63,563 bases of DNA from an uncultured Eubacteriales bacterium. GTDB lineage: Bacteria > Bacillota > Clostridia > Oscillospirales > Acutalibacteraceae. Position 1 is the stretch's first letter; every line of letters begins with the position of its first letter. The stretch covers positions 1 to 63,563 of the forward strand of contig CASFBL010000012.1 in NCBI GenBank assembly GCA_949292775.1, in the 5' to 3' direction. This document shows positions 1 to 63,563 of this stretch, piece after piece. The notes under the pieces are model-generated. The model was not told where the DNA came from and made no database searches. It saw only the letters and a program-made list of their open reading frames with translations. The position numbers and the translations under genes are program-made.

Positions 1-36
1 AAAAAGCCCAAAATACAACTCAAAAACAGCAAAGAA

Positions 37-60
37 CGGCATAGCCGTTTGGCTATACCG
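37..60 (-). terminator. Hairpin downstream of the four-helix membrane protein gene
   Basis: A 10-bp stem (37-46 with 51-60) with a 4-nt loop lies about 60 bases beyond the stop codon of the minus-strand gene at 118-828. On the minus strand it is followed by a broken T-rich run. It is a plausible end of the gltX-glnS transcription unit. Confidence 0.6.
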
Positions 61-117
61 TCCCTTGCTTCAATGTTTTCTTAATTCACCGCCCCATTTT
101 GCAGCGGTCTTTTTTTG

Positions 118-828
118 TTATTTAGCATCTGCCGTCTTTTTTTCTTTCTTGACTTTTTTCTGCTTCGGCGGCTTGTCGCCCGCTTCAATCAGCTTGTTGG
201 CAAGCGCCCACAAAATCATGGCGATAAACAGGAAAAGCATGATGAAAAAGCCGGTGCTGAGCCGCAGCTCGGAAATCGTTGCCACCATAGGCATCAGCAT
301 AGAAATAATGGCATTGGAAACAAAGTCGGAAAGAGAGATTGTTCCGTCTAAAATCGGCACTGTAAGATAGCGGAAAGAAACAGCAAGGCCAATCATAGAC
401 AATATGCCGCCGCCTGCAATGCAAAGCGGGACAGTCTTCTTTTTTGAAAAACAAGAGAAGAAGAAAATAACGACGGCAAGCAATATGGCAAGAACAAAGA
501 AAACAGCCACAAAAATCGCCGGTGTTTTCAACGGTGCCAGCGTCTCGCCAAGTGAAGAAGCCGCATCCGCATTGCTTCGAATCAGCGGCAGGAAGTCCGT
601 TACAATATCATGAAGGCTGTATGTATCATAAGTTTCCCCGGTATCAGCCGAGTTGCCTTGCAGCTGCGAAAACAGCTGGAAAAGCGTGGACTGCACCACT
701 ACATAAATATAATCGCAGAAATACGCCGCGACCGGCACGCACACCGCCAAGACGGCCATGACAAATCGGTAAAGAATATCCTTGGAACCGGTCTTTTTGC
801 CGGATTTCTTCTCTTTTCTCATTTTCAA
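118..828 (-). CDS. Four-helix membrane protein of unknown function
   Basis: I do not recognise the family. The 236-residue product has a basic Lys-rich N-terminus, hydrophobic segments at about residues 24-46, 105-127, 134-155 and 190-212, and a Lys-rich C-terminal tail (KKVKKEKK). It looks like an integral membrane protein with both ends cytoplasmic and a long extracytoplasmic loop between helices 1 and 2. The ribosome binding site AAAGGAG overlaps the glnS stop codon. The TTG at 828 has 6-7 bases of spacing to it, while the nearest ATG at 822 has about 12, so the TTG is favoured. The 11-base gap makes cotranscription with glnS likely; nothing else links the two functionally. Confidence 0.6.
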   Translation of the reverse strand: MKMRKEKKSGKKTGSKDILYRFVMAVLAVCVPVAAYFCDYIYVVVQSTLFQLFSQLQGNSADTGETYDTYSLHDIVTDFLPLIRSNADAASSLGETLAPLKTPAIFVAVFFVLAILLAVVIFFFSCFSKKKTVPLCIAGGGILSMIGLAVSFRYLTVPILDGTISLSDFVSNAIISMLMPMVATISELRLSTGFFIMLFLFIAMILWALANKLIEAGDKPPKQKKVKKEKKTADAK

Positions 829-839
829 TTAGAACTCCT

Positions 840-2501
840 TTATTTCCCCCACGATGAATTCAAAGCAACTGTCAAATTGAATATAATATTATCACAATTT
901 GACTTTTTGTCAACACAAAAATAGCCCTGCCGCATAAACTGGAACACATCGCCGGGCTTGGCGTTTGCGAGCCCGCCCTCAACAAGGCAGTCTTTTAAAA
1001 CGACCAGTGAGTTGGGGTTTAAGTTGTCCTTAAAACTTCCGGCGGACTCATCGGACGGGTTTTCCACATTGAAAAGCCGGTCATATAAATGCACAGTCGC
1101 GCGGAAGCTGTCTTCGGCGCTGACCCAGTGAATGGTGCCGCGCACCTTTCTGCCGTCCGGCGAATTGCCGCCGCGGCTTGCCGGGTCATAGGTGCAGTGC
1201 ACCGCTGTGATTTCGCCGTTTTCGTCGGTATCGTAACCTGTGCAGGTGACAAAATAGGCGCTCTTTAGACGAACCTCGTTACCGGGATAAAGGCGGAAAT
1301 ATTTTTTGGGCGGGTCGACCATAAAGTCGTCGCGCTCAATAAACAATTCTTTCGAGAACACGGTTTTGCGCGTGCCCATTTCGGGGTGCGCCGGGTGCGC
1401 TTCGATTTCGAGTTCCTCGGTCTGCCCTTCAGGGTAATTGTCAATGATAAGCTTCAGCGGACGAAGCACCGCTATGGCGCGCGGGGCGGTTTCGTTGAGC
1501 TCGTCGCGCACACAGGCTTCCAGCAAGCCCATATCCACAACGGAATATGCCTTGGAAACGCCGATTTTTTCACAGAAATTGCGAATCGCCGCGGCAGGAT
1601 AGCCTCTCCGGCGCATACCGCTCAAAGTCGCCATGCGCGGATCATCCCAGCCGTCCACAATGCCGTCATTAACAAGCGCCAAGCATTTGCGTTTGCTTGT
1701 GAGGCAATAGTTCAGGTTCAGCCGTGCGAATTCAATTTGGCGCGGCGGATTTTGGATTTCAAGCTTTTGCAGGAACCAGTCGTACAACGGACGGTGGTTT
1801 TCAAATTCCAGCGAGCATAGCGAATGGGTCACGCCCTCTTTCGCATCGGAAAGCGGGTGCGCAAAGTCATACATCGGGTACACACACCATTTGTCGCCGG
1901 TCTGGTGATGCTCAATGTGGGCAATCCGGTAAATGACCGGGTCGCGCATGTTGAGGTTGGGCGACGCCATATCAATTTTGGCGCGCAATACTTTTGCGCC
2001 GTTTTCGAATTCTCCGTCGGTCATACGGCGGAACAAGTCCAAGTTTTCTTCTACGCTGCGGTCACGGTACGGACTGTTTTTGCCGGGTTCGGTAAGCGTA
2101 CCGCGGTATTCGCGGATTTCGTCAGCCGTCAGATCATCTACATAAGCCAAGCCTTTTTCGATAAGCTTCAAGGCGCAATCATAGATAAAATCAAAATAGC
2201 TTGAAGCGTAAAGGCATTTGTTCCACTGGAAGCCGAGCCACTGGATATCCTCTTGAATGGCTTCCACATATTCCATATCCTCTTTCTGCGGATTGGTGTC
2301 GTCGAAGCGCAGGTTGCATTCACCGCCGTATTTTTTTGCAGTTCCGAAATTGATGCAGATTGCTTTGGCATGGCCGATGTGCAAATAGCCGTTGGGCTCC
2401 GGCGGGAAGCGGGTCTGCACATGCGTGTAAACACCGTCTTTCAAATCCTCATCAATAAAATCATGAATAAAATTGGAAGTCATTACTTCGTTTTCTTCCA
2501 T
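840..2501 (-). CDS. glnS: Glutaminyl-tRNA synthetase
   Basis: This cytoplasmic class I synthetase charges tRNA-Gln with glutamine. The 553-residue product carries the HIGH signature as [13 protein letters not shown] near residue 40, the GlnRS-type LRFDDTNP motif, and a KMSKS-equivalent SKRK in the LTSKRK stretch. The C-terminal beta-barrel anticodon-binding region ends in YFCVDK...FNLTV, typical of GlnRS and absent from GluRS. Length matches the family (about 550). The start ATG follows AAAGGAGAG. It sits 30 bases downstream of gltX and is probably cotranscribed with it. GlnRS is not universal in Firmicutes, most of which use GluRS plus GatCAB; its presence implies direct Gln-tRNA formation here. 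Confidence 0.95.
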
Positions 2502-2531
2502 GAAAAACTCTCCTTTAAAGCGGTTTATGGT

Positions 2532-4205
2532 TCAGGCGTTTGCCCGGTAATAAGCCTCAGCGTCGGCGAGCCGTGCGCGCACTTTCTCTTCGCCGAGCAG
2601 CTGCAAAATGGTGCAAAGATCAGGTGTGTTCGTCCGCCCGGTCACCGCAATGCGAATCACTGTGGACACATCGCCGACATGGCCTTTAAACGCATCGGGA
2701 TTCTGCTTGTATTCTTTTACATTGGGTGTGAAGCCATGCGGCACACAAAGCGCTTTGATTTTTTCAAACCAAACATCTTTTTCGTCCGCCGGCGACCAAA
2801 CCGCACTGTAATCGTGCAAAATGGCTGCGGCATCAGCGGCACTGATATTTTCGGGAAGCGTATAGTCCTTTTCGTAAAGCGCCGGATACATATAAGAGAA
2901 ATACGCGCGCACCTGCGACCACATGGCAATATCCTTGCGCGGTTTCTTGCCGCCGCGGTCAAGCGCCATCATGCCCAACGCCTTTTGGGGGTCACCTTCC
3001 AAGAGAGCGGCATATTCTTCATCATAGGTTTTCGCCCACTCAAGCGTACGGTCAAACACCGTTTGCGCGTCCATGCGGGAGATAACGGTCTTGCTGATAT
3101 CGTTGAGTTTTGCAAGGTCGAACAGCGCGCCGGAAACACTCATTTTTTTCAGGTTGAACGGGAACGCATAAATATCCGCTTCGGGGTTGGCGCGCCGCCA
3201 ATCCTCGAAATTGGAATTGAGCAGCGTCATCAGATATTCAATTAAAGCTTCTTTCGGGTAACCGCTGTCTACAAAATAGCTGACGGCGGCTTCCGGGTCT
3301 TTGCGCTTGGAGATTTTACGCTTTGTGCCGTCCGTTTCATCAATTTTCAGCACCAGCGGCGTGTGCGCATATTTCGGCACACGGAATCCGCACGCCTTAA
3401 ACAGCGCAATATGTTTCGGAACGGAGGAAAGCCATTCCTCGCCGCGCAGAACATGGGTGGTACGCATAAAATGGTCGTCGCACACATGTGCAAAATGATA
3501 GGTCGGCACGCCGTCACTTTTTAACAATACTTCGTCAATAATATTTTCGGGGAATTCAATTTTCCCGCGGACGATATCGTCAAAACAGATGCGTCGGTTT
3601 TCATCTCCGTCGGAGCGAAAACGCAGAACATAAGGCTTGCCCGCCCGGATATTTTCTTCAATCTCTTCATCGGAAAGGTCACGGCACTTCGCATATTTCC
3701 CGAAGTAGCCGCGAATAAGCGCACCGTCTTTTTCCTGCTGCTCGCGAAGCGCGGTAAGCTCGTCCGCCGTGCAGAAGCAAGGATAAGCAAGACCGCGGCG
3801 CACCAGGTCTTTCGCAATAATGTGATAGATTTCTACACGCTTGCTTTGGGTGTAAGGGCCATAAGCGCCCGCCTCTTTGTCAAAGCCGGTTACGCCTTCG
3901 TCCGCTTCAATCCCAAACGCCTGCAGACCGGCAATAATGCCGGAAACGCCGTCTTCAATTTCTCTTTTCTTATCCGTATCTTCTATACGAAGATAAAAAA
4001 CGCCGCCGGTCGCTTTCGCCGTCATATAATCCGCCAGCGCACCAAACAGCCCGCCGATATGCAAATATCCCGTTGGGCTCGGCGAAAAACGCGTTACGCG
4101 TGCACCCTCCGGAAGCGCACGGGGCGGATATTTTTCCTCTAAGTCCGCCGGTACAGCCGAAACCTCCGGAAACAGCAAATCCGCAATTTTTTGAGTGTCC
4201 GTCAC
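2532..4205 (-). CDS. gltX: Glutamyl-tRNA synthetase
   Basis: This class I synthetase ligates glutamate to tRNA-Glu. The 557-residue product shows RFSPSPTGYLHIGG (the HIGH region) near residue 35, LRIEDTD, and KISKRKDP as the KMSKS loop, followed by the all-helical anticodon-binding half. It is somewhat longer than the roughly 485-residue bacterial standard, as in the longer clostridial form. The first in-frame GTG at 4217 lies inside the GAGGTG ribosome binding site, so the next GTG, at 4205 with 9 bases of spacing, is the better start. It is the first gene of a unit with glnS. Confidence 0.94.
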   Translation of the reverse strand: MTDTQKIADLLFPEVSAVPADLEEKYPPRALPEGARVTRFSPSPTGYLHIGGLFGALADYMTAKATGGVFYLRIEDTDKKREIEDGVSGIIAGLQAFGIEADEGVTGFDKEAGAYGPYTQSKRVEIYHIIAKDLVRRGLAYPCFCTADELTALREQQEKDGALIRGYFGKYAKCRDLSDEEIEENIRAGKPYVLRFRSDGDENRRICFDDIVRGKIEFPENIIDEVLLKSDGVPTYHFAHVCDDHFMRTTHVLRGEEWLSSVPKHIALFKACGFRVPKYAHTPLVLKIDETDGTKRKISKRKDPEAAVSYFVDSGYPKEALIEYLMTLLNSNFEDWRRANPEADIYAFPFNLKKMSVSGALFDLAKLNDISKTVISRMDAQTVFDRTLEWAKTYDEEYAALLEGDPQKALGMMALDRGGKKPRKDIAMWSQVRAYFSYMYPALYEKDYTLPENISAADAAAILHDYSAVWSPADEKDVWFEKIKALCVPHGFTPNVKEYKQNPDAFKGHVGDVSTVIRIAVTGRTNTPDLCTILQLLGEEKVRARLADAEAYYRANA

Positions 4206-4358
4206 TTGAATACACACCTCACAAACACAGATATACTTTTATATTATCGCAGAAAACCGCAAAAGTATCAACTGTTTTTTTCATTTGCTGAAAACTTCGT
4301 GTTTTGGCAGGCGGTACAACCTGCCGTGGCGCAAAAATCAACACCTAAGCAGAAAAGG

Positions 4359-4387
4359 TTGATTTCTTGCTTCTCTTTCTTTATAAT
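4359..4387 (+). promoter_or_regulatory. Sigma-A promoter for the secreted alpha/beta hydrolase gene
   Basis: The -35 TTGATT (4359-4364) and the -10 TATAAT (4382-4387) are separated by 17 bases, about 40 bases before the start codon at 4430. Confidence 0.75.
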
Positions 4388-4429
4388 GCTTAAAAAGAAA
4401 CTTGAAATACAGTTAAGCGGGGGCATGTC

Positions 4430-5398
4430 ATGAAAGAAAAATTGTCTGATTGGTTTCACACACACAAATTGCCGGTTTTGATTGCTTTGGCAGTCGTCAT
4501 CGTGTTGGCTGTGGTCATTGCCATAGTCCTTGTTACAGTAAAAGGCAAGGATGAAAAGCCTGCAAGCACATTGTCTGTTGCGGCGCAAACAAGCTCTGTA
4601 ACGCTGACAACGCAGGCGCAAACCACCTTGGCGCCTGCGACTGTGCCCACGACCAAGGCACCGACAACCGCCGCAAAAACAACTGCCGCACAGAAAACCA
4701 CACCGGAAGAAGCGGTGGTCAAAAAAGACGGAAACAAGACCATTTACTACCCGAAAAGTCTTTCCGCCGCCGACAAAAAATACCCGGTCATTGTTTGGGC
4801 AAACGGCACAGGCTGTGCAACCGCCACCTACAACAGTCTTTTGACCATTTTTGCAGAAGCGGGCTATATCGTTGTGGCGGATGATTCCGTTATGACGGCG
4901 GATGGCACCCAACAGCGCGACTCCATTGATTATATTTTGGAAGAAGCCAAGCGTTCCGGGAGCACATTCTATCAAAAAGTCGATACCGCGAAAATTGGTG
5001 CCGCCGGGCATTCACAAGGCGGACGCAGCGCCGTAAACGCCGCGCAGAAAGACAGCCGGATTGTGTGTGTGCTTTCCATTGCGGGGGCGAGCAATGCGGA
5101 TGAAGCGAGCGGGCTTTCGACGCCCATCTTCTTTATGACCGGCACAAACGACATGGTTGTTGCTTCGTCCATGTGGGTAGAGCCTTCTTACAACGCAGTC
5201 ACCGGCAAAGCGGTTTATGCATCTTTGAAAAATGGTGTGCACACCACTTGTATGACAAACCCAACCAAGATTTCCGGCTATGCGGTTGACTGGTTTGATG
5301 CGTATCTTAAAGGCGACAGCAGCGCGAAAAAAGCGTTTTCGGCAGGCGGTGCGCTTTCCAAAGACAGCGCATGGCAGGACTTCTCTTGTAAAAACTGA
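4430..5398 (+). CDS. Membrane-anchored extracellular alpha/beta hydrolase
   Basis: A predicted serine hydrolase (322 residues) of the dienelactone hydrolase/PETase-like branch. It has one N-terminal membrane anchor (about residues 14-38) followed by a Thr/Ala-rich low-complexity linker (about 45-95), typical of a domain held away from the cell wall. The catalytic domain shows the nucleophile elbow GHSQGG with Ser195, a plausible acid in TGTNDMV and a plausible His in NGVHTTC near the C-terminus, so a complete triad is visible. Substrate cannot be predicted; esters such as acylated polysaccharides are possible. The start ATG follows a GGGGG run. It is monocistronic, with its own promoter and terminator. 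Confidence 0.8.
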   Translation: MKEKLSDWFHTHKLPVLIALAVVIVLAVVIAIVLVTVKGKDEKPASTLSVAAQTSSVTLTTQAQTTLAPATVPTTKAPTTAAKTTAAQKTTPEEAVVKKDGNKTIYYPKSLSAADKKYPVIVWANGTGCATATYNSLLTIFAEAGYIVVADDSVMTADGTQQRDSIDYILEEAKRSGSTFYQKVDTAKIGAAGHSQGGRSAVNAAQKDSRIVCVLSIAGASNADEASGLSTPIFFMTGTNDMVVASSMWVEPSYNAVTGKAVYASLKNGVHTTCMTNPTKISGYAVDWFDAYLKGDSSAKKAFSAGGALSKDSAWQDFSCKN

Positions 5399-5423
5399 AT
5401 CTGCTCTAAAGTGAGCAAAGAAA

Positions 5424-5460
5424 TACCCCTTGCGGCGGTTGTCGCAAGGGGTTCTTTTTA
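5424..5460 (+). terminator. Rho-independent terminator of the alpha/beta hydrolase gene
   Basis: A 10-bp GC-rich stem (5425-5434 with 5443-5452) is followed by TCTTTTTA, 26 bases after the stop codon. Confidence 0.85.
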
Positions 5461-5496
5461 TGTGTATTTCCCGGGGAATAAACCCCCGCATTTCGA

Positions 5497-6705
5497 TTAT
5501 TCTTCGATTTTCAGCTTGCGGACGATTGCGCAAAGGCGTTCCTTGTCGAAGATGACCGGTGTCGGATACAGCGGGTGTGCTTCTTTCATGGCGCGTTCAA
5601 CAATCGTGTCGATGTCGGCTTCCTGAATCTGTGCAAAGCCTTTCGGAATATTCATGCGCTCGTTCATGCCTTTAATAGCGCTGATGAATTTGACCGCTTT
5701 GTCCGCTTCGCTGACACCGGCAATACCGACAATGTCGGCAAGCTGGGAAAGGCGTTTATACACTGCACTGCCGTACTCTTCCAAAACGACCGGCAAAATC
5801 ACAGCGTTGGCAAGGCCGTGCGGAATGCCGTACATGCCGCCAAGGTTGTGCGCAATGGCGTGAACATAGCCGACATAGGCTCTTGTAAACGCCATGCCTG
5901 CATAGAAAGACGCAAGCAGCATATTGTTTCTGGCTTCTATGTTCTTACCGTCGTTATAGGCGGTTTCAAGGTTATCAAAAATCAGTTTTGTCGCTTTTTC
6001 AGCATACTGGAAGGTGGACTTCACATTGCTCTTGCCGATATAAGCTTCTACTGCGTGGGTCAGCGCGTCAAGACCTGTGGTGGAGGTGATGTGCGGCGGG
6101 AGGCCAACGGTCAGTTCCGGGTCAAGCACGGCAAATTTCGGACGCAGGCTCGGGTCGTTAATTGCATATTTTTCATGGGTCTGCGTGTTGGAAACAACCG
6201 CGGCAAGCGTGGTTTCCGACCCGGTACCTGCCGTTGTGGGAACGGCAAAAAACGGCGGGAGCTTGTGCATGACTTTCAGCACGCCGCGCATCTGCGGAAT
6301 GGTTTTATTGGGGCGGACAACTCTCGCAGCTGCTGCTTTTGCGCAATCCATGGGGCTGCCGCCGCCGAATGCGATCATCGCTTCGCAGCCGTTGGAGACG
6401 AACATCTCGCGCGCCTCTTCGATATTTTCAATGGAGGGATTGGGCTGAACGCCGTCATAGACGACATACTGAATGTTCTTCGCCTTGAGTTCTTCAAACA
6501 GGCCGTCCAGAATATGCAGGCTCATCAAGCCCTTATCAGTGACGATCATTACATTGTTGATGCCTTTTTCGGCAATAACGCCCGGCAGTTTCTTAATGCT
6601 GCCCGGTCCGGTCAGAAGCTGCGGCTCAGACCAGTCAAGGAAGATCATAAAGATTTTCATGATCTGCTGAAATGCGCGGTAATAAGCTGTTTTCAAAGCC
6701 CACAT
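5497..6705 (-). CDS. Iron-containing alcohol dehydrogenase
   Basis: An NAD(P)H-dependent group III (iron) alcohol/aldehyde oxidoreductase, probably fermentative. The 402-residue product shows the nucleotide-binding GGGSPMDCAKA, the GTGSE motif, DALTHAVEAY, and the metal-binding HAIAHNLGGMYGIPHG region containing the family His ligands. The start is placed at ATG 6705 (MWALKTAY), because the ATG at 6717 directly abuts the AAGG sequence. It begins 43 bases after the ribF stop on the same strand, with no obvious terminator between, so it may be read through from the ribF operon. Substrate specificity (ethanol, butanol, lactaldehyde) cannot be told from sequence. Confidence 0.9.
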   Translation of the reverse strand: MWALKTAYYRAFQQIMKIFMIFLDWSEPQLLTGPGSIKKLPGVIAEKGINNVMIVTDKGLMSLHILDGLFEELKAKNIQYVVYDGVQPNPSIENIEEAREMFVSNGCEAMIAFGGGSPMDCAKAAAARVVRPNKTIPQMRGVLKVMHKLPPFFAVPTTAGTGSETTLAAVVSNTQTHEKYAINDPSLRPKFAVLDPELTVGLPPHITSTTGLDALTHAVEAYIGKSNVKSTFQYAEKATKLIFDNLETAYNDGKNIEARNNMLLASFYAGMAFTRAYVGYVHAIAHNLGGMYGIPHGLANAVILPVVLEEYGSAVYKRLSQLADIVGIAGVSEADKAVKFISAIKGMNERMNIPKGFAQIQEADIDTIVERAMKEAHPLYPTPVIFDKERLCAIVRKLKIEE

Positions 6706-6748
6706 AATTTGCACCATCCTTACGGTAATTTTTGGTATATTTTATATT

Positions 6749-7651
6749 CTACATGGTTTCCTGCTGTTTTGCAAGAGTGTTTTCAAAAATCGCAACTGCG
6801 CGGCGGCTGTCGTGAGAAATCGCTTCCTGTAATTCTTCCAGCGAAGCGAACTTCTGCTCTTCCCGCAAATAAGAGAGTAACTCCACTTCGGTCTCGGTGC
6901 CGTAGAGGTCACCCGAAAACCCTAAAATACAGGTTTCACTGCGTACACTTTCGGTGCCAATGGTCGGACGCACCCCAAAATTGGTCACCGCCGCATGGTA
7001 ATGCCCTTCCACAAACACACGGGAAGCATAAACGCCGTATTTGGGCTGAATAAAACCTTCGGGGAAAAACTGGTTGATTGTCGGGAAATGAAGAAGCCGA
7101 CCGCGCCGATCGCCGCTGACGACGGGAAAAGCATAGGAAAACGGACGGCCGAGCATCGCGTTTGCTTTCTCAATTTCCCCCGCCTGCAAAGCGGTGCGAA
7201 TGCGTGTGGAGGACACCGGTGCACCCTCGTAATCTACCGTAGGCGCAACATACAGCGGAATCCCGCTGGCTTTGCACAGTGCCGCAAGCACCGACTTGTT
7301 CCCGGAACGATTTTTGCCAAATGTATAATTTTCGCCGCAGCAAAGCGCCCCGGCGTTTAATTTTTGAAGCAGAACATCCGAAAAGAACGCTTCCGCAGAC
7401 AAAGAAGCAATGTCGGAAAAACAAATCCGAAGCGGCGTGATGCCCTGTTCTGCCAGCAGCGCATCGCGCTTTTTTTCCGTTATCAGACTCGACGGCGCTG
7501 CACCACGCAGCACAGCCGCCGGGTGTGTGTCAAACAGCAGTGCGCAGGGGTTAAGTCCGCTTTGCAAAGTCAGGGAGAGCACCTCGGCATGGCCGCGGTG
7601 CAGCCCGTCAAAGGTGCCCAGCGCAATCGCATTTTTCTCAGTCACCGACAT
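6749..7651 (-). CDS. ribF: Bifunctional riboflavin kinase/FAD synthetase
   Basis: Converts riboflavin to FMN and then FAD in the cytoplasm. The N-terminal nucleotidyltransferase half has GTFDGLHRGH and SSTRIR. The C-terminal flavokinase half has GDRRGRLLHFPTIN and FGVRPTIG. The product is 300 residues, the normal size. The start is ATG 7651, because GGAGGG lies 3 bases upstream and the longer reading frame would run far into truB. It overlaps the truB stop by 14 bases, which indicates translational coupling. The pairing truB-ribF at the end of the nusA-infB operon is classical in Firmicutes. Confidence 0.95.
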   Translation of the reverse strand: MSVTEKNAIALGTFDGLHRGHAEVLSLTLQSGLNPCALLFDTHPAAVLRGAAPSSLITEKKRDALLAEQGITPLRICFSDIASLSAEAFFSDVLLQKLNAGALCCGENYTFGKNRSGNKSVLAALCKASGIPLYVAPTVDYEGAPVSSTRIRTALQAGEIEKANAMLGRPFSYAFPVVSGDRRGRLLHFPTINQFFPEGFIQPKYGVYASRVFVEGHYHAAVTNFGVRPTIGTESVRSETCILGFSGDLYGTETEVELLSYLREEQKFASLEELQEAISHDSRRAVAIFENTLAKQQETM

Positions 7652-8528
7652 ACACCCTCCTGACTTGCAAACTGTCGCCGTCCGGCTCAATTTCGCCAAG
7701 GCCTAAAAAGCGCTTATCCGGCGAAAACACACGGTACACACCGGGTTCCTGCCCGTTCCCAAGGCGGTCACGCGCAAGGGCGCCGCCGTTTTGAAAACGG
7801 ACGCTCTGCGCCGCCGTGACGGAAAGCTTGGGGTAAGACGCTAAGAAAGTTTCTGCTGCAATCAGCTTTTCAAAAACGCGGTTTTGGTCGCGCAACATTT
7901 CAAGTTCTTCCAGTGTGACACAATCAGCAAGCGTGAATCCGTTCGCCGCCGTTCGCCGCAAAGCCGTCAGAACGGCGCCGCACCCGAGTTTTTTGCCGAT
8001 GTCATCGGCAAGGGAACGAATATAAGTTCCCGCCGAGCAGACAACCGAAAGGGAAAATTCCGTTTCGGTCACACCGGAAAGCTGCAAATCAAAAATTTCA
8101 ATGGGCTGTGCGGGGCGTTCAACAATTTCGCCACGCCGCGCCAAGGTATACAGCCGCACGCCGTTTTGGCTTTTGGCGGAATACATCGGCGGTGTCTGCA
8201 TGCTTTTCCCGAGAAATGTGCGCACCGTTTCTTCCAGTTGTTCCCGGGAAACGCAAACCGCCGATTCGCTTGTCACCGTCCCGGTGATGTCCAGCGTATC
8301 GGTGGTCATCCCTAAGCGTATACGGGCATCGTAAGCCTTTTTATTCTCCGGCAGCCAATCAATAAAGCGTGTTGCCCCTGAAAGGGCAACCGGTAAAACT
8401 CCGGTCGCCATCGGGTCGAGCGTTCCGGTGTGCCCGGCTTTTTTCACACCTAAAATTCCCCGCACGCGGTTTGCCGCAGTGAAGGAGGTCATTGACGCCG
8501 TTTTATCAATACAAATAATTCCTGTCAT
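7638..8528 (-). CDS. truB: tRNA pseudouridine(55) synthase
   Basis: Forms pseudouridine 55 in the T-loop of tRNAs. The 296-residue product has the catalytic motif GHTGTLDPMATG with Asp38, the later RRGEIVERP and GTYIRSLADD motifs of the TruB catalytic fold, and a C-terminal PUA-like segment. The start ATG overlaps the TGA of nrnA (ATGA), indicating coupling. Confidence 0.96.
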   Translation of the reverse strand: MTGIICIDKTASMTSFTAANRVRGILGVKKAGHTGTLDPMATGVLPVALSGATRFIDWLPENKKAYDARIRLGMTTDTLDITGTVTSESAVCVSREQLEETVRTFLGKSMQTPPMYSAKSQNGVRLYTLARRGEIVERPAQPIEIFDLQLSGVTETEFSLSVVCSAGTYIRSLADDIGKKLGCGAVLTALRRTAANGFTLADCVTLEELEMLRDQNRVFEKLIAAETFLASYPKLSVTAAQSVRFQNGGALARDRLGNGQEPGVYRVFSPDKRFLGLGEIEPDGDSLQVRRVYVGD

Positions 8529-9484
8529 ATTTTTTCAAGTTCCATGCGGATGATTTCCAAAAGCTTTTGCTTGCCGTCAGCAAGTTGCGCACCCTCAAGG
8601 TCGCATCCTGCCGCACGCGCATGACCGCCGCCGCCCATTTTACCGCAGAGATACGAGGCATCTAACGGCGCATAGGTGCGCAGAGAGACTTTATAAGACC
8701 CGTCTTTTCGCTCGCGCAAGGTCACGCCGACCAAAACGCCCTCGATTTTTCGGGGCAAAGAGGCAATACCGTCGCACTCACTTTCGTTGGAGCCGCTTTC
8801 CAAAAACATTTTCTGGGTAATGGTAATCAGGGCACAGCGGCCGTCAAAGTAAGTTTCCAGTGTTTTTAGCACCAATTCCTCAAGCTTCAAATAAGCGCGG
8901 GTCTTGGTCTCAAACATTATGCGGTTGATATTGTCAAAATCCGCACCGCAACGCAGTATTTCAGCTGCGATTTCGTGCGTTTCAGGTGTAACATTGGAAT
9001 AGCGGAAACAGCCTGTATCGGTGCTTAATCCCGTATACAGACAATCGGCAATTGACTTTGTGATTTCCACACCAAGCGCACAGATGACCTCATAAAGCAT
9101 TTCACAGGTCGCCGCACACTCCCGCAGATACAGTGTGTCTGCATACAGGGTGTTTGAAAGGTGATGGTCGATACACAAATCGATTTTGCCGCTATACTGT
9201 GCAAAAAGCGTCGGCCCGAGCAGTTTTTCATCTGCAATATCTACTGCTACAATAAATTCCGGTTCAAAATCCAGCTGTTCAGCAGCCGGATGCATATAAG
9301 CGTATTTCGGATGAATCTCGTCTTCGCAAGCAAGCTTCGCTTTTTTGCCCAACGCCAAAAGCCCGTGCAGCAGTGCAAAACCGCTGCCGAGCGTATCGCC
9401 GTCGGGGTTTCTGTGGGTAAGAATCAAAATATGATCCTGTGCTTTTAATATTTCTGCCGCTTCTGCCGCGTTGATTCTACGCAT
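8525..9484 (-). CDS. nrnA: DHH/DHHA1 bifunctional oligoribonuclease/PAP phosphatase, NrnA type
   Basis: A manganese-dependent phosphoesterase that degrades nano-RNAs and 3'-phosphoadenosine 5'-phosphate. The 319-residue product shows RNPDGDTLGSG, VDIAD, the DHH signature in CIDHHLSN, and the DHHA1 substrate-binding GGGHARAAG near the C-terminus. The start was moved to ATG 9484, which follows GGAGG by 5 bases and overlaps the rbfA stop by 8 bases (ATGCGTAG). The position between rbfA and truB is the standard Firmicute arrangement. Confidence 0.93.
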   Translation of the reverse strand: MRRINAAEAAEILKAQDHILILTHRNPDGDTLGSGFALLHGLLALGKKAKLACEDEIHPKYAYMHPAAEQLDFEPEFIVAVDIADEKLLGPTLFAQYSGKIDLCIDHHLSNTLYADTLYLRECAATCEMLYEVICALGVEITKSIADCLYTGLSTDTGCFRYSNVTPETHEIAAEILRCGADFDNINRIMFETKTRAYLKLEELVLKTLETYFDGRCALITITQKMFLESGSNESECDGIASLPRKIEGVLVGVTLRERKDGSYKVSLRTYAPLDASYLCGKMGGGGHARAAGCDLEGAQLADGKQKLLEIIRMELEKI

Positions 9485-9833
9485 CGCTGCCTCCAGAAAT
9501 CTGTTCAATCTTTTTAAATATTTCCATGCCGTGCGCCACGGAATCGTCTGCAATAAACTTCAGTTCGGGCGTTTTACGCAAATGCAGACGACCGCCGACT
9601 TCCCGGCGGATAAGCCCGGTCGCGCTGACCAGGCCTTTCACGGCTTCTTTTGCGGTATCCAGCCCTTCCAAGGCGCTGACATATACTTTCGCATAAGACA
9701 AATCGCTGCTGACTTCCACACGAACCACCGTCAGCATTTTGTCTTTTACTCGCGGGTCCTTGAGTTCGCGGATGATTGCTACAATCTCCCGCTTAATATC
9801 CTCTGCGACCCGGTCTGTTCTGTATCCGGCCAT
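9477..9833 (-). CDS. rbfA: 30S ribosome-binding factor A
   Basis: An assembly factor for 16S rRNA 5'-end maturation. The 118-residue product has the type II KH fold features of RbfA: RVAEDIKREI near the N-terminus, DPRVKDKMLTV, and YAKVYVSAL. It lies 33 bases downstream of infB. Confidence 0.95.
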   Translation of the reverse strand: MAGYRTDRVAEDIKREIVAIIRELKDPRVKDKMLTVVRVEVSSDLSYAKVYVSALEGLDTAKEAVKGLVSATGLIRREVGGRLHLRKTPELKFIADDSVAHGMEIFKKIEQISGGSDA

Positions 9834-9866
9834 AGACTAACCTCGTTTCTTTACACAGGGACAAAA

Positions 9867-12221
9867 TCAGTCCTTGTATTCTTCCATAATGAAGGCTTCG
9901 AAAATGTCGCCCTCTTTCAAGTCGTTGAATTTCTCCAGACCGATGCCGCATTCATAGCCCTGTGCAACTTCCTTCACATCGTCCTTAAAGCGTTTGAGGG
10001 AGGAAATGCTGTCTTCTGCGATTACAATGCCGTCGCGCACCACGCGAATCTGTGCATTGCGGGTCACTTTGCCTTCCAACACATAGGAGCCGGCAATCAT
10101 ACCCGCAGAGGACAACTTGAACACATTGCGGACCTCGATACGGCCCAAAACCACCTCGCGGAACTTCGGCGCAAGCATGCCCTTGATAGCCGCTTCGATT
10201 TCTTCAATGCAGTCATAAATAATGCGGTACATACGCATATCAATGCCGTCACGCTCGGCAACTTCCGCCGCGACCGGGTCGGGTCGGACATTGAAGCCGA
10301 CGATAATTGCATTGGAAGCGTTTGCAAGCATAACATCAGACTCGCTGATTGCACCGACGCCGCCGTGGATGACCTTGACCTTAACTTCCTCGTTAGAAAG
10401 TTTTTCAAGGCTTTGACGAACCGCTTCCACGGAGCCCTGTACATCGGCTTTTACAATGATATTCAGTTCTTTCATTTCACCCTGGTTAATCGAAGCAAAC
10501 AGATTATCCAGCGTGACCTTGTGGAACTGGTTGAATTCTTCTTCCTTGGCCTCGCGCTTTCTCTGTTCGACCAGTTCACGCGCCAAACGCTCGTCGGAAA
10601 CGGCGTCAAAGGTATCGCCTGCCTGGGGCACATCGACAAGGCCTGTAATTTCCACCGGCACAGACGGGCCTGCGGAATCTACGCGCTGCCCGCGGTCGTT
10701 GGTCATAACACGCACACGACCGACCGACATGCCTGCAACAATCGTGTCGCCGGTTTTCAAAGTACCATTCTGCACAAGCAAGGTTGCCACAGGACCACGG
10801 CCTTTATCGAGCCGCGCTTCAATAACAATACCTTTACCTGCACGGTTGGGATTTGCTTTCAACTCTTTGAGTTCGGCAATCAGCAGGATGGATTCCAGCA
10901 GTTTGTCAATGTTCATATGTGTTTTCGCAGAAACCGGAACACAAATAACATCGCCGCCCCACTCTTCGGGAATCAGCTCATACTCTGTCAGCTGCTGCAT
11001 AATTTTATCCGGCGAAGAACCGGGTTTATCCATTTTATTGATGGCAACGATGATGCTGACATTTGCCGCTTTTGCGTGGTTAATCGCCTCCACGGTCTGC
11101 GGCATGATGCCGTCATCCGCCGCCACGACCAGCACCGCGATATCCGTTGCCTGCGCGCCGCGCGCACGCATGGAAGTAAACGCCGCGTGACCGGGGGTGT
11201 CTAAGAATGTAATTTTCTGCCCGTCCAAATCGACTCTATATGCGCCGATATGCTGGGTGATGCCGCCCGCTTCCGTTTCGGTCACCGCGGTATTGCGAAT
11301 TGCGTCCAGCAAAGAGGTCTTACCGTGGTCAACATGGCCCATGACAACGACAACCGGGTCGCGCTTGACCAAATCTTCTTCCGCGTCCTCCGTGTCATCG
11401 ATAATGCGTTCCTCAATGGTAACAACAACTTCTTTTTCGACCTTTGCGCCAAGCTCTGTTGCCACGATTTCCGCAGTATCATAATCGATGACTTCGTTAA
11501 CGGTCGCCATTTGACCTAACGAGAACAGCTTTTTGATGACTTCCGCCGCGGTCATTTTCAGCCGGGCGGCAAGCTCGCCGACGGTAATCTCATCCGGCAC
11601 GGTAATTTTGATTTGCTTTTTCGCACGCTCGGCAGCGATACGCGCCATACGCTCTTTTTCGGTTTCATGCTTACGGCTGCGCATGCCCTGCTTTCTGTAT
11701 TGCTGCGATTTCTGTTTGAGCTTCTGCTTGCGCACAACATTATCGGTATTGCGTTCATTTGCAGGCGCGATATTTTCATAACGCTCGTTGTATTTGTCAA
11801 GTTCGACATTCTGCGCACGCGTATCGATGTGGCGGATTTCGCCTTTGGTTCTCGACTGCATGGGCCGGTTGGGGTCTTTTTCCTTTTTGCGTTTTTCAGG
11901 TGCGCCGCCGGCCGGTTTCTGCGCCGCTTCGCCCGCAGGCGCTTTCGCCGCTTCTTTGGTCTCTGCCTTTTCCGCCGCAGCCTTTGCCTTCGCCTTGGGC
12001 GCTTTTTCGCCACCGGATTTCTGCATAGCAAAATAGCTGTCCAGACTTTCTACAGCGGTTTCCGCCGTTAAAACATCGAAAATGACATCCAGTTCTTTTT
12101 CCTCCAGCGCCGTCTGGGATTTCTTTTCGCCGTCAAAATACTTTCCGAGCAAATCGACCAGTTTTTTGCTCGGGACATTGAAATCCTTTGCGGCTTCGTG
12201 GAGTTTATATTTTTTCGTCAT
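9867..12221 (-). CDS. infB: Translation initiation factor IF-2
   Basis: A GTPase that recruits fMet-tRNA to the 30S subunit. The 784-residue product has an N-terminal IF2N segment ([15 protein letters not shown]), an Ala/Lys/Glu-rich low-complexity linker, a second IF2N-like segment, the G domain from about residue 294 ([21 protein letters not shown]) and the C-terminal fMet-tRNA-binding domains. The start is ATG 12221, with GGAGGG 9 bases upstream, 4 bases after the ylxQ stop. The longer frame beginning at 12263 lies inside ylxQ and lacks a ribosome binding site. Confidence 0.97.
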
Positions 12222-12225
12222 ACTA

Positions 12226-12540
12226 TCAGTCCCTCCAGATGAGTTCTGTAATCTTATCGGCAAAGCCGCGGTCGTTAACGGTCAGAACCGCCGTTTTTTT
12301 GGACCCCGTACTCCACCCGAGTTCGTCCATTGTAAAATCGGTTTGCAGCAGCTTGGCTTTGCCGCCATATTGCTCTACGGTACGCCTTATCTCTGCACAC
12401 AGCCGTTCAGACGCATCGCACGAGAGCAGACACAAACACGCCGAACCGTTTTGAACGGCCGTTTTGACCGCGTCGTGCCCTAAGCTGAGCTTTCCTGCGC
12501 GCCGGGCAAGCCCCAGCATGCCAAAAGCTTTATTCTCCAT
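12226..12540 (-). CDS. L7Ae-family RNA-binding protein, YlxQ-like
   Basis: A 104-residue protein of the L7Ae/L30e/S12e fold, a kink-turn binder found between ylxR and infB in many Firmicutes; its cellular role is poorly defined. It begins [20 protein letters not shown], with the family pattern GLA.RAGKL. The start is ATG 12540, overlapping the ylxR stop (ATGGAGAATAA). A longer frame upstream is only the other reading of ylxR. B. subtilis calls the locus ylxQ (rplGA). Confidence 0.88.
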
Positions 12541-12799
12541 TATGAAGCGACGCCTCCAGTTCGGCATAAACCGCCTCGGGAATCGCGCACGCGAACACCC
12601 GCTCCAGACGCTTTGCCTTTTTTGCTTTTGCAAGACAGCCGGCGTTCGGACAAATATAAGCCCCTCTGCCCGGTTTCTTACCTGTAATATCCAGACTGAT
12701 CTCGCCCTCGGGGGAACGCACAACGCGCACAAGCTCTTTTTTCGGCTTCTGCTCGCCGCAGCCTGTACAGGTGCGCAGAGGTATTTTTTTCTGCTTCAC
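12530..12799 (-). CDS. ylxR: YlxR/RnpM family RNA-binding protein (DUF448)
   Basis: An 89-residue nucleic-acid-binding protein with the signature RTCTGC, the GRGAY motif and C-terminal basic residues. Cys pairs (CTGC and C...C) are retained. B. subtilis homologues have been linked to RNase P modulation; function here is by family. The start is GTG 12799 with AAGGAG 8 bases upstream. It is the third gene of the rimP operon. Confidence 0.9.
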   Translation of the reverse strand: MKQKKIPLRTCTGCGEQKPKKELVRVVRSPEGEISLDITGKKPGRGAYICPNAGCLAKAKKAKRLERVFACAIPEAVYAELEASLHNGE

Positions 12800-12841
12800 G
12801 CCATCAGCTCCTTACCTGTTCGCTATGTTTGAGCGCGTATT

Positions 12842-13891
12842 TCAGCCCTCATAGAACCCGCTTTCGGGTTTGATATCGATTTTCCAGCCGGTCAGGCGCG
12901 CGGCAAGGCGGGCGTTTTGACCCTTATTGCCGATTGCGAGCGACAACTGGTTATCCGGCACAGTTACCTGGCAGGACTTTGCCTGTTCGTCAACAACTTC
13001 CACTTTCAGCACACGGGCGGGCGCCAATGCAGCTGCGATAAACTCTTCGGGCTTCTCGCTGTAAACCACAATGTCAATCTTTTCTCCGCCGAGTACTTCC
13101 ACAATCTTATTGACACGCGCGCCGCGCGGCCCGATGCATGCGCCGACCGCATCGACATCGGCATCTTTGCTGTGCACGGCAATTTTGGTTCTTGCACCGG
13201 CTTCGCGGGAAACGGCTTCAATCGTAACGGTACCGTCATAGATTTCCGGCACTTCTGTTTCGAACAGGCGTTTGACAAGACCGGGATGTGTGCGGGAAAT
13301 CATGGCTTTCGGCCCTTTTTCGGTATCGCGTACATCCACAATAAAGACTTTGATCAGCTCGCCCTCGGTGTATTCCTCGCCGGGCACCTGCTCGCCCTTC
13401 GGAAGAATCGCCTCCGCCTTGCCGATTTCCAGCGTAGCATTGCCGGAAACCGGGTCGATGCGCTCGACCTTTGCGGTGACAAGCTCCTGCTGTTTGGACT
13501 GGAACTCAACCATAATCTGACCGCGCTCTGCGTCACGGATGCCCTGACGGATAACATGTTTCGCCGTCTGCGCCGCAATTCTGCCGAAATCCTTGGTTTC
13601 TAAAGAGATGAGGATCTCGTCGCCCACTGCTGCATCCTTTTTATATTGTGCAGCGTCCGTCAAAGAGATTTCACAATCGGGGTCTTCCACGGTCTCTACC
13701 ACGGTTTTGTGCAGATAGACGCGCATTTCTTCTTTCTCCGGATGGATTTCGCAGGAAATAACATCTTTACCGTTATAGTCTTTTTTTACGGCAACCACAA
13801 TCGCCGCCTGGATTTTTTCATAAAGGTATTCCGCCGGAATGCCTTTTTCCTTTTCCAGTTCTCTGACTGCCTCAAAAAATTCCTTGTTCAT
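12842..13891 (-). CDS. nusA: Transcription termination/antitermination factor NusA
   Basis: Binds RNA polymerase and RNA and modulates pausing and termination. The 349-residue product contains the N-terminal polymerase-binding domain, an S1 domain, and two KH domains (GACIGPRGARV and IGNKGQNARLAARLTGWKID). It lacks the acidic repeats of proteobacterial NusA, as usual for Gram-positives. It starts 3 bases after the rimP stop. Confidence 0.97.
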   Translation of the reverse strand: MNKEFFEAVRELEKEKGIPAEYLYEKIQAAIVVAVKKDYNGKDVISCEIHPEKEEMRVYLHKTVVETVEDPDCEISLTDAAQYKKDAAVGDEILISLETKDFGRIAAQTAKHVIRQGIRDAERGQIMVEFQSKQQELVTAKVERIDPVSGNATLEIGKAEAILPKGEQVPGEEYTEGELIKVFIVDVRDTEKGPKAMISRTHPGLVKRLFETEVPEIYDGTVTIEAVSREAGARTKIAVHSKDADVDAVGACIGPRGARVNKIVEVLGGEKIDIVVYSEKPEEFIAAALAPARVLKVEVVDEQAKSCQVTVPDNQLSLAIGNKGQNARLAARLTGWKIDIKPESGFYEG

Positions 13892-13894
13892 TTT

Positions 13895-14374
13895 TTAAAA
13901 ACCTCCAAAATCATCGAGCTTAATCCACGATGTTTCTTTTTTATCAAAAGAAAGCCCAGAGCCGTCTGCGCAGGATATGGTAACCTGCCCGTTGTCATAA
14001 GCTTCCAAAGTGCCTTTATATTCCCGGCGGCCGTCTTTTGCACGGATAAACCGCACCATTACGGCTGCGCCGATGTTGGTCGTGAAATGAAAATCGCGCG
14101 TCAGTTCCCGCTCAATACCGGGAGACTGCACCTGCAAGCTGTAGCTTTGGTCGATTGGGTCCGCTTCGTCGAGCGGCTCGTCGAGCGCCTGGCTCATCGC
14201 CACACAATCCTCAATCCCGACGCTTCCGTCTTCCTTATCAATTATAATACGCAAATACCAGTCGGTTCCTTCCTTGAGGAAACGAACATCCCACAGCACA
14301 AGCCCGAGACGCTCTGCAATCGGTTCGGCAAGCTCCCAAACCACTGCAACTGTATTTTTCTTTCTTTCCGCCAT
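13895..14374 (-). CDS. rimP: Ribosome maturation factor RimP
   Basis: Needed for 30S assembly. The 159-residue product shows the RimP pattern ELAEPIAERLGL, RIIIDKEDGSVGIEDC and SPGIERELTRDFHF. The start is ATG 14374, because AGGAG lies 5 bases upstream. The longer frame from 14473 would overlap the promoter. It is the first gene of the operon that runs to ribF. Confidence 0.95.
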   Translation of the reverse strand: MAERKKNTVAVVWELAEPIAERLGLVLWDVRFLKEGTDWYLRIIIDKEDGSVGIEDCVAMSQALDEPLDEADPIDQSYSLQVQSPGIERELTRDFHFTTNIGAAVMVRFIRAKDGRREYKGTLEAYDNGQVTISCADGSGLSFDKKETSWIKLDDFGGF

Positions 14375-14444
14375 AAACACTCCTACAAAACGAAGAGAGC
14401 GGGTCGCCCCACTCTCAAACAATAACCTATATTCGTACGATAGC

Positions 14445-14473
14445 ATCATAGCACAGCCGTCGGCTTTTTGCAA
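14445..14473 (-). promoter_or_regulatory. Promoter of the rimP-nusA-infB-ribF operon
   Basis: Minus-strand TTGCAA (14468-14473) and TATGAT (14445-14450) are separated by 17 bases. The inferred transcript start leaves about 60 bases of leader before rimP. Confidence 0.75.
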
Positions 14474-14500
14474 GCTTTTTTTGAACGATAGCCGCCCGCT

Positions 14501-14689
14501 TTATAAATCGTCCGCATCCTGCACCGGATTTTCAGTATTGTCCGTCGGACTTCCGCGGTAACTGCCGAGGACATCCGCGTTGGTGGTATCGTTGTCAAAA
14601 CCGTTCCAGATATCGGCGATTTCATCGGTCACTTCGCTGATTTTTTCAATCGCTTTTTCAGAAGGTTTTTTCCCGTTTTTTCTTTTCAC
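14501..14689 (-). CDS. Small acidic protein with conserved-looking C-terminus
   Basis: A 62-residue protein beginning at GTG 14689, which has AAAGGAGG 8 bases upstream. The first 14 residues are basic (KRKNGKKPSEK). A helical stretch EVTDEIADIWNGFDNDT follows, then DVLGSYRGSP and the acidic end DADDL. A longer in-frame reading upstream lacks a ribosome binding site. From memory, similar short proteins ending in this type of DVLGSYTG.P...DADDL tail recur in Clostridia without an assigned function. It has no membrane segment or signal peptide. Confidence 0.65.
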   Translation of the reverse strand: MKRKNGKKPSEKAIEKISEVTDEIADIWNGFDNDTTNADVLGSYRGSPTDNTENPVQDADDL

Positions 14690-14786
14690 GGCACGCGCCT
14701 CCTTTCTGTAAGGTTCGTTTCTATTGTTCCAGTCTTTGCTTGGGAAATTCATTCTGAAAAATTCTTTTGAAAAATAAGATTTTTGG

Positions 14787-14815
14787 TTGACTTTTACAAG
14801 CCGGATTGCTATAAT
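14787..14815 (+). promoter_or_regulatory. Promoter of the secreted TG-tail protein
   Basis: TTGACT (14787-14792) and TATAAT (14810-14815), 17 bases apart, about 60 bases before the start codon at 14874. Confidence 0.8.
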
Positions 14816-14873
14816 ACGAATGTATATTTGACGACATACGCCTATATTGTCAAAGGAAAGGAACATATTTGCT

Positions 14874-15569
14874 ATGAAAAAGTTTTTTGCTGCCGTAGTT
14901 GCACTTGTTATGCTGTTTGCGCTGTGCGTTCCCGCTTTTGCCGGAACCGCAATCGATGCGCTGACAGACGCCAATGCAAAAGAGATCGCCAGTGCGGTCG
15001 CTCAGCAGTTGGATGAAAATACCACGGCAAACTTCGCTGCACAAAATTATCGTGACCAATTCGTTACCGCTGCGGTAGCAGGCATTACTGCCAAGAATTT
15101 TGATACGGAAGAAAAACGCGTTGCCGCTGTGGACGCTGCAATTGCTGCCTTGCAGGCAGATTACCCGGACAGACAGCTGACCGAGGAAAACGCAAATGCT
15201 TTCAAAGCAGAGCTTCTTCCGAAACTTGAAAAAGCATATGCTGATTCTCAACTCGGTGTTTCCACCTTTGACCCGAGCGAAGTGATTGATAATGTTGCCG
15301 ACGGTTTTTCAGACGGCGACTTGGACGCATTGTTTGACACCATGCGCAACACCATTAACGACTTGAGCGACAGACTGACCGGTGTGTTCAGCGGCATTGC
15401 CGGTGACAGCGGCAGCTCTGATTCCGGCGACAGCGCAGACGACGGCTCTACTGATCAGCCGGAATTCGGCGGCAGCGATGCTACCGGCGACACCGCAATC
15501 TTTGCAGTGGTTGGCGTGGCAGCGGTTGCCGGTGCGGCACTCATCCTGACCAGAAAGAAAGCTAAATAA
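14874..15569 (+). CDS. Secreted surface protein with sortase-like C-terminal tail
   Basis: The 231-residue product has a classical signal peptide (MKKFFAAVVALVMLFALC, cleavage near AFA-GT), a helical extracellular domain with no recognised family, a Ser/Gly/Asp-rich linker (about residues 180-200), and a C-terminal sorting-like module: ATGD, a hydrophobic helix (about 207-226) and RKKAK. The residues aligned with LPxTG would be SDATG, so only the TG is kept. The start is ATG 14874 behind AAAGGAAAGG; an earlier in-frame start is not needed. The same architecture occurs in the protein at 27758-28333, which neighbours a sortase gene, so this could be another client. It is monocistronic. Confidence 0.7.
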   Translation: MKKFFAAVVALVMLFALCVPAFAGTAIDALTDANAKEIASAVAQQLDENTTANFAAQNYRDQFVTAAVAGITAKNFDTEEKRVAAVDAAIAALQADYPDRQLTEENANAFKAELLPKLEKAYADSQLGVSTFDPSEVIDNVADGFSDGDLDALFDTMRNTINDLSDRLTGVFSGIAGDSGSSDSGDSADDGSTDQPEFGGSDATGDTAIFAVVGVAAVAGAALILTRKKAK

Positions 15570-15587
15570 ACCATATAGGCGTTTATT

Positions 15588-15621
15588 AAGCCTTGTGCCA
15601 AAAGCACAAGGCTTATTTTTT
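15588..15621 (+). terminator. Rho-independent terminator of the secreted TG-tail gene
   Basis: An 11-bp perfect stem (15588-15598 with 15604-15614) is followed by ATTTTTTG. Confidence 0.88.
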
Positions 15622-15867
15622 GCCCGGCTATTTTGTTGCAAGTGGCTTACCTTCTTTTTTACTCTGCACAAGCAAAATATAGGCACAGTAAAATTCCTGC
15701 TGCAGCTTATTAAGGCTGTGGCACTTTGGCAGTATCAATCAACGGGAAATAATAACCCAATACGCCTTATTATACCCATGTAAAGTTCCATTCTCCTCTG
15801 CAGTCTTCGCTTCACTGTTTATATAGAATGATTCGAAATGCCTTTTGTGTCGTACTGTAGGCATAGC
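15622..15867. other. Intergenic stretch with no recognisable feature
   Basis: About 245 bases lie between the terminator at 15588-15621 and the hairpin at 15868-15906. I see no ORF with a ribosome binding site, no clear promoter and no structured RNA signature. Confidence 0.5.
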
Positions 15868-15906
15868 AAACCCCGAAAAGCAAATCGCTTTCCGGGGTTT
15901 TGATTT
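15868..15906. terminator. Hairpin downstream of mgtC
   Basis: The arms 15868-15881 and 15888-15901 form a nearly perfect stem around AAACCCCG. It lies 17 bases beyond the mgtC stop. The T-rich tail is better on the plus strand, so it may act in both directions. Confidence 0.65.
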
Positions 15907-15918
15907 TATTCGGAAGAT

Positions 15919-16641
15919 TTAATCCACATAAACATCCACAACATTTTCGTCGTTTTGTAAAGTGGAAACGATTAAGCTGGTTGCATCATCGGTTTTGGGG
16001 AAGATGATAGCCTTTATAGTCGCGGTATCTTTCCTCTTACGCAGTTTAGAATCGCCCTCATAAAGAATTTCCATGGAATGCACCACGGTTCCGGTGCGCT
16101 TGATGAGCTTGGAAATCTTCGGCACCTGCTCTGCCAAATCTTTCACTTCGACATATAACGCTTTTCCCGCTTTTCCCTTTACAATCACTTTTTTCAGCGA
16201 ATTCAGCGTCAGATAAATCACCAATGTCGCAACGACCGCGCCGGAAATGAATCCCGCGCCGACTGCAATGCCTATACACGAAACCGCCCAAAGGCTTGCT
16301 GCCGTCGTAAGTCCCTTGACCGAAAACCCTTCGCGTAAAATCGTCCCGGCTCCGAGGAAACCGATGCCGCTGACGACCTGACCGCTCATACGGGTAATGT
16401 CCACATTCATCATGCCCTCATATTTTTCGCCGACATAGACGCTGGTCAGCATAACCAATGCGGAGCCGATTGCCACCAATATATGGGTACGGAATCCGGC
16501 CGGGCGATGGGAATGCTCTCGTTCAAAACCGATAATACCGCTTAACAGTGCAGCTAAGCCCAGCTTCCATATAGAATCCAGAATAAACCGCACCTCTGTA
16601 ATATCCCACAGCCACATGGCGGTTTCTTTTAGCCATTCCAT
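15919..16641 (-). CDS. MgtC/SapB family membrane protein
   Basis: A 240-residue protein with the MgtC signature GIIGFEREHSHRPAGFRTHILVA in its first half (split here as GIIGFEREH, RPAGFRTH), several membrane helices within about residues 1-140, and a soluble C-terminal ACT-like domain (about 150-240). The family modulates P-type Mg2+ transport or F-ATPase activity in enterobacteria and is widespread with less clear roles elsewhere. The start is ATG 16641 with AAGGA upstream; the TTG at 16647 is an alternative. It follows the large P-type-ATPase-like gene by 12 bases and is surely cotranscribed with it. Confidence 0.9.
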   Translation of the reverse strand: MEWLKETAMWLWDITEVRFILDSIWKLGLAALLSGIIGFEREHSHRPAGFRTHILVAIGSALVMLTSVYVGEKYEGMMNVDITRMSGQVVSGIGFLGAGTILREGFSVKGLTTAASLWAVSCIGIAVGAGFISGAVVATLVIYLTLNSLKKVIVKGKAGKALYVEVKDLAEQVPKISKLIKRTGTVVHSMEILYEGDSKLRKRKDTATIKAIIFPKTDDATSLIVSTLQNDENVVDVYVD

Positions 16642-16653
16642 AGTCAACCATCC

Positions 16654-19620
16654 TTAAACCTTTTTGATTTTAGGTAAAATCATCATAATCGCAGCCCATA
16701 CCAATTCAAAGACAACGACTTCAAACGCTCCCGCCTGTGAAAGCCCGGAGAAAAAGCTCAGCACGGTAAGCAACAGGACATTGAGCCCAACGCCGATATA
16801 AGAAAGAATCTCGGTGAGGCGGACTTTTTCATCCAGCACAAATGCGCCCAAAAATGCACGCAATCCGCTTTCGGTTCTGCCGTCGTGCACGATATTACAC
16901 GGTTCATCCTTTGGCGGCTGCTCTAAAAGGTCACGGAACAGATCGCCCGCCACGGGATTGATAATCTTAACAAGATTATGCGGCAGGTGAAAGATCTGCT
17001 CAACGAGCCCTTCTGTGATATTGGGGTCGGAGGTGCGCACCAATATGCTGATGCCGTATTTTTCCAAACGGCAAATTACCTTTGCCGTTTGCGCATTTGA
17101 TGCATAAGAGACCACAAACAACGCTGCTGTTTTGCCCTCTACGGCAAGATACAGCACTTCGCAGCCGTCTTTTTTAAACATTCTTTCTTCTTCACGGGTG
17201 GGCGCGTCAACATTGTGCTTCACAAGCAGGTCTCGGCTGCCCACAAGCACACGCTGGTTATAAATCCAGCCGGAACACCCGAGGCGGTCCTCATAAGCCA
17301 AAGACTCAACCTGCGGCAAAATCTCACGCCGGGACTGAATCACGCCGTCAAACACAGAAGAAAGCGTGCCACCGGACTGAATAACCATTGCCGCCGTATA
17401 CAAAAGCGCTTCATCCACGCGCATTTTATGGTAAAGCTTCATGCCGCACAAACGGCAATCTGAAACCTGAAACAGGTCTGCTGCATCAATGACGATTGCA
17501 TTGGCGCTCAATGTGTCAAACGCCGCCTCGTAGCCGGAGATCATCGCCCCCTGCGTGTGCAGACATTTGTTTGTGCTGCGCAAGCCCACCGCAGAGCTAC
17601 ACAGCGCCGCCGAGGGAATTCCCGCCAACACAACAGCTGACATTGCAGAAATACCGGTGTAGACTGATTTGGTAACAAATCCGGTTACAGCGCCGACGAT
17701 GCCCGCAGCAATCAGAACGGCCGGAACCGCTTTTGCGTAAATTCCGTTTGCGGGGTCGCTCTGTTTGGTGATTTCAACAAAGTGTGAAGGCAGCGTTACC
17801 GGCTTGCTGTAACGGATATCCGGGTCGCCGAGCAAAAGCCCGCGACCGATTTCAAAGGCAACTTCCTCGTCTTCGATTTTCCCAATGCTGTGAAATGCAT
17901 TATGCCGTTTTACAAGCAAATGGAAATTTTCAATATCGCCCTTGAGCTTCATCGAACAGCCGGCATAGTACAGCGCAAAGCACAAAAGCCCGACAGCACT
18001 GTAAAGCGGCACTTCGGCTGCCTGCTGCGGGAAAGCAAAAGAGATGCCGGTTTGCAATATCGCAAACAGCCACGCACAAAGCAGCGCAGTCTGAGCGCCT
18101 GCATAATGTGTGAAAATACCGACAACAGCCGTTTTCAGCTCTTTAAGCCCCATCAGCCCTGCCGCCAATAAAAAGACCAGATTGACGGCCGAATACACAC
18201 CGGCGTTTCCGCCGACAAAATCAAAGCTGCCCGTCAGGCGCACCATCACAGCAGAAACAACAGCCGCCGCAGTTAAAATAGAAAGCAGAACCGCGCGCAC
18301 AGTAAAACTGCGCTTTTCGGCTTGAAAAATATCATAAACACCGGGTGCGTCTTTCGGTCCGAAGAACTCGCGCATAACACGCACAGGCTGCGCCTGCTTT
18401 TGCTTTGCTCTTCTGCGTTTGCTGCCATGCTCCTGGAGCTGTTCTTCTGTTTCGTCCTCTGAAAATGCCTCTTCGGGTTCAGATTCTTCCGTTGTTTGAG
18501 CAACCTGAGACAAATCTAAACGCACTTTGGTTTTTTCTTCAGGCGGCAATACGGTTTCTTCATCTGCCGAATTCTGTTCAGCCTCCGGCAGAGGTTCTTC
18601 GTTCAGCCCCGGGAACAAGCGGAATTTGCGCGCCTTTTCACGGCGGCGCTCAAACAAATCCAGCTCCGCTTCCTGCTCGTCGATTTGCTCCACACGCGGT
18701 TCTTCTCCGAAGCCTTCAAACATCACTTGGTCATCCGGCTGCATAAGCTCGGTTTCGTCCACCGGGTTCTCAAATGCATGACTTTTCAGGGAGCCCTCTT
18801 GCACCTGCACTTGGGCGCGCTCCTCTTCTTTGAGAATATCTTCCGGCATAATCAGCTTCGGAATAGCCTGTAAGCCGTCTTCTCCGGTGTTTTCATCCGT
18901 CTCTTTGCGAACGATAACGCCGGGTTTTTCTATGGTCTTCGGCGGGAGCTGTTCTAAAAGCTTTTTATGCTCCATGGTTTTTTCCAGCTTTTGCTCCGGC
19001 CGGTTCAAAAAGCGTTCTCTGTAACGGTCACGCTCCATTGCAGACTTTTTCGGTGCCTCCGCGCCGGTTCGAATCACTTTTTGCCCAATATGGTGCTCAA
19101 TATCCGGGTTATGTACAGCACGGGGCTGAACCTCGTTAAACACGCGGGTCTTTTCTAAGGAAATCTGACCCGGCAAAGGCTTTTGCGGTTCGGGTTCTTC
19201 TTCGGCGGGCTGCTCTTCTTCCTGCTGTGCAGTAACGCCGGACAGCAAAGGTTCATCCGGCAGCAGCACCGGTTCAGACATTTGCTCTGTGTTTTCTTCT
19301 TCCGCCTTTTTGTCTGCATTTTCTTCCGATTCTAAAGTGCGCAGCCGTTCAAGCACCTTAGCGGCGTGTTTGACAGATTCAGAAAGCACCGGCGTTTCCG
19401 CTTCCGGCACAGACGCTTTTTCCGAATCGTTACGGGGCGTCGAAAGCTCTGACGCAGCTTCAAGTGCCTCGGAACCTTTTATTTCTTCTTTTTCTTCAGA
19501 AAGCAGTGCATCCACATCTTCCAAAGACCATAGCTTCATCGGCGAGCCGCCTTCCATTTCCTTGACATCGGCAAGGATTTTTTCCACCGACAGGCCGGAA
19601 AAAATATCTTTTTGCTCCAT
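16654..19620 (-). CDS. Large membrane protein with a degenerate P-type ATPase core
   Basis: The 988-residue product has a long acidic, Glu/Pro/Gln-rich, probably disordered N-terminal region (about 1-415), then membrane helices from about residue 440. Its C-terminal half follows the P1B-type ATPase order. GIPSAAL stands where CPCAL is expected. GAMISGYEAAFDTL resembles the segment before the phosphorylation site. VIDAADLF (Asp712) stands in place of DKTGT. VLVGSRDLL matches the nucleotide domain. TSDPN (863-867) replaces TGDN, and HDGRTESGL (912-920) replaces GDGxNDAPA. Two helices end the protein. Catalysis by the normal cycle therefore looks impossible. The start is ATG 19620 behind GAGGTG. 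It lies between rlmB (9-base gap) and mgtC (12 bases). Confidence 0.72.
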   Translation of the reverse strand: MEQKDIFSGLSVEKILADVKEMEGGSPMKLWSLEDVDALLSEEKEEIKGSEALEAASELSTPRNDSEKASVPEAETPVLSESVKHAAKVLERLRTLESEENADKKAEEENTEQMSEPVLLPDEPLLSGVTAQQEEEQPAEEEPEPQKPLPGQISLEKTRVFNEVQPRAVHNPDIEHHIGQKVIRTGAEAPKKSAMERDRYRERFLNRPEQKLEKTMEHKKLLEQLPPKTIEKPGVIVRKETDENTGEDGLQAIPKLIMPEDILKEEERAQVQVQEGSLKSHAFENPVDETELMQPDDQVMFEGFGEEPRVEQIDEQEAELDLFERRREKARKFRLFPGLNEEPLPEAEQNSADEETVLPPEEKTKVRLDLSQVAQTTEESEPEEAFSEDETEEQLQEHGSKRRRAKQKQAQPVRVMREFFGPKDAPGVYDIFQAEKRSFTVRAVLLSILTAAAVVSAVMVRLTGSFDFVGGNAGVYSAVNLVFLLAAGLMGLKELKTAVVGIFTHYAGAQTALLCAWLFAILQTGISFAFPQQAAEVPLYSAVGLLCFALYYAGCSMKLKGDIENFHLLVKRHNAFHSIGKIEDEEVAFEIGRGLLLGDPDIRYSKPVTLPSHFVEITKQSDPANGIYAKAVPAVLIAAGIVGAVTGFVTKSVYTGISAMSAVVLAGIPSAALCSSAVGLRSTNKCLHTQGAMISGYEAAFDTLSANAIVIDAADLFQVSDCRLCGMKLYHKMRVDEALLYTAAMVIQSGGTLSSVFDGVIQSRREILPQVESLAYEDRLGCSGWIYNQRVLVGSRDLLVKHNVDAPTREEERMFKKDGCEVLYLAVEGKTAALFVVSYASNAQTAKVICRLEKYGISILVRTSDPNITEGLVEQIFHLPHNLVKIINPVAGDLFRDLLEQPPKDEPCNIVHDGRTESGLRAFLGAFVLDEKVRLTEILSYIGVGLNVLLLTVLSFFSGLSQAGAFEVVVFELVWAAIMMILPKIKKV

Positions 19621-19629
19621 GGTCACACC

Positions 19630-20388
19630 TCAATTCTGAAAATTCCGTTTGGAAGCGACCTCATACATCAAAATACCCGCCGCAACCGATGCGTTTAAGG
19701 AGTTGATTTTCCCTCTCATCGGCAAAGAAACGATGAAGTCGCACTTTTCACGGACCAATCTGCCAATGCCTTTCCCTTCTGAGCCAACCACCAACGCAAC
19801 CGCGCCGGAAAAATCGGTTTGCTTATAATCGGCACCGTCCATATCCGCGCCATATACCCAGCACCCGTTTGCTTTCAATTCTTCTAAAGCCGCAGGCAGA
19901 TTGGCAACCCGCGCCACGCGCATATATTCTAAAGCGCCGGCAGAAGTCTTTGCCACGGTGTAATTTAAAGACGCACTGCGGCGTTTCGGGATAATCACGC
20001 CGTGCACGCCCGCCGCTTCCGCAGTACGGATGACCGCGCCAAGGTTGTGCGGGTCTTCCAGCTCATCGCAAACAACCACAAACGGCGGTTCCCCTTTTTC
20101 GCGTGCAAAATCAAGAATATCCTGCACGGTAGAATACGAATGTGCCGCAACAAATGCCGCCACACCCTGATGATTTGCGCCGTCACACATGGCATCAAGC
20201 TTTTTGCGGTCCACCTCTTTGACGACACCGCCTTTTTCACGACAGATTGCCGCAAGACGCGTAAGCGCCGGATTCTTTTCTCCACGCAGCAGAAAAACCG
20301 TATCTACTTCTCTGCCGGATTGCAGCACTTCCGCCACTGCGTTTCGGCCAATAATCAAATCCTCTTTTCTCTGCTCGCCCTTGTTCAT
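19630..20388 (-). CDS. rlmB: 23S rRNA (guanosine-2'-O-)-methyltransferase RlmB-type (SpoU/TrmH family)
   Basis: A SAM-dependent RNA 2'-O-ribose methyltransferase with a trefoil-knot fold. The 252-residue product has the N-terminal substrate-binding domain (IIGRNAVAEVL) and the three SpoU motifs: DPHNLGAVIRTAEAAG, VVGSEGKGI and LPMRGKINSLNASVA. The target (G2251 in E. coli) is assumed from the family. The start ATG follows GGGAGAG. It is the first gene of a unit with the pseudo-ATPase and mgtC. Confidence 0.92.
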   Translation of the reverse strand: MNKGEQRKEDLIIGRNAVAEVLQSGREVDTVFLLRGEKNPALTRLAAICREKGGVVKEVDRKKLDAMCDGANHQGVAAFVAAHSYSTVQDILDFAREKGEPPFVVVCDELEDPHNLGAVIRTAEAAGVHGVIIPKRRSASLNYTVAKTSAGALEYMRVARVANLPAALEELKANGCWVYGADMDGADYKQTDFSGAVALVVGSEGKGIGRLVREKCDFIVSLPMRGKINSLNASVAAGILMYEVASKRNFQN

Positions 20389-20435
20389 ATACTCTCCCTG
20401 CTATGTAAAAACGATATAGGTATAGTTATTATAGA

Positions 20436-20464
20436 ATTATACCATATATTGTGTGCTTGTACAA
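20436..20464 (-). promoter_or_regulatory. Promoter of the rlmB-mgtC unit
   Basis: Minus-strand TTGTAC (20459-20464) and TATAAT (20436-20441) with 17-base spacing. It is divergent from the Fur-family gene promoter. Confidence 0.72.
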
Positions 20465-20510
20465 CATCTTTTTTCTTTTGTCAATATTTGGCGTTTTGTC
20501 TTTCGGCTGC

Positions 20511-20539
20511 TTGACAGATGAAGTGATTCGATGTATACT
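20511..20539 (+). promoter_or_regulatory. Promoter of the Fur-family regulator/exporter operon
   Basis: TTGACA (20511-20516) and TATACT (20534-20539) with 17-base spacing. The predicted transcript start, near 20546, abuts the operator at 20548-20562. Confidence 0.82.
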
Positions 20540-20547
20540 TATGAATC

Positions 20548-20562
20548 TGAAAATGATTTTCA
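20548..20562 (+). promoter_or_regulatory. Fur-box-like operator (7-1-7 palindrome)
   Basis: TGAAAATGATTTTCA is a perfect 7-1-7 inverted repeat of the Fur/PerR/Zur box type. It sits right at the inferred transcript start and 20 bases before the regulator's start codon. It predicts autorepression of the regulator and the exporter. Confidence 0.75.
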
Positions 20563-20582
20563 ATTTCAAAAGAGGAATGGAT

Positions 20583-20993
20583 ATGGCCTATAAAACCCGG
20601 CAAAGCGCATTGATTTTGCAGGTGCTTGAAAAAAATCGCGACCGGCACCTGACCGCAGAGGAGATTTACCTGCTTTTGAAAGAAAGCGGCAAGCCCGTTG
20701 GGCAAACAACCGTGTACCGGCATTTGGAAAAGCTCTGTGCAGATGCAACTGTGCGCAAATATGCAGGCGGTGAAGGTGACAGTGCCTGTTTTCAGCTTGC
20801 AGACACGCAAAACTGTAAAATGCACTACCACTTAAAATGCACCGCCTGCGGCCGGCTGTTCCACACAGAATGCGCTTATTTGAACACGCTTTCCGACCAC
20901 ATCAAAAACGAGCACGGCTTTTTGGTGGACGGTTCCAAAACCGTTTTATACGGTTTGTGCAAAACCTGCGCAAAGGAGAAACAGAACCCATGA
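20583..20993 (+). CDS. Fur-family metal-responsive repressor
   Basis: The 136-residue product has the N-terminal winged helix (QSALILQVLEKNRDRHLTAEEIY, quoted in parts as HLTAEEIY and TVYRHLEKL) and the C-terminal dimerisation/metal domain with His-rich HYHLKC, then CTACG and CKTCA, the two CxxC pairs of the structural zinc site. Which metal it senses (Fe, Zn, Mn) or whether it is a peroxide sensor cannot be decided from sequence alone. The start is ATG 20583 with AGAGGA 6 bases upstream. It overlaps the next gene by ATGA, so regulator and exporter are cotranscribed. Confidence 0.92.
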   Translation: MAYKTRQSALILQVLEKNRDRHLTAEEIYLLLKESGKPVGQTTVYRHLEKLCADATVRKYAGGEGDSACFQLADTQNCKMHYHLKCTACGRLFHTECAYLNTLSDHIKNEHGFLVDGSKTVLYGLCKTCAKEKQNP

Positions 20994-21883
20994 TTTTACT
21001 GCACACACATACTTTCAGCCTTTCGTGGGCGTCTGCGCTCGACCTTTTGCTCGAGGCCGTTTTGGACGCACTCAAAACGCTGCCGTTTTTATTTTTTGCT
21101 TTTTTAATTATCGAATTATTGGAGCATCACGCCGGTGAAAAACTCGGCCGCTTTTTTGCGCGTTCCGGCAAGGCAGGCCCCGCGGTCGGCGCACTGCTCG
21201 GCTGTGTGCCGCAATGTGGTTTTTCCGTTATGAGTGCAAACCTTTATGCCGGCGGGGTCATCACGCTGGGCACACTCATTTCGGTCTTTCTTTCCACTTC
21301 GGACGAGGCGGTTATTTTGCTGGTGGCAGAACCGGGGCGGCGCTTGGAGATTTTTCGCCTTTTGCTGACCAAAGTTGCTTTGGCGATTGTCGCCGGTTAT
21401 GTGATTGACATTATCAGCCGTCGCCGTTCCTGGAAAACCCCCGGCAAGATTTCTGACCTTTGCGACCACGAGCACTGCGGCTGTCACGACCACAAAGGCG
21501 TGTTTGTTCCGACCTTGATTCACACCGCCAAGGTTTTCGGATTTTTGCTTCTGTTCACCATACTGCTGAATTTTGCCGTTGCATTTTTAGGGGATGAACG
21601 CCTGTCGCATATTTTATTGACCGACTCTGTCTTTCAACCGTTTCTCGCGGCTTTAGTCGGGTTTATTCCAAACTGCGCAGCCTCCGTTCTGCTGACACAG
21701 TTGTATTTAGAGGGCGCCATCAGTTTCGGCTCGGTCATTGCCGGATTGTGCACAAGCGCGGGAGCAGGGCTGCTCGTGCTGTTCCGCGAGAACCGGCATG
21801 TGCGCGACAATCTGAAAATCATAGCTTTATTATATGTTTGCGCCGTCATTCCCGGTGTGCTTTTACAGCTTTTCGGCGTTTAA
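20990..21883 (+). CDS. Predicted heavy-metal exporter of the ArsP_2/putative manganese transporter type
   Basis: A 297-residue polytopic membrane protein with about eight to ten helices. It has two sequence-related halves: GCVPQCGFSV...LYAGGVITLGTLI near residue 65 and GFIPNCAASV...LYLEGAISFGSVI near residue 225. Between them is a cytoplasmic-looking His/Cys loop, CDHEHCGCHDHK (about residues 157-168), a likely metal-binding site. Family knowledge (PF11449-like) suggests export of a divalent metal or arsenical; the substrate is not known here. The ATG overlaps the regulator's stop, and AAAGGAG lies 11 bases upstream. Confidence 0.75.
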   Translation: MILLHTHTFSLSWASALDLLLEAVLDALKTLPFLFFAFLIIELLEHHAGEKLGRFFARSGKAGPAVGALLGCVPQCGFSVMSANLYAGGVITLGTLISVFLSTSDEAVILLVAEPGRRLEIFRLLLTKVALAIVAGYVIDIISRRRSWKTPGKISDLCDHEHCGCHDHKGVFVPTLIHTAKVFGFLLLFTILLNFAVAFLGDERLSHILLTDSVFQPFLAALVGFIPNCAASVLLTQLYLEGAISFGSVIAGLCTSAGAGLLVLFRENRHVRDNLKIIALLYVCAVIPGVLLQLFGV

Positions 21884-21901
21884 AAGTAAAAGGAAAAATA
21901 A

Positions 21902-21939
21902 AAAAGGAGCAGGTTTTTACCTGCTCCTTTTATTTTTTT
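21902..21939. terminator. Bidirectional terminator between the exporter gene and murA
   Basis: A 12-bp perfect stem (21903-21914 with 21919-21930) with a T4 loop is flanked by A and T runs on both sides, so it serves both convergent genes. Confidence 0.88.
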
Positions 21940-21942
21940 GTA

Positions 21943-23238
21943 TCAGCCGGCGGTCATTTGCACTTTTTCCTCATCATCGGGGAAAGAGCGGCGTTCAATG
22001 ATTGCGCCGAGAGAACGGAACTTGTCCACAACATTCTCATAACCGCGTTCTATGTGCTGGATTTCTTCCAGTTCGGAAACCCCGTTTGCCGCCATAGCCG
22101 CAATCAGCATTGCCGCACCGGCACGCAAATCATCTGCACGAATGGGCGCGCCTTTCAGCGCTTCGACGCCCTCAATCACAGCAGTTTTGCCATTGACATG
22201 GATGGTCGCACCCATTCTGGTAAGCTGTTCGGTATAACGGAAGCGATTGTCCCAAACACTTTCCGACACAAAGCTCGTGCCCTCAGCGAGGCACAGAAGC
22301 GTGGAGAACTGGGGCTGCATATCGGTCGGGAAGCCGGGATGCGGCATGGTTTTAATGTTGCAATGCCCGGGGCGTTTGTCCATAATTACACGCACCGCCT
22401 CGTCATCTTCAATGACCGTAGCACCCGCTTCAATAAGCTTTGCCGTAATCGATTCCAAGTGTTTCGGAATTACATTTTTAACAAGCACATTGCCGCGCGT
22501 TGCAGCGGCGGCTACCATATAGGTGCCCGCTTCAATCTGGTCGGGAATGATAGAATATTCACAGCCGTGAAGCTTTTCAACGCCACGGATTTTAATGACA
22601 TCGGTGCCCGCACCGCGAACATCCGCGCCCATTGTATTCAAAAAGTTTGCCAAGTCAACAATGTGCGGTTCCTTGGCGGCATTTTCAATCACCGTAAGCC
22701 CCCGCGCTTTCACAGCGGCAAGCATAACATTGATTGTGGCGCCGACAGAAACGACATCGAGATACACAGAATTGCCGAGCAAATGCTCCGCCTGCACATT
22801 GACCATGGCGTTTTCTTCCATCGTCACTTCTGCGCCGAGCGCTTCAAAGCCCTTAATGTGCTGGTCAATCGGACGAAGCCCGAGATAGCACCCGCCGGGC
22901 ATAGCGACCTGCGCTTTGTGGAAACGGCCGATCAGCGCACCGATAAGATAATATGACGCGCGCAGCTGCTTGGTCAAATCATGCTCCACAACATGAGAAC
23001 GCACAAATCTTGTATCAATTTCAAGGGTGCTTGGATTGATATATTTAATCCCCGCGCCCATATTTTTCAAAATTTTTACCATGGCCGTAACATCGCTGAT
23101 GTTCGGTATGTTTTCTATTCTGCAAACATCCTCCGCCAAAATGGTAGCGGGGAGAATGGCAACTACCGCATTTTTTGCACCGCTGACCGAAACCTCGCCG
23201 GTCAGGCGTTGACCGCCGGTAATAATAAACTTATCCAA
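21943..23238 (-). CDS. murA: UDP-N-acetylglucosamine 1-carboxyvinyltransferase
   Basis: The first committed step of peptidoglycan synthesis: transfer of enolpyruvate to UDP-GlcNAc in the cytoplasm. The 431-residue product has the KNAVVAILPA substrate motif and the catalytic loop MPGGCYLGLRPID, with the Cys that fosfomycin alkylates. A TTG start at 23238 has AGGGAG upstream at suitable distance and gives the family-typical beginning LDKFIITGGQRL. The longer frame from 23319 is unlikely. A TATAAT at 23351-23356 (minus) may be its -10 box, although the -35 is weak. Confidence 0.95.
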   Translation of the reverse strand: MDKFIITGGQRLTGEVSVSGAKNAVVAILPATILAEDVCRIENIPNISDVTAMVKILKNMGAGIKYINPSTLEIDTRFVRSHVVEHDLTKQLRASYYLIGALIGRFHKAQVAMPGGCYLGLRPIDQHIKGFEALGAEVTMEENAMVNVQAEHLLGNSVYLDVVSVGATINVMLAAVKARGLTVIENAAKEPHIVDLANFLNTMGADVRGAGTDVIKIRGVEKLHGCEYSIIPDQIEAGTYMVAAAATRGNVLVKNVIPKHLESITAKLIEAGATVIEDDEAVRVIMDKRPGHCNIKTMPHPGFPTDMQPQFSTLLCLAEGTSFVSESVWDNRFRYTEQLTRMGATIHVNGKTAVIEGVEALKGAPIRADDLRAGAAMLIAAMAANGVSELEEIQHIERGYENVVDKFRSLGAIIERRSFPDDEEKVQMTAG

Positions 23239-23487
23239 AGACGGTTCACTCCCTGTTTCCTGTTTTCCGATACCACACAACAATAAACAGTCCAAAAGGA
23301 CACGAAAAAAAGAACGCAAAACAGTTTACGCTCGTAACAATCACTTTAGTATTATACCACCGCAAAAGAGAAATTAAAAGTCTTTTTTCATAGAATTTTC
23401 GCAATGGTTTTTGTCCATTTTTTATGCATGTTATGGCAAAGAACGGAAACGCTACTATACGGATTGCACAAACAAAAAGCAGAAAAA

Positions 23488-23525
23488 ACAAAAAAACGGC
23501 GCGCTTTCAGGCGAAAAGCGCGCCT
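23488..23525 (-). terminator. Terminator of fba
   Basis: A 10-bp stem (23498-23507 with 23515-23524) is followed on the minus strand by GTTTTTTTG, 15 bases past the fba stop. Confidence 0.85.
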
Positions 23526-23539
23526 CTTCTTTAATGCAA

Positions 23540-24475
23540 TTATGCTTTGCCTTCGCAGCCAAGCACCGTTTCAATTTTGTGAGAAACCACACCTTCAATG
23601 GCATCTCTTGCGGGGGTGAGATACTGTCTGGGGTCAAAGTGAGTCGGGTTCTGTGCGAAGTGCTTACGGATAGCAGCCGTCATAGCAATGCGGATGTCAG
23701 AGTCCACATTGATTTTGCAAACCGCCATGGAAGCCGCTTTGCGCAGCATGTCCTCGGGAATACCGATAGCATCGGGCATTTCACCGCCGAACTCGTTGAT
23801 GGTCTTGACATCTTCCTGGTTGACGGAGCTTGCGCCGTGCAGAACGATCGGGAAGCCGGGCAGCTTTTCTTCAACTTCTTTCAAAATGTCGAAACGAAGC
23901 TGCGGTTTCTGACCGGGTTTGAATTTATAAGCGCCGTGGCTGGTACCAATCGCGATTGCCAAAGAATCCACGCCGGTTCTGGTCACGAAATCATAAACCT
24001 GCTCCGGTTTGGTAAAGCTGGCATCTTCTGCGCTGACATTGACATCGTCTTCAATGCCGGCAAGCTGGCCAAGCTCGCCTTCCACGACAACGCCGTGTGC
24101 GTGTGCATAGTCAACGACCTTTTTGGTCAGAGCAACATTTTCTTCATAGGGCAGGTGGCTGCCGTCGATCATAACAGAGGTAAAGCCGCCGTCGATGCAG
24201 GCTTTGCAGGTTTCAAAATCAGGACCATGGTCCAAATGCAGAGCAATCGGAAGGCCGGTTTCTTCTGCTGCCGCTTTCACCATAGCGACAAGGTAACCGT
24301 GCGAAGCATATTTTCTCGCGCCGGCAGAAACCTGCAGGATCACCGGGGCGTTGTGCTTTTTCGCAGCACGGGTGATGCCCTGAATGATTTCCATGTTGTT
24401 CACATTGAAAGCGCCGATGGCATAGCCGCCTTCATATGCTTTTTTGAACATTTCGGTTGTAGTTACTAAAGGCAT
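23540..24475 (-). CDS. fba: Class II fructose-bisphosphate aldolase
   Basis: A zinc-dependent aldolase of glycolysis and gluconeogenesis. The 311-residue product shows ALHLDHGPDFETC (zinc ligand His and catalytic Asp), the GELGQLAG active-site stretch, IAIGTSHGAYKF and VLHGASSV. The start is ATG 24475 with AAGGAGTG upstream. It is monocistronic with a perfect promoter. Confidence 0.96.
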   Translation of the reverse strand: MPLVTTTEMFKKAYEGGYAIGAFNVNNMEIIQGITRAAKKHNAPVILQVSAGARKYASHGYLVAMVKAAAEETGLPIALHLDHGPDFETCKACIDGGFTSVMIDGSHLPYEENVALTKKVVDYAHAHGVVVEGELGQLAGIEDDVNVSAEDASFTKPEQVYDFVTRTGVDSLAIAIGTSHGAYKFKPGQKPQLRFDILKEVEEKLPGFPIVLHGASSVNQEDVKTINEFGGEMPDAIGIPEDMLRKAASMAVCKINVDSDIRIAMTAAIRKHFAQNPTHFDPRQYLTPARDAIEGVVSHKIETVLGCEGKA

Positions 24476-24547
24476 ATTTTTCACTCCTTGCATAAATTGC
24501 AAAATCATACATAATTCATCGCGGCAATATCTGCCCGATTACTTCTT

Positions 24548-24576
24548 ATTATAGCGTATCGTTAACTTATTGTCAA
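24548..24576 (-). promoter_or_regulatory. Consensus promoter of fba
   Basis: Minus-strand TTGACA (24571-24576) and TATAAT (24548-24553) with exactly 17 bases between: a full sigma-A consensus, as expected for a highly expressed glycolytic gene. Confidence 0.9.
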
Positions 24577-24588
24577 ACCGGAACACTT

Positions 24589-25683
24589 TTGAAAACACCG
24601 AAATATACTGCCTTTGGGGTGAAAGATTTGGATACTTTTTTCTGTACAGGTTCGGTTTCGGCATTTTTCCGTGATTTCCCGGAAGCAAAAAACTATCGGA
24701 AATGCTTTTTACAAGGCCGTTACACCGCTGTGAAAGCCGAGGTGCTGTGCGGTGTGCTGCAAAGAATACGGCAGGCGGATTTACAGATCGTTCGTCTGCT
24801 GCGCGACGGTCAAACCGTTCAGCCGGCCGGCATTCTTTTGCCCGCTCAAAAGGTCATGCTGCTCGACAGTGATTATTTTGCCGGAATTTTTGACAAATAC
24901 CCTTGTGATGAAAAATTTTTCGCCGATACAATTTTACAAACACCGCCGACACAAGACGACGCTGAAACGCTCGCCCAAAGTGACGCGCTGGTGTCGGAAG
25001 CGCAGCAGCGACGGCAAAGCTTTCAGCAAGCAGCCGCGGCGCTGTATGCGGAAAACCGCCAGGCGCTTGCTTCATGCATGAACAAAGGCGATCTGCTGCG
25101 ATTTCTGCTTGGATTTATGCAAAAGGAAAACGGACACCTTTTATATAAAACACATAGCCGCGCCGCCGTTCTTCACAGAACCGTCAGCTCAGTTACCGGG
25201 TGGGGCATCCAGACCTTTTACAAACCCTTTGCCACGCCGGGCATGCGCACAATCGTTTTAAAAGATAATATCGGCGCGGTTTCAGAAACACTTTTAAACG
25301 GCCTTGTTACCGTCTGTTTGCAAAACGATTTGGACATACAGCTTTTTCACTGTACCATCACAGGCGCGCCGGAGCACTGTGTGATTCCCGCACTTTCTGT
25401 GGGGTTCTTCACCGAAAATCTTTTACACCCATTTCCGTTGCGCGCGAAGGCAGCCCTTTCCGCCAGCCGGTTTGTTCGCTTGCCTGATTTTGCCGAAGTC
25501 CTGCCGGAGGTCCGCTTCAACGCAGCGGCAGCAGACGAGATGTTGGACGAAGCTGTTTTTTCTCAGCTGGAGGCCGACGAAGCCTATGCGGTGCAAAGCC
25601 GCATCTTGCAAAACTATATAAATGGTGAAAAACTGCAATCAAAACAGGAACAAATTTACAATCAGCTTGTAAAAGCAATATAG
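24589..25683 (+). CDS. Uncharacterised protein, possibly a degenerate P-loop NTPase
   Basis: A 364-residue cytoplasmic protein without signal peptide or membrane segments. The second half contains RTIVLKDNIGAVSETLL (about residues 220-236), where a Walker A loop would sit in a P-loop protein, but no GxxxxGKS/T is present. It is followed by DLDIQLFHC and HCVIPALSVGF. This order resembles, from memory, the two-half P-loop ATPases annotated as PRK06851 in Clostridia and Bacilli. The match is tentative and the loop looks dead. The first codon is TTG at 24589; another TTG at 24628, behind GGGGTGA, is an alternative start. It is monocistronic and divergent from fba. Confidence 0.55.
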   Translation: MKTPKYTAFGVKDLDTFFCTGSVSAFFRDFPEAKNYRKCFLQGRYTAVKAEVLCGVLQRIRQADLQIVRLLRDGQTVQPAGILLPAQKVMLLDSDYFAGIFDKYPCDEKFFADTILQTPPTQDDAETLAQSDALVSEAQQRRQSFQQAAAALYAENRQALASCMNKGDLLRFLLGFMQKENGHLLYKTHSRAAVLHRTVSSVTGWGIQTFYKPFATPGMRTIVLKDNIGAVSETLLNGLVTVCLQNDLDIQLFHCTITGAPEHCVIPALSVGFFTENLLHPFPLRAKAALSASRFVRLPDFAEVLPEVRFNAAAADEMLDEAVFSQLEADEAYAVQSRILQNYINGEKLQSKQEQIYNQLVKAI

Positions 25684-25843
25684 TCATTTTGACGAATTCA
25701 TTTTTGAAAATCGGTGAATCTTGATTCGCCAAATTTCGAGATTTCCTTTGTTTTTCAATGATTTTTCGGAATTTCAAGAAAATGTTCAAAAAACATGTTG
25801 TCATTGTTAACAAAAAAATAATAAAATAATTGTGTAAAAACAC

Positions 25844-25872
25844 TTGACAAATATTACAAGCGGAGATATAAT
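25844..25872 (+). promoter_or_regulatory. Perfect consensus promoter ahead of the 40-aa ORF
   Basis: TTGACA (25844-25849) and TATAAT (25867-25872) with 17-base spacing. The preceding 100 bases are AT-rich, which may act as an UP-like region. It is among the strongest promoters in the window. Confidence 0.9.
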
Positions 25873-25905
25873 ACAGACAATCCAATGAGAAAGGAGTGAG
25901 ACACA

Positions 25906-26028
25906 ATGAGAAATGGCTGCGATATGGAGTATGAAAGAAAGCTTATTGACGAGCTGGAACATTCCAAGTTTTCCTGGAGCACGGTTTTAAAAGCGATTCA
26001 GCTTTATGCACTGACCTCTGTTGCATAA
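25906..26028 (+). CDS. 40-residue peptide of unknown function
   Basis: The ORF starts at ATG 25906 behind AAAGGAGTGAG and ends at TAA 26026-26028. It begins MRNGCDMEYERKLIDELEHS, an amphipathic charged helix, and finishes with a more hydrophobic KAIQLYALTSVA. It has one Cys, no signal peptide and no obvious membrane span. It lies alone in a 515-base gap between 25683 and 26199, about 27 bases after the inferred transcript start. It could be a small regulatory protein, a peptide precursor, or the coding part of a dual-function RNA. No family is recognised. Confidence 0.6.
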   Translation: MRNGCDMEYERKLIDELEHSKFSWSTVLKAIQLYALTSVA

Positions 26029-26136
26029 AACAAAGCGCTTTTAAACCTTTGTGACATTTCTCCCGTGAAAACGGGTTTACATATTTTCAGTTTTCCCCTC
26101 TCTTTTTTATACAACCCTCGCATATGTCAATAAGCG
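26029..26136. other. 3' region of the 40-aa ORF transcript
   Basis: About 110 untranslated bases separate the peptide stop codon from the terminator. The only element I see is a short hairpin with a GAAA loop (26062-26066 with 26071-26075). No further gene is visible. Confidence 0.4.
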
Positions 26137-26181
26137 GCAAAACACCCGGCATAACTGCCGGGTGTTTTGCTTTTTATTTTT
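26137..26181 (+). terminator. Strong terminator of the 40-aa ORF transcript
   Basis: A perfect 15-bp stem (26137-26151 with 26156-26170) with a 4-nt loop is followed by TTTTTATTTTT. The convergent gene ending at 26199 may also use it. Confidence 0.92.
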
Positions 26182-26198
26182 AGATTGCAAATCGCGTT

Positions 26199-27062
26199 TT
26201 ACAAATCTTTTTGCACTGCACGGCGGTAAACTGCCGCAAGCAATATGGTGATTGCCGCCGGCAGCAGCGCCGAAAGCACAAGCACAAGCAAAACACCGTT
26301 GATCATGCCGGATGCTAAATCATACAACGCCGACGAGCTAATGTTGATGCGATTCCCCACCCCCGCAAGCAAAGCGGCAAGCGGACCTATCAGCTGCATC
26401 AGCGTTGCACCGGAAAACGCATAGATAAAAAACCGCAGATAGTTTTTCTTTTTGCGGAAACACAGCCGCAAAATCACAGCCGACAGCACAAACACCACTG
26501 CGCCTGCCAAGGCGGCATAAAGCCCGAACGGACGGTAACGGCCCAGCATCTGTGACGCAGTTTGAAAAGCGGACATGGAAAACACCGAAACATAGGCGTT
26601 ATACATATCGCACAACTCTTCTGCAATGGTTGTTAAATTTTGCACTGTGGCATCGTCCAGCGAAAAGCCCTTTTCCACAGCATAGCTTTTCAGCTGATCT
26701 AAAAGCCCGGCCTGCATTTCAGCGGTATCCACACTTTCCTGCACAGAGCCGTTGTAAAAATCGCGTAGTACACGCTGCATGTCCTCACTGATTTTCTGGG
26801 GTGTGACAACCTGCTGAAAGACACCGTCAAAAAACGCCTCATCAATGTTGCAGGCGTTGCCATAGGATACAAACTCCTCTTTCAGTTCCGCCGAGAGGTC
26901 TTCACCGAAAGAAGAACGCTTTTCTACAAGCACTGCAAACGCCGGGTTTAACGCAGACGCCGAAAGCGCGACGCCAATCACCGTAACCACCACCGAAAGC
27001 GCCATTACAAATGCTGTAAGTGTACAAACAAAAGAGCGAAAACGCTTTTTGGAATCCTTCAT
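26199..27062 (-). CDS. Membrane protein of the sortase cassette, unknown function
   Basis: The 287-residue product has an N-terminal helix (about 15-40), an extracellular helical domain of about 120 residues, and three helices in the C-terminal half (about 176-200, 210-232, 247-275). No catalytic motif is recognised. The start is ATG 27062 with AAGGAGG 9 bases upstream; the frame continues upstream into the sortase end. It begins 13 bases past the sortase stop, so it belongs to the same operon. It may be a receptor, a chaperone for the anchored protein or a cell-wall tether; this is inference from position only. Confidence 0.65.
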   Translation of the reverse strand: MKDSKKRFRSFVCTLTAFVMALSVVVTVIGVALSASALNPAFAVLVEKRSSFGEDLSAELKEEFVSYGNACNIDEAFFDGVFQQVVTPQKISEDMQRVLRDFYNGSVQESVDTAEMQAGLLDQLKSYAVEKGFSLDDATVQNLTTIAEELCDMYNAYVSVFSMSAFQTASQMLGRYRPFGLYAALAGAVVFVLSAVILRLCFRKKKNYLRFFIYAFSGATLMQLIGPLAALLAGVGNRINISSSALYDLASGMINGVLLVLVLSALLPAAITILLAAVYRRAVQKDL

Positions 27063-27075
27063 AAAGCGCACCTCC

Positions 27076-27768
27076 TTATTCATACATATTCACGCTCGGG
27101 CCGGAAACCAGCTCACAAAACGCGAAAAAACGATATGGGGTAGAAGCTATGGTGTCGTTGGGATAACAGGTGTAAAGCAGCAAAATATCTTTATCGCCGT
27201 TCAGCTCGTTTTGATAGCCTGCGGCATCCTCATTTTCAAGAATCGCTGTTTTATAAACCTTATAAACATAAGAACCGTAAGTCGTGTCCAGATGCACCAA
27301 CGCGCCTTCTTTAACATACTGCAAAGTATGAAAATAGGTGTTGTTGTGCGCGCCGATGAGCGTCCCGGTCCCGCAGCCGGGAATGTGGCTATAAAGCGAC
27401 ATGCAGGCGCCGCGCTTCAAAAGCGCAGTGCTGTCGCCGTAAATCACATCTGTATCGATTTCGGTCCCTTCCACAGTCAGTCTGCCAAACGCGTCACCGT
27501 AAGCCGGAAATTCAAAATCGTCCCAGTTGAGCACGCCTTGCGTCAATCCCGTGGTACCATTGAACACGCTGCCCGCCCCTGGTTCGTCAATGGTCTGGAC
27601 ATTGGCATTTGTGAACGCCAGCCGGTAAACCGAAAGCAGGGGGTCGAGAATCGGAGCAAGAGATGCGAAGAGCAGCAGATATCCGCATAATAAGAAAGCT
27701 ACCGGAAGAAGGATGAACCACTTCCGGTAGCTTGTCTTACTCCGATTTTTTTCGGAATTAGTCTTCAT
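27076..27768 (-). CDS. Sortase-family transpeptidase
   Basis: A membrane-anchored cysteine transpeptidase that cleaves sorting signals and links proteins to the cell wall. The 230-residue product has an N-terminal membrane anchor (about residues 16-40) and the sortase triad: His141 in IGAHNNTYF, Cys201 in LLYTCYPND and Arg213 in TPYRFFAF. The sequence between fits the eight-stranded sortase barrel; class B or D is most likely, but cannot be set by eye. The ATG overlaps the stop of the upstream surface-protein gene by 11 bases, strong evidence of coupled translation of enzyme and candidate substrate. Confidence 0.88.
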   Translation of the reverse strand: MKTNSEKNRSKTSYRKWFILLPVAFLLCGYLLLFASLAPILDPLLSVYRLAFTNANVQTIDEPGAGSVFNGTTGLTQGVLNWDDFEFPAYGDAFGRLTVEGTEIDTDVIYGDSTALLKRGACMSLYSHIPGCGTGTLIGAHNNTYFHTLQYVKEGALVHLDTTYGSYVYKVYKTAILENEDAAGYQNELNGDKDILLLYTCYPNDTIASTPYRFFAFCELVSGPSVNMYE

Positions 27769-28333
27769 CAGCCTTGCGGAAACGCTTTACGCTGATGCCC
27801 GCCACGGAAAGAACCGCGACAGCAGCGAGACCAAGAACAGCAGCAGAAGAGAAGTCTGCGCCGGTCTTTGTGATAACTGCCGGGTGCAGTTCAGCAATGA
27901 CTTTGCCGTTTGCATCCGTGATGATCAAAAGACCATGGTCAGCGTCCGAAAGAGAACCCTTTGTGGAAAGCTTGTAACCAACAACCGCAAGTGCGTCTTC
28001 AGCGTAGCCGAGAAGCGCTTTGGTAGAACCAGTCTTGGTGATGTCCTCAAGCTTCACAAGGTTCTTGGATTTAACAAAAGCCAGCGCATCGTCAAGGATA
28101 GCCTTGATTTCGTTGTACTGTTCCTCTGTCAAATCGACACTGGTAAACACATTCTCAAGAGCGGTAATATACTCCTGAGGAACCGTGATGGTTTTGCCGT
28201 CAACGACATAGGCAGTCTGCACATAGTCGATGAGCTTCTTTTCATAGTCGTTGATGCCGGAAGCCGCAAAAGCGGGAACCATGGAAACGACAAGAAGCAC
28301 GGCAACCACCAAAAGGCTTGCCAATTTCTTCAT
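27758..28333 (-). CDS. Secreted surface protein, candidate substrate of the adjacent sortase
   Basis: The 191-residue product has a signal peptide (residues 1-24, MKKLASLLVVAVLLVV...AFA), an alpha-helical extracellular domain without a known family, and a C-terminal sorting-like module: ITKTGAD (about residues 155-161), a hydrophobic helix and a charged tail RFRKADED. By alignment ITKTG takes the place of LPxTG: Leu-Pro is lost and TG kept. The start is ATG 28333 with AAGGAGAG about 8 bases upstream. It is the first gene of a three-gene operon with the sortase and a membrane protein. Confidence 0.78.
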   Translation of the reverse strand: MKKLASLLVVAVLLVVSMVPAFAASGINDYEKKLIDYVQTAYVVDGKTITVPQEYITALENVFTSVDLTEEQYNEIKAILDDALAFVKSKNLVKLEDITKTGSTKALLGYAEDALAVVGYKLSTKGSLSDADHGLLIITDANGKVIAELHPAVITKTGADFSSAAVLGLAAVAVLSVAGISVKRFRKADED

Positions 28334-28406
28334 GTAAGGACTCTCCTTGTGCATTATTTCCTGCATTCGGCAGTGATAGCGGGATACCGAATTCAGAAGC
28401 AACTTA

Positions 28407-28435
28407 ATCATAGCACAAGTTTTTTTATTTGTAAA
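28407..28435 (-). promoter_or_regulatory. Promoter of the sortase cassette
   Basis: Minus-strand TTTACA (28430-28435) and TATGAT (28407-28412) with 17-base spacing, about 70 bases before the substrate gene start. Confidence 0.75.
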
Positions 28436-28485
28436 CCCGTTTTTGTGAATTGTAAATATTATCAAAATCCGCCCGTTGCGAAAAA

Positions 28486-28518
28486 AGAAAAAAGCGGAGA
28501 GGTTTTGTCCTCTCCGCT
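28486..28518 (-). terminator. Terminator of gapA
   Basis: A 9-bp stem (28494-28502 with 28509-28517) runs into TTTTTTCTTTTTTCG on the minus strand, 22 bases after the gap stop codon. Confidence 0.88.
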
Positions 28519-28539
28519 CGAAATTCAGAGAATTTACAA

Positions 28540-29571
28540 TTACGCAAGCTCAGCGAAGTACTTAATGGTACGAACCATCTGGCTGGTGTAAGAGTTCTCG
28601 TTGTCATACCAAGAAACAACCTGAACCTCATAAAGGTCGTCAGCAATCTTTGCGACCATGGTCTGGGTTGCATCAAACAGAGAACCGAAACGCATACCGA
28701 TAACATCGGAGGAAACGATCGGGTCTTCGTTGTAGCCGAAGCTCTCGGAAGCGGCTGCTTTCATAGCTGCGTTGATGCCTTCCTTGGTGACATCAGCACC
28801 CTTGACAACTGCGGTCAGGATGGTGGTAGAACCGGTCGGAACCGGAACACGCTGTGCGGAACCGATGAGTTTGCCGTTGAGTTCCGGAATAACCAGGCCG
28901 ATTGCTTTTGCAGCGCCGGTGGAGTTCGGAACGATGTTGGCAGCGCCGGCACGAGCTCTTCTCAGGTCGCCCTTTCTGTGCGGACCGTCAAGGATCATCT
29001 GGTCACCGGTGTAAGCGTGAATGGTGGACATGATACCGCTCTGGATCGGAGCATAATCATTCAGCGCCTTTGCCATCGGAGCGAGGCAGTTGGTGGTGCA
29101 GGAAGCAGCAGAAATGATTTTGTCATCAGCGGTCAAAGTCTTTTCGTTAACGCTGTAAACGATGGTCTTCAGGTCATTGCCTGCAGGAGCGGAAATAACA
29201 ACTTTCTTTGCGCCTGCATCGATGTGTGCCTGGGACTTGTCTTTGGAACAATAGAAGCCGGTGCATTCGAGAACAACATCAACACCGATTTCGCCCCAGG
29301 GAAGATCTTTCGCATCTTTCATAGCATAGATGGTGATCTTTTTGCCGTCTACGACGATATAGTCTTCACCGGCTTCTACGGTGTGAGCCGCTTCGCCGAT
29401 TTTGCCGCAGTAGCCGCCCTGTGCGGTGTCGTACTTAAGAAGATGAGCAAGCATTTTGGGATCGGTCAGGTCGTTGATGGCAACAACCTCATAGCCTTCT
29501 GCGCCGAACATCTGTCTGAACGCAAGACGACCGATACGGCCGAAACCGTTAATCGCAACTTTTACTGACAT
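28540..29571 (-). CDS. gap: Glyceraldehyde-3-phosphate dehydrogenase
   Basis: A phosphorylating, NAD-dependent GAPDH of glycolysis. The 343-residue product has the Rossmann start [16 protein letters not shown], the catalytic [10 protein letters not shown] with its nucleophile Cys, and the C-terminal SWYDNE motif that binds NAD. The start is ATG 29571 behind GGAGGT. It is monocistronic; see the dyad at 29647-29682 for possible regulation. Confidence 0.97.
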
Positions 29572-29646
29572 TGGTATTACCTCCAAAAAATGAATTTACA
29601 AATTTGTGCAGTTTTCATTGTATAACGAAAAAAAGAAATTTGCAAC

Positions 29647-29688
29647 AATTTTTCACAAAAATATGCCAACTTGTGAAAAATTTGTCAA
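29647..29688 (-). promoter_or_regulatory. gap promoter with an embedded 12-bp inverted repeat
   Basis: Minus-strand TTGACA (29683-29688) and CATATT (29660-29665) are 17 bases apart. The arms 29647-29658 (AATTTTTCACAA) and 29671-29682 (TTGTGAAAAATT) are a perfect 12-bp inverted repeat with a 12-base spacer, centred on the -10 box. This is operator-like. The half-site TTGTGAA resembles that of Rex, but the arms point the opposite way to the usual Rex box. Confidence 0.6.
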
Positions 29689-29834
29689 ACTGCCTAAAAT
29701 ATTTTTAATTCCACACAAAAAGGGTATGATATTCCTATAACCTTTGCGCAGATATAAAAAATCCAAAGCAAAAGACAAACTTTGTTTTCAGTATATCCCG
29801 CGCACCACAAAAAATACCGCCATTCGGAGGCAGC

Positions 29835-30572
29835 ATGACAAACGATTTTCAAAATGCATTTTATGATTTACAACAGCTTTTGCAGCAAGGCGATATTCCG
29901 GAACCGGTTGTGCGAAGCCGGTTCCAATCTTATTTCAACGCCCTCTCTGCCGCTGCGCCGGAAAACCCGTCTCCCGCCGCACTGTCTGACGCATTCTCTA
30001 AAGGGCTTTGCCTGCTGCGACAGTTTAACAATCTGCAAATACCCACAAAGGCGGAAACACCTGTTGCCTTGGATATTGCTGAGCTTTGCGAAACCCTTTC
30101 GTTTTGCTGTGACCTTTTGTGCGGCCCATGGGAAAAACGGATTTTCTGCAGCAGTGATTCTCCGCTCATGGCAGTTTGCTCGCCGCGCGCGCTTTCCTGG
30201 GCGCTGCTCAACCTGCTTTCCAATGCAGTTTTATATTCCGCAGGCAAATACATTTTTCTATTTGTACAGGAGACAGAAAAAAACATTGTCCTGCGCGTAT
30301 CCAACGAAGGGCAATTGCCCCGTGCGCAGTTTGAAGCGGCGGTCAGAAAGCCCGGCAGCGGTCTGCATTTTGCCGAAGCCGCAGCGCGTGCACACGGCGG
30401 CAAGCTGCTCTGCATTTTAGAGCCGCACTACACCACCCTCGCACTGACCGTTCCTAAAAAATGCCCGGACGCCTATCCCCTGTGCCCGCCGGAGAGCTTT
30501 GTCGATTTGCTTTCTGACCGGCTTTCTTCTGTATACACTGCGTTTTGCAGCATCAGCACGCTATATTTTTAA
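29835..30572 (+). CDS. Orphan histidine-kinase-type ATPase domain protein
   Basis: The 245-residue soluble product contains a GHKL ATPase domain: the N-box LLNLLSNAVLYS (about residues 120-131), VSNEGQLP in place of the usual DxGxG, and GSGLHFAEAAARAHGG (G2 box). The N-terminal 100 residues could form the dimerising helices, but no H-box (HE.RNPL type) is seen. No membrane segments or receiver genes are adjacent. It may act as a phosphotransfer-less ATPase or anti-sigma-like partner. The start ATG follows GGAGG by 4 bases. Confidence 0.7.
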   Translation: MTNDFQNAFYDLQQLLQQGDIPEPVVRSRFQSYFNALSAAAPENPSPAALSDAFSKGLCLLRQFNNLQIPTKAETPVALDIAELCETLSFCCDLLCGPWEKRIFCSSDSPLMAVCSPRALSWALLNLLSNAVLYSAGKYIFLFVQETEKNIVLRVSNEGQLPRAQFEAAVRKPGSGLHFAEAAARAHGGKLLCILEPHYTTLALTVPKKCPDAYPLCPPESFVDLLSDRLSSVYTAFCSISTLYF

Positions 30573-30686
30573 GAAAAACCGGCAAAAGCGCGTAAAAAAT
30601 CGAGATTGGCTTCAAAAAAATATTTGGCGGTTACAAAATCCGTCGAAATCGGCAAGTGCATGCATCACAAGTTCACTTTTCACCGT

Positions 30687-30715
30687 TTGACGGTCAACAG
30701 AACCCATGTTATAAT
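30687..30715 (+). promoter_or_regulatory. Promoter of the DUF1836/ybjQ pair
   Basis: TTGACG (30687-30692) and TATAAT (30710-30715), 17 bases apart, about 30 bases before the start codon. Confidence 0.82.
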
Positions 30716-30745
30716 CAAGGCAAGCTCCAACAAGGAGGAGTTACC

Positions 30746-31327
30746 ATGATGAAAAATGTACCGGGAACGGTTTTACCGTGGACAGAGGGACTTCAGAAAA
30801 ATGCATTCGCCGTCCTCTCCCCGGTGCTGGCGGTCACAAAGGGACTGACTTTAAGCCAGTTGAAAGAGCTGACAGGTTTAGAGGGGTCAACCATTCAAAA
30901 TTGGGTCAAGCGCGGCTGGGTGGAAAGCCCGACCGGCAAACGGTATACGGAGCAGCAGATCGTGCGCATCGTCATTATCAACATGCTGCGAAACTCCATG
31001 CAGTTGGACCGTATTATCGCACTGATGACCTACATAAACGGCCATGTTGATGACCGCAGCGACGATATCATTCCCGACCGGGAACTGTTCAGCCTGCTTT
31101 GCTCGGTGGTGTATGAAGCCGACCGTATGCACAGTACAGACCGGCAGGTTATAGCGTCCATTATCGAAAGCCATCTGCGCAGCTACCACGGTCCAAACGA
31201 GCAATCCAAAGAAAAGCTGGAGCGCGCCGTGCTGTGTATGGTTTTGGGCTACCTCGCCTCGGAAATGAAAAAACAGGCGGATGCAGAATATGAACAATTA
31301 TTTTTACCGAAAGGAGAAGCAAAATGA
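30746..31327 (+). CDS. DUF1836 domain protein with MerR-like helix-turn-helix
   Basis: The 193-residue product matches the DUF1836 pattern [20 protein letters not shown] (an HTH, about residues 36-56), then SPTGKRY and a helical C-terminal region. Members are presumed DNA-binding regulators with unknown targets. The start is at one of two adjacent ATGs (30746 or 30749) behind AAGGAGGAG. The stop overlaps the next start by ATGA. Confidence 0.82.
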
Positions 31328-31638
31328 TTTTAACGACCACCCCCACTGTGGAAGGCTACCCTGTGCAAAGCTATCGCGGACTTGTCTGCGGAGAGGTCAT
31401 TGCCGGCGTCAACTTTGTCAAGGATTTCGCCGCAGGGCTCACAAACTTTTTCGGCGGCCGTTCCGGTTCTTATGAGGAAGAACTGATTCAGGCCCGTGAA
31501 CAAGCCTTGCAGGAAATGGCACAGCGCGCCGAACAAATGGGTGCAAACGCCGTCGTTGGCATCGACATCGATTACGAAGTACTCGGCAACGGCGGGATGC
31601 TGATGGTAAGCGCCTCTGGCACTGCTGTTTGCATCTAA
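31324..31638 (+). CDS. YbjQ/UPF0145 family protein
   Basis: A 104-residue protein of the YbjQ family, a pentameric small-protein fold sometimes called heavy-metal-binding. Family-typical stretches are the central [16 protein letters not shown]-like region (shown as [13 protein letters not shown]), [14 protein letters not shown] and SASGTAV. Function is unknown. It is translationally coupled to the DUF1836 gene. Confidence 0.88.
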
Positions 31639-31662
31639 CTGCAAAAACATAAAACGAAAAAG

Positions 31663-31692
31663 AAACAGCCGCTTTTTTGTAAGCGGCTGTTT
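31663..31692. terminator. Bidirectional terminator between ybjQ and the histidine kinase gene
   Basis: A 12-bp stem (31663-31674 with 31681-31692) is flanked by T-rich tails on both strands. It separates the convergent genes. Confidence 0.82.
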
Positions 31693-31703
31693 TCATGTTT
31701 GTT

Positions 31704-33173
31704 TTATTGCGCAGGCGCTTTTTGAATGGTGACCCAAAACTCCACACCGTTTGCAAGATTTTGAACACCATACTGTTCGCCGTGCAATTTCTGAATCTCA
31801 CTGACAATGGAAAGGCCAAGGCCAAAGCGCCCTTCTTCGCGGGAATGGGCTTTATCCGCCCGGTAAAAGCTGCCCCAGATTTTGTCGATATCCTCATCGG
31901 CAATGGGCGCGCCGGTGTTGAATACCCGCAGGAAATAATGCGTCTCGTCAGCGTCCTTAACGCTTACGCAAATGCGTTTTTCTCCAGACACGTGTGCACA
32001 GGCATTGGAAATAAAGTTGTTCAGCACCATGCGTATTTTGGTTTGGTCGGCATAACACAACCCGTGTTCGGGCAAATCGCACGAACAGGTAATGCCCGCG
32101 TCTGCAAAACGCAGCGACGCCGCGGTCATATACTGGGCAATCAGTTCGCAAAGATCAAACACTTCTTTTTGCGCCTGCATACCGCCAGACTCATATTGTG
32201 AAAGCTCCAAAAGCTGTAAAACCAACGCATTCATGCGTTCCGCTTCCGCACAGATGATTTCACAGTAATTGCCCGCTTTCTGACACTCGCCGCTGTCTGA
32301 AAGCAGTTTTGCGCCCTCAGCGTAGCCCTGAATAATTGAAATGGGCGTTTTCAGCTCGTGGGAAACATTCGAAATAAAATCTTTTCGCATTTTATCCACG
32401 CGCTGTTCGTGCGCAATATCATCTTCCAGTTTTTTGTTTTTTTCGCTCAAATCCTCCAGGGTTTCCTGCAGGGAGTCTGACAGCCGGTTGATGCTTTGTG
32501 ACAACTCGCCGATTTCATCGTTGGTTTTTGCTGTGCATTGTCTTGAAAAATCCATGTCGGAGATGTGTTTCGTGACATCCCGCATTTCGATAAGCGGCTT
32601 TGTGAACCGCTTGGAATAAAAATAGACAACCAAAAGCGCCGAGGCAAGTGCGGCAACGCTCGTAAGCGCCATAACCGAAATTGCCGTGTTTGCGTTCTCG
32701 TCAACGGAGCTCGTCCGGCAGTACATTTCCATTGTGCCGCCGGATGGCAGCGGACAGACATACACGAAAAACCGCGCTTTTTCCTTTTCAAAATACCGCG
32801 TTTCCATATAAGCGCCGTTGTCATATTCCTGACGGTCCTGCACCGTAACCTTGCCCGCGGCGGCCGAAAATGCCGTCTTGCCGTAATAAAGCTGTTCGCC
32901 GTCAGCGGCGTACAAATCAATGCTCACGCCGTTTTCTTTTTCAAGCGCTGCAAGCCGGTCAAACTCTTTTTCACCGTCGGCGGCTGTCTGCACAACCGTT
33001 TCAGCGACCTGCTGCATATTTCGTTTGGTATTGTAGGCGTAGATAACCGGTAAAAACCAGCGGTTTAAAGAAAGGATAAACAAAACTGCCGCCAGGAAAA
33101 TCGCGCCAATCTGCAAAAACAGCTTTAAGCGGACGCTCATAAACCGCGTCCTGTTTTTTTGCACTTTACGCAT
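31704..33173 (-). CDS. Membrane sensor histidine kinase
   Basis: The 489-residue product has TM1 (about residues 18-38), an extracellular sensor of about 120 residues, TM2 (about 165-188), HAMP, the HisKA dimerisation helix with His272 in NVSHELKTPISII, and an HATPase domain (N-box LNNFISNACAH, the G1/F-box region and GLGLSIV). It autophosphorylates and presumably passes the phosphate to the adjacent regulator. The start is ATG 33173, overlapping the regulator stop by 8 bases and 7 bases after AGGAG. The signal is not predictable. Confidence 0.93.
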   Translation of the reverse strand: MRKVQKNRTRFMSVRLKLFLQIGAIFLAAVLFILSLNRWFLPVIYAYNTKRNMQQVAETVVQTAADGEKEFDRLAALEKENGVSIDLYAADGEQLYYGKTAFSAAAGKVTVQDRQEYDNGAYMETRYFEKEKARFFVYVCPLPSGGTMEMYCRTSSVDENANTAISVMALTSVAALASALLVVYFYSKRFTKPLIEMRDVTKHISDMDFSRQCTAKTNDEIGELSQSINRLSDSLQETLEDLSEKNKKLEDDIAHEQRVDKMRKDFISNVSHELKTPISIIQGYAEGAKLLSDSGECQKAGNYCEIICAEAERMNALVLQLLELSQYESGGMQAQKEVFDLCELIAQYMTAASLRFADAGITCSCDLPEHGLCYADQTKIRMVLNNFISNACAHVSGEKRICVSVKDADETHYFLRVFNTGAPIADEDIDKIWGSFYRADKAHSREEGRFGLGLSIVSEIQKLHGEQYGVQNLANGVEFWVTIQKAPAQ

Positions 33174-33849
33174 GGTCATTCTCCTGAATCTTATATCCGA
33201 CGCCGTAAACTGTCTTTAAATGTTCGGCGCCCCAGTTCCCCAGCTTTGTGCGCAGGCGCGCAACATGGGAATCCACCGTTCGCGTGTCGCCGTAATAATC
33301 ATACCCCCAAATATCATCAAGAAGCTGTTCCCGGTGATAAACCCTGCCGATATGGGAAAGAAGCTTTACCAATATATTGTATTCTTTTAAAGTGAGTGTA
33401 ACCGGCACACCGTCTATCGTCACTTCATGTGCGTTTTCATCGACACGAAGCCCCCAATAATCTGTCGGCTGCTGCAAAACCTCCGGCGCGCCGCGGCGCA
33501 AAAGCGCCTGAACGCGTTTTACAAGCACCACGGGACTGAACGGTTTCGTAACATATTCATCTGCACCGGCATCGAACCCCGTAAGCTGGTCAAATTCCTG
33601 CCCGCGCGCCGACAAAAGAAGAATTGGCACATTGGAAGTTTTGCGCACCTCGCGCGTGACCTCCCAGCCGTCCACTTCCGGCATCATAATATCTAAAATC
33701 AAAAGCGCCGTATCCGGGTTTTTCTGAAATAAATCCAGCGCCTGCGCGCCGTTTTTTGCTTCGAGTGTTTCGTGCCCGTCTTGGGTTAGAAAATCGCAGA
33801 CCAACTGCCGAATCAGCCGCTCATCGTCTGCGACAAGGATTTTCGCCAT
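33166..33849 (-). CDS. OmpR-family response regulator
   Basis: The 227-residue product has a receiver domain with the acidic pocket DDE (8-10), phospho-acceptor Asp53 in LLILDIMMPE and a Lys in TKPF, then a winged-helix DNA-binding domain (LTLKEYNILVKLL and TVDSHVARLRTKLG). It is the partner of the overlapping kinase gene. The start is ATG 33849 behind AAGGACGG. Confidence 0.95.
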   Translation of the reverse strand: MAKILVADDERLIRQLVCDFLTQDGHETLEAKNGAQALDLFQKNPDTALLILDIMMPEVDGWEVTREVRKTSNVPILLLSARGQEFDQLTGFDAGADEYVTKPFSPVVLVKRVQALLRRGAPEVLQQPTDYWGLRVDENAHEVTIDGVPVTLTLKEYNILVKLLSHIGRVYHREQLLDDIWGYDYYGDTRTVDSHVARLRTKLGNWGAEHLKTVYGVGYKIQENDHA

Positions 33850-33871
33850 AAAAAACACCGTCCTTTTGCAC

Positions 33872-33901
33872 ATTTTAGCACAAAAAGACGGTCAGATTCA
33901 A
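33872..33901 (-). promoter_or_regulatory. Promoter of the two-component operon
   Basis: Minus-strand TTGAAT (33896-33901) and TAAAAT (33872-33877) are separated by 18 bases, just before the regulator gene. Confidence 0.6.
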
Positions 33902-33908
33902 TATGTAA

Positions 33909-34421
33909 TTACCGGAACAACCTGCGCACGCCGGTCTTCTCAATGGCAAGAGAAAGCGGAACGCCGCCCACATAGCAGACAACCAATTCCCCGAGACCTA
34001 CCCAAAGGGCGTTGATGAGGTACCCATAAGCGGTAAATCCCTCCGGCAAAAATGCCGCAACTTCTGCGCCGACAATTACGGCGTTGAAAAGCACAGGGAA
34101 GAAAAGGGAGACCAATGGTACGCCTTTCAGGCGAATTTTGCGGGTGAGGTAAGAAAACACCGCGGCCAAAAGTGTTGCCGCCGTGCCGCACACAATGTCG
34201 ACCATGCCGTAAGGGCTGCCGAGATTGCCCAAGAAGCAGCCGATGGTAAGACCCGGAATGGCCGCCGGGGTAAAGGCTGCAAGCACCGTGAGCGCTTCGG
34301 AGAAGCGGAACTGCACATTGCCGTAGGCGAGACCGACCGCACCGGCCACATAGGTCAACGCAGCATAGAGCGCTGCTATGACCGCCCCTTGCACGAGGTA
34401 GTTTAGCTTGTTTCTGTTCAT
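33909..34421 (-). CDS. queT: QueT-type ECF transporter substrate-binding (S) subunit
   Basis: The 170-residue membrane protein has about five to six helices. The QueT signature GNVQFRFSEALTVL is near residue 34, followed by GCFLGNLGSPYGMVDIV. The family imports a queuosine precursor (preQ1 or preQ0) together with the shared EcfT/EcfA module encoded elsewhere. The start is ATG 34421 with AAGGAG upstream; the longer frame runs through the leader. The leader RNA at 34434-34490 supports this specificity. Confidence 0.88.
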   Translation of the reverse strand: MNRNKLNYLVQGAVIAALYAALTYVAGAVGLAYGNVQFRFSEALTVLAAFTPAAIPGLTIGCFLGNLGSPYGMVDIVCGTAATLLAAVFSYLTRKIRLKGVPLVSLFFPVLFNAVIVGAEVAAFLPEGFTAYGYLINALWVGLGELVVCYVGGVPLSLAIEKTGVRRLFR

Positions 34422-34433
34422 TTTTTGACTCCT

Positions 34434-34490
34434 TAGTTTTGGTTCGGCATTTCTGCCGGTCGGGATGGTTACGAACCGACCACTCAAATA
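34434..34490 (-). promoter_or_regulatory. Candidate preQ1 riboswitch in the queT leader
   Basis: On the minus strand, GGTCGG (34476-34481) pairs with CCGACC (34458-34463), a 6-bp stem. The loop TTCG (34472-34475) can pair with CGAA in CGAACC (34441-34446), an H-type pseudoknot. The insert between them is a perfect hairpin, GGCA-GAAA-TGCC (34446-34457). The 3' tail AAAACTAAGGAG carries the ribosome binding site. A compact pseudoknot with an inserted hairpin before queT fits a preQ1 riboswitch, possibly class III, known from Ruminococcaceae. No aptamer alignment could be run. Confidence 0.62.
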
Positions 34491-34512
34491 GAAAAGATTT
34501 TTGAGCACAGCT

Positions 34513-34541
34513 ATGGTATAGCAAACAATCGATTTTGTCAA
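34513..34541 (-). promoter_or_regulatory. Promoter of queT
   Basis: Minus-strand TTGACA (34536-34541) and TACCAT (34513-34518) with 17-base spacing, placing the transcript start upstream of the pseudoknot. It is divergent from the PAP2 promoter. Confidence 0.6.
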
Positions 34542-34549
34542 GGCGTGCC

Positions 34550-34578
34550 TTGTGAATCGGCGGGTTTTCTGCTATACT
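34550..34578 (+). promoter_or_regulatory. Promoter of the PAP2 phosphatase gene
   Basis: TTGTGA (34550-34555) and TATACT (34573-34578), 17 bases apart, 30 bases before the start codon. Confidence 0.68.
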
Positions 34579-34607
34579 GTTTGCAGAAACAAGCGGGAGA
34601 GATTGCC

Positions 34608-35102
34608 ATGACCAAGCAGGATTACAAAAAACTTGCCGCGCCGTTTTTAAAAAGCCCGGCAAAAAGAAAAGTACTCATTTTTTTAGACCTTGCGCTTACG
34701 GGACTTGTCTACATAGCTTATCCGATTTTGCTTTTGGTGTTGTTCTTTCTTCGGGACGAACGGTTTTGGCGGTGCTTATTTGTGCCGGCGGTCGCTTTCC
34801 TTTTCGTCAGCGGGCTTCGCAAGCTCATTGACGCGCCGCGGCCTTATGAAAAACTGCAGTTCCGCCCGCTTTTGCACAAAGAAAAACACGGCGAATCGTT
34901 TCCGAGCCGCCATGTCTTTTCGGTTTTTGTCATTGCCTTTGCATTTTATTACACCTGCTTGCCCGTTGGCGTTGTGCTGACCGTATTCGGCGTGTTGCTC
35001 GCTGCCGTGCGTGTTGTCGGCGGCGTACACTTTCCGAAAGATGTGCTCGCAGGCGCGGGTATTGGAATTTTGGCAGGTGTGCTTGGATTTTTTGTGTTTT
35101 AA
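34608..35102 (+). CDS. PAP2-family membrane phosphatase
   Basis: A 164-residue integral membrane phosphatase. The three acid-phosphatase motifs are present: RKLIDAPRPYE, SFPSRHVFS and RVVGGVHFPKDVLAG. The second reads PSRH where PSGH is common. Probable substrates are undecaprenyl pyrophosphate or other lipid phosphates. The start is ATG 34608 after GGGAGAG; the upstream extension is untranslated leader. Confidence 0.9.
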   Translation: MTKQDYKKLAAPFLKSPAKRKVLIFLDLALTGLVYIAYPILLLVLFFLRDERFWRCLFVPAVAFLFVSGLRKLIDAPRPYEKLQFRPLLHKEKHGESFPSRHVFSVFVIAFAFYYTCLPVGVVLTVFGVLLAAVRVVGGVHFPKDVLAGAGIGILAGVLGFFVF

Positions 35103-35120
35103 TCCAAGCCTCTAAAAGCT

Positions 35121-35600
35121 TTACAGAATCCACTCCATATACTGGCGTTCTTTCTGCATGCCGATTGCTTCATAAAACGCAATGGCGTTCTTGTTGCACG
35201 CCCAGACATTCAAATCCAAATGATAGCAGCCAAGTGCTTTTGCCGCTTCGGCTGCTTTTTGCATGAGCGCTTTGCCGATACCGCTGCCGCGCGCCTCTTT
35301 GGCAACGCAAAGGTCGTCGATATACAGGGTGCGAAACGGCCGCTGCGCATAAAACGGGTCGTCTTTTTCCTGCAAAATCCCCATGGCGTAGCCCTGCACT
35401 GTGCCGTTCTCGTCCACGGCGACCAAAATATATTCCGACGGGTTCTGGAATTTTTCGCACAAATCGTCAGTTGTATATTTCGGCTTTTCGCCCGAAAAAA
35501 TATCAGGGCGCCCTTCGTGGTGCAGCCGGGCGATGTCACCCAAAAGCTCTAAAACACGCGGGGCGTCCTGCGGCTGTGCTTTTCGAATTTCAATTTGCAT
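35121..35600 (-). CDS. GNAT-family N-acetyltransferase
   Basis: A 159-residue acetyltransferase. The acetyl-CoA-binding loop is seen in ARGSGIGKALM (about residues 98-108), with motif B in LDLNVWACNKNAIAFYEAIGM. The substrate is unknown. The start ATG follows GGAAGG. It is convergent with the PAP2 gene and lies downstream of glgA on the same strand. Confidence 0.9.
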   Translation of the reverse strand: MQIEIRKAQPQDAPRVLELLGDIARLHHEGRPDIFSGEKPKYTTDDLCEKFQNPSEYILVAVDENGTVQGYAMGILQEKDDPFYAQRPFRTLYIDDLCVAKEARGSGIGKALMQKAAEAAKALGCYHLDLNVWACNKNAIAFYEAIGMQKERQYMEWIL

Positions 35601-35625
35601 CTAATATCCTTCCTCTTCTAAAACC

Positions 35626-35651
35626 TGCGGGGCGGCAAAAACCGCCCCGCA
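35626..35651 (-). terminator. Hairpin after glgA
   Basis: A 10-bp GC-only-type stem (35626-35635 with 35642-35651) lies 19 bases past the glgA stop. Its T-tract is weak (GGTTTTAG). Confidence 0.55.
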
Positions 35652-35670
35652 CTTTTGTCTCTTAACTACA

Positions 35671-37095
35671 TTACTCTTTGAGCACCGCGTTATACAACCG
35701 GATATATTCGTTTGCGGATTTGCCCCAGCTGTTGTCGCACTCCATTGCGCGTTTCATAAGAATCTTCCAGCCGTCTTGCTGGCTGTATCCTTCCATTGCG
35801 CGGCGAATCGCGTTCATCATATCGTGGGCGTTATAACTTGCAAAGGTAAACCCGTTACCCTTACCGTCGCCGCTGTCCTGAATGCTGTCGCGAAGCCCGC
35901 CGGTCTCACGAACAATCGGGATAGAGCCATAGCGCAGGGCAATCATCTGGGAAAGCCCGCACGGCTCACTCTTAGACGGCATTAAGAACAAATCGGAACC
36001 CGCATAGATTTTGCGGGAAAGCGACGGTACAAAGCCGAGCTTGAGCGCGAATTTATCGGGGTGCTTTGCAGCCATTTCCTTAAAGAACTCTTCATACTGC
36101 CATTCGCCGGAACCGAGCACAATCATTTGCATGTCAGATGTGGAAAGCAGCTCGTCAAGCACAGCACGGACCAAATCAAGCCCTTTATGCCCGGCAAGGC
36201 GCGTCACCATGCCGCAAAGCGGCACATCGGCACGCTGCGGCAGGCCCATGAGCTCCTGCAACGCGCGCTTGTTGTCTGCTTTCGCAGAGAAATCTTCAGC
36301 GGAATAATGTGCGAAGATGTCCGGGTCGGTCGCGGGGTTGTAGCTGTCGGTATCAATGCCGTTGAGGATGCCGGACAGCTTCCAGGAACGCTCACGGAGA
36401 ATGGTGTCGAGCCCATGGGAATACCACGGGTCTAAAATCTCGTTGGCATAGGACGGGCTGACCGTTGTAACACGGTTTGCCGTTTCAATCGCGCCCTTCA
36501 TAAAGTTGACATCGCCGTCATATTCAATCAGGTTTGTGCACTCCGGCGGCAGGCCGAGCACTTCGGGGATCAGCTCTTTCCCATAAACGCCCTGATATTG
36601 AATATTGTGAATGGTGAAAATGGTTTTGATGTTTTCAAAGCCCCGCCACCGGGAATAAATAATGTTATAGTATAACGGTGTTAATGCCGACTGCCAGTCG
36701 TTGCAATGGATAATGTCCGGCTTAAAGTCGATATGCGGCAACATTTCAAGCACGGCGCGTGAGAAAAACGCAAAGCGCTCTGCGTCGTCATAATACCCGT
36801 AAATGCCGTCGCGTTTGAAATAATACTGGTTATCTAACAGGTAATAGATGACCCCGTCAACCTTGGCTTCAAAAATACCGCAATACTGGCGGCGCCACGC
36901 AACCGGCACGGAAATGCTGGTCAAAAACTTCATTTGCTCTTTAAGCTCCGGCTTGATGCCGTCGTAAAGCGGCATGACCACGCGGCAGCCGATCAAGCGT
37001 TTGCGAAGCGCTTTAGGCAAAGAACCCGCCACATCGGCAAGCCCGCCTGACGCCATGAAAGGCAGCGCCTCACTGGATACATACAGTACTTTCAT
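35671..37095 (-). CDS. glgA: Glycogen synthase (ADP-glucose)
   Basis: A GT5-family enzyme that elongates alpha-1,4-glucan from ADP-glucose. The 474-residue product has the N-terminal PFMASGGLADVAGSLPKAL, where most family members read KTGGLADV; this Lys-to-Ala change also occurs, to my memory, in other clostridial GlgA proteins. Other motifs are HCNDWQ, TIHNIQYQG and PSKSEPCGLSQMIALRYGS. The start is ATG 37095 with GAGGAG upstream. It is the last gene of the glycogen operon, 13 bases after the zinc-ribbon gene. Confidence 0.95.
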   Translation of the reverse strand: MKVLYVSSEALPFMASGGLADVAGSLPKALRKRLIGCRVVMPLYDGIKPELKEQMKFLTSISVPVAWRRQYCGIFEAKVDGVIYYLLDNQYYFKRDGIYGYYDDAERFAFFSRAVLEMLPHIDFKPDIIHCNDWQSALTPLYYNIIYSRWRGFENIKTIFTIHNIQYQGVYGKELIPEVLGLPPECTNLIEYDGDVNFMKGAIETANRVTTVSPSYANEILDPWYSHGLDTILRERSWKLSGILNGIDTDSYNPATDPDIFAHYSAEDFSAKADNKRALQELMGLPQRADVPLCGMVTRLAGHKGLDLVRAVLDELLSTSDMQMIVLGSGEWQYEEFFKEMAAKHPDKFALKLGFVPSLSRKIYAGSDLFLMPSKSEPCGLSQMIALRYGSIPIVRETGGLRDSIQDSGDGKGNGFTFASYNAHDMMNAIRRAMEGYSQQDGWKILMKRAMECDNSWGKSANEYIRLYNAVLKE

Positions 37096-37108
37096 ATCTT
37101 TACTCCTC

Positions 37109-37612
37109 TTACATTTGGTTCGCAAGGTCTTCAAGCGTTGAAAAATAGTCGAAGATGTTTTGCAAATATCCCGAACGCAGCAGCACAACAAGCAGCACAA
37201 GTGCCACGAGCAGCGGCAAAACAAATTCGAGAATTTTGGAAATCATAAGGCGCCGTTTTAAGCGGTGAAGCTGATTTTCCAATGCCTCGACACGCCTTTC
37301 CAGCGGTTCAACATGATTTTGCGCAGCCGCAGCCTTTTTTGCCGGCGGTTCTTTATCTTCTGCCGGCCGTGCAATATGGTTTCGGTAAGCTAAGCGTGTA
37401 AGCGCGGCAGTTGTTTCAGGGGTGCGTATGCTTTGCACATCTCGGCACAAAACATTTGCAAGCCATTCTGCGTTGTGCTCGGGGTTTTGTTTAAACTGCG
37501 CAAGCTGCTTACGGCAGTAGGGACAAGCCTTGACGCACACGCCTTCAAACTTTATTTCTGCAAGATCCATTTCCTGCGTTCGGCTCCCACAGATCGCACA
37601 GCGGCTTTCCAT
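37109..37612 (-). CDS. Zinc-ribbon membrane protein inside the glycogen operon
   Basis: The 167-residue product starts with a Cys pair, CAICG (residues 5-8), and a second, CPYC (about 30-33): a four-Cys zinc ribbon. A linker rich in Ala, Lys and Pro follows, then a coiled-coil stretch (about 102-125, VEPLERRVEALENQLHRL) and a C-terminal membrane helix (about 128-148, LEFVLPLLVALVLLVVLL). The ATG overlaps the glgD stop (TAATG). No known glycogen role exists for this protein type. It may be a tethering or regulatory subunit; this is inference from position. Confidence 0.7.
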   Translation of the reverse strand: MESRCAICGSRTQEMDLAEIKFEGVCVKACPYCRKQLAQFKQNPEHNAEWLANVLCRDVQSIRTPETTAALTRLAYRNHIARPAEDKEPPAKKAAAAQNHVEPLERRVEALENQLHRLKRRLMISKILEFVLPLLVALVLLVVLLRSGYLQNIFDYFSTLEDLANQM

Positions 37613-38730
37613 TAAATCACGATGCCTTTTCCGACAAATACCGGATAATTTTCAGCGCCGGAAAGCGTCTTGTTCGGTGTAATGGCAACGCTCTTGTCTG
37701 TAATCGTGTAATTCAGCGATACGCCCGTGGCCACAAAGCTGCCCTGCATGAGAATGGAATTGCGCACAACCGCGCCCTTTTCCACCCGCACGCCGCGGAA
37801 CAAAATGGAATTTTCCACTTCGCCGTCGATGATGCAGCCGTTGGCAATCAGCGAATTCTTGACCGTGGAGCCAAGCCCGTAGATTGCCGGCATGTCGTCG
37901 CGCACCTTGGTGTAAACCGGGCGGTCCGCGTTAAACAGCTGGGCACAGTTTTCCGGGTCTAAAAGCTCCATGCTGATGCGGAAATAGCTGACCATGGAAT
38001 CAATCGTGCGGGCAAAGCCTTTTGCCTCGAAACCGAAAATGCGCAGTTTTTCGGTGTTGCGCTGTAAAATGTCGCGCTCAAAAGATTCCTGATTCATGCT
38101 GAGCGCTTCGCCGACCAAACGCTGCAAAAGCGAGCGTTTCATCAAAATCATATTGAGCGAATAATCCACTTCGCCGAGGGTGTTGGGCGAAACCGCAATC
38201 TGCTCAACGCGGCCGTCATCCCCCAAACGAAGGGTCATTGTGTTATCCAGCTGCGGCTGCACGCCGTGCTTGTAAACAATGGAAATATCGGCATTGTTGT
38301 CCGTGTGGAAATCCATAAGCTCATCGATATCGATATTGAGCACGGAGTTGCAGTCGGAGAACAAGATATAATCTTCATTCGAACGGCTGATAAAGCCCAT
38401 AATGCCGCGCAGCATTTCTACACGGTTGGTGTAGTTGCCGAGGTTGCCCGCGGAGGAGAACGGCGGCAGAATGAACATGCCCTCTGTTTTTCTGGAAAGG
38501 TCCCACGGCTTGCCGGTGCCGAGGTGATCCATCAGCGACTGATAGTTGCTTTTGGTGATGACGCCGACTTTTTCAATGCCGCTGTTGACCATGTTTGAAA
38601 GTGCAAAGTCAATCAGGCGGTAGCGCCCGGCAAACGGCACGGAGCCCATTGTCCGCAGTGCCGTGATTTCACTTAAGCACTCATCATACATATTGGAATA
38701 AATGATGCCTAAAATATTGTTCCCGGTCAT
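37612..38730 (-). CDS. glgD: GlgD, non-catalytic ADP-glucose pyrophosphorylase subunit
   Basis: The 372-residue product aligns with GlgC (SVPFAGRYRLIDFALSN) but lacks the catalytic GGxGxRL nucleotide loop and has DCNSVLN where GlgC has GDHIY. This is the expected pattern of GlgD, which modulates GlgC allosterically. The C-terminal left-handed beta-helix has hexapeptide repeats. The ATG immediately follows the glgC stop. Confidence 0.93.
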   Translation of the reverse strand: MTGNNILGIIYSNMYDECLSEITALRTMGSVPFAGRYRLIDFALSNMVNSGIEKVGVITKSNYQSLMDHLGTGKPWDLSRKTEGMFILPPFSSAGNLGNYTNRVEMLRGIMGFISRSNEDYILFSDCNSVLNIDIDELMDFHTDNNADISIVYKHGVQPQLDNTMTLRLGDDGRVEQIAVSPNTLGEVDYSLNMILMKRSLLQRLVGEALSMNQESFERDILQRNTEKLRIFGFEAKGFARTIDSMVSYFRISMELLDPENCAQLFNADRPVYTKVRDDMPAIYGLGSTVKNSLIANGCIIDGEVENSILFRGVRVEKGAVVRNSILMQGSFVATGVSLNYTITDKSVAITPNKTLSGAENYPVFVGKGIVI

Positions 38731-39945
38731 TTACTGCGCCCCCTTTACATCTTCGTCCACCATGGCTTTCGGCGCAACGCGTGCACCATTATGCACGGTG
38801 ACGCCGGAGCCGACGACTGCAACGCCCCAGTCTTCGAGATTTTCCATTTGCTCGGGGCGTTCACCGACAACGGCATTTTCTTCGATGACGGCGTTTTCCG
38901 CCACGATTGCATATTGCACGACCGCGCCGGATTTGACGACTGTGCCGGGCATGATAATCGAGTCACGCACGACCGCGCCCTCTTCCACAACGACATTGGA
39001 GAACAAAATGGAGAAATCCAGCTCGCCGAACACTTTAGAGCCTTCGCCGATCATGGAATTCTGCACCGTGGCGCTTGCGGCAACATAATGCGGCGGAGCA
39101 GACGGTGTTTTAGAATAGATTTTCCAGGTCGGGTCAGACAAATCCAAGTCCACCTTGGGATTTAAAAGGTCGAGGTTTGCTTCCCAAAGGCTGTCGATTG
39201 TGCCGACATCTTTCCAGTAGCCGTCAAACAGATAGGCAAACATTCTCTCGCCGGCGTTGTGCATGGCGGGAATAACATCATGTCCGAAATCGTTGGAGGA
39301 ATCGGGGGTTGCCTCGTCATCAATCAGATATTGCCGCAGCTTGCTCCAGGTGAATATGTAAACGCCCATGGACGCTTTGTTGCTGCGCGGATTCTTCGGC
39401 TTTTCTTCAAACTCGGTGATGCGGTTTTCGTCATCAACAAGCATAAGGCCGAAGCGCGAAGCCTCTTCCCACGGAACTTCCAGCATAGCAATGGTACAGG
39501 CCGCGTCCTTTTCCTTATGGTAATCGAGCATTTTGGAATAATCCATTTTATAAATATGGTCGCCCGAAAGCACAGCTACATATTCAGGATTGTAGCGGTC
39601 AATAAAGGTGATGTTCTGGTAAATCGCATTTGCCGTGCCCTTATACCATTCCGAGCCTTTGATTTGCTGATAGGGCGAAAGGATGTGCACCCCGCCGTTG
39701 GCGCGGTCGAGGTCCCAAGGCTGCCCATTTCCGATATAGTCATTGAGCTCCAGCGGCTGATACTGCGTGAGAACGCCGACCGTGGAAATGCCGGAGTTCA
39801 CACAGTTGGAAAGCGGGAAGTCAATGATCCTGTATTTCCCGCCGTAGGGTACGGCAGGTTTTGCGATGTTTTTCGTCAGGATGCCGAGCCGTGAGCCCTG
39901 CCCGCCTGCAAGCAGCATCGCAATACATTCCATTTTGCGTGCCAT
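38731..39945 (-). CDS. glgC: Glucose-1-phosphate adenylyltransferase
   Basis: Makes ADP-glucose from glucose-1-phosphate and ATP, the committed step of glycogen synthesis. The 404-residue product shows [14 protein letters not shown] (nucleotide binding), [24 protein letters not shown] and [10 protein letters not shown], with C-terminal hexapeptide beta-helix repeats. The start ATG follows AAGGAGGAG, 52 bases downstream of glgB. Confidence 0.96.
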
Positions 39946-39997
39946 CTATACTCCTCCTTAATTGTTTTATGATTAAGCAACGCTGTAAGACCTGATT

Positions 39998-41899
39998 TTA
40001 ACGGGTTTTCTTTAAATAGATTGTCGAAAGCGGCGGCAAGTCCAAAGAAATACTTTGTTCGAAGCCGTGCATGTTGACGGTTTCGGTCTTTAGCTTGTCT
40101 TTATCGCCGCGGCCCTCGCCGCCATAAGCGACATCGTCGGAATTAAAGAACACCTTGTAATTGCCTTTTTTCGGAACGCCGATGCGGTAATCTAGCCGCT
40201 CGACATTGGTAAAGTTGCAAACGGCAATGATTTCTTTGCCGCTTTCATCCATTCTGCGGAACGCAATGACGGAGTTGTCCTTGTCGTCGGAAGAAATCCA
40301 CGAGAAGCCCTCCCACGAATAGTCCACTTCCCAAAGCGGGCGAGTTTTCTTGTAAAGCATGTTGATGTCCCGGAAATATTTTTGCAGTTCCCGGTGTTTG
40401 GGGTAATCGAGCAGCAGCCAGTCGAGCTCCTGTTCATAATTCCATTCAATGAACTGCCCGAATTCCTGCCCCATGAACATCAGCTTTTTGCCGGGGTGCG
40501 CCATCATGTAACCGACAAAGGCGCGCACACCTGCAAATTTCTCCTCATAAGTGCCCGGCATTTTGTCAATCAGGGATTTTTTGCCGTGCACCACCTCGTC
40601 GTGAGAAATGGGTAAGACAAAATTTTCGGAAAACGCATAAAACAGCGAGAAGGTAATGCAGTCGTGGTTGTATTTGCGGAAAAAGCCGTCTAACGAGAAA
40701 TAGCGGAGAATGTCGTTCATCCAGCCCATATTCCATTTGAAATTAAAACCGAGCCCGCCCATATAGACCGGTTTTGAGACCATCGGCCACGCGGTGCTTT
40801 CCTCGGCAATCATCATGGCATAGCTGTAATCGCGGAAAATGCTTTCGTTGAGTTTTTGTAAAAAGGCAACGGCTTCTAAATTTTCATTGCCGCCGTTTTT
40901 GTTTGCAATCCACTGCCCGTCCTCGCGGTCATAATCGAGATACAGCATAGACGCGACCGCATCAATGCGCAGGCCGTCAATGTGGTATTCCCGAAGCCAG
41001 AAAACCGCGCTCGAAAGCAGGAACGAGCAAACCTCATTTCTGCCGTAATCAAACACCCGCGTGCCCCAGGCGTAGTGCTCACCTTTCCGGGGGTCTGCGT
41101 ATTCATAAAGCGGTTCGCCGTCAAACTCATAAAGCCCGTTGGCGTCTTTCGGGAAGTGCGCAGGCACCCAGTCTAAAATCACACCGATGCCGGCGTTGTG
41201 GCAGGTGTCAATCAGATACATCAAATCCTCCGGCGCGCCGTAGCGCGAGGTCGCCGAAAAATAGCCGGTCACCTGATAGCCCCACGAACCGTCAAAAGGA
41301 TATTCCGTCAGCGGCATAAACTCAATGTGGGTGTAGCCCATTTTTTTGATATACGGCACAAGCTCGTCAGCAAGCGCGCGGTAAGAATAGAAATTGCCGT
41401 CGGGATAGCGTTTCCACGAACCGGCGTGCATTTCATAAATGTTAACCGGTGATTTATATATATTCTGCTTTGCGCGCTCGGCGACCCAAGCGTCATCCGT
41501 CCATTTATAGCCGTTGTCGATTTCATAATATTTTGTCGCTGTGCCCGGGCGGGTCTCCATATGGACACCGTAGGGGTCGGCTTTCATGGTTTCGACGCCG
41601 TTTTGAGAGAAAATATGATATTTATAGGCGTCATACAGCTTTACGCCTTTTACCTGCGCTTCCCAAACACCGTCGCTCTGCGGCACGGGCTGCATCTCAT
41701 CCACACCGTCTGCCCAGCCGTTAAAATCACCGACTACACAGATGCGCGCGGCATGCGGCGCCCAAACGCGGAACACAACGGTATCGGCATCTTTACGATG
41801 CGCGCCGAAATACGCATAGGCGAGTGCATTGCTGCCCTCGTGGAACAGATACAGCGGCACTTCGTGCTCGGACGGCACTTTTTTCGTCTTCTTCGGCAT
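39998..41899 (-). CDS. glgB: 1,4-alpha-glucan branching enzyme
   Basis: A GH13 enzyme creating alpha-1,6 branches. The 633-residue product has an N-terminal CBM48-like domain ([21 protein letters not shown]), the GH13 barrel with [16 protein letters not shown] (nucleophile Asp313), the acid Glu in IAEEST (366-367) and [15 protein letters not shown]. The start is ATG 41899 with GAGGT upstream; a GTG two codons earlier is less likely. It is the first gene of the glgB-C-D-ribbon-A operon. Confidence 0.95.
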
Positions 41900-41932
41900 A
41901 TACACTACCTCACATTAACTTACTATGGATGT

Positions 41933-41961
41933 ATTGTAACAAACCTGTTTTCATTTTTCAA
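41933..41961 (-). promoter_or_regulatory. Promoter of the glycogen operon
   Basis: Minus-strand TTGAAA (41956-41961) and TACAAT (41933-41938) with 17-base spacing, about 35 bases before glgB. Confidence 0.8.
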
Positions 41962-42084
41962 GTACTTTTTGACATTTTTATCAAAATCTTAACAAACCCC
42001 ATTACAGAGGTTTGTGCACTTTGTTACAAAATTCGCGGTTTTGTTTGCGTTCCACTTCACTTATCGATTTCGCTTAAGGAAAGA

Positions 42085-42122
42085 AAAACACCCAATATGC
42101 GGTTTTTAACGCATATTGGGTG
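42085..42122 (-). terminator. Terminator of the ddl-argS operon
   Basis: A 13-bp stem (42089-42101 with 42110-42122) is followed on the minus strand by TTTTTCTTTCC, 22 bases past the argS stop. Confidence 0.88.
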
Positions 42123-42143
42123 AATATTTATGCAAAAATTAAC

Positions 42144-43886
42144 TTACATGCTTTCCGGAACGGTAATTTTGAACGCAGTCAAAACATTGTGCATCACGCT
42201 TTGCACCGCCATGCAAAGGTGCAGACGCGCCTGCATCAGCGGCTCGTCATCCACACCGATCTTACAAGCATTATAGAACTTATGGAATAAGGTTGCAAGG
42301 GTGATTGCGTAGCGGGTGATTTTCGCCGGGTCGTAATTTTTCGCCGCCAGCACCACTTCATCGGTCAACGCCGACAAGTGGCGGATAAGCTCGCGTTCTT
42401 CCGGCTCGCGCAAAAGTTCCAATTCCTTTTCGGTGCAGTCACGCGGGGTAACGCCGTCGGCCGCCAGCTTTTTAAGAACACTGCAAATACGCGCGTTGGC
42501 ATATTGGCAATAATACACAGGATTTTGCGAATTTTCGCTGACAGCAAGTCCTAAGTCAAAATCAATGGTCGAGCCGGGCTCGCGCAGGTTGAAGAAAAAT
42601 CTTGCTGCATCAATCGGCACTTCATCAAGCAAATCGACAAGCGTCACGGCATTGCCTGTCCGCTTGGACATTCTTACGGGTTCGCCGTCCTTCATCAAGT
42701 TTACAAGCTGCATCAGCACGACATCCAGTCGGTTGCCGTCGAGCCCGATTGCGTCAAGCGCGCCTTTAAGGCGTGCAACATGACCGTGGTGGTCGGCGCC
42801 CCAAACATCGATTGCCTTATCAAAGCCGCGCGTTACCAGTTTGTTACGGTGATAAGCGATATCCGCGGCGAAATAGGTCGGGTTGCCGTTTTGGCGAATC
42901 AGCACATCGTCTTTCAACTCCAGCTTTTCAATTTGCTCGGGCGTTTTGCCCTCGGCAAGCAATTTATTTGTCTGGACTTCCTTGTTTTTATACCAAAGTG
43001 CGTCGTCTTTTTCGTAAGTCATGCCTTTCTCTGTCAAAAGGTCAATCACTTCGCGCACCGCGCCTTTGTGCAGTTCACTTTCGTGGAACCAGGTGTCATA
43101 GGTAATGCGGTATTTTGCTAAATTTTCCTGCATCGCGGCAATGTTTTTCGGCAGCGCAAAGTCCACAAGCGCTTTGCGGCGCTCTGCTTCGTCGGCCGCA
43201 ATGTATTTGTCGCCGTATTCTGCGGCAAACTCTTTGGCGCGCTCCATTATATCCGCTCCGTGATAGCTGTCTTCCGGCAGTTCGGGCGCATCTTCGCCTT
43301 TGAAAAGCTGCTGGTAGCGAATGTCCAAAGAAAGGCCGAATTTCTCAATCTGGTTGCCGGCATCGTTGATATAGAATTCGCGTTCTACGGTGTAGCCCGC
43401 CATTTCGAGCACCGCCGCAAGGCAGTCGCCCAATGCGCCACCGCGTGCATTGCCCATGTGCATGGGGCCCGTGGGGTTGGCGGAAACGAACTCGACATTG
43501 ATGCGTTTGCCCTTGCCGTAATCGCTTCTGCCATAGGCTTCGCCTTTTTCGAGCACATCTAAAAGGATGTCTGCGTAATAACGGTCAGACAGGCGGAAGT
43601 TGATGAATCCCGCCCCCGCGACAGAGCATTCCGAAAAATAGCTGTCGCCAAGGTCAATATATTTAGCAATCGCCTGTGCGATTTTTACAGGCGCCGTGCG
43701 GAACACCTTTGCGCCGACGAACGCGGCGTTGGTGGAATAGTCGCCGTTTGCACGGTCCTGTGGAATTTCTACAATAAACGGCGGCATTGCCGCTTCGGGA
43801 AGCTCCCCTGCCGCAATCGCTTTGCCGAGCGCTTCGACCACGAGGGTGTGCAGCGCATCTTCCGTTTGTTTTACAAGCTTTGACAT
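42144..43886 (-). CDS. argS: Arginyl-tRNA synthetase
   Basis: A class I synthetase. The 580-residue product has SANPTGPMHMGNARGGALGD (the HIGH region, about residues 125-144), the RMSKRTGN equivalent of KMSKS, an N-terminal Add-1 domain and a C-terminal DALR anticodon-binding domain ending in VPESM. It is the last gene of ddl-DUF1934-argS, with a 13-base gap. The pairing with a DUF1934 gene also occurs in Bacillus (ywiB-argS). Confidence 0.96.
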   Translation of the reverse strand: MSKLVKQTEDALHTLVVEALGKAIAAGELPEAAMPPFIVEIPQDRANGDYSTNAAFVGAKVFRTAPVKIAQAIAKYIDLGDSYFSECSVAGAGFINFRLSDRYYADILLDVLEKGEAYGRSDYGKGKRINVEFVSANPTGPMHMGNARGGALGDCLAAVLEMAGYTVEREFYINDAGNQIEKFGLSLDIRYQQLFKGEDAPELPEDSYHGADIMERAKEFAAEYGDKYIAADEAERRKALVDFALPKNIAAMQENLAKYRITYDTWFHESELHKGAVREVIDLLTEKGMTYEKDDALWYKNKEVQTNKLLAEGKTPEQIEKLELKDDVLIRQNGNPTYFAADIAYHRNKLVTRGFDKAIDVWGADHHGHVARLKGALDAIGLDGNRLDVVLMQLVNLMKDGEPVRMSKRTGNAVTLVDLLDEVPIDAARFFFNLREPGSTIDFDLGLAVSENSQNPVYYCQYANARICSVLKKLAADGVTPRDCTEKELELLREPEERELIRHLSALTDEVVLAAKNYDPAKITRYAITLATLFHKFYNACKIGVDDEPLMQARLHLCMAVQSVMHNVLTAFKITVPESM

Positions 43887-43899
43887 ATTTTCTTTCTCC

Positions 43900-44358
43900 T
43901 TACAACTTCTCTGCGCCCGCGCTTTCCGCGCCGTCGTCAGAAACCCGCACGGTCAGCGTCATGCGGTTGTGCATTACGCCCTGCTGCGCAAAGTCGGTGG
44001 TATAGGCGAACGCGAGCCGCCCGCCGTTTTCATCCAAAGTATTTTCAATTCGTTTGGTGTAAACGCCCATGACCAGTTCGCCGTAGGGCGTGGAATACAC
44101 GGTGCTGCTGCGTTTGCCGACTTCAAACTGCATTTCACTGCCGAACGCCCCGGTTCTGGTCACGCACACGCTGCGCTCCCCGTCCGGCGTCACGGTGGTA
44201 AAGGTTTTTAAGCCGTCTTCATCATATTCCGTATATTCCAAAACGCAGCCGCTCCCGTCACCGGAAATGGTGCCGACCACGCTCATTTCGATTTTATCGT
44301 GTTCGCCGTCCATTGTCTGCTCATTGCAGATGTGGATTACGGCACGCTGTTTTTCCAT
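43900..44358 (-). CDS. DUF1934 (YwiB-like) beta-barrel protein
   Basis: A 152-residue cytoplasmic protein dominated by alternating beta-strand patterns, consistent with the lipocalin-like DUF1934 fold. Family-like stretches are YTEYDEDGLKTFTTV, TPYGELVMGVYTK and LAFAYTTDFAQQG. Function is unknown. Its position directly before argS is conserved in Firmicutes and supports the call. Confidence 0.82.
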   Translation of the reverse strand: MEKQRAVIHICNEQTMDGEHDKIEMSVVGTISGDGSGCVLEYTEYDEDGLKTFTTVTPDGERSVCVTRTGAFGSEMQFEVGKRSSTVYSTPYGELVMGVYTKRIENTLDENGGRLAFAYTTDFAQQGVMHNRMTLTVRVSDDGAESAGAEKL

Positions 44359-44366
44359 GAATATTA

Positions 44367-45425
44367 TTAAGCCTCCTGTGCAAGCTTAAACAGACGGTCG
44401 AGAAGCTTCGGGTAAGGCACGCCGCTTTGCTCGAGCAGTTTGGGATACATGCTGATAGAAGTAAAGCCCGGAATGGTGTTGATTTCGTTAAACAGCACAC
44501 GGCCGGTGCCGCGTTCCACAAAGAAATCCACGCGCGCAAGCCCCCGGCAGCCGAGCGCTTCAAAAACACGAACGGCGGCACTTCGGATTGCTTCCTGCGT
44601 TTCCACAGAAACCTTTGCAGGGATTTGCAGCTCGCTGCCCTCATCTATGTATTTTGCTTCATAGTCATAAAATTCCTTGCAGGGCACAATGCCGCCCGCA
44701 ACCGATGCCATCGGCGACACATTGCCGAGCACGGCGCATTCCGCCTCAAGCCCGTCAATAAATTCTTCCGCCACAAGCTTGCTGTCATTTGAAAAGGCAA
44801 GTTCTGCCGCCGCTTTTAATTCCTCGCGGTTTTTCGCTTTGGAAATCCCAACGGAAGAACCCGCGTTCGCCGGCTTGATAAATGCCGGGAAACCAAGTTC
44901 CTTTTCAACGCGGTCGTAAAACGCTTCGTTATCTGCTGCAAACTGGGCACGCGTCAGCGAAAACCATTTTGCCTGCGGCACACCGACGGTGTCCGCCATT
45001 AAGTTCGTCACCGCTTTATCCATACACATGGCGGACGCAAGCGTGTCGCACCCGACATAAGGAATACCCGCGACATCCAACAGCCCCTGCATGGTGCCGT
45101 CCTCGCCGTTTTTACCGTGCAGGACCGGGAACACCACATCGACCTTGATGCGTTCTATACCGGTTTCCCGAAACACGAGAATGCCGTGGTCGGCACGGTC
45201 CGGTGAGAGCACCGCACGCGTGCAGCAGCCGCTTTCGACCCACTTGTCGCCGGGAAGCAGCTCGGTGCCGCCCTCATACAAGTACCATTCCCCCGTTTTG
45301 GTAATGCCGAGCATAGAAACCGCATATTTGTCACGGGGAATATTATCCACAACCGACGCCGCCGAAACGCAGGAAACTTCGTGTTCGCTGGAGACGCCGC
45401 CGAAAATCACAAGTGCCTTTGTCAT
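44367..45425 (-). CDS. ddl: D-alanine--D-alanine ligase
   Basis: An ATP-grasp enzyme making the D-Ala-D-Ala dipeptide of peptidoglycan. The 352-residue product has FGGVSSEHEVS at the N-terminus, VFPVLHGKNGEDGTMQG, PAFIKPANAGSSVGISK and FNEINTIPGFTSISMYP. The residue that discriminates D-Ala from D-lactate ligases needs an alignment and was not scored. The start is ATG 45425, 6 bases after GGGGTG. Confidence 0.95.
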   Translation of the reverse strand: MTKALVIFGGVSSEHEVSCVSAASVVDNIPRDKYAVSMLGITKTGEWYLYEGGTELLPGDKWVESGCCTRAVLSPDRADHGILVFRETGIERIKVDVVFPVLHGKNGEDGTMQGLLDVAGIPYVGCDTLASAMCMDKAVTNLMADTVGVPQAKWFSLTRAQFAADNEAFYDRVEKELGFPAFIKPANAGSSVGISKAKNREELKAAAELAFSNDSKLVAEEFIDGLEAECAVLGNVSPMASVAGGIVPCKEFYDYEAKYIDEGSELQIPAKVSVETQEAIRSAAVRVFEALGCRGLARVDFFVERGTGRVLFNEINTIPGFTSISMYPKLLEQSGVPYPKLLDRLFKLAQEA

Positions 45426-45458
45426 ATATTTCACCCCAAAACATACATATACGGATAA

Positions 45459-45487
45459 ATGATACCATATACCGGTTTATTTCGCAA
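45459..45487 (-). promoter_or_regulatory. Promoter of ddl-DUF1934-argS
   Basis: Minus-strand TTGCGA (45482-45487) and TATCAT (45459-45464) with 17-base spacing. It is close to and divergent from the promoter at 45508-45536. Confidence 0.68.
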
Positions 45488-45507
45488 TCGAATTGTAAAA
45501 AATTTTA

Positions 45508-45536
45508 ATGACAAACGGGGAAAACTATGCTACAAT
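45508..45536 (+). promoter_or_regulatory. Promoter of the unknown gene at 45581
   Basis: ATGACA (45508-45513) and TACAAT (45531-45536), 17 bases apart. Confidence 0.65.
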
Positions 45537-45580
45537 GAGCTTTGACACAAATATTATTGAAAGATAAGGCAGGTCATACG

Positions 45581-46495
45581 ATGCTTACACGCGACGATGC
45601 ACTTTCCATGATCCTCCACCAAACGGCGGACACCATGAAAGCCAACGGCTTTTCGGTGGTGACCCCCGAGGGCGCACACAAAGACGATTTGCCCGTGTTT
45701 GAGGACGGAGAGCACACCTATATGGATTTTACAGGAGACAAAGGCAGACTGCGCATTGAAATTTTCGGCGCGCAGGCGCTTCTGTTCGCGGGCGACGCCA
45801 AAGAGGGCGACGCGTCGGACGAAGACCTTACCAAAATCTCCACAAGCTATTTTGATTTGGAAAACTTTGACGAGCGTGACATCCGCTCGCTGTGCAACGA
45901 GTTCAACGACTCGATTTCGACACGGTTTTCGCCCAAAAAAGCGGCAAAAGCGAAAAACACAAAAATGCCGACGCCGGTTTCCCGCTCTGCGGCGAAGAAC
46001 GGCACACAAAGCTATGACGCCAATACACTTGCCAACCGGCTGGCGGGGATGTATCCGCAGCTCAAAGAGCCGTACCGCGCAAACTTCGAAAAATACGGCG
46101 ACTTTTTGGCAGAGGAATTCTTCATGGAATACGGCACCGCCTGTGTCATTGACACCATTCGCCGCGCGCAGAAACAGGAATGCACAAAGCTGTTCCGTAT
46201 TCTCAATGACATTTACGAAAACGGCTCCAGCGACACACAAAGCTTAATTGCCGTCACGATTCTCGGCGAAATGCAAAACGACCAAGCCCTTTGTGAAACC
46301 GCCAAAGAATATATGTGCGACGACATGTGCGAACCGGTTTTGCTGGTCAACAAATATCTGGCTTCCTCCGCGGGTAAGAAGGCGATGAAAAAGCTGAAAA
46401 ATCCGCCGCCCTTTAAGCCGAAAAAGGAGAAAAAGCCCGGCATGTTCGCCCAAATGATGGCGGGCGCCGGCGGGCAGGGCATGCCGCCGATGTAA
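45581..46495 (+). CDS. Uncharacterised cytoplasmic protein
   Basis: A 304-residue protein with no signal peptide or membrane helix. Visible are an N-terminal domain of about 110 residues (rich in acidic segments), a basic Ala/Lys linker (about 120-140), a helical middle (about 145-260), and a Pro/Lys/Met-rich tail (PPPFKPKKEKKPGMF, then GAGGQGMPPM). I do not recognise the family. The start is ATG 45581; an earlier in-frame TTG at 45542 is less likely. It is monocistronic between a clear promoter and terminator. Confidence 0.62.
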   Translation: MLTRDDALSMILHQTADTMKANGFSVVTPEGAHKDDLPVFEDGEHTYMDFTGDKGRLRIEIFGAQALLFAGDAKEGDASDEDLTKISTSYFDLENFDERDIRSLCNEFNDSISTRFSPKKAAKAKNTKMPTPVSRSAAKNGTQSYDANTLANRLAGMYPQLKEPYRANFEKYGDFLAEEFFMEYGTACVIDTIRRAQKQECTKLFRILNDIYENGSSDTQSLIAVTILGEMQNDQALCETAKEYMCDDMCEPVLLVNKYLASSAGKKAMKKLKNPPPFKPKKEKKPGMFAQMMAGAGGQGMPPM

Positions 46496-46529
46496 TGGGC
46501 GCACAGCTTCTATACAATTTTATAAGCAA

Positions 46530-46560
46530 AAAACAGCCGTCTTGTAAGACGGCTGTTTTC
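46530..46560. terminator. Bidirectional terminator
   Basis: A perfect 14-bp stem (46530-46543 with 46546-46559) with a 2-base top separates convergent genes and is T-rich on both strands. Confidence 0.85.
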
Positions 46561-46578
46561 TTTGTGCTTCTATTCATT

Positions 46579-47313
46579 TTAAATGACCATGCCGCCGTTG
46601 ACGGAAAGCACCTGCCCGGTGATATAGGCGGATTCTTCTTTCGCCAAAAACGCCACGGCGTTGGCAACATCGGCGGGCGTGCCGAGACGGCCCACGGGAA
46701 TTTCTTCTTCGACCAATCGGCAGGTCTCTTCGCCGAGCGCGCGCATCATATCGGTTGCAATCGCACCCGGAGACACCGCGTTGACCGTAATGCCCGACGG
46801 GGCTAATTCTTTCGCAAGCGCACGGGTCATGCCGATAAGCCCCGCTTTCGCCGCGGAATAATGCACCTCGCACGAGCCGCCGGTTTCGCCCCACATGGAG
46901 ACGATATTGACAATGCGCCCGTTTTTTTCGTGGAGCATAAAGGGCAGCACCGCGCGCGTCATGTAAAACGCGCCGGAAAGATGCACCGCAAGCATGTCAT
47001 CCCAATCTTCGTCCGTTATGTCGGTAAAAAGCTTTTGCTCGGAAATTCCTGCATTATTCACCAGCAAATATGGTGTTCCAAAATCGGAGCATACCGCCGC
47101 CACGGTCTTTTTGACCTGTTCGCTTTTTCGCACATCGCAGGCATACGCGCGCGCTTTTGCGCCCGCTGCTTCCACAAGTTCCACCGTCTTTTGCGCTTTT
47201 GCTTCGCTTTTTCCGTAAAGAACGGCTACGCTGTATCCTTCGCGGCCGAGTCTTACGGCAATTTCCCGGCCGATGCCACCGGAGGCGCCGGTCACGATTG
47301 CGGTTTTTGGCAT
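46579..47313 (-). CDS. fabG: 3-oxoacyl-ACP reductase / short-chain dehydrogenase
   Basis: A 244-residue classical SDR. It has the NADP-binding TGASGGIG, NNAGIS and the active-site YSAAKAGLIG (Tyr and Lys). Best match is FabG of fatty acid elongation. It is not next to other fab genes, so another oxidoreductase role is possible. The start is ATG 47313 with AAAGGAAG upstream; the longer frame is untranslated. Confidence 0.85.
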   Translation of the reverse strand: MPKTAIVTGASGGIGREIAVRLGREGYSVAVLYGKSEAKAQKTVELVEAAGAKARAYACDVRKSEQVKKTVAAVCSDFGTPYLLVNNAGISEQKLFTDITDEDWDDMLAVHLSGAFYMTRAVLPFMLHEKNGRIVNIVSMWGETGGSCEVHYSAAKAGLIGMTRALAKELAPSGITVNAVSPGAIATDMMRALGEETCRLVEEEIPVGRLGTPADVANAVAFLAKEESAYITGQVLSVNGGMVI

Positions 47314-47495
47314 AAAGTATCTTCCTTTTTGTATCAGTTGAAAATATTGTAGCATACTTTCAGGGGGAATGCACCGAATTTCCACGCTTTTCTCTCAAAA
47401 AAATTACAATTCGGTAAAACACATTGCAACACTTTTTGGGGTATGATAGTCTATTCTTATGAAAGGGTTCTTCGAAAAAGCAAAGGGGTGATCTT

Positions 47496-48026
47496 GTGAC
47501 TGCACCGGCAGAACTGCTTTTAAAGCAGGCAAAAACAGTTGACCCGCAGGCGTTTGGCGCGCTCTATGGGCAATATGCACCGGAACTGTACCGGTATGCG
47601 CTTTGCGTGCTCGGCACACCAGCGGATGCACAAGACGCCGTGCAGGATGCGGCTGTGCGGGTATATGAAAACCTGCAGAATATCCGCGACCCCCGCCGCT
47701 TCAAGGCCTATTTTTTCAAAACCCTTTCCAACACCTGCAAAACCATGCTGAAACGAAGATCCCTGACGCTCGTAGACGAGCAGCCCTTTGAAAACTTACA
47801 AAGTCCGCACAGCACCGAGTCAGACGCGATTTTGCGTGCCGATTTAAAAGCTGCACTGGAACGCCTTTCGGAAACAGAGCGCACCGTGGTTCTGCTTTCC
47901 GCAATCGGCGGACTTTCCTCGCGGGAAATTGCGGACGCCGTCGGTCTTACGGCCGGCAGCACCCGTTCCAAGCTTTCCCGCGCGCTCGCGAAAATGCGCA
48001 AATACATGCGTGAACATGGGGAGTGA
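47496..48026 (+). CDS. ECF-type RNA polymerase sigma factor
   Basis: The 176-residue product has region 2 (YGQYAPELYRYALCVLG, DAVQDAAVRVYENL) and region 4 (LSETERTVVLLSAIGGLSSREIADAVGL). It lacks region 3, as ECF factors do. The start is GTG 47496 with AAGGGGTGA upstream. Its stop overlaps the region just before the next gene, so the two are cotranscribed. The target promoter is unknown. Confidence 0.92.
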   Translation: MTAPAELLLKQAKTVDPQAFGALYGQYAPELYRYALCVLGTPADAQDAVQDAAVRVYENLQNIRDPRRFKAYFFKTLSNTCKTMLKRRSLTLVDEQPFENLQSPHSTESDAILRADLKAALERLSETERTVVLLSAIGGLSSREIADAVGLTAGSTRSKLSRALAKMRKYMREHGE

Positions 48027-48031
48027 TTTAT

Positions 48032-50089
48032 ATGCGCAATCGAAAAGACAACTATTCCGATATATATGACGCCCTGCGCACGCCACAGGGTGAAAAGCTT
48101 CCGGACGCTTTACAGCCGGAAGCGATTGAAGGCCTTGTAAAAGATAAAACCATGCGGCCGAAACAAAAGCGCACCGGCAAGATGGTGGCTGCGGCGGCAG
48201 GTTTTATTGTGCTTTTGCTCACCGGCATTTTTGCCGCACGCTTTCTTTACAGCCCCTCCGTGGTAGAAACACCTTTGGATAGCGGCGCATCTGCCGCACA
48301 AAACAGCGGCGATGCATACCTGCAAAATATAGAGGATTATACGGAAATCGAAGATTATTTTTTAGAGCTGCAAAAAGGCACGCTCACCGACCGTCTGCAA
48401 GGCGCTGTGCAAAAGGTGTTTAACGGTCTTGGCGGGCTAAAAACCAATGAGGCGCTGGCCGAAGGCGCTGTCGGCTATGATATGGCCGGCTCCGCCACAG
48501 GCTCGCAGGACCTTGCCGCATACGGCACGACCAACACGCAGGTGCAAAATGTGGACGAGAGCGACATTTTGAAAAACGACGGCGAATACCTGTATATTGC
48601 ACGCAACACCAACGATGATTCCGACGCTTATGTGGAGATTGTCGATATCCGCACGCCCACAGCTTTGAAACAGACTGCGCACATTTCCGTGCGGGACGAC
48701 ACGCATAAAAACCGGTGTGTGCAGGAATTGTATGTACGGGGAAACACCATGATCGTCCTTTGCGGCGATTACACCGACTATGCCTCAGCCAGCACAGATA
48801 TGCTTATTGATGACGCTGTCGGTGGTTACGCAAATGTGGCAAAGACAGTTGCGCTTGTGTATGACATCACCGACCGAAGCGCCCCGGTGCTTCGATATTC
48901 TTACGGCGTGGACGGCGGTACCGTTTCCACCCGCATGACCGGCGACACGCTGCTTTTGGTTACACAATACGGCGTTCCGATGTATGAAAACAAAACAGAT
49001 TTAAAAAACGCCTGTGTGCCCTGTTACTATAACGGTGAAAAAAAATATCGCTTCCCGGCGTCCGGCATTTACCGCGCGGCCGACAGCACCGACTCCACTT
49101 ACATGACGGTTTCGCTTTTGGACACCGCGGCATCATCCCCCGCGCAGAAAATGGTTGCTGTGCTCGGCGGCGGAACAGAAATCTATTGCAGTGCAAACGC
49201 CCTGCTGATTGCGGGTATGGATTATTCAAAAGCTGTTTCCACCTCCCCCGACGGCGAGACCACAAGCTTTACCCCGGCGCTCGCCTGCACGCGCCTTTAC
49301 GCCTTTCAAATCGAAGGAGAGTTTGCTTATCTCGGCTCCGCCGGCATAGACGGCACACTTTTAAACCAGTTCTCCATGGATGAACAAAACGGCTATTATC
49401 GTATTGCAACCACCGCACAGGACGGCTGCATCGTGACGGTGCTCGACAAAGCGCTGAAAACGGTCGGGCAGCTGCGAAGCGTTGCGCCGGGTGAATCGAT
49501 TTATGCCGCCCGGTTTATAGGCGACACGGCATATCTTGTCACTTTTTATCAAACAGACCCGCTATTTGTCATTGACCTAAGCGACCCGAAACAGCCGCAG
49601 ATTGCAGGGGAGCTGGAAATCCCCGGATTTTCCAATTACTTGCACCCCTATTCCGACACGCTTTTAATCGGCATTGGTCAGGCCGGAACAGACAGCGGCG
49701 CCATTCCACAGCTGAAAATTTCTGTTTTCGATGTCAGTGACCCCAAAAATCCGAAAGAAGCGAGCAACCTCATATTCGGAAAATCCGGCTATTCTTACAG
49801 CGCTTCCCAATATGAGCACAAAGCCTATCTGGCTTTTTCGGACGGCTCTTTCGCCGTCCCGGTCACAGAGAATTCGCTGCACGGCAACAGCGTCACCTAT
49901 CTTTGCCGCATGGCCGTGCAAAATGACGGCACCCTGCAAATCCTCAAACGCTATACCCTGCCAAGCACCCACGAAGAGCTTTTGCGCGCTACCTACGCAG
50001 GAGACACGGTATTTACACTTTCACAAAGTCAACTTGTCGCTTACAGTAAAACGGACGCATCGGTTTTGTCGATTCTTTCGCTAACTTAA
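48032..50089 (+). CDS. Membrane-anchored beta-propeller domain protein
   Basis: The 685-residue product has a cytoplasmic N-terminal region of about 47 residues, a membrane helix (about 49-70), and a large extracytoplasmic region. The segment TNTQVQNVDESDILKNDGEYLYI (about residues 165-187, given as QVQNVDESDILKNDG) is the hallmark of the secreted C-terminal beta-propeller family. Repeated YLVTFYQTDPLFVIDLSDP-type blades follow. Cotranscribed with the ECF sigma factor, it is a candidate membrane anti-sigma factor or sensor; this is inference, since no zinc anti-sigma motif is seen. The start is ATG 48032. Confidence 0.75.
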   Translation: MRNRKDNYSDIYDALRTPQGEKLPDALQPEAIEGLVKDKTMRPKQKRTGKMVAAAAGFIVLLLTGIFAARFLYSPSVVETPLDSGASAAQNSGDAYLQNIEDYTEIEDYFLELQKGTLTDRLQGAVQKVFNGLGGLKTNEALAEGAVGYDMAGSATGSQDLAAYGTTNTQVQNVDESDILKNDGEYLYIARNTNDDSDAYVEIVDIRTPTALKQTAHISVRDDTHKNRCVQELYVRGNTMIVLCGDYTDYASASTDMLIDDAVGGYANVAKTVALVYDITDRSAPVLRYSYGVDGGTVSTRMTGDTLLLVTQYGVPMYENKTDLKNACVPCYYNGEKKYRFPASGIYRAADSTDSTYMTVSLLDTAASSPAQKMVAVLGGGTEIYCSANALLIAGMDYSKAVSTSPDGETTSFTPALACTRLYAFQIEGEFAYLGSAGIDGTLLNQFSMDEQNGYYRIATTAQDGCIVTVLDKALKTVGQLRSVAPGESIYAARFIGDTAYLVTFYQTDPLFVIDLSDPKQPQIAGELEIPGFSNYLHPYSDTLLIGIGQAGTDSGAIPQLKISVFDVSDPKNPKEASNLIFGKSGYSYSASQYEHKAYLAFSDGSFAVPVTENSLHGNSVTYLCRMAVQNDGTLQILKRYTLPSTHEELLRATYAGDTVFTLSQSQLVAYSKTDASVLSILSLT

Positions 50090-50107
50090 AGGAACGGAGG
50101 GATTTCT

Positions 50108-50362
50108 TTGAAACGCACAATCATCAAAGCTTTGCTATTTCTTGTCACCGCCGGCGTAAGCTGGTTCTTGCTGAGTTTTTACTTTTTCCCGCTGGGCCCG
50201 GTGCCTGATTTTCCCGAAACCGCCCCGTTTGTTTTTGAGGCGCTTGGCAGCCGCGCACCGCTGAAGCTTATCATCAGCCTGCTGTTTTCCCTGTTTGCTT
50301 TGTTCGTTTATGAACAGCGAACAGAAAACATTTCCGATGACAGCGTGCAAAAAAAGGATTGA
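50108..50362 (+). CDS. Small two-helix membrane protein
   Basis: An 84-residue protein starting at TTG 50108, with GGAGGG 6 bases upstream. It has two hydrophobic segments (about residues 8-26 and 50-70) and a charged C-terminus. No family is recognised. It lies 18 bases after the beta-propeller gene and is probably the last gene of the sigma operon. Confidence 0.65.
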   Translation: MKRTIIKALLFLVTAGVSWFLLSFYFFPLGPVPDFPETAPFVFEALGSRAPLKLIISLLFSLFALFVYEQRTENISDDSVQKKD

Positions 50363-50387
50363 CAAAACTGAAAATCCGTGCTTTAAT
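50359..50387 (+). promoter_or_regulatory. Promoter of the T-box/malQ/trpB unit
   Basis: TTGACA (50359-50364), overlapping the preceding stop codon, and TTTAAT (50382-50387), 17 bases apart. Confidence 0.8.
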
Positions 50388-50394
50388 TGGATAA

Positions 50395-50645
50395 ACCGTT
50401 GAGGCGGAAGTAAAACTGCACAACCGGGTTCAAAGAGAGTGGGCGTTGGTGAGAGTCCCATAGCTTCGGCGCAGACAAATGGTCCGTTGAGGGTGCATTG
50501 AAAAGATGCAACGGCACTTTCCCGTTACAGAAAGAGGAATATGTTTGTATTCCGTTTAAGTGGGCAGAGTTTTCTGTCAATCAAGGTGGTACCGCAGGTA
50601 TATTTTCGCCTGTCCTTGTTTTTACAAGGGCAGGCTTTTTTGTTT
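50395..50645 (+). promoter_or_regulatory. T-box riboswitch leader with terminator
   Basis: Stem I contains AGTA (50409-50412) directly after CGGA (50405-50408), which pairs with TCCG (50483-50486). The distal AGAGAGTGGGCGTTGGTGA (about 50435-50453) has the usual T-box look. The conserved T-box sequence AGGTGGTACCGC is at 50584-50595. A 12-bp terminator stem with one wobble (50608-50619 with 50624-50635) and a T-run follow. The specifier reads AAATGGTCCG: it could be ATG (Met, 50479-50481) or TGG (Trp, 50480-50482). The downstream tryptophan synthase gene favours Trp; the usual purine after the codon favours ATG. Confidence 0.88.
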
Positions 50646-50668
50646 GTCTTACAAAGGAGTTAAGGGTC

Positions 50669-52168
50669 ATGTTAAACACAAGAGCAAGCGGCGTTTTGAT
50701 GCATCTTTCCTCTCTGCCGTCGCCTTACGGCATTGGCGTTATGGGGGAAGAAACCAAGCGATTTATCCGCAAAATCAAAGATATGGGGTTTTCTTACTGG
50801 CAGGTGCTGCCGTTAAACCCGCCGGATTTTTACGGCTCGCCCTATGCTTCGAACGCGGCGTTTGCCATTTCGTATTTGTTTATTGACCCGCGCGGGCTTG
50901 TGCGCGACGGGCTTGTAAAAGAAGACGAGCTTGCGCGCAGTCTCTATCACGGCTCGCCCTACACGGCGGATTTTGAATTTGCCGCGAACAGCCGATTGGA
51001 GCTTTTAAAACTTGCATTCTCCCGCATTTCCCCGGAAATGCACAAAAAGATAGAAGAATTTTGCAAAGCGCATCATTGGTGCGAGGCGTACACGCTTTAT
51101 GAAGCCGCGAAAGAGCACTTCGGCGGCAAGCCGTGGTATGAATGGGACGAACCGTTCGCCCGTTATGAAACCGCGGTGCAACACGCGGACGAATTGAAAG
51201 CGGCGCAGGACTTTTTCAAGTTTGTGCAGTACACGGCGTTCACGCAGTGGCGTGAAATCAAACAGTACGCCAACGAAAGCGGCGTGAAAATCCTCGGCGA
51301 TATGCCGATTTATGTTTCGTTTGACAGCGCCGATGTTTGGGAAAACCGGCATCTGTTTGAAATCGATGACCGCACCTTTATCCGCAAGCGCGTTTCCGGC
51401 GTGCCGCCCGATTATTTCTCGGAGGACGGCCAGCTTTGGGGAAACCCGCTGTATGACTGGGTCGCGATGAAAAAGGACAATTACCGATGGTGGTGCGAAC
51501 GCATCCGCGCCGCGTTACAGCTTTACGACACGGTGCGCATTGACCACTTCCGTGCGTTTGCGTCCTACTGGGCAATCCCCGCTGACAGCGAAACCGCCAA
51601 AAACGGCGTTTGGGAAAAAGGCCCCGGCAAAGCGTTGTTTGACGCGGTGGAAAACGAGCTCGGCGAAGTGCCGATTGTCGCCGAAGACCTCGGCGTGTTC
51701 GGCGAAGATGTTGTAGAGCTTTTAGAGGACACGAAGTTTCCCGGCATGCGCGTCATTCAGTTTGGCTTTGAGCCGGACGCAGACAGCACCCACCTGCCGC
51801 ACAACTACCCGCGCAACTGTTTAGCTTATGTCGGCACGCACGACAACAACACCTTGCTTGCATGGCTTTGGGAAGCGGACGAACAGCATCGCCGCTTTGC
51901 GCTCGACTACTGCGGGTTTACCGGCGACAACTGGGGCGAAGGCGGCTTTCACAGCCCCTCGTGCCGCAAAATTATTGAAACCGTCTGGCGCAGTCACGCC
52001 GCCGTCGCTATCATTTCTTATCAGGATTTGTGCGGCTTCGGCTCAGACGCACGCATGAATGTGCCAGGTCGGGCGTTCGGCAACTGGCAGTTCCGCACAA
52101 CCGAAGACATGATTGCGCAGATTGACACGGAATATTACAAAAAAATCAACCGAATTTTCAAACGATAA
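50669..52168 (+). CDS. malQ: 4-alpha-glucanotransferase (amylomaltase)
   Basis: A GH77 disproportionating enzyme that rearranges alpha-1,4-glucans. The 499-residue product has the typical start RASGVLMHLSSLPSPYGIG, the catalytic-region stretches DMPIYVSFDSADVW, RIDHFRAFASYWAIP, VAEDLGVF and AYVGTHDNNTLLAW. The start is ATG 50669 with AAAGGAG 9 bases upstream. It lies just behind the T-box terminator and 15 bases before trpB, so it is the first gene under T-box control. Confidence 0.95.
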   Translation: MLNTRASGVLMHLSSLPSPYGIGVMGEETKRFIRKIKDMGFSYWQVLPLNPPDFYGSPYASNAAFAISYLFIDPRGLVRDGLVKEDELARSLYHGSPYTADFEFAANSRLELLKLAFSRISPEMHKKIEEFCKAHHWCEAYTLYEAAKEHFGGKPWYEWDEPFARYETAVQHADELKAAQDFFKFVQYTAFTQWREIKQYANESGVKILGDMPIYVSFDSADVWENRHLFEIDDRTFIRKRVSGVPPDYFSEDGQLWGNPLYDWVAMKKDNYRWWCERIRAALQLYDTVRIDHFRAFASYWAIPADSETAKNGVWEKGPGKALFDAVENELGEVPIVAEDLGVFGEDVVELLEDTKFPGMRVIQFGFEPDADSTHLPHNYPRNCLAYVGTHDNNTLLAWLWEADEQHRRFALDYCGFTGDNWGEGGFHSPSCRKIIETVWRSHAAVAIISYQDLCGFGSDARMNVPGRAFGNWQFRTTEDMIAQIDTEYYKKINRIFKR

Positions 52169-52183
52169 AAAGGAGTGTTCCAA

Positions 52184-53563
52184 ATGGCGAAAATCCCTTA
52201 CAGACTGTATTTACCCGAAGATAAAATCCCGACACAATGGTATAACCTGCGCGCAGATATGAAAGCGCTGCCCGACCCGATGCTGAATCCGCAGACCTTT
52301 GAAAAAGCAACGGAAGAAGACCTTTACCCGGTGTTCTGCAAGGCGCTTGCGCACCAGGAAATGGATGACACGACACGCTATGTGGACATTCCCGACGAGA
52401 TTCGCGAAATGTATAAGCTTTTCCGTCCGTCACCGCTCGTGCGCGCTTATAATTTGGAAAAAGAGCTCGGCACGCCGGCAAAAATCTATTACAAATTTGA
52501 GGGCAACAACACCTCCGGCAGCCACAAGCTTAATTCCGCCATTGCACAGGCTTACTATGCGAAAGAACAGGGGCTGACGAATCTGACAACGGAGACCGGC
52601 GCGGGACAGTGGGGCACAGCGCTCGCAGAAGCCTGCTCCTATTTCCATATTCCGCTCACCGTTTACATGGTCAAAGCCTCTTACCTGCAAAAACCGTTCC
52701 GGCAGGCAATCATCCGCACCTTCGGCGGCAAGGTCATTGCAAGCCCCTCTGACACGACCGAAGCCGGGCGCAAAATCCTCGCGGAAGACCCGGAAAACAG
52801 CGGCTCTTTGGGCACGGCCATTTCGGAAGCGGTCGAAACCGCCGTTACAACAGACGGCTGCCGTTATGTGTTGGGTTCTGTGCTCAACCAGGTACTGCTC
52901 CACCAGTCCGTCATCGGTTTGGAAAGCAAAACCGCCATGGAAATGCTCGACGAATACCCGGATGTTGTGGTTGGCTGCGCCGGCGGCGGCTCGAACCTTG
53001 GTGGCCTTATCGCTCCGTTCATGCAGGATAAGCTGTTGGGCAAAGCGAATCCCCGTTTTGTGGCGGTAGAGCCCGCCTCCTGCCCGTCGCTGACCCGCGG
53101 CAAATATGCCTATGACTATTGCGACACCGGCAGAATCACGCCTCTCGCCAAAATGTATACGCTCGGCTGTTCGTTTAAGCCCTCGCCGAACCACGCGGGC
53201 GGGCTTCGCTATCACGGCATGTCGCCGATTCTTTCCAAGCTCTATCACGACGGCTACATGGAAGCGATTTCTGTTGAACAGACCAAAGTGTTTGAAGCCG
53301 CAACGATGTTTGCGCGCGTTGAGACTATTTTGCCCGCACCCGAAAGTGCGCACGCGATTTACGGCGCGATTGAGGAAGCCAAGAAATGCAAGGAGACCGG
53401 CGAAGCCAAGACGATTTTGTTCGGCCTTACCGGCACCGGTTATTTCGACATGACTGCCTACACCTCGTTTATGGAAGGCACCATGCGCGACTATATTCCG
53501 ACCGATGAAGATTTGCAGGTCGGATTCGACAAGCTGCCGAAAATCCCCGGTATTCAGGAATAA
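52184..53563 (+). CDS. Tryptophan synthase beta chain, TrpB2 type
   Basis: A PLP enzyme that makes tryptophan from indole and serine. The 459-residue product has the PLP lysine in NNTSGSHKLNSAI, ETGAGQWGTA, and the phosphate-binding GCAGGGSNLGGL. Its length, N-terminal extension and the SFKPSPNHAGGLRYHG stretch point to the TrpB2 class, which often works without an alpha subunit, for instance in indole salvage. No trpA or other trp gene is near. The start is ATG 52184, preceded by AAAGGAGTG. Confidence 0.92.
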   Translation: MAKIPYRLYLPEDKIPTQWYNLRADMKALPDPMLNPQTFEKATEEDLYPVFCKALAHQEMDDTTRYVDIPDEIREMYKLFRPSPLVRAYNLEKELGTPAKIYYKFEGNNTSGSHKLNSAIAQAYYAKEQGLTNLTTETGAGQWGTALAEACSYFHIPLTVYMVKASYLQKPFRQAIIRTFGGKVIASPSDTTEAGRKILAEDPENSGSLGTAISEAVETAVTTDGCRYVLGSVLNQVLLHQSVIGLESKTAMEMLDEYPDVVVGCAGGGSNLGGLIAPFMQDKLLGKANPRFVAVEPASCPSLTRGKYAYDYCDTGRITPLAKMYTLGCSFKPSPNHAGGLRYHGMSPILSKLYHDGYMEAISVEQTKVFEAATMFARVETILPAPESAHAIYGAIEEAKKCKETGEAKTILFGLTGTGYFDMTAYTSFMEGTMRDYIPTDEDLQVGFDKLPKIPGIQE

Positions 53564-53566
53564 AGA

Positions 53567-53625
53567 AACAACACCCCCTTTCTCGCGAAATTGCGGAAAA
53601 AGGGGAGTGCGCGCCGGCGCACACC
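53567..53625 (+). repeat. First copy of a duplicated hairpin block after trpB
   Basis: The arms ACACCCCCTTT (about 53571-53581) and AAAAAGGGG (about 53597-53605) enclose TCTCGCGAAATTGCGG. A GC-rich palindrome (53609-53624, GTGCGCGCCGGCGCAC-like) follows directly. Most of the block recurs at 53706-53757. It may serve as the trpB terminator, but lacks a T-run of its own. Confidence 0.6.
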
Positions 53626-53705
53626 GAATCGCGGCTTTCACTTTGTTCTGAAAACAGCCTTGCCCTCCCGACATCGGCTTTGCAAAAGATTTAAATCCAC
53701 TTTAC

Positions 53706-53757
53706 AAAAAACACCCCCTCTTTCTCGAGAAATTGCGGAAAAGGGGGTGTTGTTTTC
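53706..53757. terminator. Second copy of the hairpin block, bidirectional terminator
   Basis: A long stem (AAAAACACCCCCT with GGGGGTGTTGTTTT, about 53707-53720 and 53744-53757) encloses TTTCTCGAGAAATTGCGG. It is A/T-rich on both sides and lies between convergent genes. It is a near copy of 53567-53608. Confidence 0.75.
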
Positions 53758-53783
53758 AGACGGAAATCGATGCAGCGAAACGG

Positions 53784-54167
53784 TTATGTTTCCGTCCTGT
53801 AAATGTCTATTTTTTCAAACTGATGCGCTTTGGCATACTGAAACGCATCTGAATTTCGGATATAAGCAAAAATCTCTTCGCCCGTTTCGTCCCAAAAGGT
53901 ATCGGAAAAGTGCTTGTTCTCCGCATCGGGCTTGTAAAGAATATCTATATGTGTTTGGTAATACTCATCGTCCTCGTCATTCGGAATTTGCTTTACCAGA
54001 GAAAAATAAAAGAGCGGTTCGCCTGTAAAGGAAAATGTGCCGGTTTCAAATAAAAGCATATCCTCTTCTTCCATTGGCGGATACCACTGTTCAAATGCCG
54101 CAACAATTTCTTCAACGGTCATGTCGTCGGTAATTTTGCTTTTCAGCTCCTCCAAACTATTGCTCAT
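53784..54167 (-). CDS. Uncharacterised acidic protein
   Basis: A 127-residue cytoplasmic protein, highly acidic and rich in aromatic residues. The N-terminal helix (SLEELKSKITDDMTVEEIV, about residues 4-22) is followed by beta-strand-like sequence ending in QFEKIDIYRTET. No family is recognised. The start ATG follows GAGAGGTGA. A candidate promoter is at 54233-54261. Confidence 0.6.
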   Translation of the reverse strand: MSNSLEELKSKITDDMTVEEIVAAFEQWYPPMEEEDMLLFETGTFSFTGEPLFYFSLVKQIPNDEDDEYYQTHIDILYKPDAENKHFSDTFWDETGEEIFAYIRNSDAFQYAKAHQFEKIDIYRTET

Positions 54168-54232
54168 AATTCACCTCTCAATTTTTTTCTTGTACGCAGT
54201 GTGCATGGCTTTCGGGTTTTACACCTCTTTAG

Positions 54233-54261
54233 ATAGTATCATATTAAGAAATGTTTGTCCA
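54233..54261 (-). promoter_or_regulatory. Candidate promoter of the acidic protein gene
   Basis: Minus-strand TGGACA (54256-54261) and TACTAT (54233-54238), 17 bases apart. The -10 is weak. Confidence 0.5.
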
Positions 54262-54390
54262 TTTAAAATATACAGATTCTACCCTGTCGATTCCGGGCGA
54301 AACAAGTAAAACTTTTGCACACGCTATCTACACGAATTTGCCGTGCGGCAGCCCGCACCGCGATTCGCCGCGCGTTGGCGCGTGCCGCAC

Positions 54391-54426
54391 AAAAAAGAGA
54401 CGGAAAAAATCCGTCTCTTTTTTCTT
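54391..54426. terminator. Terminator after rarA
   Basis: A 14-bp stem, AAAAAAGAGACGGA with TCCGTCTCTTTTTT, closes a short A-rich loop. It lies just past the rarA stop and is symmetric for both strands. Confidence 0.85.
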
Positions 54427-54433
54427 TTCTGAT

Positions 54434-55705
54434 TTACTTTTTCCCTTTAATCGCGTCCCAATAGGCTTTTGCCGCCTGTTCGGTTTTGTTGTCGCCAAAC
54501 TGATAATACTGCCGACCCAAAAGCGCGTCGGGCAAATACTGCTGTTCGACCCAGCGGTGGGGAAAGTCGTGCGGATATTTATAAAACTGGCCTTTGTTTT
54601 TCACATCGTCGCCGTCATAATGCTTGTTTTGCAGGCAGCGCGGAATCCGCCCGTAATTGCCCTTTTGCACATCCGCCAGCGCCGCGTCTATGCCCATTTC
54701 CCCGGTATTGGATTTCGGGGCGGTCGCAACAAGAATCACCGCGTCAGCAAGCGGAATCCGTGCTTCGGGAAGCCCCACCGAGAGCGCCATATCACATGCC
54801 GCTTTGACAATCGGAATAATCATCGGGTAGGCAAGCCCGACATCTTCCGCAGCGCACACCATAAGCCTGCGCACCGCCGACGGCAAATCGCCGCCCTCTA
54901 AAAGCCGCGCCAAATAATGGAGCGCCGCGTCCGGGTCGGAGCCGCGCATGGATTTTTGAAACGCGGAAACAACATCATAATGCTCGTCGCCTGCGCGGTC
55001 ATAACGAAACACATTGCCGCCGGTGAGGGCGTTGACTTCTTCCACGGTAATCGTCTTATTGCCATTTTCGTCCGGCTTCGCCGCAAGCACGGAAAGCTCG
55101 GTAAAATTGAGCGCCTTGCGCACATCGCCGCCTGAAGCGGTCGCAATATCAGCGCACACCTCATCGGAAACACTGATTGTGCAGTTTTGCTCTTTTTCAA
55201 GAAATGCAAAACCCCGGCGCACTGCGGGCACGATTTCTTCGGGGGTAATCGATTTAAACTCGAACACCGTTGAACGGCTCAACACCGCGCTATAAACATA
55301 AAAATACGGATTTTCAGTTGTGGAAGCAATCAGCGTAATCTTGCCGCTTTCTATGTATTCAAGCAGGGATTGCTGCTGCTTTTTATTGAAATACTGAATC
55401 TCGTCGAGATATAAAAGAATGCCGTTCGGCGCGGCGAGCGTGCCAAGCTCCGCAACAATGTCTTTGATGTCTGCGGTGGAGGCGTTTGTGCCGTTGAGCT
55501 TGCGGAGCGTTCTGTCAGTCGTTTTGGCAATAATCCGCGCCAGCGTGGTTTTGCCTGTGCCCGACGGACCGTAAAAAATCATGTTCGGCAGCGAGCCGGA
55601 GGCAATAATGTTCCGCAGCGGCATGTTTTCGCCGAGCAGGTGCTTCTGCCCGACCATATCCTCTATGGTTTCAGGGCGGATTCTGTCCGCAAGCGGGGAT
55701 GCCAT
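54434..55705 (-). CDS. rarA: Replication-associated recombination protein A (AAA+ ATPase)
   Basis: A clamp-loader-like ATPase acting at stalled forks (MgsA/RarA, human WRNIP1). The 423-residue product has Walker A GPSGTGKTT (about residues 46-54), Walker B LYLDEIQYF, sensor 1 ASTTENPYF and the C-terminal tetramerisation domain (RDIRP-type, DLPSAVRRLMVCAAEDVGLA). The start ATG follows AAAGGAGT, 4 bases after the HAD gene. Confidence 0.94.
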   Translation of the reverse strand: MASPLADRIRPETIEDMVGQKHLLGENMPLRNIIASGSLPNMIFYGPSGTGKTTLARIIAKTTDRTLRKLNGTNASTADIKDIVAELGTLAAPNGILLYLDEIQYFNKKQQQSLLEYIESGKITLIASTTENPYFYVYSAVLSRSTVFEFKSITPEEIVPAVRRGFAFLEKEQNCTISVSDEVCADIATASGGDVRKALNFTELSVLAAKPDENGNKTITVEEVNALTGGNVFRYDRAGDEHYDVVSAFQKSMRGSDPDAALHYLARLLEGGDLPSAVRRLMVCAAEDVGLAYPMIIPIVKAACDMALSVGLPEARIPLADAVILVATAPKSNTGEMGIDAALADVQKGNYGRIPRCLQNKHYDGDDVKNKGQFYKYPHDFPHRWVEQQYLPDALLGRQYYQFGDNKTEQAAKAYWDAIKGKK

Positions 55706-55709
55706 ACTT

Positions 55710-56366
55710 TTACTCCTTTACGAGAACCGGCAAAATATCTTCTGCCGTGTCCACAATATATTCTGCGCCGTAGTGCTCGAACTCTTCCCGGCTGCCGAAA
55801 CCATACAGCACGGCAATGCACGGGATTTCGGCGCGGTGCGCGCCGTCAATATCATAAAGCCGGTCGCCGACCATAATGGTTTCTTCCGGCGAAACACCAA
55901 GCGCGCGCATTGCATCACGCATGATTTCCGCTTTGTCGGCGGATTTATTATCAAACTGCGTACCGCCGATATAGTGGAATAACGGCAAAAGCCCGTCTTC
56001 ATCTAAAATCTGCCGGATAAAATCCACCGGCTTCGAGGAAGCGGTCGCCAATTTTACGCCGCAGTCCCGAAGCGTTTGCAAAAGCGCGGGGATTCCCGGA
56101 TATACCGCCGCTTCGCGCCAGCCTTTTTCTCGGTAGCGCTCGCGGTATTTTGCAATCATAAAATCAATTTTATCATCCGGGTAGCCGAATAAAGTTTTAA
56201 AACTGTCGTAAATCGGCGGGCCGATAAATTTCCGAAGCGTTGCTTCTTCCGGTGCTTCCTTACCGTCCGCCCGGAACGCATAAATCAGACTTTTAAAGAT
56301 CCCTTCGGAGGAATCCACCAGCGTGCCGTCAAAATCAAACAGCACAGCTGCAAATCGGGGTTGCAT
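55710..56366 (-). CDS. HAD-superfamily hydrolase (phosphoglycolate phosphatase-like)
   Basis: The 218-residue product has motif I FDFDGTLVDS (about residues 10-19, nucleophile Asp), a helical cap, motif II ATASSKP, and motif III/IV MVGDRLYDIDGAH. The closest common relatives are PGP/PpaX-type phosphatases. The start ATG follows AGAGGTTAG. It is the middle gene of a three-gene unit with rarA. Confidence 0.9.
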   Translation of the reverse strand: MQPRFAAVLFDFDGTLVDSSEGIFKSLIYAFRADGKEAPEEATLRKFIGPPIYDSFKTLFGYPDDKIDFMIAKYRERYREKGWREAAVYPGIPALLQTLRDCGVKLATASSKPVDFIRQILDEDGLLPLFHYIGGTQFDNKSADKAEIMRDAMRALGVSPEETIMVGDRLYDIDGAHRAEIPCIAVLYGFGSREEFEHYGAEYIVDTAEDILPVLVKE

Positions 56367-56386
56367 GCTTTCTAACCTCTTTTTTC

Positions 56387-57700
56387 TTATTTCACCTTAG
56401 ACAAATCCAAAACAACATTTTCATAACCGTCCACATTCAGCACATAGTAGGCGACCGTGGTGTCGTTTATGAACCGCAGGTTATAGTGCGCGGCATAGTT
56501 GGTTTCATTGAACACCGCATATTTCTGCGTCTTGGTGTTATAGACATAAATGCGATAATCCAAGGCGTTTGCAACGGTGCCCGCCATGACGACATAGGTG
56601 CCGTCGGGGCTGACGCTAAACAGCAGGGGGTTCATTTTATAGCCCTTGGTCTCAATGGACGATGTGTCATAGGTCGTAAAGACACGGCCGTCCTCTTTGC
56701 TTAAAATGTAATCCCCGTCACGGATATAGGAAGTGCCGTAACCGGCGTAAAAGCTGGTAATCACGCTTTCCTGCCCGTTTTCATATTTCACCGTGGAAAA
56801 TCCGCTGTCCGTCTCACGGATATAAGCAAACACGCCATTTCCCAGCAACTTAACATAACGGTCGCCGACATTTTCTGCGATCATGGTGTCGTCGCGGCCG
56901 TTTTTGCCGGTCTTCATATACAAATCCACCTGCGTCTCGCCGTTTTCGTCAGGTGTGCGCTCACGGCTGGAGAAGAAGGGCACACTCGCCGAAGTCTCTT
57001 TGAGAGCGCCTTCGGTAATCATATAATAATCCCGGCGGATACCGCCGTCTGCGCTGACCTTTTGGCTGCGGTCGTTTAAGAAATCCGACACGCTGCCGTC
57101 AGAGCGATTCAGAATAAACGCCTGTTCCCAAACGGGGTTCAGCGTATAAGCCTGGGTTTGGTCTGTGTGCATCAGCAGCAGGCAGCTGCCGGTCTTGGCA
57201 TAGGCTTCCGGCAGGTTTTGCACCTTAAACATAACAAAGCTGTAAATGTAAACATTGCTGTCTGTATTTTCCGTGGAATACACACCGAACCCGGACAGCA
57301 CGCCGTCACGCTCCACATAAGGAATCTTCACCGGGATTTGCTGGCCGCTGAGCGGAACGGTCAATTCCATTGTTCCGGTCGGAGCAAGTTCGACAAAATC
57401 GGTGCCGTTGAATTCGTAATAGGTAATATTCCCTGCAGCGTCTGCGGTATACACCACATTTTCAATGTCGGTTGGCATATAGGGAATGCTGGTAATCTTT
57501 CTCGAAAGCAGAACCGTGTCAAGACTTGGCGAAACCGACGCCGCATTTTTGTTTTCGGGCGAAACGAAAATATCCGGGTGGGTATAGAGCCAGCCGGCAG
57601 CCGCCAGCGCCGCTATTGCCAAAACAGCAATTACGATTGTAATGATATTCTTTTTTACGGAAGTTTTGTTTTTGGGAGTTGTATCGTTTGCAGACTGCAA
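56387..57700 (-). CDS. Membrane-anchored extracellular propeller-like protein
   Basis: The 437-residue product has one N-terminal membrane helix (about residues 17-42, IITIVIAVLAIAALAAAG) and a large extracytoplasmic part of repeating beta-strand blocks resembling a WD40/TolB-like propeller (for example SPDGTYVVMAGTVAN). No enzyme motif is seen. The start is TTG 57700 behind AGGAAAGG. The ATG at 57751 lies only 9 bases after the -10 box and is unlikely. It is the first gene of a unit with the HAD phosphatase and rarA. Confidence 0.65.
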   Translation of the reverse strand: MQSANDTTPKNKTSVKKNIITIVIAVLAIAALAAAGWLYTHPDIFVSPENKNAASVSPSLDTVLLSRKITSIPYMPTDIENVVYTADAAGNITYYEFNGTDFVELAPTGTMELTVPLSGQQIPVKIPYVERDGVLSGFGVYSTENTDSNVYIYSFVMFKVQNLPEAYAKTGSCLLLMHTDQTQAYTLNPVWEQAFILNRSDGSVSDFLNDRSQKVSADGGIRRDYYMITEGALKETSASVPFFSSRERTPDENGETQVDLYMKTGKNGRDDTMIAENVGDRYVKLLGNGVFAYIRETDSGFSTVKYENGQESVITSFYAGYGTSYIRDGDYILSKEDGRVFTTYDTSSIETKGYKMNPLLFSVSPDGTYVVMAGTVANALDYRIYVYNTKTQKYAVFNETNYAAHYNLRFINDTTVAYYVLNVDGYENVVLDLSKVK

Positions 57701-57759
57701 AGCTGTCGCCGCCTTTCCTCTATTTCTAAGGGCACATTGCCGTAAAATCATGTCTTTTT

Positions 57760-57788
57760 ATTATACTATGATACCCGGCAAAAAGCAA
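57760..57788 (-). promoter_or_regulatory. Promoter of the propeller-HAD-rarA unit
   Basis: Minus-strand TTGCTT (57783-57788) and TATAAT (57760-57765), 17 bases apart. Confidence 0.72.
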
Positions 57789-57876
57789 GTGGGCGCACGG
57801 CTTTGTTTCTATTTTGAAAATGCTTTGCATATATATAAAAGCGTAACCAAAAAGACAAAGCAAACGAGGGAAAAGC

Positions 57877-58800
57877 ATGAACACTTTTGTGCCGGAGGGC
57901 GTCGGTTTTTCGTCGCCGGAAAATCAAAAATACATAGCCACAGAGCGCGCCTTGCAGGAGGCGTGCCGCACCGGGCGCATTTTGGAGGCGAAAGCCGTTC
58001 GCTGTGACCGGGACCATAATTTATATGTGCAGTTCCCAAAAATTCAGGGCATTATCCCGCGGGAGGAATGTGCACTGGGCATTCGGGAGGGAAGCGTGCG
58101 CGATATTGCCATACTCTCTCGGGTCAACAAGCCCGTCTGCTTTGTCGTGACGGGATTCACCCAAAAGGATGGGGCGTCTGTCGCACTGCTCAGCCGTCGC
58201 GCCGTGCAGGAAGCATGCATGGCGCAATATGTCTCCAAGCTGCAGCCGGGCGATGTAATTGACGCTGTGGTTACGCGCATGGAGCCGTTCGGCGCGTTTT
58301 GTGACATCGGCGCGGGCATTTCTGCGCTGCTGCCGATTGACGCGATTTCCGTGTCACGCATTCCGCACCCGAATGTGCGGTTTTACACCGGGCAGCAAAT
58401 CAAAGCTGTGGTCCGCAGCACCGACGAGCTCGGGCGTATTACTCTTTCGCACAAGGAACTGCTCGGCACATGGGCGCAAAACGCCGCCAGATTTTCCGCA
58501 GGCGAGACTGTTCCCGGCATTGTGCGCTCGATTGAGAAATATGGTATTTTTATTGAGCTCACGCCGAATCTCGCCGGGCTTGCGGAGTATGTGCCGGGCG
58601 TTTTTCCCGGCGATGCGGCAAGCGTTTACATCAAAAGTATTCACCCGGACCGCATGAAAATCAAGCTGATTTTGGTCGATCATTTCGCGCCCGATGCACC
58701 CGATTATCATTATGATTATCTCCCGGTTACTCACATAGATAACTGGCTGTATTCCCCGGCGGAAAGTGAAAAAGTCATTGCATCTATATTTTCGGTATAA
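57877..58800 (+). CDS. S1 RNA-binding domain protein
   Basis: A 307-residue cytoplasmic protein. It has at least two S1/OB folds: VDA-type GDVIDAVVTRMEPFGAFCDI (about residues 126-146) and GETVPGIVRSIEKYGIFIEL (about 209-229), with a weaker N-terminal one (about 30-100). It resembles truncated ribosomal protein S1 paralogues of Clostridia, which bind RNA but have no settled role. The start ATG follows GAGGGAAAAGC. Confidence 0.82.
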   Translation: MNTFVPEGVGFSSPENQKYIATERALQEACRTGRILEAKAVRCDRDHNLYVQFPKIQGIIPREECALGIREGSVRDIAILSRVNKPVCFVVTGFTQKDGASVALLSRRAVQEACMAQYVSKLQPGDVIDAVVTRMEPFGAFCDIGAGISALLPIDAISVSRIPHPNVRFYTGQQIKAVVRSTDELGRITLSHKELLGTWAQNAARFSAGETVPGIVRSIEKYGIFIELTPNLAGLAEYVPGVFPGDAASVYIKSIHPDRMKIKLILVDHFAPDAPDYHYDYLPVTHIDNWLYSPAESEKVIASIFSV

Positions 58801-58815
58801 AAATACAATTCAGAA

Positions 58816-58844
58816 TTGCGTTTTTTTGTGCGGTGTGTTAAAAT
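58816..58844 (+). promoter_or_regulatory. Promoter of the dockerin-bearing hydrolase
   Basis: TTGCGT (58816-58821) and TAAAAT (58839-58844), 17 bases apart. Confidence 0.68.
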
Positions 58845-58881
58845 AGTTATGTATAATTTTCCAATAGGGGGAGGAAGTTTT

Positions 58882-60879
58882 ATGACAAAGTTCACCTGGA
58901 AAAAGGGAATCAGTCTTTTGCTTGTGCTTGCTTTGGCCGTTTCTTTGGCAGTTCCGGCGCTTGCAGCTGACGACAAAGATGAGAACCCTATTCTAATCGT
59001 TTCCGGCTTTGCGGAGTATACGCTTGTTGACCCTGCAACCGGGGAATCGGCTTTCGGCAACACCGACGCCATTATCAACACGGTAACGGGCGTTCTGCCC
59101 TCCTTGCTGACCCTGCTGGGTTCAGGCAAGACGCAGGCCGACTATGACGCGTTTTGCGATGCGGCTCTGCCCGCTGTCAACGCTTTGTTTGACAAGATTG
59201 CCTGCAACCCGGACGGCACCGTGAAATATCCGGAGGTCGCGATTAAAACGCAGACAAAGGGTTCGGTGGAAACACTGGGGCTCGACTATGTTATGCAGGC
59301 TGACGCCTTTGACAAAGACTTGGTGCGCGGTGCGGTTGACGCCGTCGGCGCAGACAAGGTTTATGTCTATGGCTTGGACTGGCGGCTTGACCCGCTGGTT
59401 GTCGCTGACGACATCAACGAATGGATACAGATGATTAAAGAAGAGACCGGCTGTGCAAAGGTTTCGCTGGCCGGCATCAGCATGGGCGGCGTTATGGTTT
59501 CTGCCTATGTTGCCAAATACGGCACTGCAGATATCAGCAACATCACCATGATTTCGGCGGCGTGGACGGGGCTTTCCTATATCGGCAAGCTGTTCACCGG
59601 CGGCGTTTCGGTGGATGAGCAGGGCCTTTACAACATGCTCACCCAGGCAATCGGCACCGATGTTTTAAGCAACATCCTTGGCTCGACCAACATTCTCGAA
59701 CAGGCTATCGGCCTTGTGGACGCTCTTGTTGCCGCAGACGGTGACCGCATTTTCTCAGAATGCCTGATTCCGGCATTTGGCTATAACCCGGGAATTTGGT
59801 CTTTCGTTCCCGCCAAGGATTATGAAGCGGCAAAATCGTTTATGTTTGCCAGAATGACCTCTACTGAAGAGGAAAAATCCGCTTTGGAGGCGAAGCTGGA
59901 CGCCTACCATGAAATTCAGGTGAATGCAAAATCCACTTTGGAAAAGGCACAAGAAGACGGCGTTTGTGTCGCAATCATCTCCAACTACAATTTCCAAATG
60001 CCGCCGGTTTCCACCACCTCCGCCATGACAGGCGACCAGGTCATTGAAACGGCGCACACGAGCGGCTTTGCCACCTGTGCAGAAATCGGCAAGACACTGC
60101 CGGATTCCTATAAAGACGGCAAATATGTTTCACCGGACCGCATGATTGATGCTTCCACCTGCTATTTCCCGCAGCAGACATGGTTCGTTAAAAATATGAA
60201 GCATGTGGAATTCTCCAACGAGAAAAACCAATGCAAATTCTATGCATGGCTCATGACTGCCGACAAACAGGTCACCGTAGACGATAACTCTGACTACCCG
60301 CAGTTCATGGTCTATAATGCAGAAACCAAAGTGCTTTCTCCCCTTGCCAACATTCGCGGCGATGTCAATTTTGACGGGCAGGTCAACTTGGTGGACGCAC
60401 GGTTGGTGCTTCGCTACACCAAATCTTTAGAAACCCTTTCTGAAGTGGCAAAAGAAGCGGCAGACATGGACGAAAACAACAATGTAAACATCTTGGACGC
60501 CAAGGCCATTATGAATTTTTACGCTGGAATTGACACCGCTGACAACACACCGTCTCTGTTCACCACTGACAGCGTGACAAACGAAGACACCGGCGCCGAA
60601 ATTTTAGACCAGGCACAGGAAAGCACAGCGGAAATTCGCGACGCTTTGGAGGGCGCTGTCGGACAAATCGGCGAGCTGCTCCCGTTTAACAGCGCCGCAG
60701 AGATGAAGAGCGTTTTGCCTGACACCGATGAGATTTTGAACGCACTGCCCGAAATCACTTTCCCGCAGGCAGAGACCGAAACACAGCCTGCAGCAGAAAC
60801 AGAAACTGACGCACAGGACGCAGACGAACCAACGACTGCGGCGGCGACGGAAACAGTTACCGAAGTCCCTGCGGCGTAA
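58882..60879 (+). CDS. Secreted lipase-like alpha/beta hydrolase with dockerin module
   Basis: The 665-residue product has a signal peptide (residues 1-24, ending ALA) and a hydrolase domain with the nucleophile elbow GISMGG at Ser200. A dockerin type I domain follows (about residues 493-549): two calcium-binding repeats GDVNFDGQVNLVDARLVLR and DMDENNNVNILDAKAIM. The last 120 residues are Glu/Thr/Ala-rich and probably disordered. Dockerins normally bind a cohesin on a scaffoldin or cell-surface protein; no cohesin gene is in the window. The start is ATG 58882, behind GGGGGAGGAAG. It is monocistronic. Confidence 0.85.
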   Translation: MTKFTWKKGISLLLVLALAVSLAVPALAADDKDENPILIVSGFAEYTLVDPATGESAFGNTDAIINTVTGVLPSLLTLLGSGKTQADYDAFCDAALPAVNALFDKIACNPDGTVKYPEVAIKTQTKGSVETLGLDYVMQADAFDKDLVRGAVDAVGADKVYVYGLDWRLDPLVVADDINEWIQMIKEETGCAKVSLAGISMGGVMVSAYVAKYGTADISNITMISAAWTGLSYIGKLFTGGVSVDEQGLYNMLTQAIGTDVLSNILGSTNILEQAIGLVDALVAADGDRIFSECLIPAFGYNPGIWSFVPAKDYEAAKSFMFARMTSTEEEKSALEAKLDAYHEIQVNAKSTLEKAQEDGVCVAIISNYNFQMPPVSTTSAMTGDQVIETAHTSGFATCAEIGKTLPDSYKDGKYVSPDRMIDASTCYFPQQTWFVKNMKHVEFSNEKNQCKFYAWLMTADKQVTVDDNSDYPQFMVYNAETKVLSPLANIRGDVNFDGQVNLVDARLVLRYTKSLETLSEVAKEAADMDENNNVNILDAKAIMNFYAGIDTADNTPSLFTTDSVTNEDTGAEILDQAQESTAEIRDALEGAVGQIGELLPFNSAAEMKSVLPDTDEILNALPEITFPQAETETQPAAETETDAQDADEPTTAAATETVTEVPAA

Positions 60880-60892
60880 CACACAACCGGCA

Positions 60893-60928
60893 ACAAAAAG
60901 CCTGCCAGAATTGGCAGGCTTTTTTATT
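60893..60928 (+). terminator. Terminator of the dockerin hydrolase gene
   Basis: A 9-bp stem (60899-60907 with 60912-60920) is followed by TTTTTATTAT. Confidence 0.88.
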
Positions 60929-60995
60929 ATCAAAACAGGCGTTCCGATATATTCGATTTCCGGGTATGAACTCTCTAACGGCTTAATACTTCTGT

Positions 60996-61033
60996 AAAAA
61001 GAAAAAGCTCCTCATTCGAAAATGAGGAGCTTT
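60996..61033 (-). terminator. Terminator directly after tRNA-Thr
   Basis: The arms 61003-61016 and 61021-61034 share their outermost base with the tRNA CCA end. A TTCG tetraloop and a T-rich tail on the minus strand complete it. Confidence 0.85.
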
Positions 61034-61109
61034 TGGAGCTGCTAACCAGATTCGAACTGGTGACCTCGTCCTTACCAAGGACGTGCTCTACCACCTGAGC
61101 CATAGCAGC
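61034..61109 (-). tRNA. tRNA-Thr(GGT)
   Basis: Read on the minus strand it begins GCTGCTATGGCTCAGGTGG and ends TAGCAGC plus discriminator T and an encoded CCA. The anticodon arm is CGTCC-TTGGTAA-GGACG, giving anticodon GGT (codon ACC/ACU). The acceptor stem GCTGCTA/TAGCAGC has seven pairs, and the T-loop is GTTCGAATC. It is monocistronic, with its own promoter and terminator. Confidence 0.97.
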
Positions 61110-61142
61110 ATAATTTGCAGCACCTTTTGTGGCGCAGAAGTT

Positions 61143-61172
61143 ATTATACACAATCCCCCTGCCGGTTGTCAA
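61143..61172 (-). promoter_or_regulatory. Promoter of tRNA-Thr
   Basis: Minus-strand TTGACA (61167-61172) and TATAAT (61143-61148), 18 bases apart; fully consensus hexamers. Confidence 0.86.
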
Positions 61173-61341
61173 TCCTTTTTTTCTTTGTTTCAGAGACTTT
61201 TTGCGAAAAAGGGCGATGTTTGCATAATTTTTCCACTTATGGGCAATACTTTTGAAAGAGCCTGCGCCGTTTTTCGCAGGATTTTGTTGCGATTTTCGAA
61301 AAAAAGAGGGTCGTTTCCCCCAAAGGCACAGAAAAAATGGC

Positions 61342-61370
61342 TTGCAACGCTTGTCGAAAAAGAGTATAAT
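61342..61370 (+). promoter_or_regulatory. Promoter of the PHP phosphoesterase gene
   Basis: TTGCAA (61342-61347) and TATAAT (61365-61370), 17 bases apart, leaving a leader of about 107 bases. Confidence 0.76.
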
Positions 61371-61483
61371 AAGCATAGTATTTATGATATATTGAGGGAT
61401 TTTGCGTTGATTTTTCCTCAGGTTTACAATTTATTCATGTTTTATATTCGTTTTTTTGTGTAGAAGATTAGGAGGATTTTTTC

Positions 61484-62371
61484 GTGCGCGGAGATTTACA
61501 TTGCCACACCAAACTTTCAGACGGTTCTTTGGGGATTGAGGACTTGATTACGCTTGCCAAAAAACGCGGTATTGAAGCGATTGCCATTACAGACCACGAC
61601 TGCCTTGCGGGCACGGTTCGCGGTAAAATCATCGGTGACCGTTTCGGTGTGCAGGTCATTCCCGGTGTGGAACTTTCCGCTACGGATACAAAAACCGGTA
61701 AAAAGGTGCATTTGCTTTGCTATTTGAGCGATTACCCGGATCGCCTTGAGGGTCTTTGCCACCGCAATTCGCTGGCGCGCAAAAAAGCCGCGCACTACAT
61801 GATGCTGCAAGTGGCAAAACGCTACCCCGTTGCGGCGGAATTGATTGTAAAATGCGCCACCGGCTCGACCAACATTTACAAACAGCACATTATGCAGGCG
61901 CTTATGGAGTGCGGTTTTGCCCGCGAATTTTACGGGGATATGTATCACAAGCTGTTTGACAAAGATTCACCGGACAGTGTGCTGGTATCGCCGAAATATC
62001 CCGATATTGAAGAGGTACTGACCGCCATTCACGACGCAGGCGGCATTGCGGTGCTCGCGCACCCGTATTTCTTTGACAACCTTGACTCTCTGCCGCGGCT
62101 TGTTGAAAAAGGTCTTGACGGCATCGAAGTCTGGCACCCCTGTGCAACGGAAGAACAGCAGGCAGAGCTTAAAAAGATTGCCACCAAAAACAAGCTTTTA
62201 ATGACCGGCGGCACAGATTTTCACGGGCTTTATAATTTAGACCCGGTTTCTATCGGCGATGTGCTGACGCCTGACGATGCCATGGCAAAGCTGCTCGGCT
62301 ATAAGGCAAAGCAGAAGCGCCTGGCGCGCAAAGCGGCGAAAGCGGCTCAGCTTGCAAACGACGCCGGCTAA
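61484..62371 (+). CDS. PHP-domain phosphoesterase
   Basis: The 295-residue product shows the PHP metal-binding motifs in order: DLHCHTKLSDGS (about residues 4-15), TDHDC, PGVELSA, LAHPYFFD and TGGTDFHG near the end. Relatives hydrolyse 3',5'-bisphosphates or RNA 5' ends; the substrate is uncertain. The start is GTG 61484 with AGGAGGA upstream. It is followed after 18 bases by an unknown gene. Confidence 0.9.
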   Translation: MRGDLHCHTKLSDGSLGIEDLITLAKKRGIEAIAITDHDCLAGTVRGKIIGDRFGVQVIPGVELSATDTKTGKKVHLLCYLSDYPDRLEGLCHRNSLARKKAAHYMMLQVAKRYPVAAELIVKCATGSTNIYKQHIMQALMECGFAREFYGDMYHKLFDKDSPDSVLVSPKYPDIEEVLTAIHDAGGIAVLAHPYFFDNLDSLPRLVEKGLDGIEVWHPCATEEQQAELKKIATKNKLLMTGGTDFHGLYNLDPVSIGDVLTPDDAMAKLLGYKAKQKRLARKAAKAAQLANDAG

Positions 62372-62389
62372 CAACGGAGGAACAACCCA

Positions 62390-62956
62390 ATGGAAGACAG
62401 CGATATTAAAATTTTTGGTAAAGAGCAAGCCGCAGGCGACTGTGACGAGCTGCGTTTTATTGCACTGATGGAGCGAGAGCGTTCCAACGGCAACATTGAT
62501 GAAGCCGTGCGTTTGGGCGATTACCTTTCGGATATTTTCTTGGATGAAGAAGGACTTTTACAGCGGCTCGCGCCGTTTATCGGCAACACCGATTTCCCGT
62601 GTGATGTGCTGTTTCAAATTAAAATTTTGATGTTCTTCACCGCAGAATATACGATTAACCGCGTTTTGCCGAATACCATTCTGACAAGCACCGCGGTAAA
62701 CGCTCTTTACGGCAACATTAAAAACGGCGACAGCGCGTTTTACACCGAATTTTCCGACGGCGCAGAATACAGCTTTTATTATCTCGCCATGCGCAAGGAA
62801 AGCCAAAGCGTGATTACCGAAATCGGCAAGGCGTTTGCCATGCTTTGCGGCAAAGAGGACGACCAAAGCTTTATTGACCTTGGCAAGCGGCTGTTTAATC
62901 TTGTTTCCGACGAAGTCACGGAAATCACCGATATGTTTAACTTTGTGGACGCATAA
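62390..62956 (+). CDS. Uncharacterised helical protein
   Basis: A 188-residue cytoplasmic, acidic, mainly helical protein with no recognised motif. It opens with an acidic stretch and includes KILMFFTAEYTINRVLPNT in the middle and FIDLGKRLFNLVSDEV near the end. The start ATG follows GGAGG. It is cotranscribed with the PHP gene and may be a partner. Confidence 0.62.
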   Translation: MEDSDIKIFGKEQAAGDCDELRFIALMERERSNGNIDEAVRLGDYLSDIFLDEEGLLQRLAPFIGNTDFPCDVLFQIKILMFFTAEYTINRVLPNTILTSTAVNALYGNIKNGDSAFYTEFSDGAEYSFYYLAMRKESQSVITEIGKAFAMLCGKEDDQSFIDLGKRLFNLVSDEVTEITDMFNFVDA

Positions 62957-62966
62957 AACAAAATAT

Positions 62967-62998
62967 AAAAAGCGCTCGAAAAACGGGCGCTTTTTTCA
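62967..62998 (+). terminator. Terminator of the PHP operon
   Basis: A 12-bp stem with one wobble (62967-62978 with 62984-62995), followed by more T residues. Confidence 0.82.
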
Positions 62999-63119
62999 TG
63001 TAAAAAAGAACCCTGCAAAATGATGAGGTTCCGTAACGAATGTTTTGAAAACAAGCGATAAAGACGATCGGTACGGTATATTGCAGAAAATCTAAAATTT
63101 AAAGTTGGAGGAAACTGCA

Positions 63120-63491
63120 ATGAAATCATTATTTGAAGAAACAGGCGGGACTTATACACTGCAAGGCGACTATTACTTTCCAAACCTCACTCTGCCAGCC
63201 GAAGAAAATAGGCCCATAGGGATATGGGGACAGCGGCACGCAAGGTATCTTAAACAGCACTATAAAGTTCGGTATTACAACCTACTGACAAGCGGTAAGC
63301 TGAACGGTTATCTTGCGGATATCGACAAGCAGGCGGAAGCAATGTTTTCCCGACTGCTAGAACAGATGGCAGAGCATGAGGGCATAACCGAAGAACTGAA
63401 AGCCGAACATCCGATGGAAGGGATAGGCAGGATGAACGCACTGCGTGAATCGGCAGTGGAAATTGTAAACGCAGAAGTAATTTTCGCATAA
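63120..63491 (+). CDS. TnpV-like protein of mobile elements
   Basis: The 123-residue product follows the TnpV pattern: GGTYTLQGDYYFPNLTLPAE, then ENRPIGIWGQRHARYLKQH and LLTSGKLNGYLADIDKQA. TnpV proteins are small cargo or accessory proteins of transposons and conjugative elements in Clostridia and Bacteroidia; their function is unknown. The start is ATG 63120 with GGAGGAA upstream. It lies near the right edge, so an element probably starts here and continues past the window. Confidence 0.82.
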   Translation: MKSLFEETGGTYTLQGDYYFPNLTLPAEENRPIGIWGQRHARYLKQHYKVRYYNLLTSGKLNGYLADIDKQAEAMFSRLLEQMAEHEGITEELKAEHPMEGIGRMNALRESAVEIVNAEVIFA

Positions 63492-63563
63492 ACCGAAGCC
63501 GATAGGAAAGCGGTGTCATCAAACCTGTAACGCTTTGAAACACAAAAACGAGGGGTAAGGTAC

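Follow-up and report, generated by a model that had tools for sequence, protein, structure and literature searches.

A conserved P1B-type ATPase homologue without pump motifs is encoded next to rlmB in Oscillospirales

An open reading frame in the genome of an uncultured Eubacteriales bacterium encodes a 988 amino acid protein which, judged by its sequence, is very probably a homologue of P1B-type ATPases without catalysis. The protein is of the CopA type, has lost the phosphorylation, dephosphorylation and metal-binding motifs and appears to have been retained for another purpose. The window analysed is the whole 63,563-nucleotide stretch of contig CASFBL010000012.1 (GenBank assembly GCA_949292775.1), whose GTDB lineage places it in the order Oscillospirales of the class Clostridia (the host order below).

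The gene occupies positions 16654..19620. These are the positions given in an earlier note on this DNA, which left the strand unstated; it is the minus strand, as for all features described here. The ATG start is at 19620, and a GTG start at 19626 is open too. Residues 1–405 (positions 18406..19620) form an N-terminal tail of 20% Glu and net charge −48, so that the acidity ascribed earlier to a tail of about 400 residues is borne out. Residues 406–988 (positions 16657..18405) make up the P1B-like portion (membrane part, P and N domains), as defined by hhalign and segment spacing, and have eight hydrophobic segments in the order MA, MB, M1–M6. By alignment columns, GIPSA (aa positions 667–671; 17608..17622) stands in M4 at the CPC position of P1B pumps, with the proline present and the metal-binding Cys missing. 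The family alignment puts DAADL (712–716; 17473..17487) at the DKTGT position and TSDP (863–866; 17023..17034), with its almost invariant Asp865, at the TGDN position. HDGRTESGL (912–920; 16861..16887) may be a remnant of GDGxNDAPA; this equation, made in the earlier note, is plausible by spacing, but profile alignments give another pairing and the mapping is uncertain. The letters of these last three motifs are as first reported. An Rfam scan of positions 9000–25000 gave no match above the gathering score.

A Pfam search of the window protein gave nothing above the cut-off (the best hit was an unrelated DUF, E = 0.081), and the NCBIfam CopA model matches it with E = 1e-10 and 40.5 bits, the curated cut-off being far higher at 1316. 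The protein is related to LpCopA (PDB 3rfu) with a phmmer E-value of 2.4e-12. The profile search proposed in the earlier note was done with hhalign: a profile of 29 family members, compared with the CopA of the same genome, gave a probability of 99.4 and E = 1.9e-21 over 520 columns. These two comparisons show that the membrane, P and N parts are homologous to P1B-type ATPases, and the P1B resemblance of the window protein is greater than chance. Median spacings outside the deletions match those of real P1B ATPases (P669 to D712, 43 in both; D712 to D865, 153 in the family and 152 in real P1B), and this was counted as support for homology. Two AlphaFold models, built from the window, L003 and L004 sequences only and of low confidence (pLDDT 46.9 and 43.8), were searched with Foldseek. 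For both, the best 50 rows are all P-type ATPases, mostly P1B; the TM-score by query is 0.36 or less among the matches listed, amino acid letters also enter the search, and the support is weak.

The family is widely distributed. In profile searches with 3–4 candidates scored per genome, a match at E = 1e-38 or better was found in 372 of 394 host-order genomes (307 of 315 high-quality ones), with a single match in each matching genome except G211, G229 and G709. No match of that strength was found in 279 other genomes of the class, where the best (127 bits) covers the P/N part only.

For analysis of the motifs, 137 family sequences were reduced to 110 by collapsing those with identical last 200 residues; the placeholder region L096 (100 bases) was left out. 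The controls are 31 real P1B loci, of which 30 are distinct, the genome's own CopA being counted twice (L002, L103). DKTGT is present in 0/110 family members and in 31/31 controls, but the control score is true by construction because the control frames were selected by DKTGT. GDGxND is found in 0/110 members versus 31/31 controls. At the individual DKTGT columns, Lys713 is found in none of the members, Gly715 in one and Thr716 in none, and the Gly of TGD is absent from its column in all 110. The two CPC cysteine columns of M4 have Cys in 2/110 and 4/110 members (controls 31/31 each), and the M4 proline column has Pro in 88/110 (controls 31/31). In the N domain, the His column of the HP motif is His in all 31 controls and chiefly Gly (60) or Ser (27) in the family, and the P1B Glu column, Glu in 31/31 controls, is chiefly hydrophobic.

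The distance from M2 to the M4 proline is 110–140 residues (median 128, 108 members measured) versus 193–194 in the 31 controls. The span is shorter by about 65 residues, and thus most of the A domain is gone. The topology earlier said to be kept is therefore kept in the eight hydrophobic segments but not in the A domain. TGE occurs anywhere in the last 600 residues of only 12/110 members, its position in the alignment not being assigned, and an A domain with TGE, which is expected of a P1B ATPase, was not found in the family. By hand count, the P domain has also lost about 33 residues ahead of M5, whatever the mapping of HDGRTESGL. The acceptor aspartate, Asp712, is retained in the window protein as the earlier note had it, but across the family this column has Asp in just 56/110 relatives and another residue in 54; the aspartate retained across the family is Asp865, once part of TGD (109/110). 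A still-active P-type pump with unorthodox catalysis would account for the retained fold, helix positions and Asp865, but is very improbable given the variable acceptor column, the loss of the DKTGT Lys and Gly and of GDGxND, and the truncated A domain.

Other residues have become or remained conserved. Gly781 and Gly794 in the N domain are present in 110/110 members and align with glycines that are invariant in the N domains of P1B ATPases and belong to the nucleotide site. Phe717 is found in 98/110 members, and Tyr839 in 99/110 where controls have Asp. The family consensus from residue 715 on is D/E-L-F-P. A single pair, window versus L003, gave dN/dS = 0.10 with dS = 1.14. Loss of catalytic residues, conservation and purifying selection (dN/dS from that one pair) together point to a putative pseudoenzyme. 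Thus the earlier proposal of a real P1B-like protein without catalytic motifs and under selection has held.

One in-frame TGA was found in each of two matches, G171 (= L176) and G697, as might be expected of a decaying relic or assembly artefact. No internal stop is present in the other order matches, among those listed, and a frameshift with DKTGT intact in relatives is contradicted by its absence from all 110. Together with the wide distribution, the dN/dS of the tested pair and the new family-wide conserved residues, this rules out a pseudogene or frameshift and leaves a relic or artefact scarcely credible.

The tail is not conserved. Its length varies from 1 to 902 aa over the 110 members, with a net negative charge in 99, and one motif block is found in 24/103 members. 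An N-terminal FSxDDILxE-like motif is present by strict pattern in 28/110 members; outside the family it was seen in one of 1413 ORFs, which proved to be the beginning of a family protein. The corresponding DNA pattern occurs at three places in the genome of the window (L223, L224, L225), and at L224 and L225 the motif sits within other proteins.

The gene directly upstream, 9 bases away on the same strand, is rlmB (positions 19630..20388), encoding the 23S rRNA (guanosine-2251 2′-O) methyltransferase (TIGR00186, 251.2 bits, cut-off 160.15). Family loci (82, hand-picked from the listed matches and not random) were compared, L159 and L167 having no upstream DNA for rlmB. In all 80 others, from 22 of the host order's 26 family codes, rlmB is directly upstream on the same strand; for L143, L145, L150 and L154 it was assigned by manual reading of the ATPase frame start. 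The genes are separated by short gaps or overlap (median 24 nt, 76 loci measured). Genes flanking the pair vary between loci, the pair itself being unbroken in the 80, and the next commonest neighbour cluster occurs in 6/40 loci. A draw of 197 genomes showed 11 without both genes, two with RlmB alone (contig end) and two with the ATPase alone (in G238 and G259 no RlmB was found). In draft genomes, physical linkage alone would largely account for the two genes being missing together. Outside the host order RlmB is present in 57/57 genomes, all without the family protein, and so is generally not dependent on it. Rae1/YacP is a usual gene behind rlmB in Bacillota; as to the idea that it has been replaced here, PF05991 is found in 17/59 host-order genomes and is absent from the window's own genome.

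A consensus scan shows a promoter-like site upstream of rlmB (positions 20436..20463; 10/12, with TG before the second hexamer); the scan gave 11 sites versus 5.0 in shuffles. No terminator-like site was found on the minus strand at either gene junction, and rlmB and the P1B homologue are probably co-transcribed. Weaker minus-strand promoter-like sites (9/12) lie within the ATPase gene, e.g. 16709-16682, and mgtC may thus have its own start.

The mgtC gene (positions 15919..16641; Pfam MgtC, E = 1.6e-39) begins with an ATG at 16641, 12 bases past the stop codon of the P1B homologue, as previously noted. It is a local neighbour only: mgtC is the next gene in 3/82 loci (the window, L003 and L004), in sharp contrast to rlmB, and a pump-plus-MgtC module as conserved context is ruled out. 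The proposal that went with it, a metal or nucleotide sensor acting with MgtC, draws on this co-oriented gene and on the invariant Gly781 and Gly794. It is an improbable explanation in view of the few loci with mgtC, the altered P1B Glu and His columns and the near absence of the M4 Cys. In Salmonella mgtB-mgtC a gene of P-type fold also lies beside mgtC, as in the window, but MgtB is a functional pump and belongs to a different P-type class.

An intact CopA was found at the same place in f43, a family of another order in the same class. There rlmB is followed by CopA in 4/4 genomes examined, two of which were chosen for this arrangement, at distances from an overlap of 1 to a gap of 12 nt (loci L256–L259). 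The f43 CopA resembles the family in its position directly behind rlmB and its P1B fold, but has the catalytic motifs. In a core-region tree (in which row P1B_L127 duplicates the gene of f43 row L259) the family forms a single clade (100/100) whose branch is long (2.37), and adjoins a third P1B group in the best tree (88/87). A topology that unites the family with the f43 rlmB-linked CopA is not rejected (p-AU = 0.27), and the same holds for a union with either of two other P1B groups (0.26, 0.27). In an RlmB tree f43 is placed with f36 (92/81), apart from the host order, of which 2 of 24 sequences (L090, L155) are placed elsewhere; a joint clade of f43 and the host order is not rejected (p-AU = 0.148). 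The placement of f43 suggests that its rlmB-copA pair may be independent in origin.

We tentatively favour a neofunctionalised pseudo-pump acting as an RlmB-linked scaffold. Most likely it would be a non-transporting membrane receptor or scaffold, made together with RlmB. Hydrophobic helices would anchor it in the membrane, and the P/N-domain fold, with a new conserved surface (D/E-L-F-P, Tyr839, TxDxNIT, Gly781, Gly794), may bind a ligand or protein partner, the acidic tail adding lineage-specific docking. RlmB is the foremost candidate as partner, or else the 50S/23S rRNA on which it acts, because the genes form a fixed pair. A membrane scaffold with RlmB or the ribosome as partner is thus suggested. 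Several observations were counted against an RlmB-linked scaffold: RlmB in the 57 outside genomes does without the protein; the pairing can be historical, an intact CopA being found behind f43 rlmB; the tail is unconserved; joint absence largely reflects linkage; and no RlmB was found beside the ATPase in G238 and G259.

Some of these observations also suit a pseudo-pump function unrelated to RlmB, e.g. a role in the cell envelope or in partnership with a different transporter, with the gene kept in place by the rlmB promoter and translational coupling. The short spacing or overlap, the occurrence of RlmB alone outside the host order and the intact f43 CopA agree with this explanation, and we know of no link of CopA to rRNA methylation. 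It is a real possibility, if a somewhat doubtful one: the pair is unbroken in 80 informative loci despite differing flanking genes, and promoter dependence alone should break occasionally across 22 families.

Compared with LpCopA-like P1B ATPases (PDB 3rfu, 4bbj), the family shares the helix order, the P/N-domain fold and the M4 proline-aspartate-TxD spacing. It differs in the absence of DKTGT, GDGxND and the CPC cysteines, the truncated A domain, the loss of about 33 P-domain residues and the added acidic tail. Human TMEM94 may offer a parallel in architecture: it is reported to have a P-type-like fold in which the authors detected neither a TGES motif nor ATPase activity, and it differs from the family in its ten helices and folded A-like domain (PMC12134183). 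Its status is disputed, since TMEM94 is also called an ER Mg2+ ATPase (PMC13322241).

P-type ATPases appear in textbooks as pumps. In this family a P1B fold, as a rule single-copy, persists throughout a large gut-bacterial order without pump motifs, and appears to have taken on a new role. Among the literature matches listed, none had a title on such a family. Annotation by similarity could label the protein a copper exporter. An order-wide marker gene with a fixed neighbour makes the function directly testable. It is conceivable, if rather unlikely, that this is the first conserved bacterial family of pseudo-P-type ATPases and an order-wide membrane receptor, which would link the membrane to RlmB and hence to ribosomes or the maturation of 23S rRNA.

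Located on the minus strand (positions 16654–19620), the P1B-ATPase-like gene encodes 988 amino acids from its ATG. rlmB (19630–20388), the gene of a 23S rRNA methyltransferase, is located 9 bases upstream, and mgtC starts 12 bases downstream (ATG at 16641). Three motif substitutions previously claimed, DAADL (aa position 712), TSDP (863) and HDGRTESGL (912), were all found again when the sequence was re-read. Pfam did not find a P-type domain in the protein. The NCBIfam CopA model matches aa positions 616–870 (E-value = 1e-10, far under the curated cut-off of the model), and LpCopA (PDB 3rfu) matches with an E-value of 2.4e-12. A profile of 29 family members aligned with the genome's own CopA over 520 columns (probability 99.4, E-value = 1.9e-21), spanning the first helices and the P and N domains up to M5; the proposed likeness to P1B ATPases is thus borne out by profile search. 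The sequence of this CopA (L002, contig C13) displays a second heavy-metal-binding-like domain, C-terminal, besides the N-terminal one.

On the plus strand, a convergent gene (14847–15569) encodes a secreted-looking protein of 240 residues with a C-terminal hydrophobic anchor, and a strong terminator-like hairpin follows its end (15587–15615). A close relative is carried by locus L003, from Candidatus Fimenecus excrementavium (class Clostridia). A Fur-like regulator and a permease-like protein, named by eye, are encoded divergently from rlmB at 20451–21883 (plus strand).

Used as query, aa positions 408–988 matched 139/150 genomes from the window's own family and 181/197 from its order, which we take to be Oscillospirales; some of these matches are to real P1B pumps. 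Profile A3 separates the motif-less family from such pumps. Among 291 genomes of the class, 12 from the same order gave 325–747 bits at full length. The top score among the other 279 was 127 bits, in the P/N part only. When whole proteins were scored, 110 non-redundant family members reached at least 208 bits and 31 real P1B proteins at most 173. At 1e-38 or better (weakest 1.1e-40), 372 of 394 order genomes match, as do 307 of the 315 of high quality, with one match per genome save in G211, G229 and G709. A lenient search in 10 of the 22 match-less genomes yielded weaker matches only (104 bits or less). Motifs were read in the 110 sequences, against 372 matching genomes. The gene is interrupted by one in-frame TGA in a genome of family f23 (L176, G171:C38, ~4125–6557), which may reflect a sequencing error, recoding or decay, and that of G697 has one TGA as well.

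DKTGT and GDGxND are each present in 0/110 members. At the DKTGT columns there is no Lys, no last Thr, and Gly once. The Gly of TGD is absent from its column in all 110 (10 members contain TGD as a string at some place within their last 600 residues), and the CPC cysteines are found in 2 and 4 members, the CPC Pro in 88. GDGxND, TGE, TGD and the CPC columns are present in 31/31 control loci of real pumps (30 distinct genes, frames selected by DKTGT). The span from M2 to the M4 proline is 110–140 residues (median 128) versus 193–194 in controls, so the A domain is largely lost. Median spacings are 43 versus 43 for P669–D712 and 153 versus 152 for D712–D865. D865 to M5 measures 81 residues, ~33 fewer than in the genome's own CopA by hand count. 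Asp865 is kept in 109 members. Conservation specific to the family has newly arisen at Gly781 and Gly794 (all 110), Phe717 (98) and Asn867 (87), and at Tyr839 (99), whose column is Asp in 31/31 controls. The window gene and that of L003 show a dN/dS of 0.10 (Nei-Gojobori, 581 codons, dS 1.14, one pair). Taken together, motif loss, family-specific conservation and dN/dS indicate that the family has lost the pump motifs permanently and that selection acts on a new surface. Retention of Asp712, noted earlier, holds for the window protein but not family-wide: Asp occupies the acceptor column in 56/110 members. With the acceptor kept in only about half of the family, residual phosphorylation cannot be the common function.

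The N-terminal tail before the first helix is 1–902 residues long (median 294) and net negative in 99/110 members; that of the window protein is 20% Glu with a charge of -48. A conserved block, IE-R/K-PG ... T-x-DL-x-x-x-PTI, was found in 24/103 tails, so the tail has been added to the core and is no part of it. L090 (family f10, 548 residues) is almost tail-less. A short FSxDDILxE-like motif is found within the first 80 residues, at the N-terminus of 28/110 members; among 1413 other open reading frames it occurs once, in what is itself a family fragment.

In 40 loci, rlmB was the sole frequent neighbour (36), the next clusters occurring in 6. A set of 82 loci, picked from the listed matches, represents 22 of the 26 family codes in the order. 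In 76 of them a script detected a co-oriented upstream rlmB (median distance 24 nt, 62/76 within 50 nt); four loci missed through start-codon errors also have it and two end before its position, i.e. rlmB is present in 80/80 loci with upstream DNA. mgtC lies downstream in 3/82, so a conserved module with mgtC, of the pump-plus-MgtC kind raised in the earlier note, is not supported. A metal or nucleotide sensor acting with MgtC is improbable. RlmB was found in 184/197 order genomes. Of the 13 without it, 11 also lack the P1B-like protein and two (G238, G259) have it; the joint absence carries little weight, as draft assemblies make it easy. RlmB occurs without the P1B-like protein in G153 and G175, both at a contig end (by coordinates in G153; G175 shows an apparent start of the acidic tail). 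In the RlmB tree, the sequences of L090 and L155 (f10) do not join those from the rest of the order (closest grouping 90/89, unstarred); rlmB and the P1B-like gene are still paired in these two loci.

All 57 genomes searched outside the order carry RlmB. Loci of 30 RlmB genes, one being the window's own, were fetched with 1.5 kb flanks, and none of the 29 others has a P1B match downstream of rlmB. The longest same-strand downstream frame often lies 500–900 nt on and is commonly sigH-like by eye; three of the fetched loci have no such frame. At L227 (G401), also outside the order, a P-type-ATPase-like frame (3–1337, plus strand, 55 bits to CopA) lies upstream of rlmB. Two genomes of family f43 were chosen after coordinates showed a P1B match just behind rlmB, and two more were added. 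In all four (L256–L259) the next gene after rlmB encodes an intact CopA (736–741 residues) with CPC, TGE, DKTGT and GDGxND, the spacing ranging from a 1-nt overlap to a 12-nt gap. Homoserine dehydrogenase and aspartokinase genes (hom- and lysC-like, by eye) lie upstream near rlmB in f43, and also near it in the order's f2 loci L143 and L145. This arrangement points to capture of a copA behind rlmB, which may then have lost its catalysis in the order. Several placements of the motif-less family are not rejected by the trees, and the RlmB tree groups f43 with f36, apart from the order.

Literature searches, the broader ones covering the best-ranked titles, found no paper on such a family, and a look-up of terms in a review of open P-type ATPase questions (PMC10654040) gave no passage on inactive members. 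The nearest precedent is human TMEM94, a P-type-like protein in which ATPase activity was reportedly not detected (PMC12134183); another paper disputes this (PMC13322241).

The family is one of predicted membrane proteins with a P1B fold, devoid of pump motifs, displaying a new conserved surface and encoded with RlmB. The gene may simply share the rlmB promoter and have an unrelated function, which we consider somewhat short of an even chance and nearly as likely as a partnership with RlmB or the ribosome. The most economical mechanism would be that the motif-less protein acts as a receptor or scaffold. Its likeliest partner would be RlmB or the ribosome, since rlmB is the only conserved neighbour that was found.
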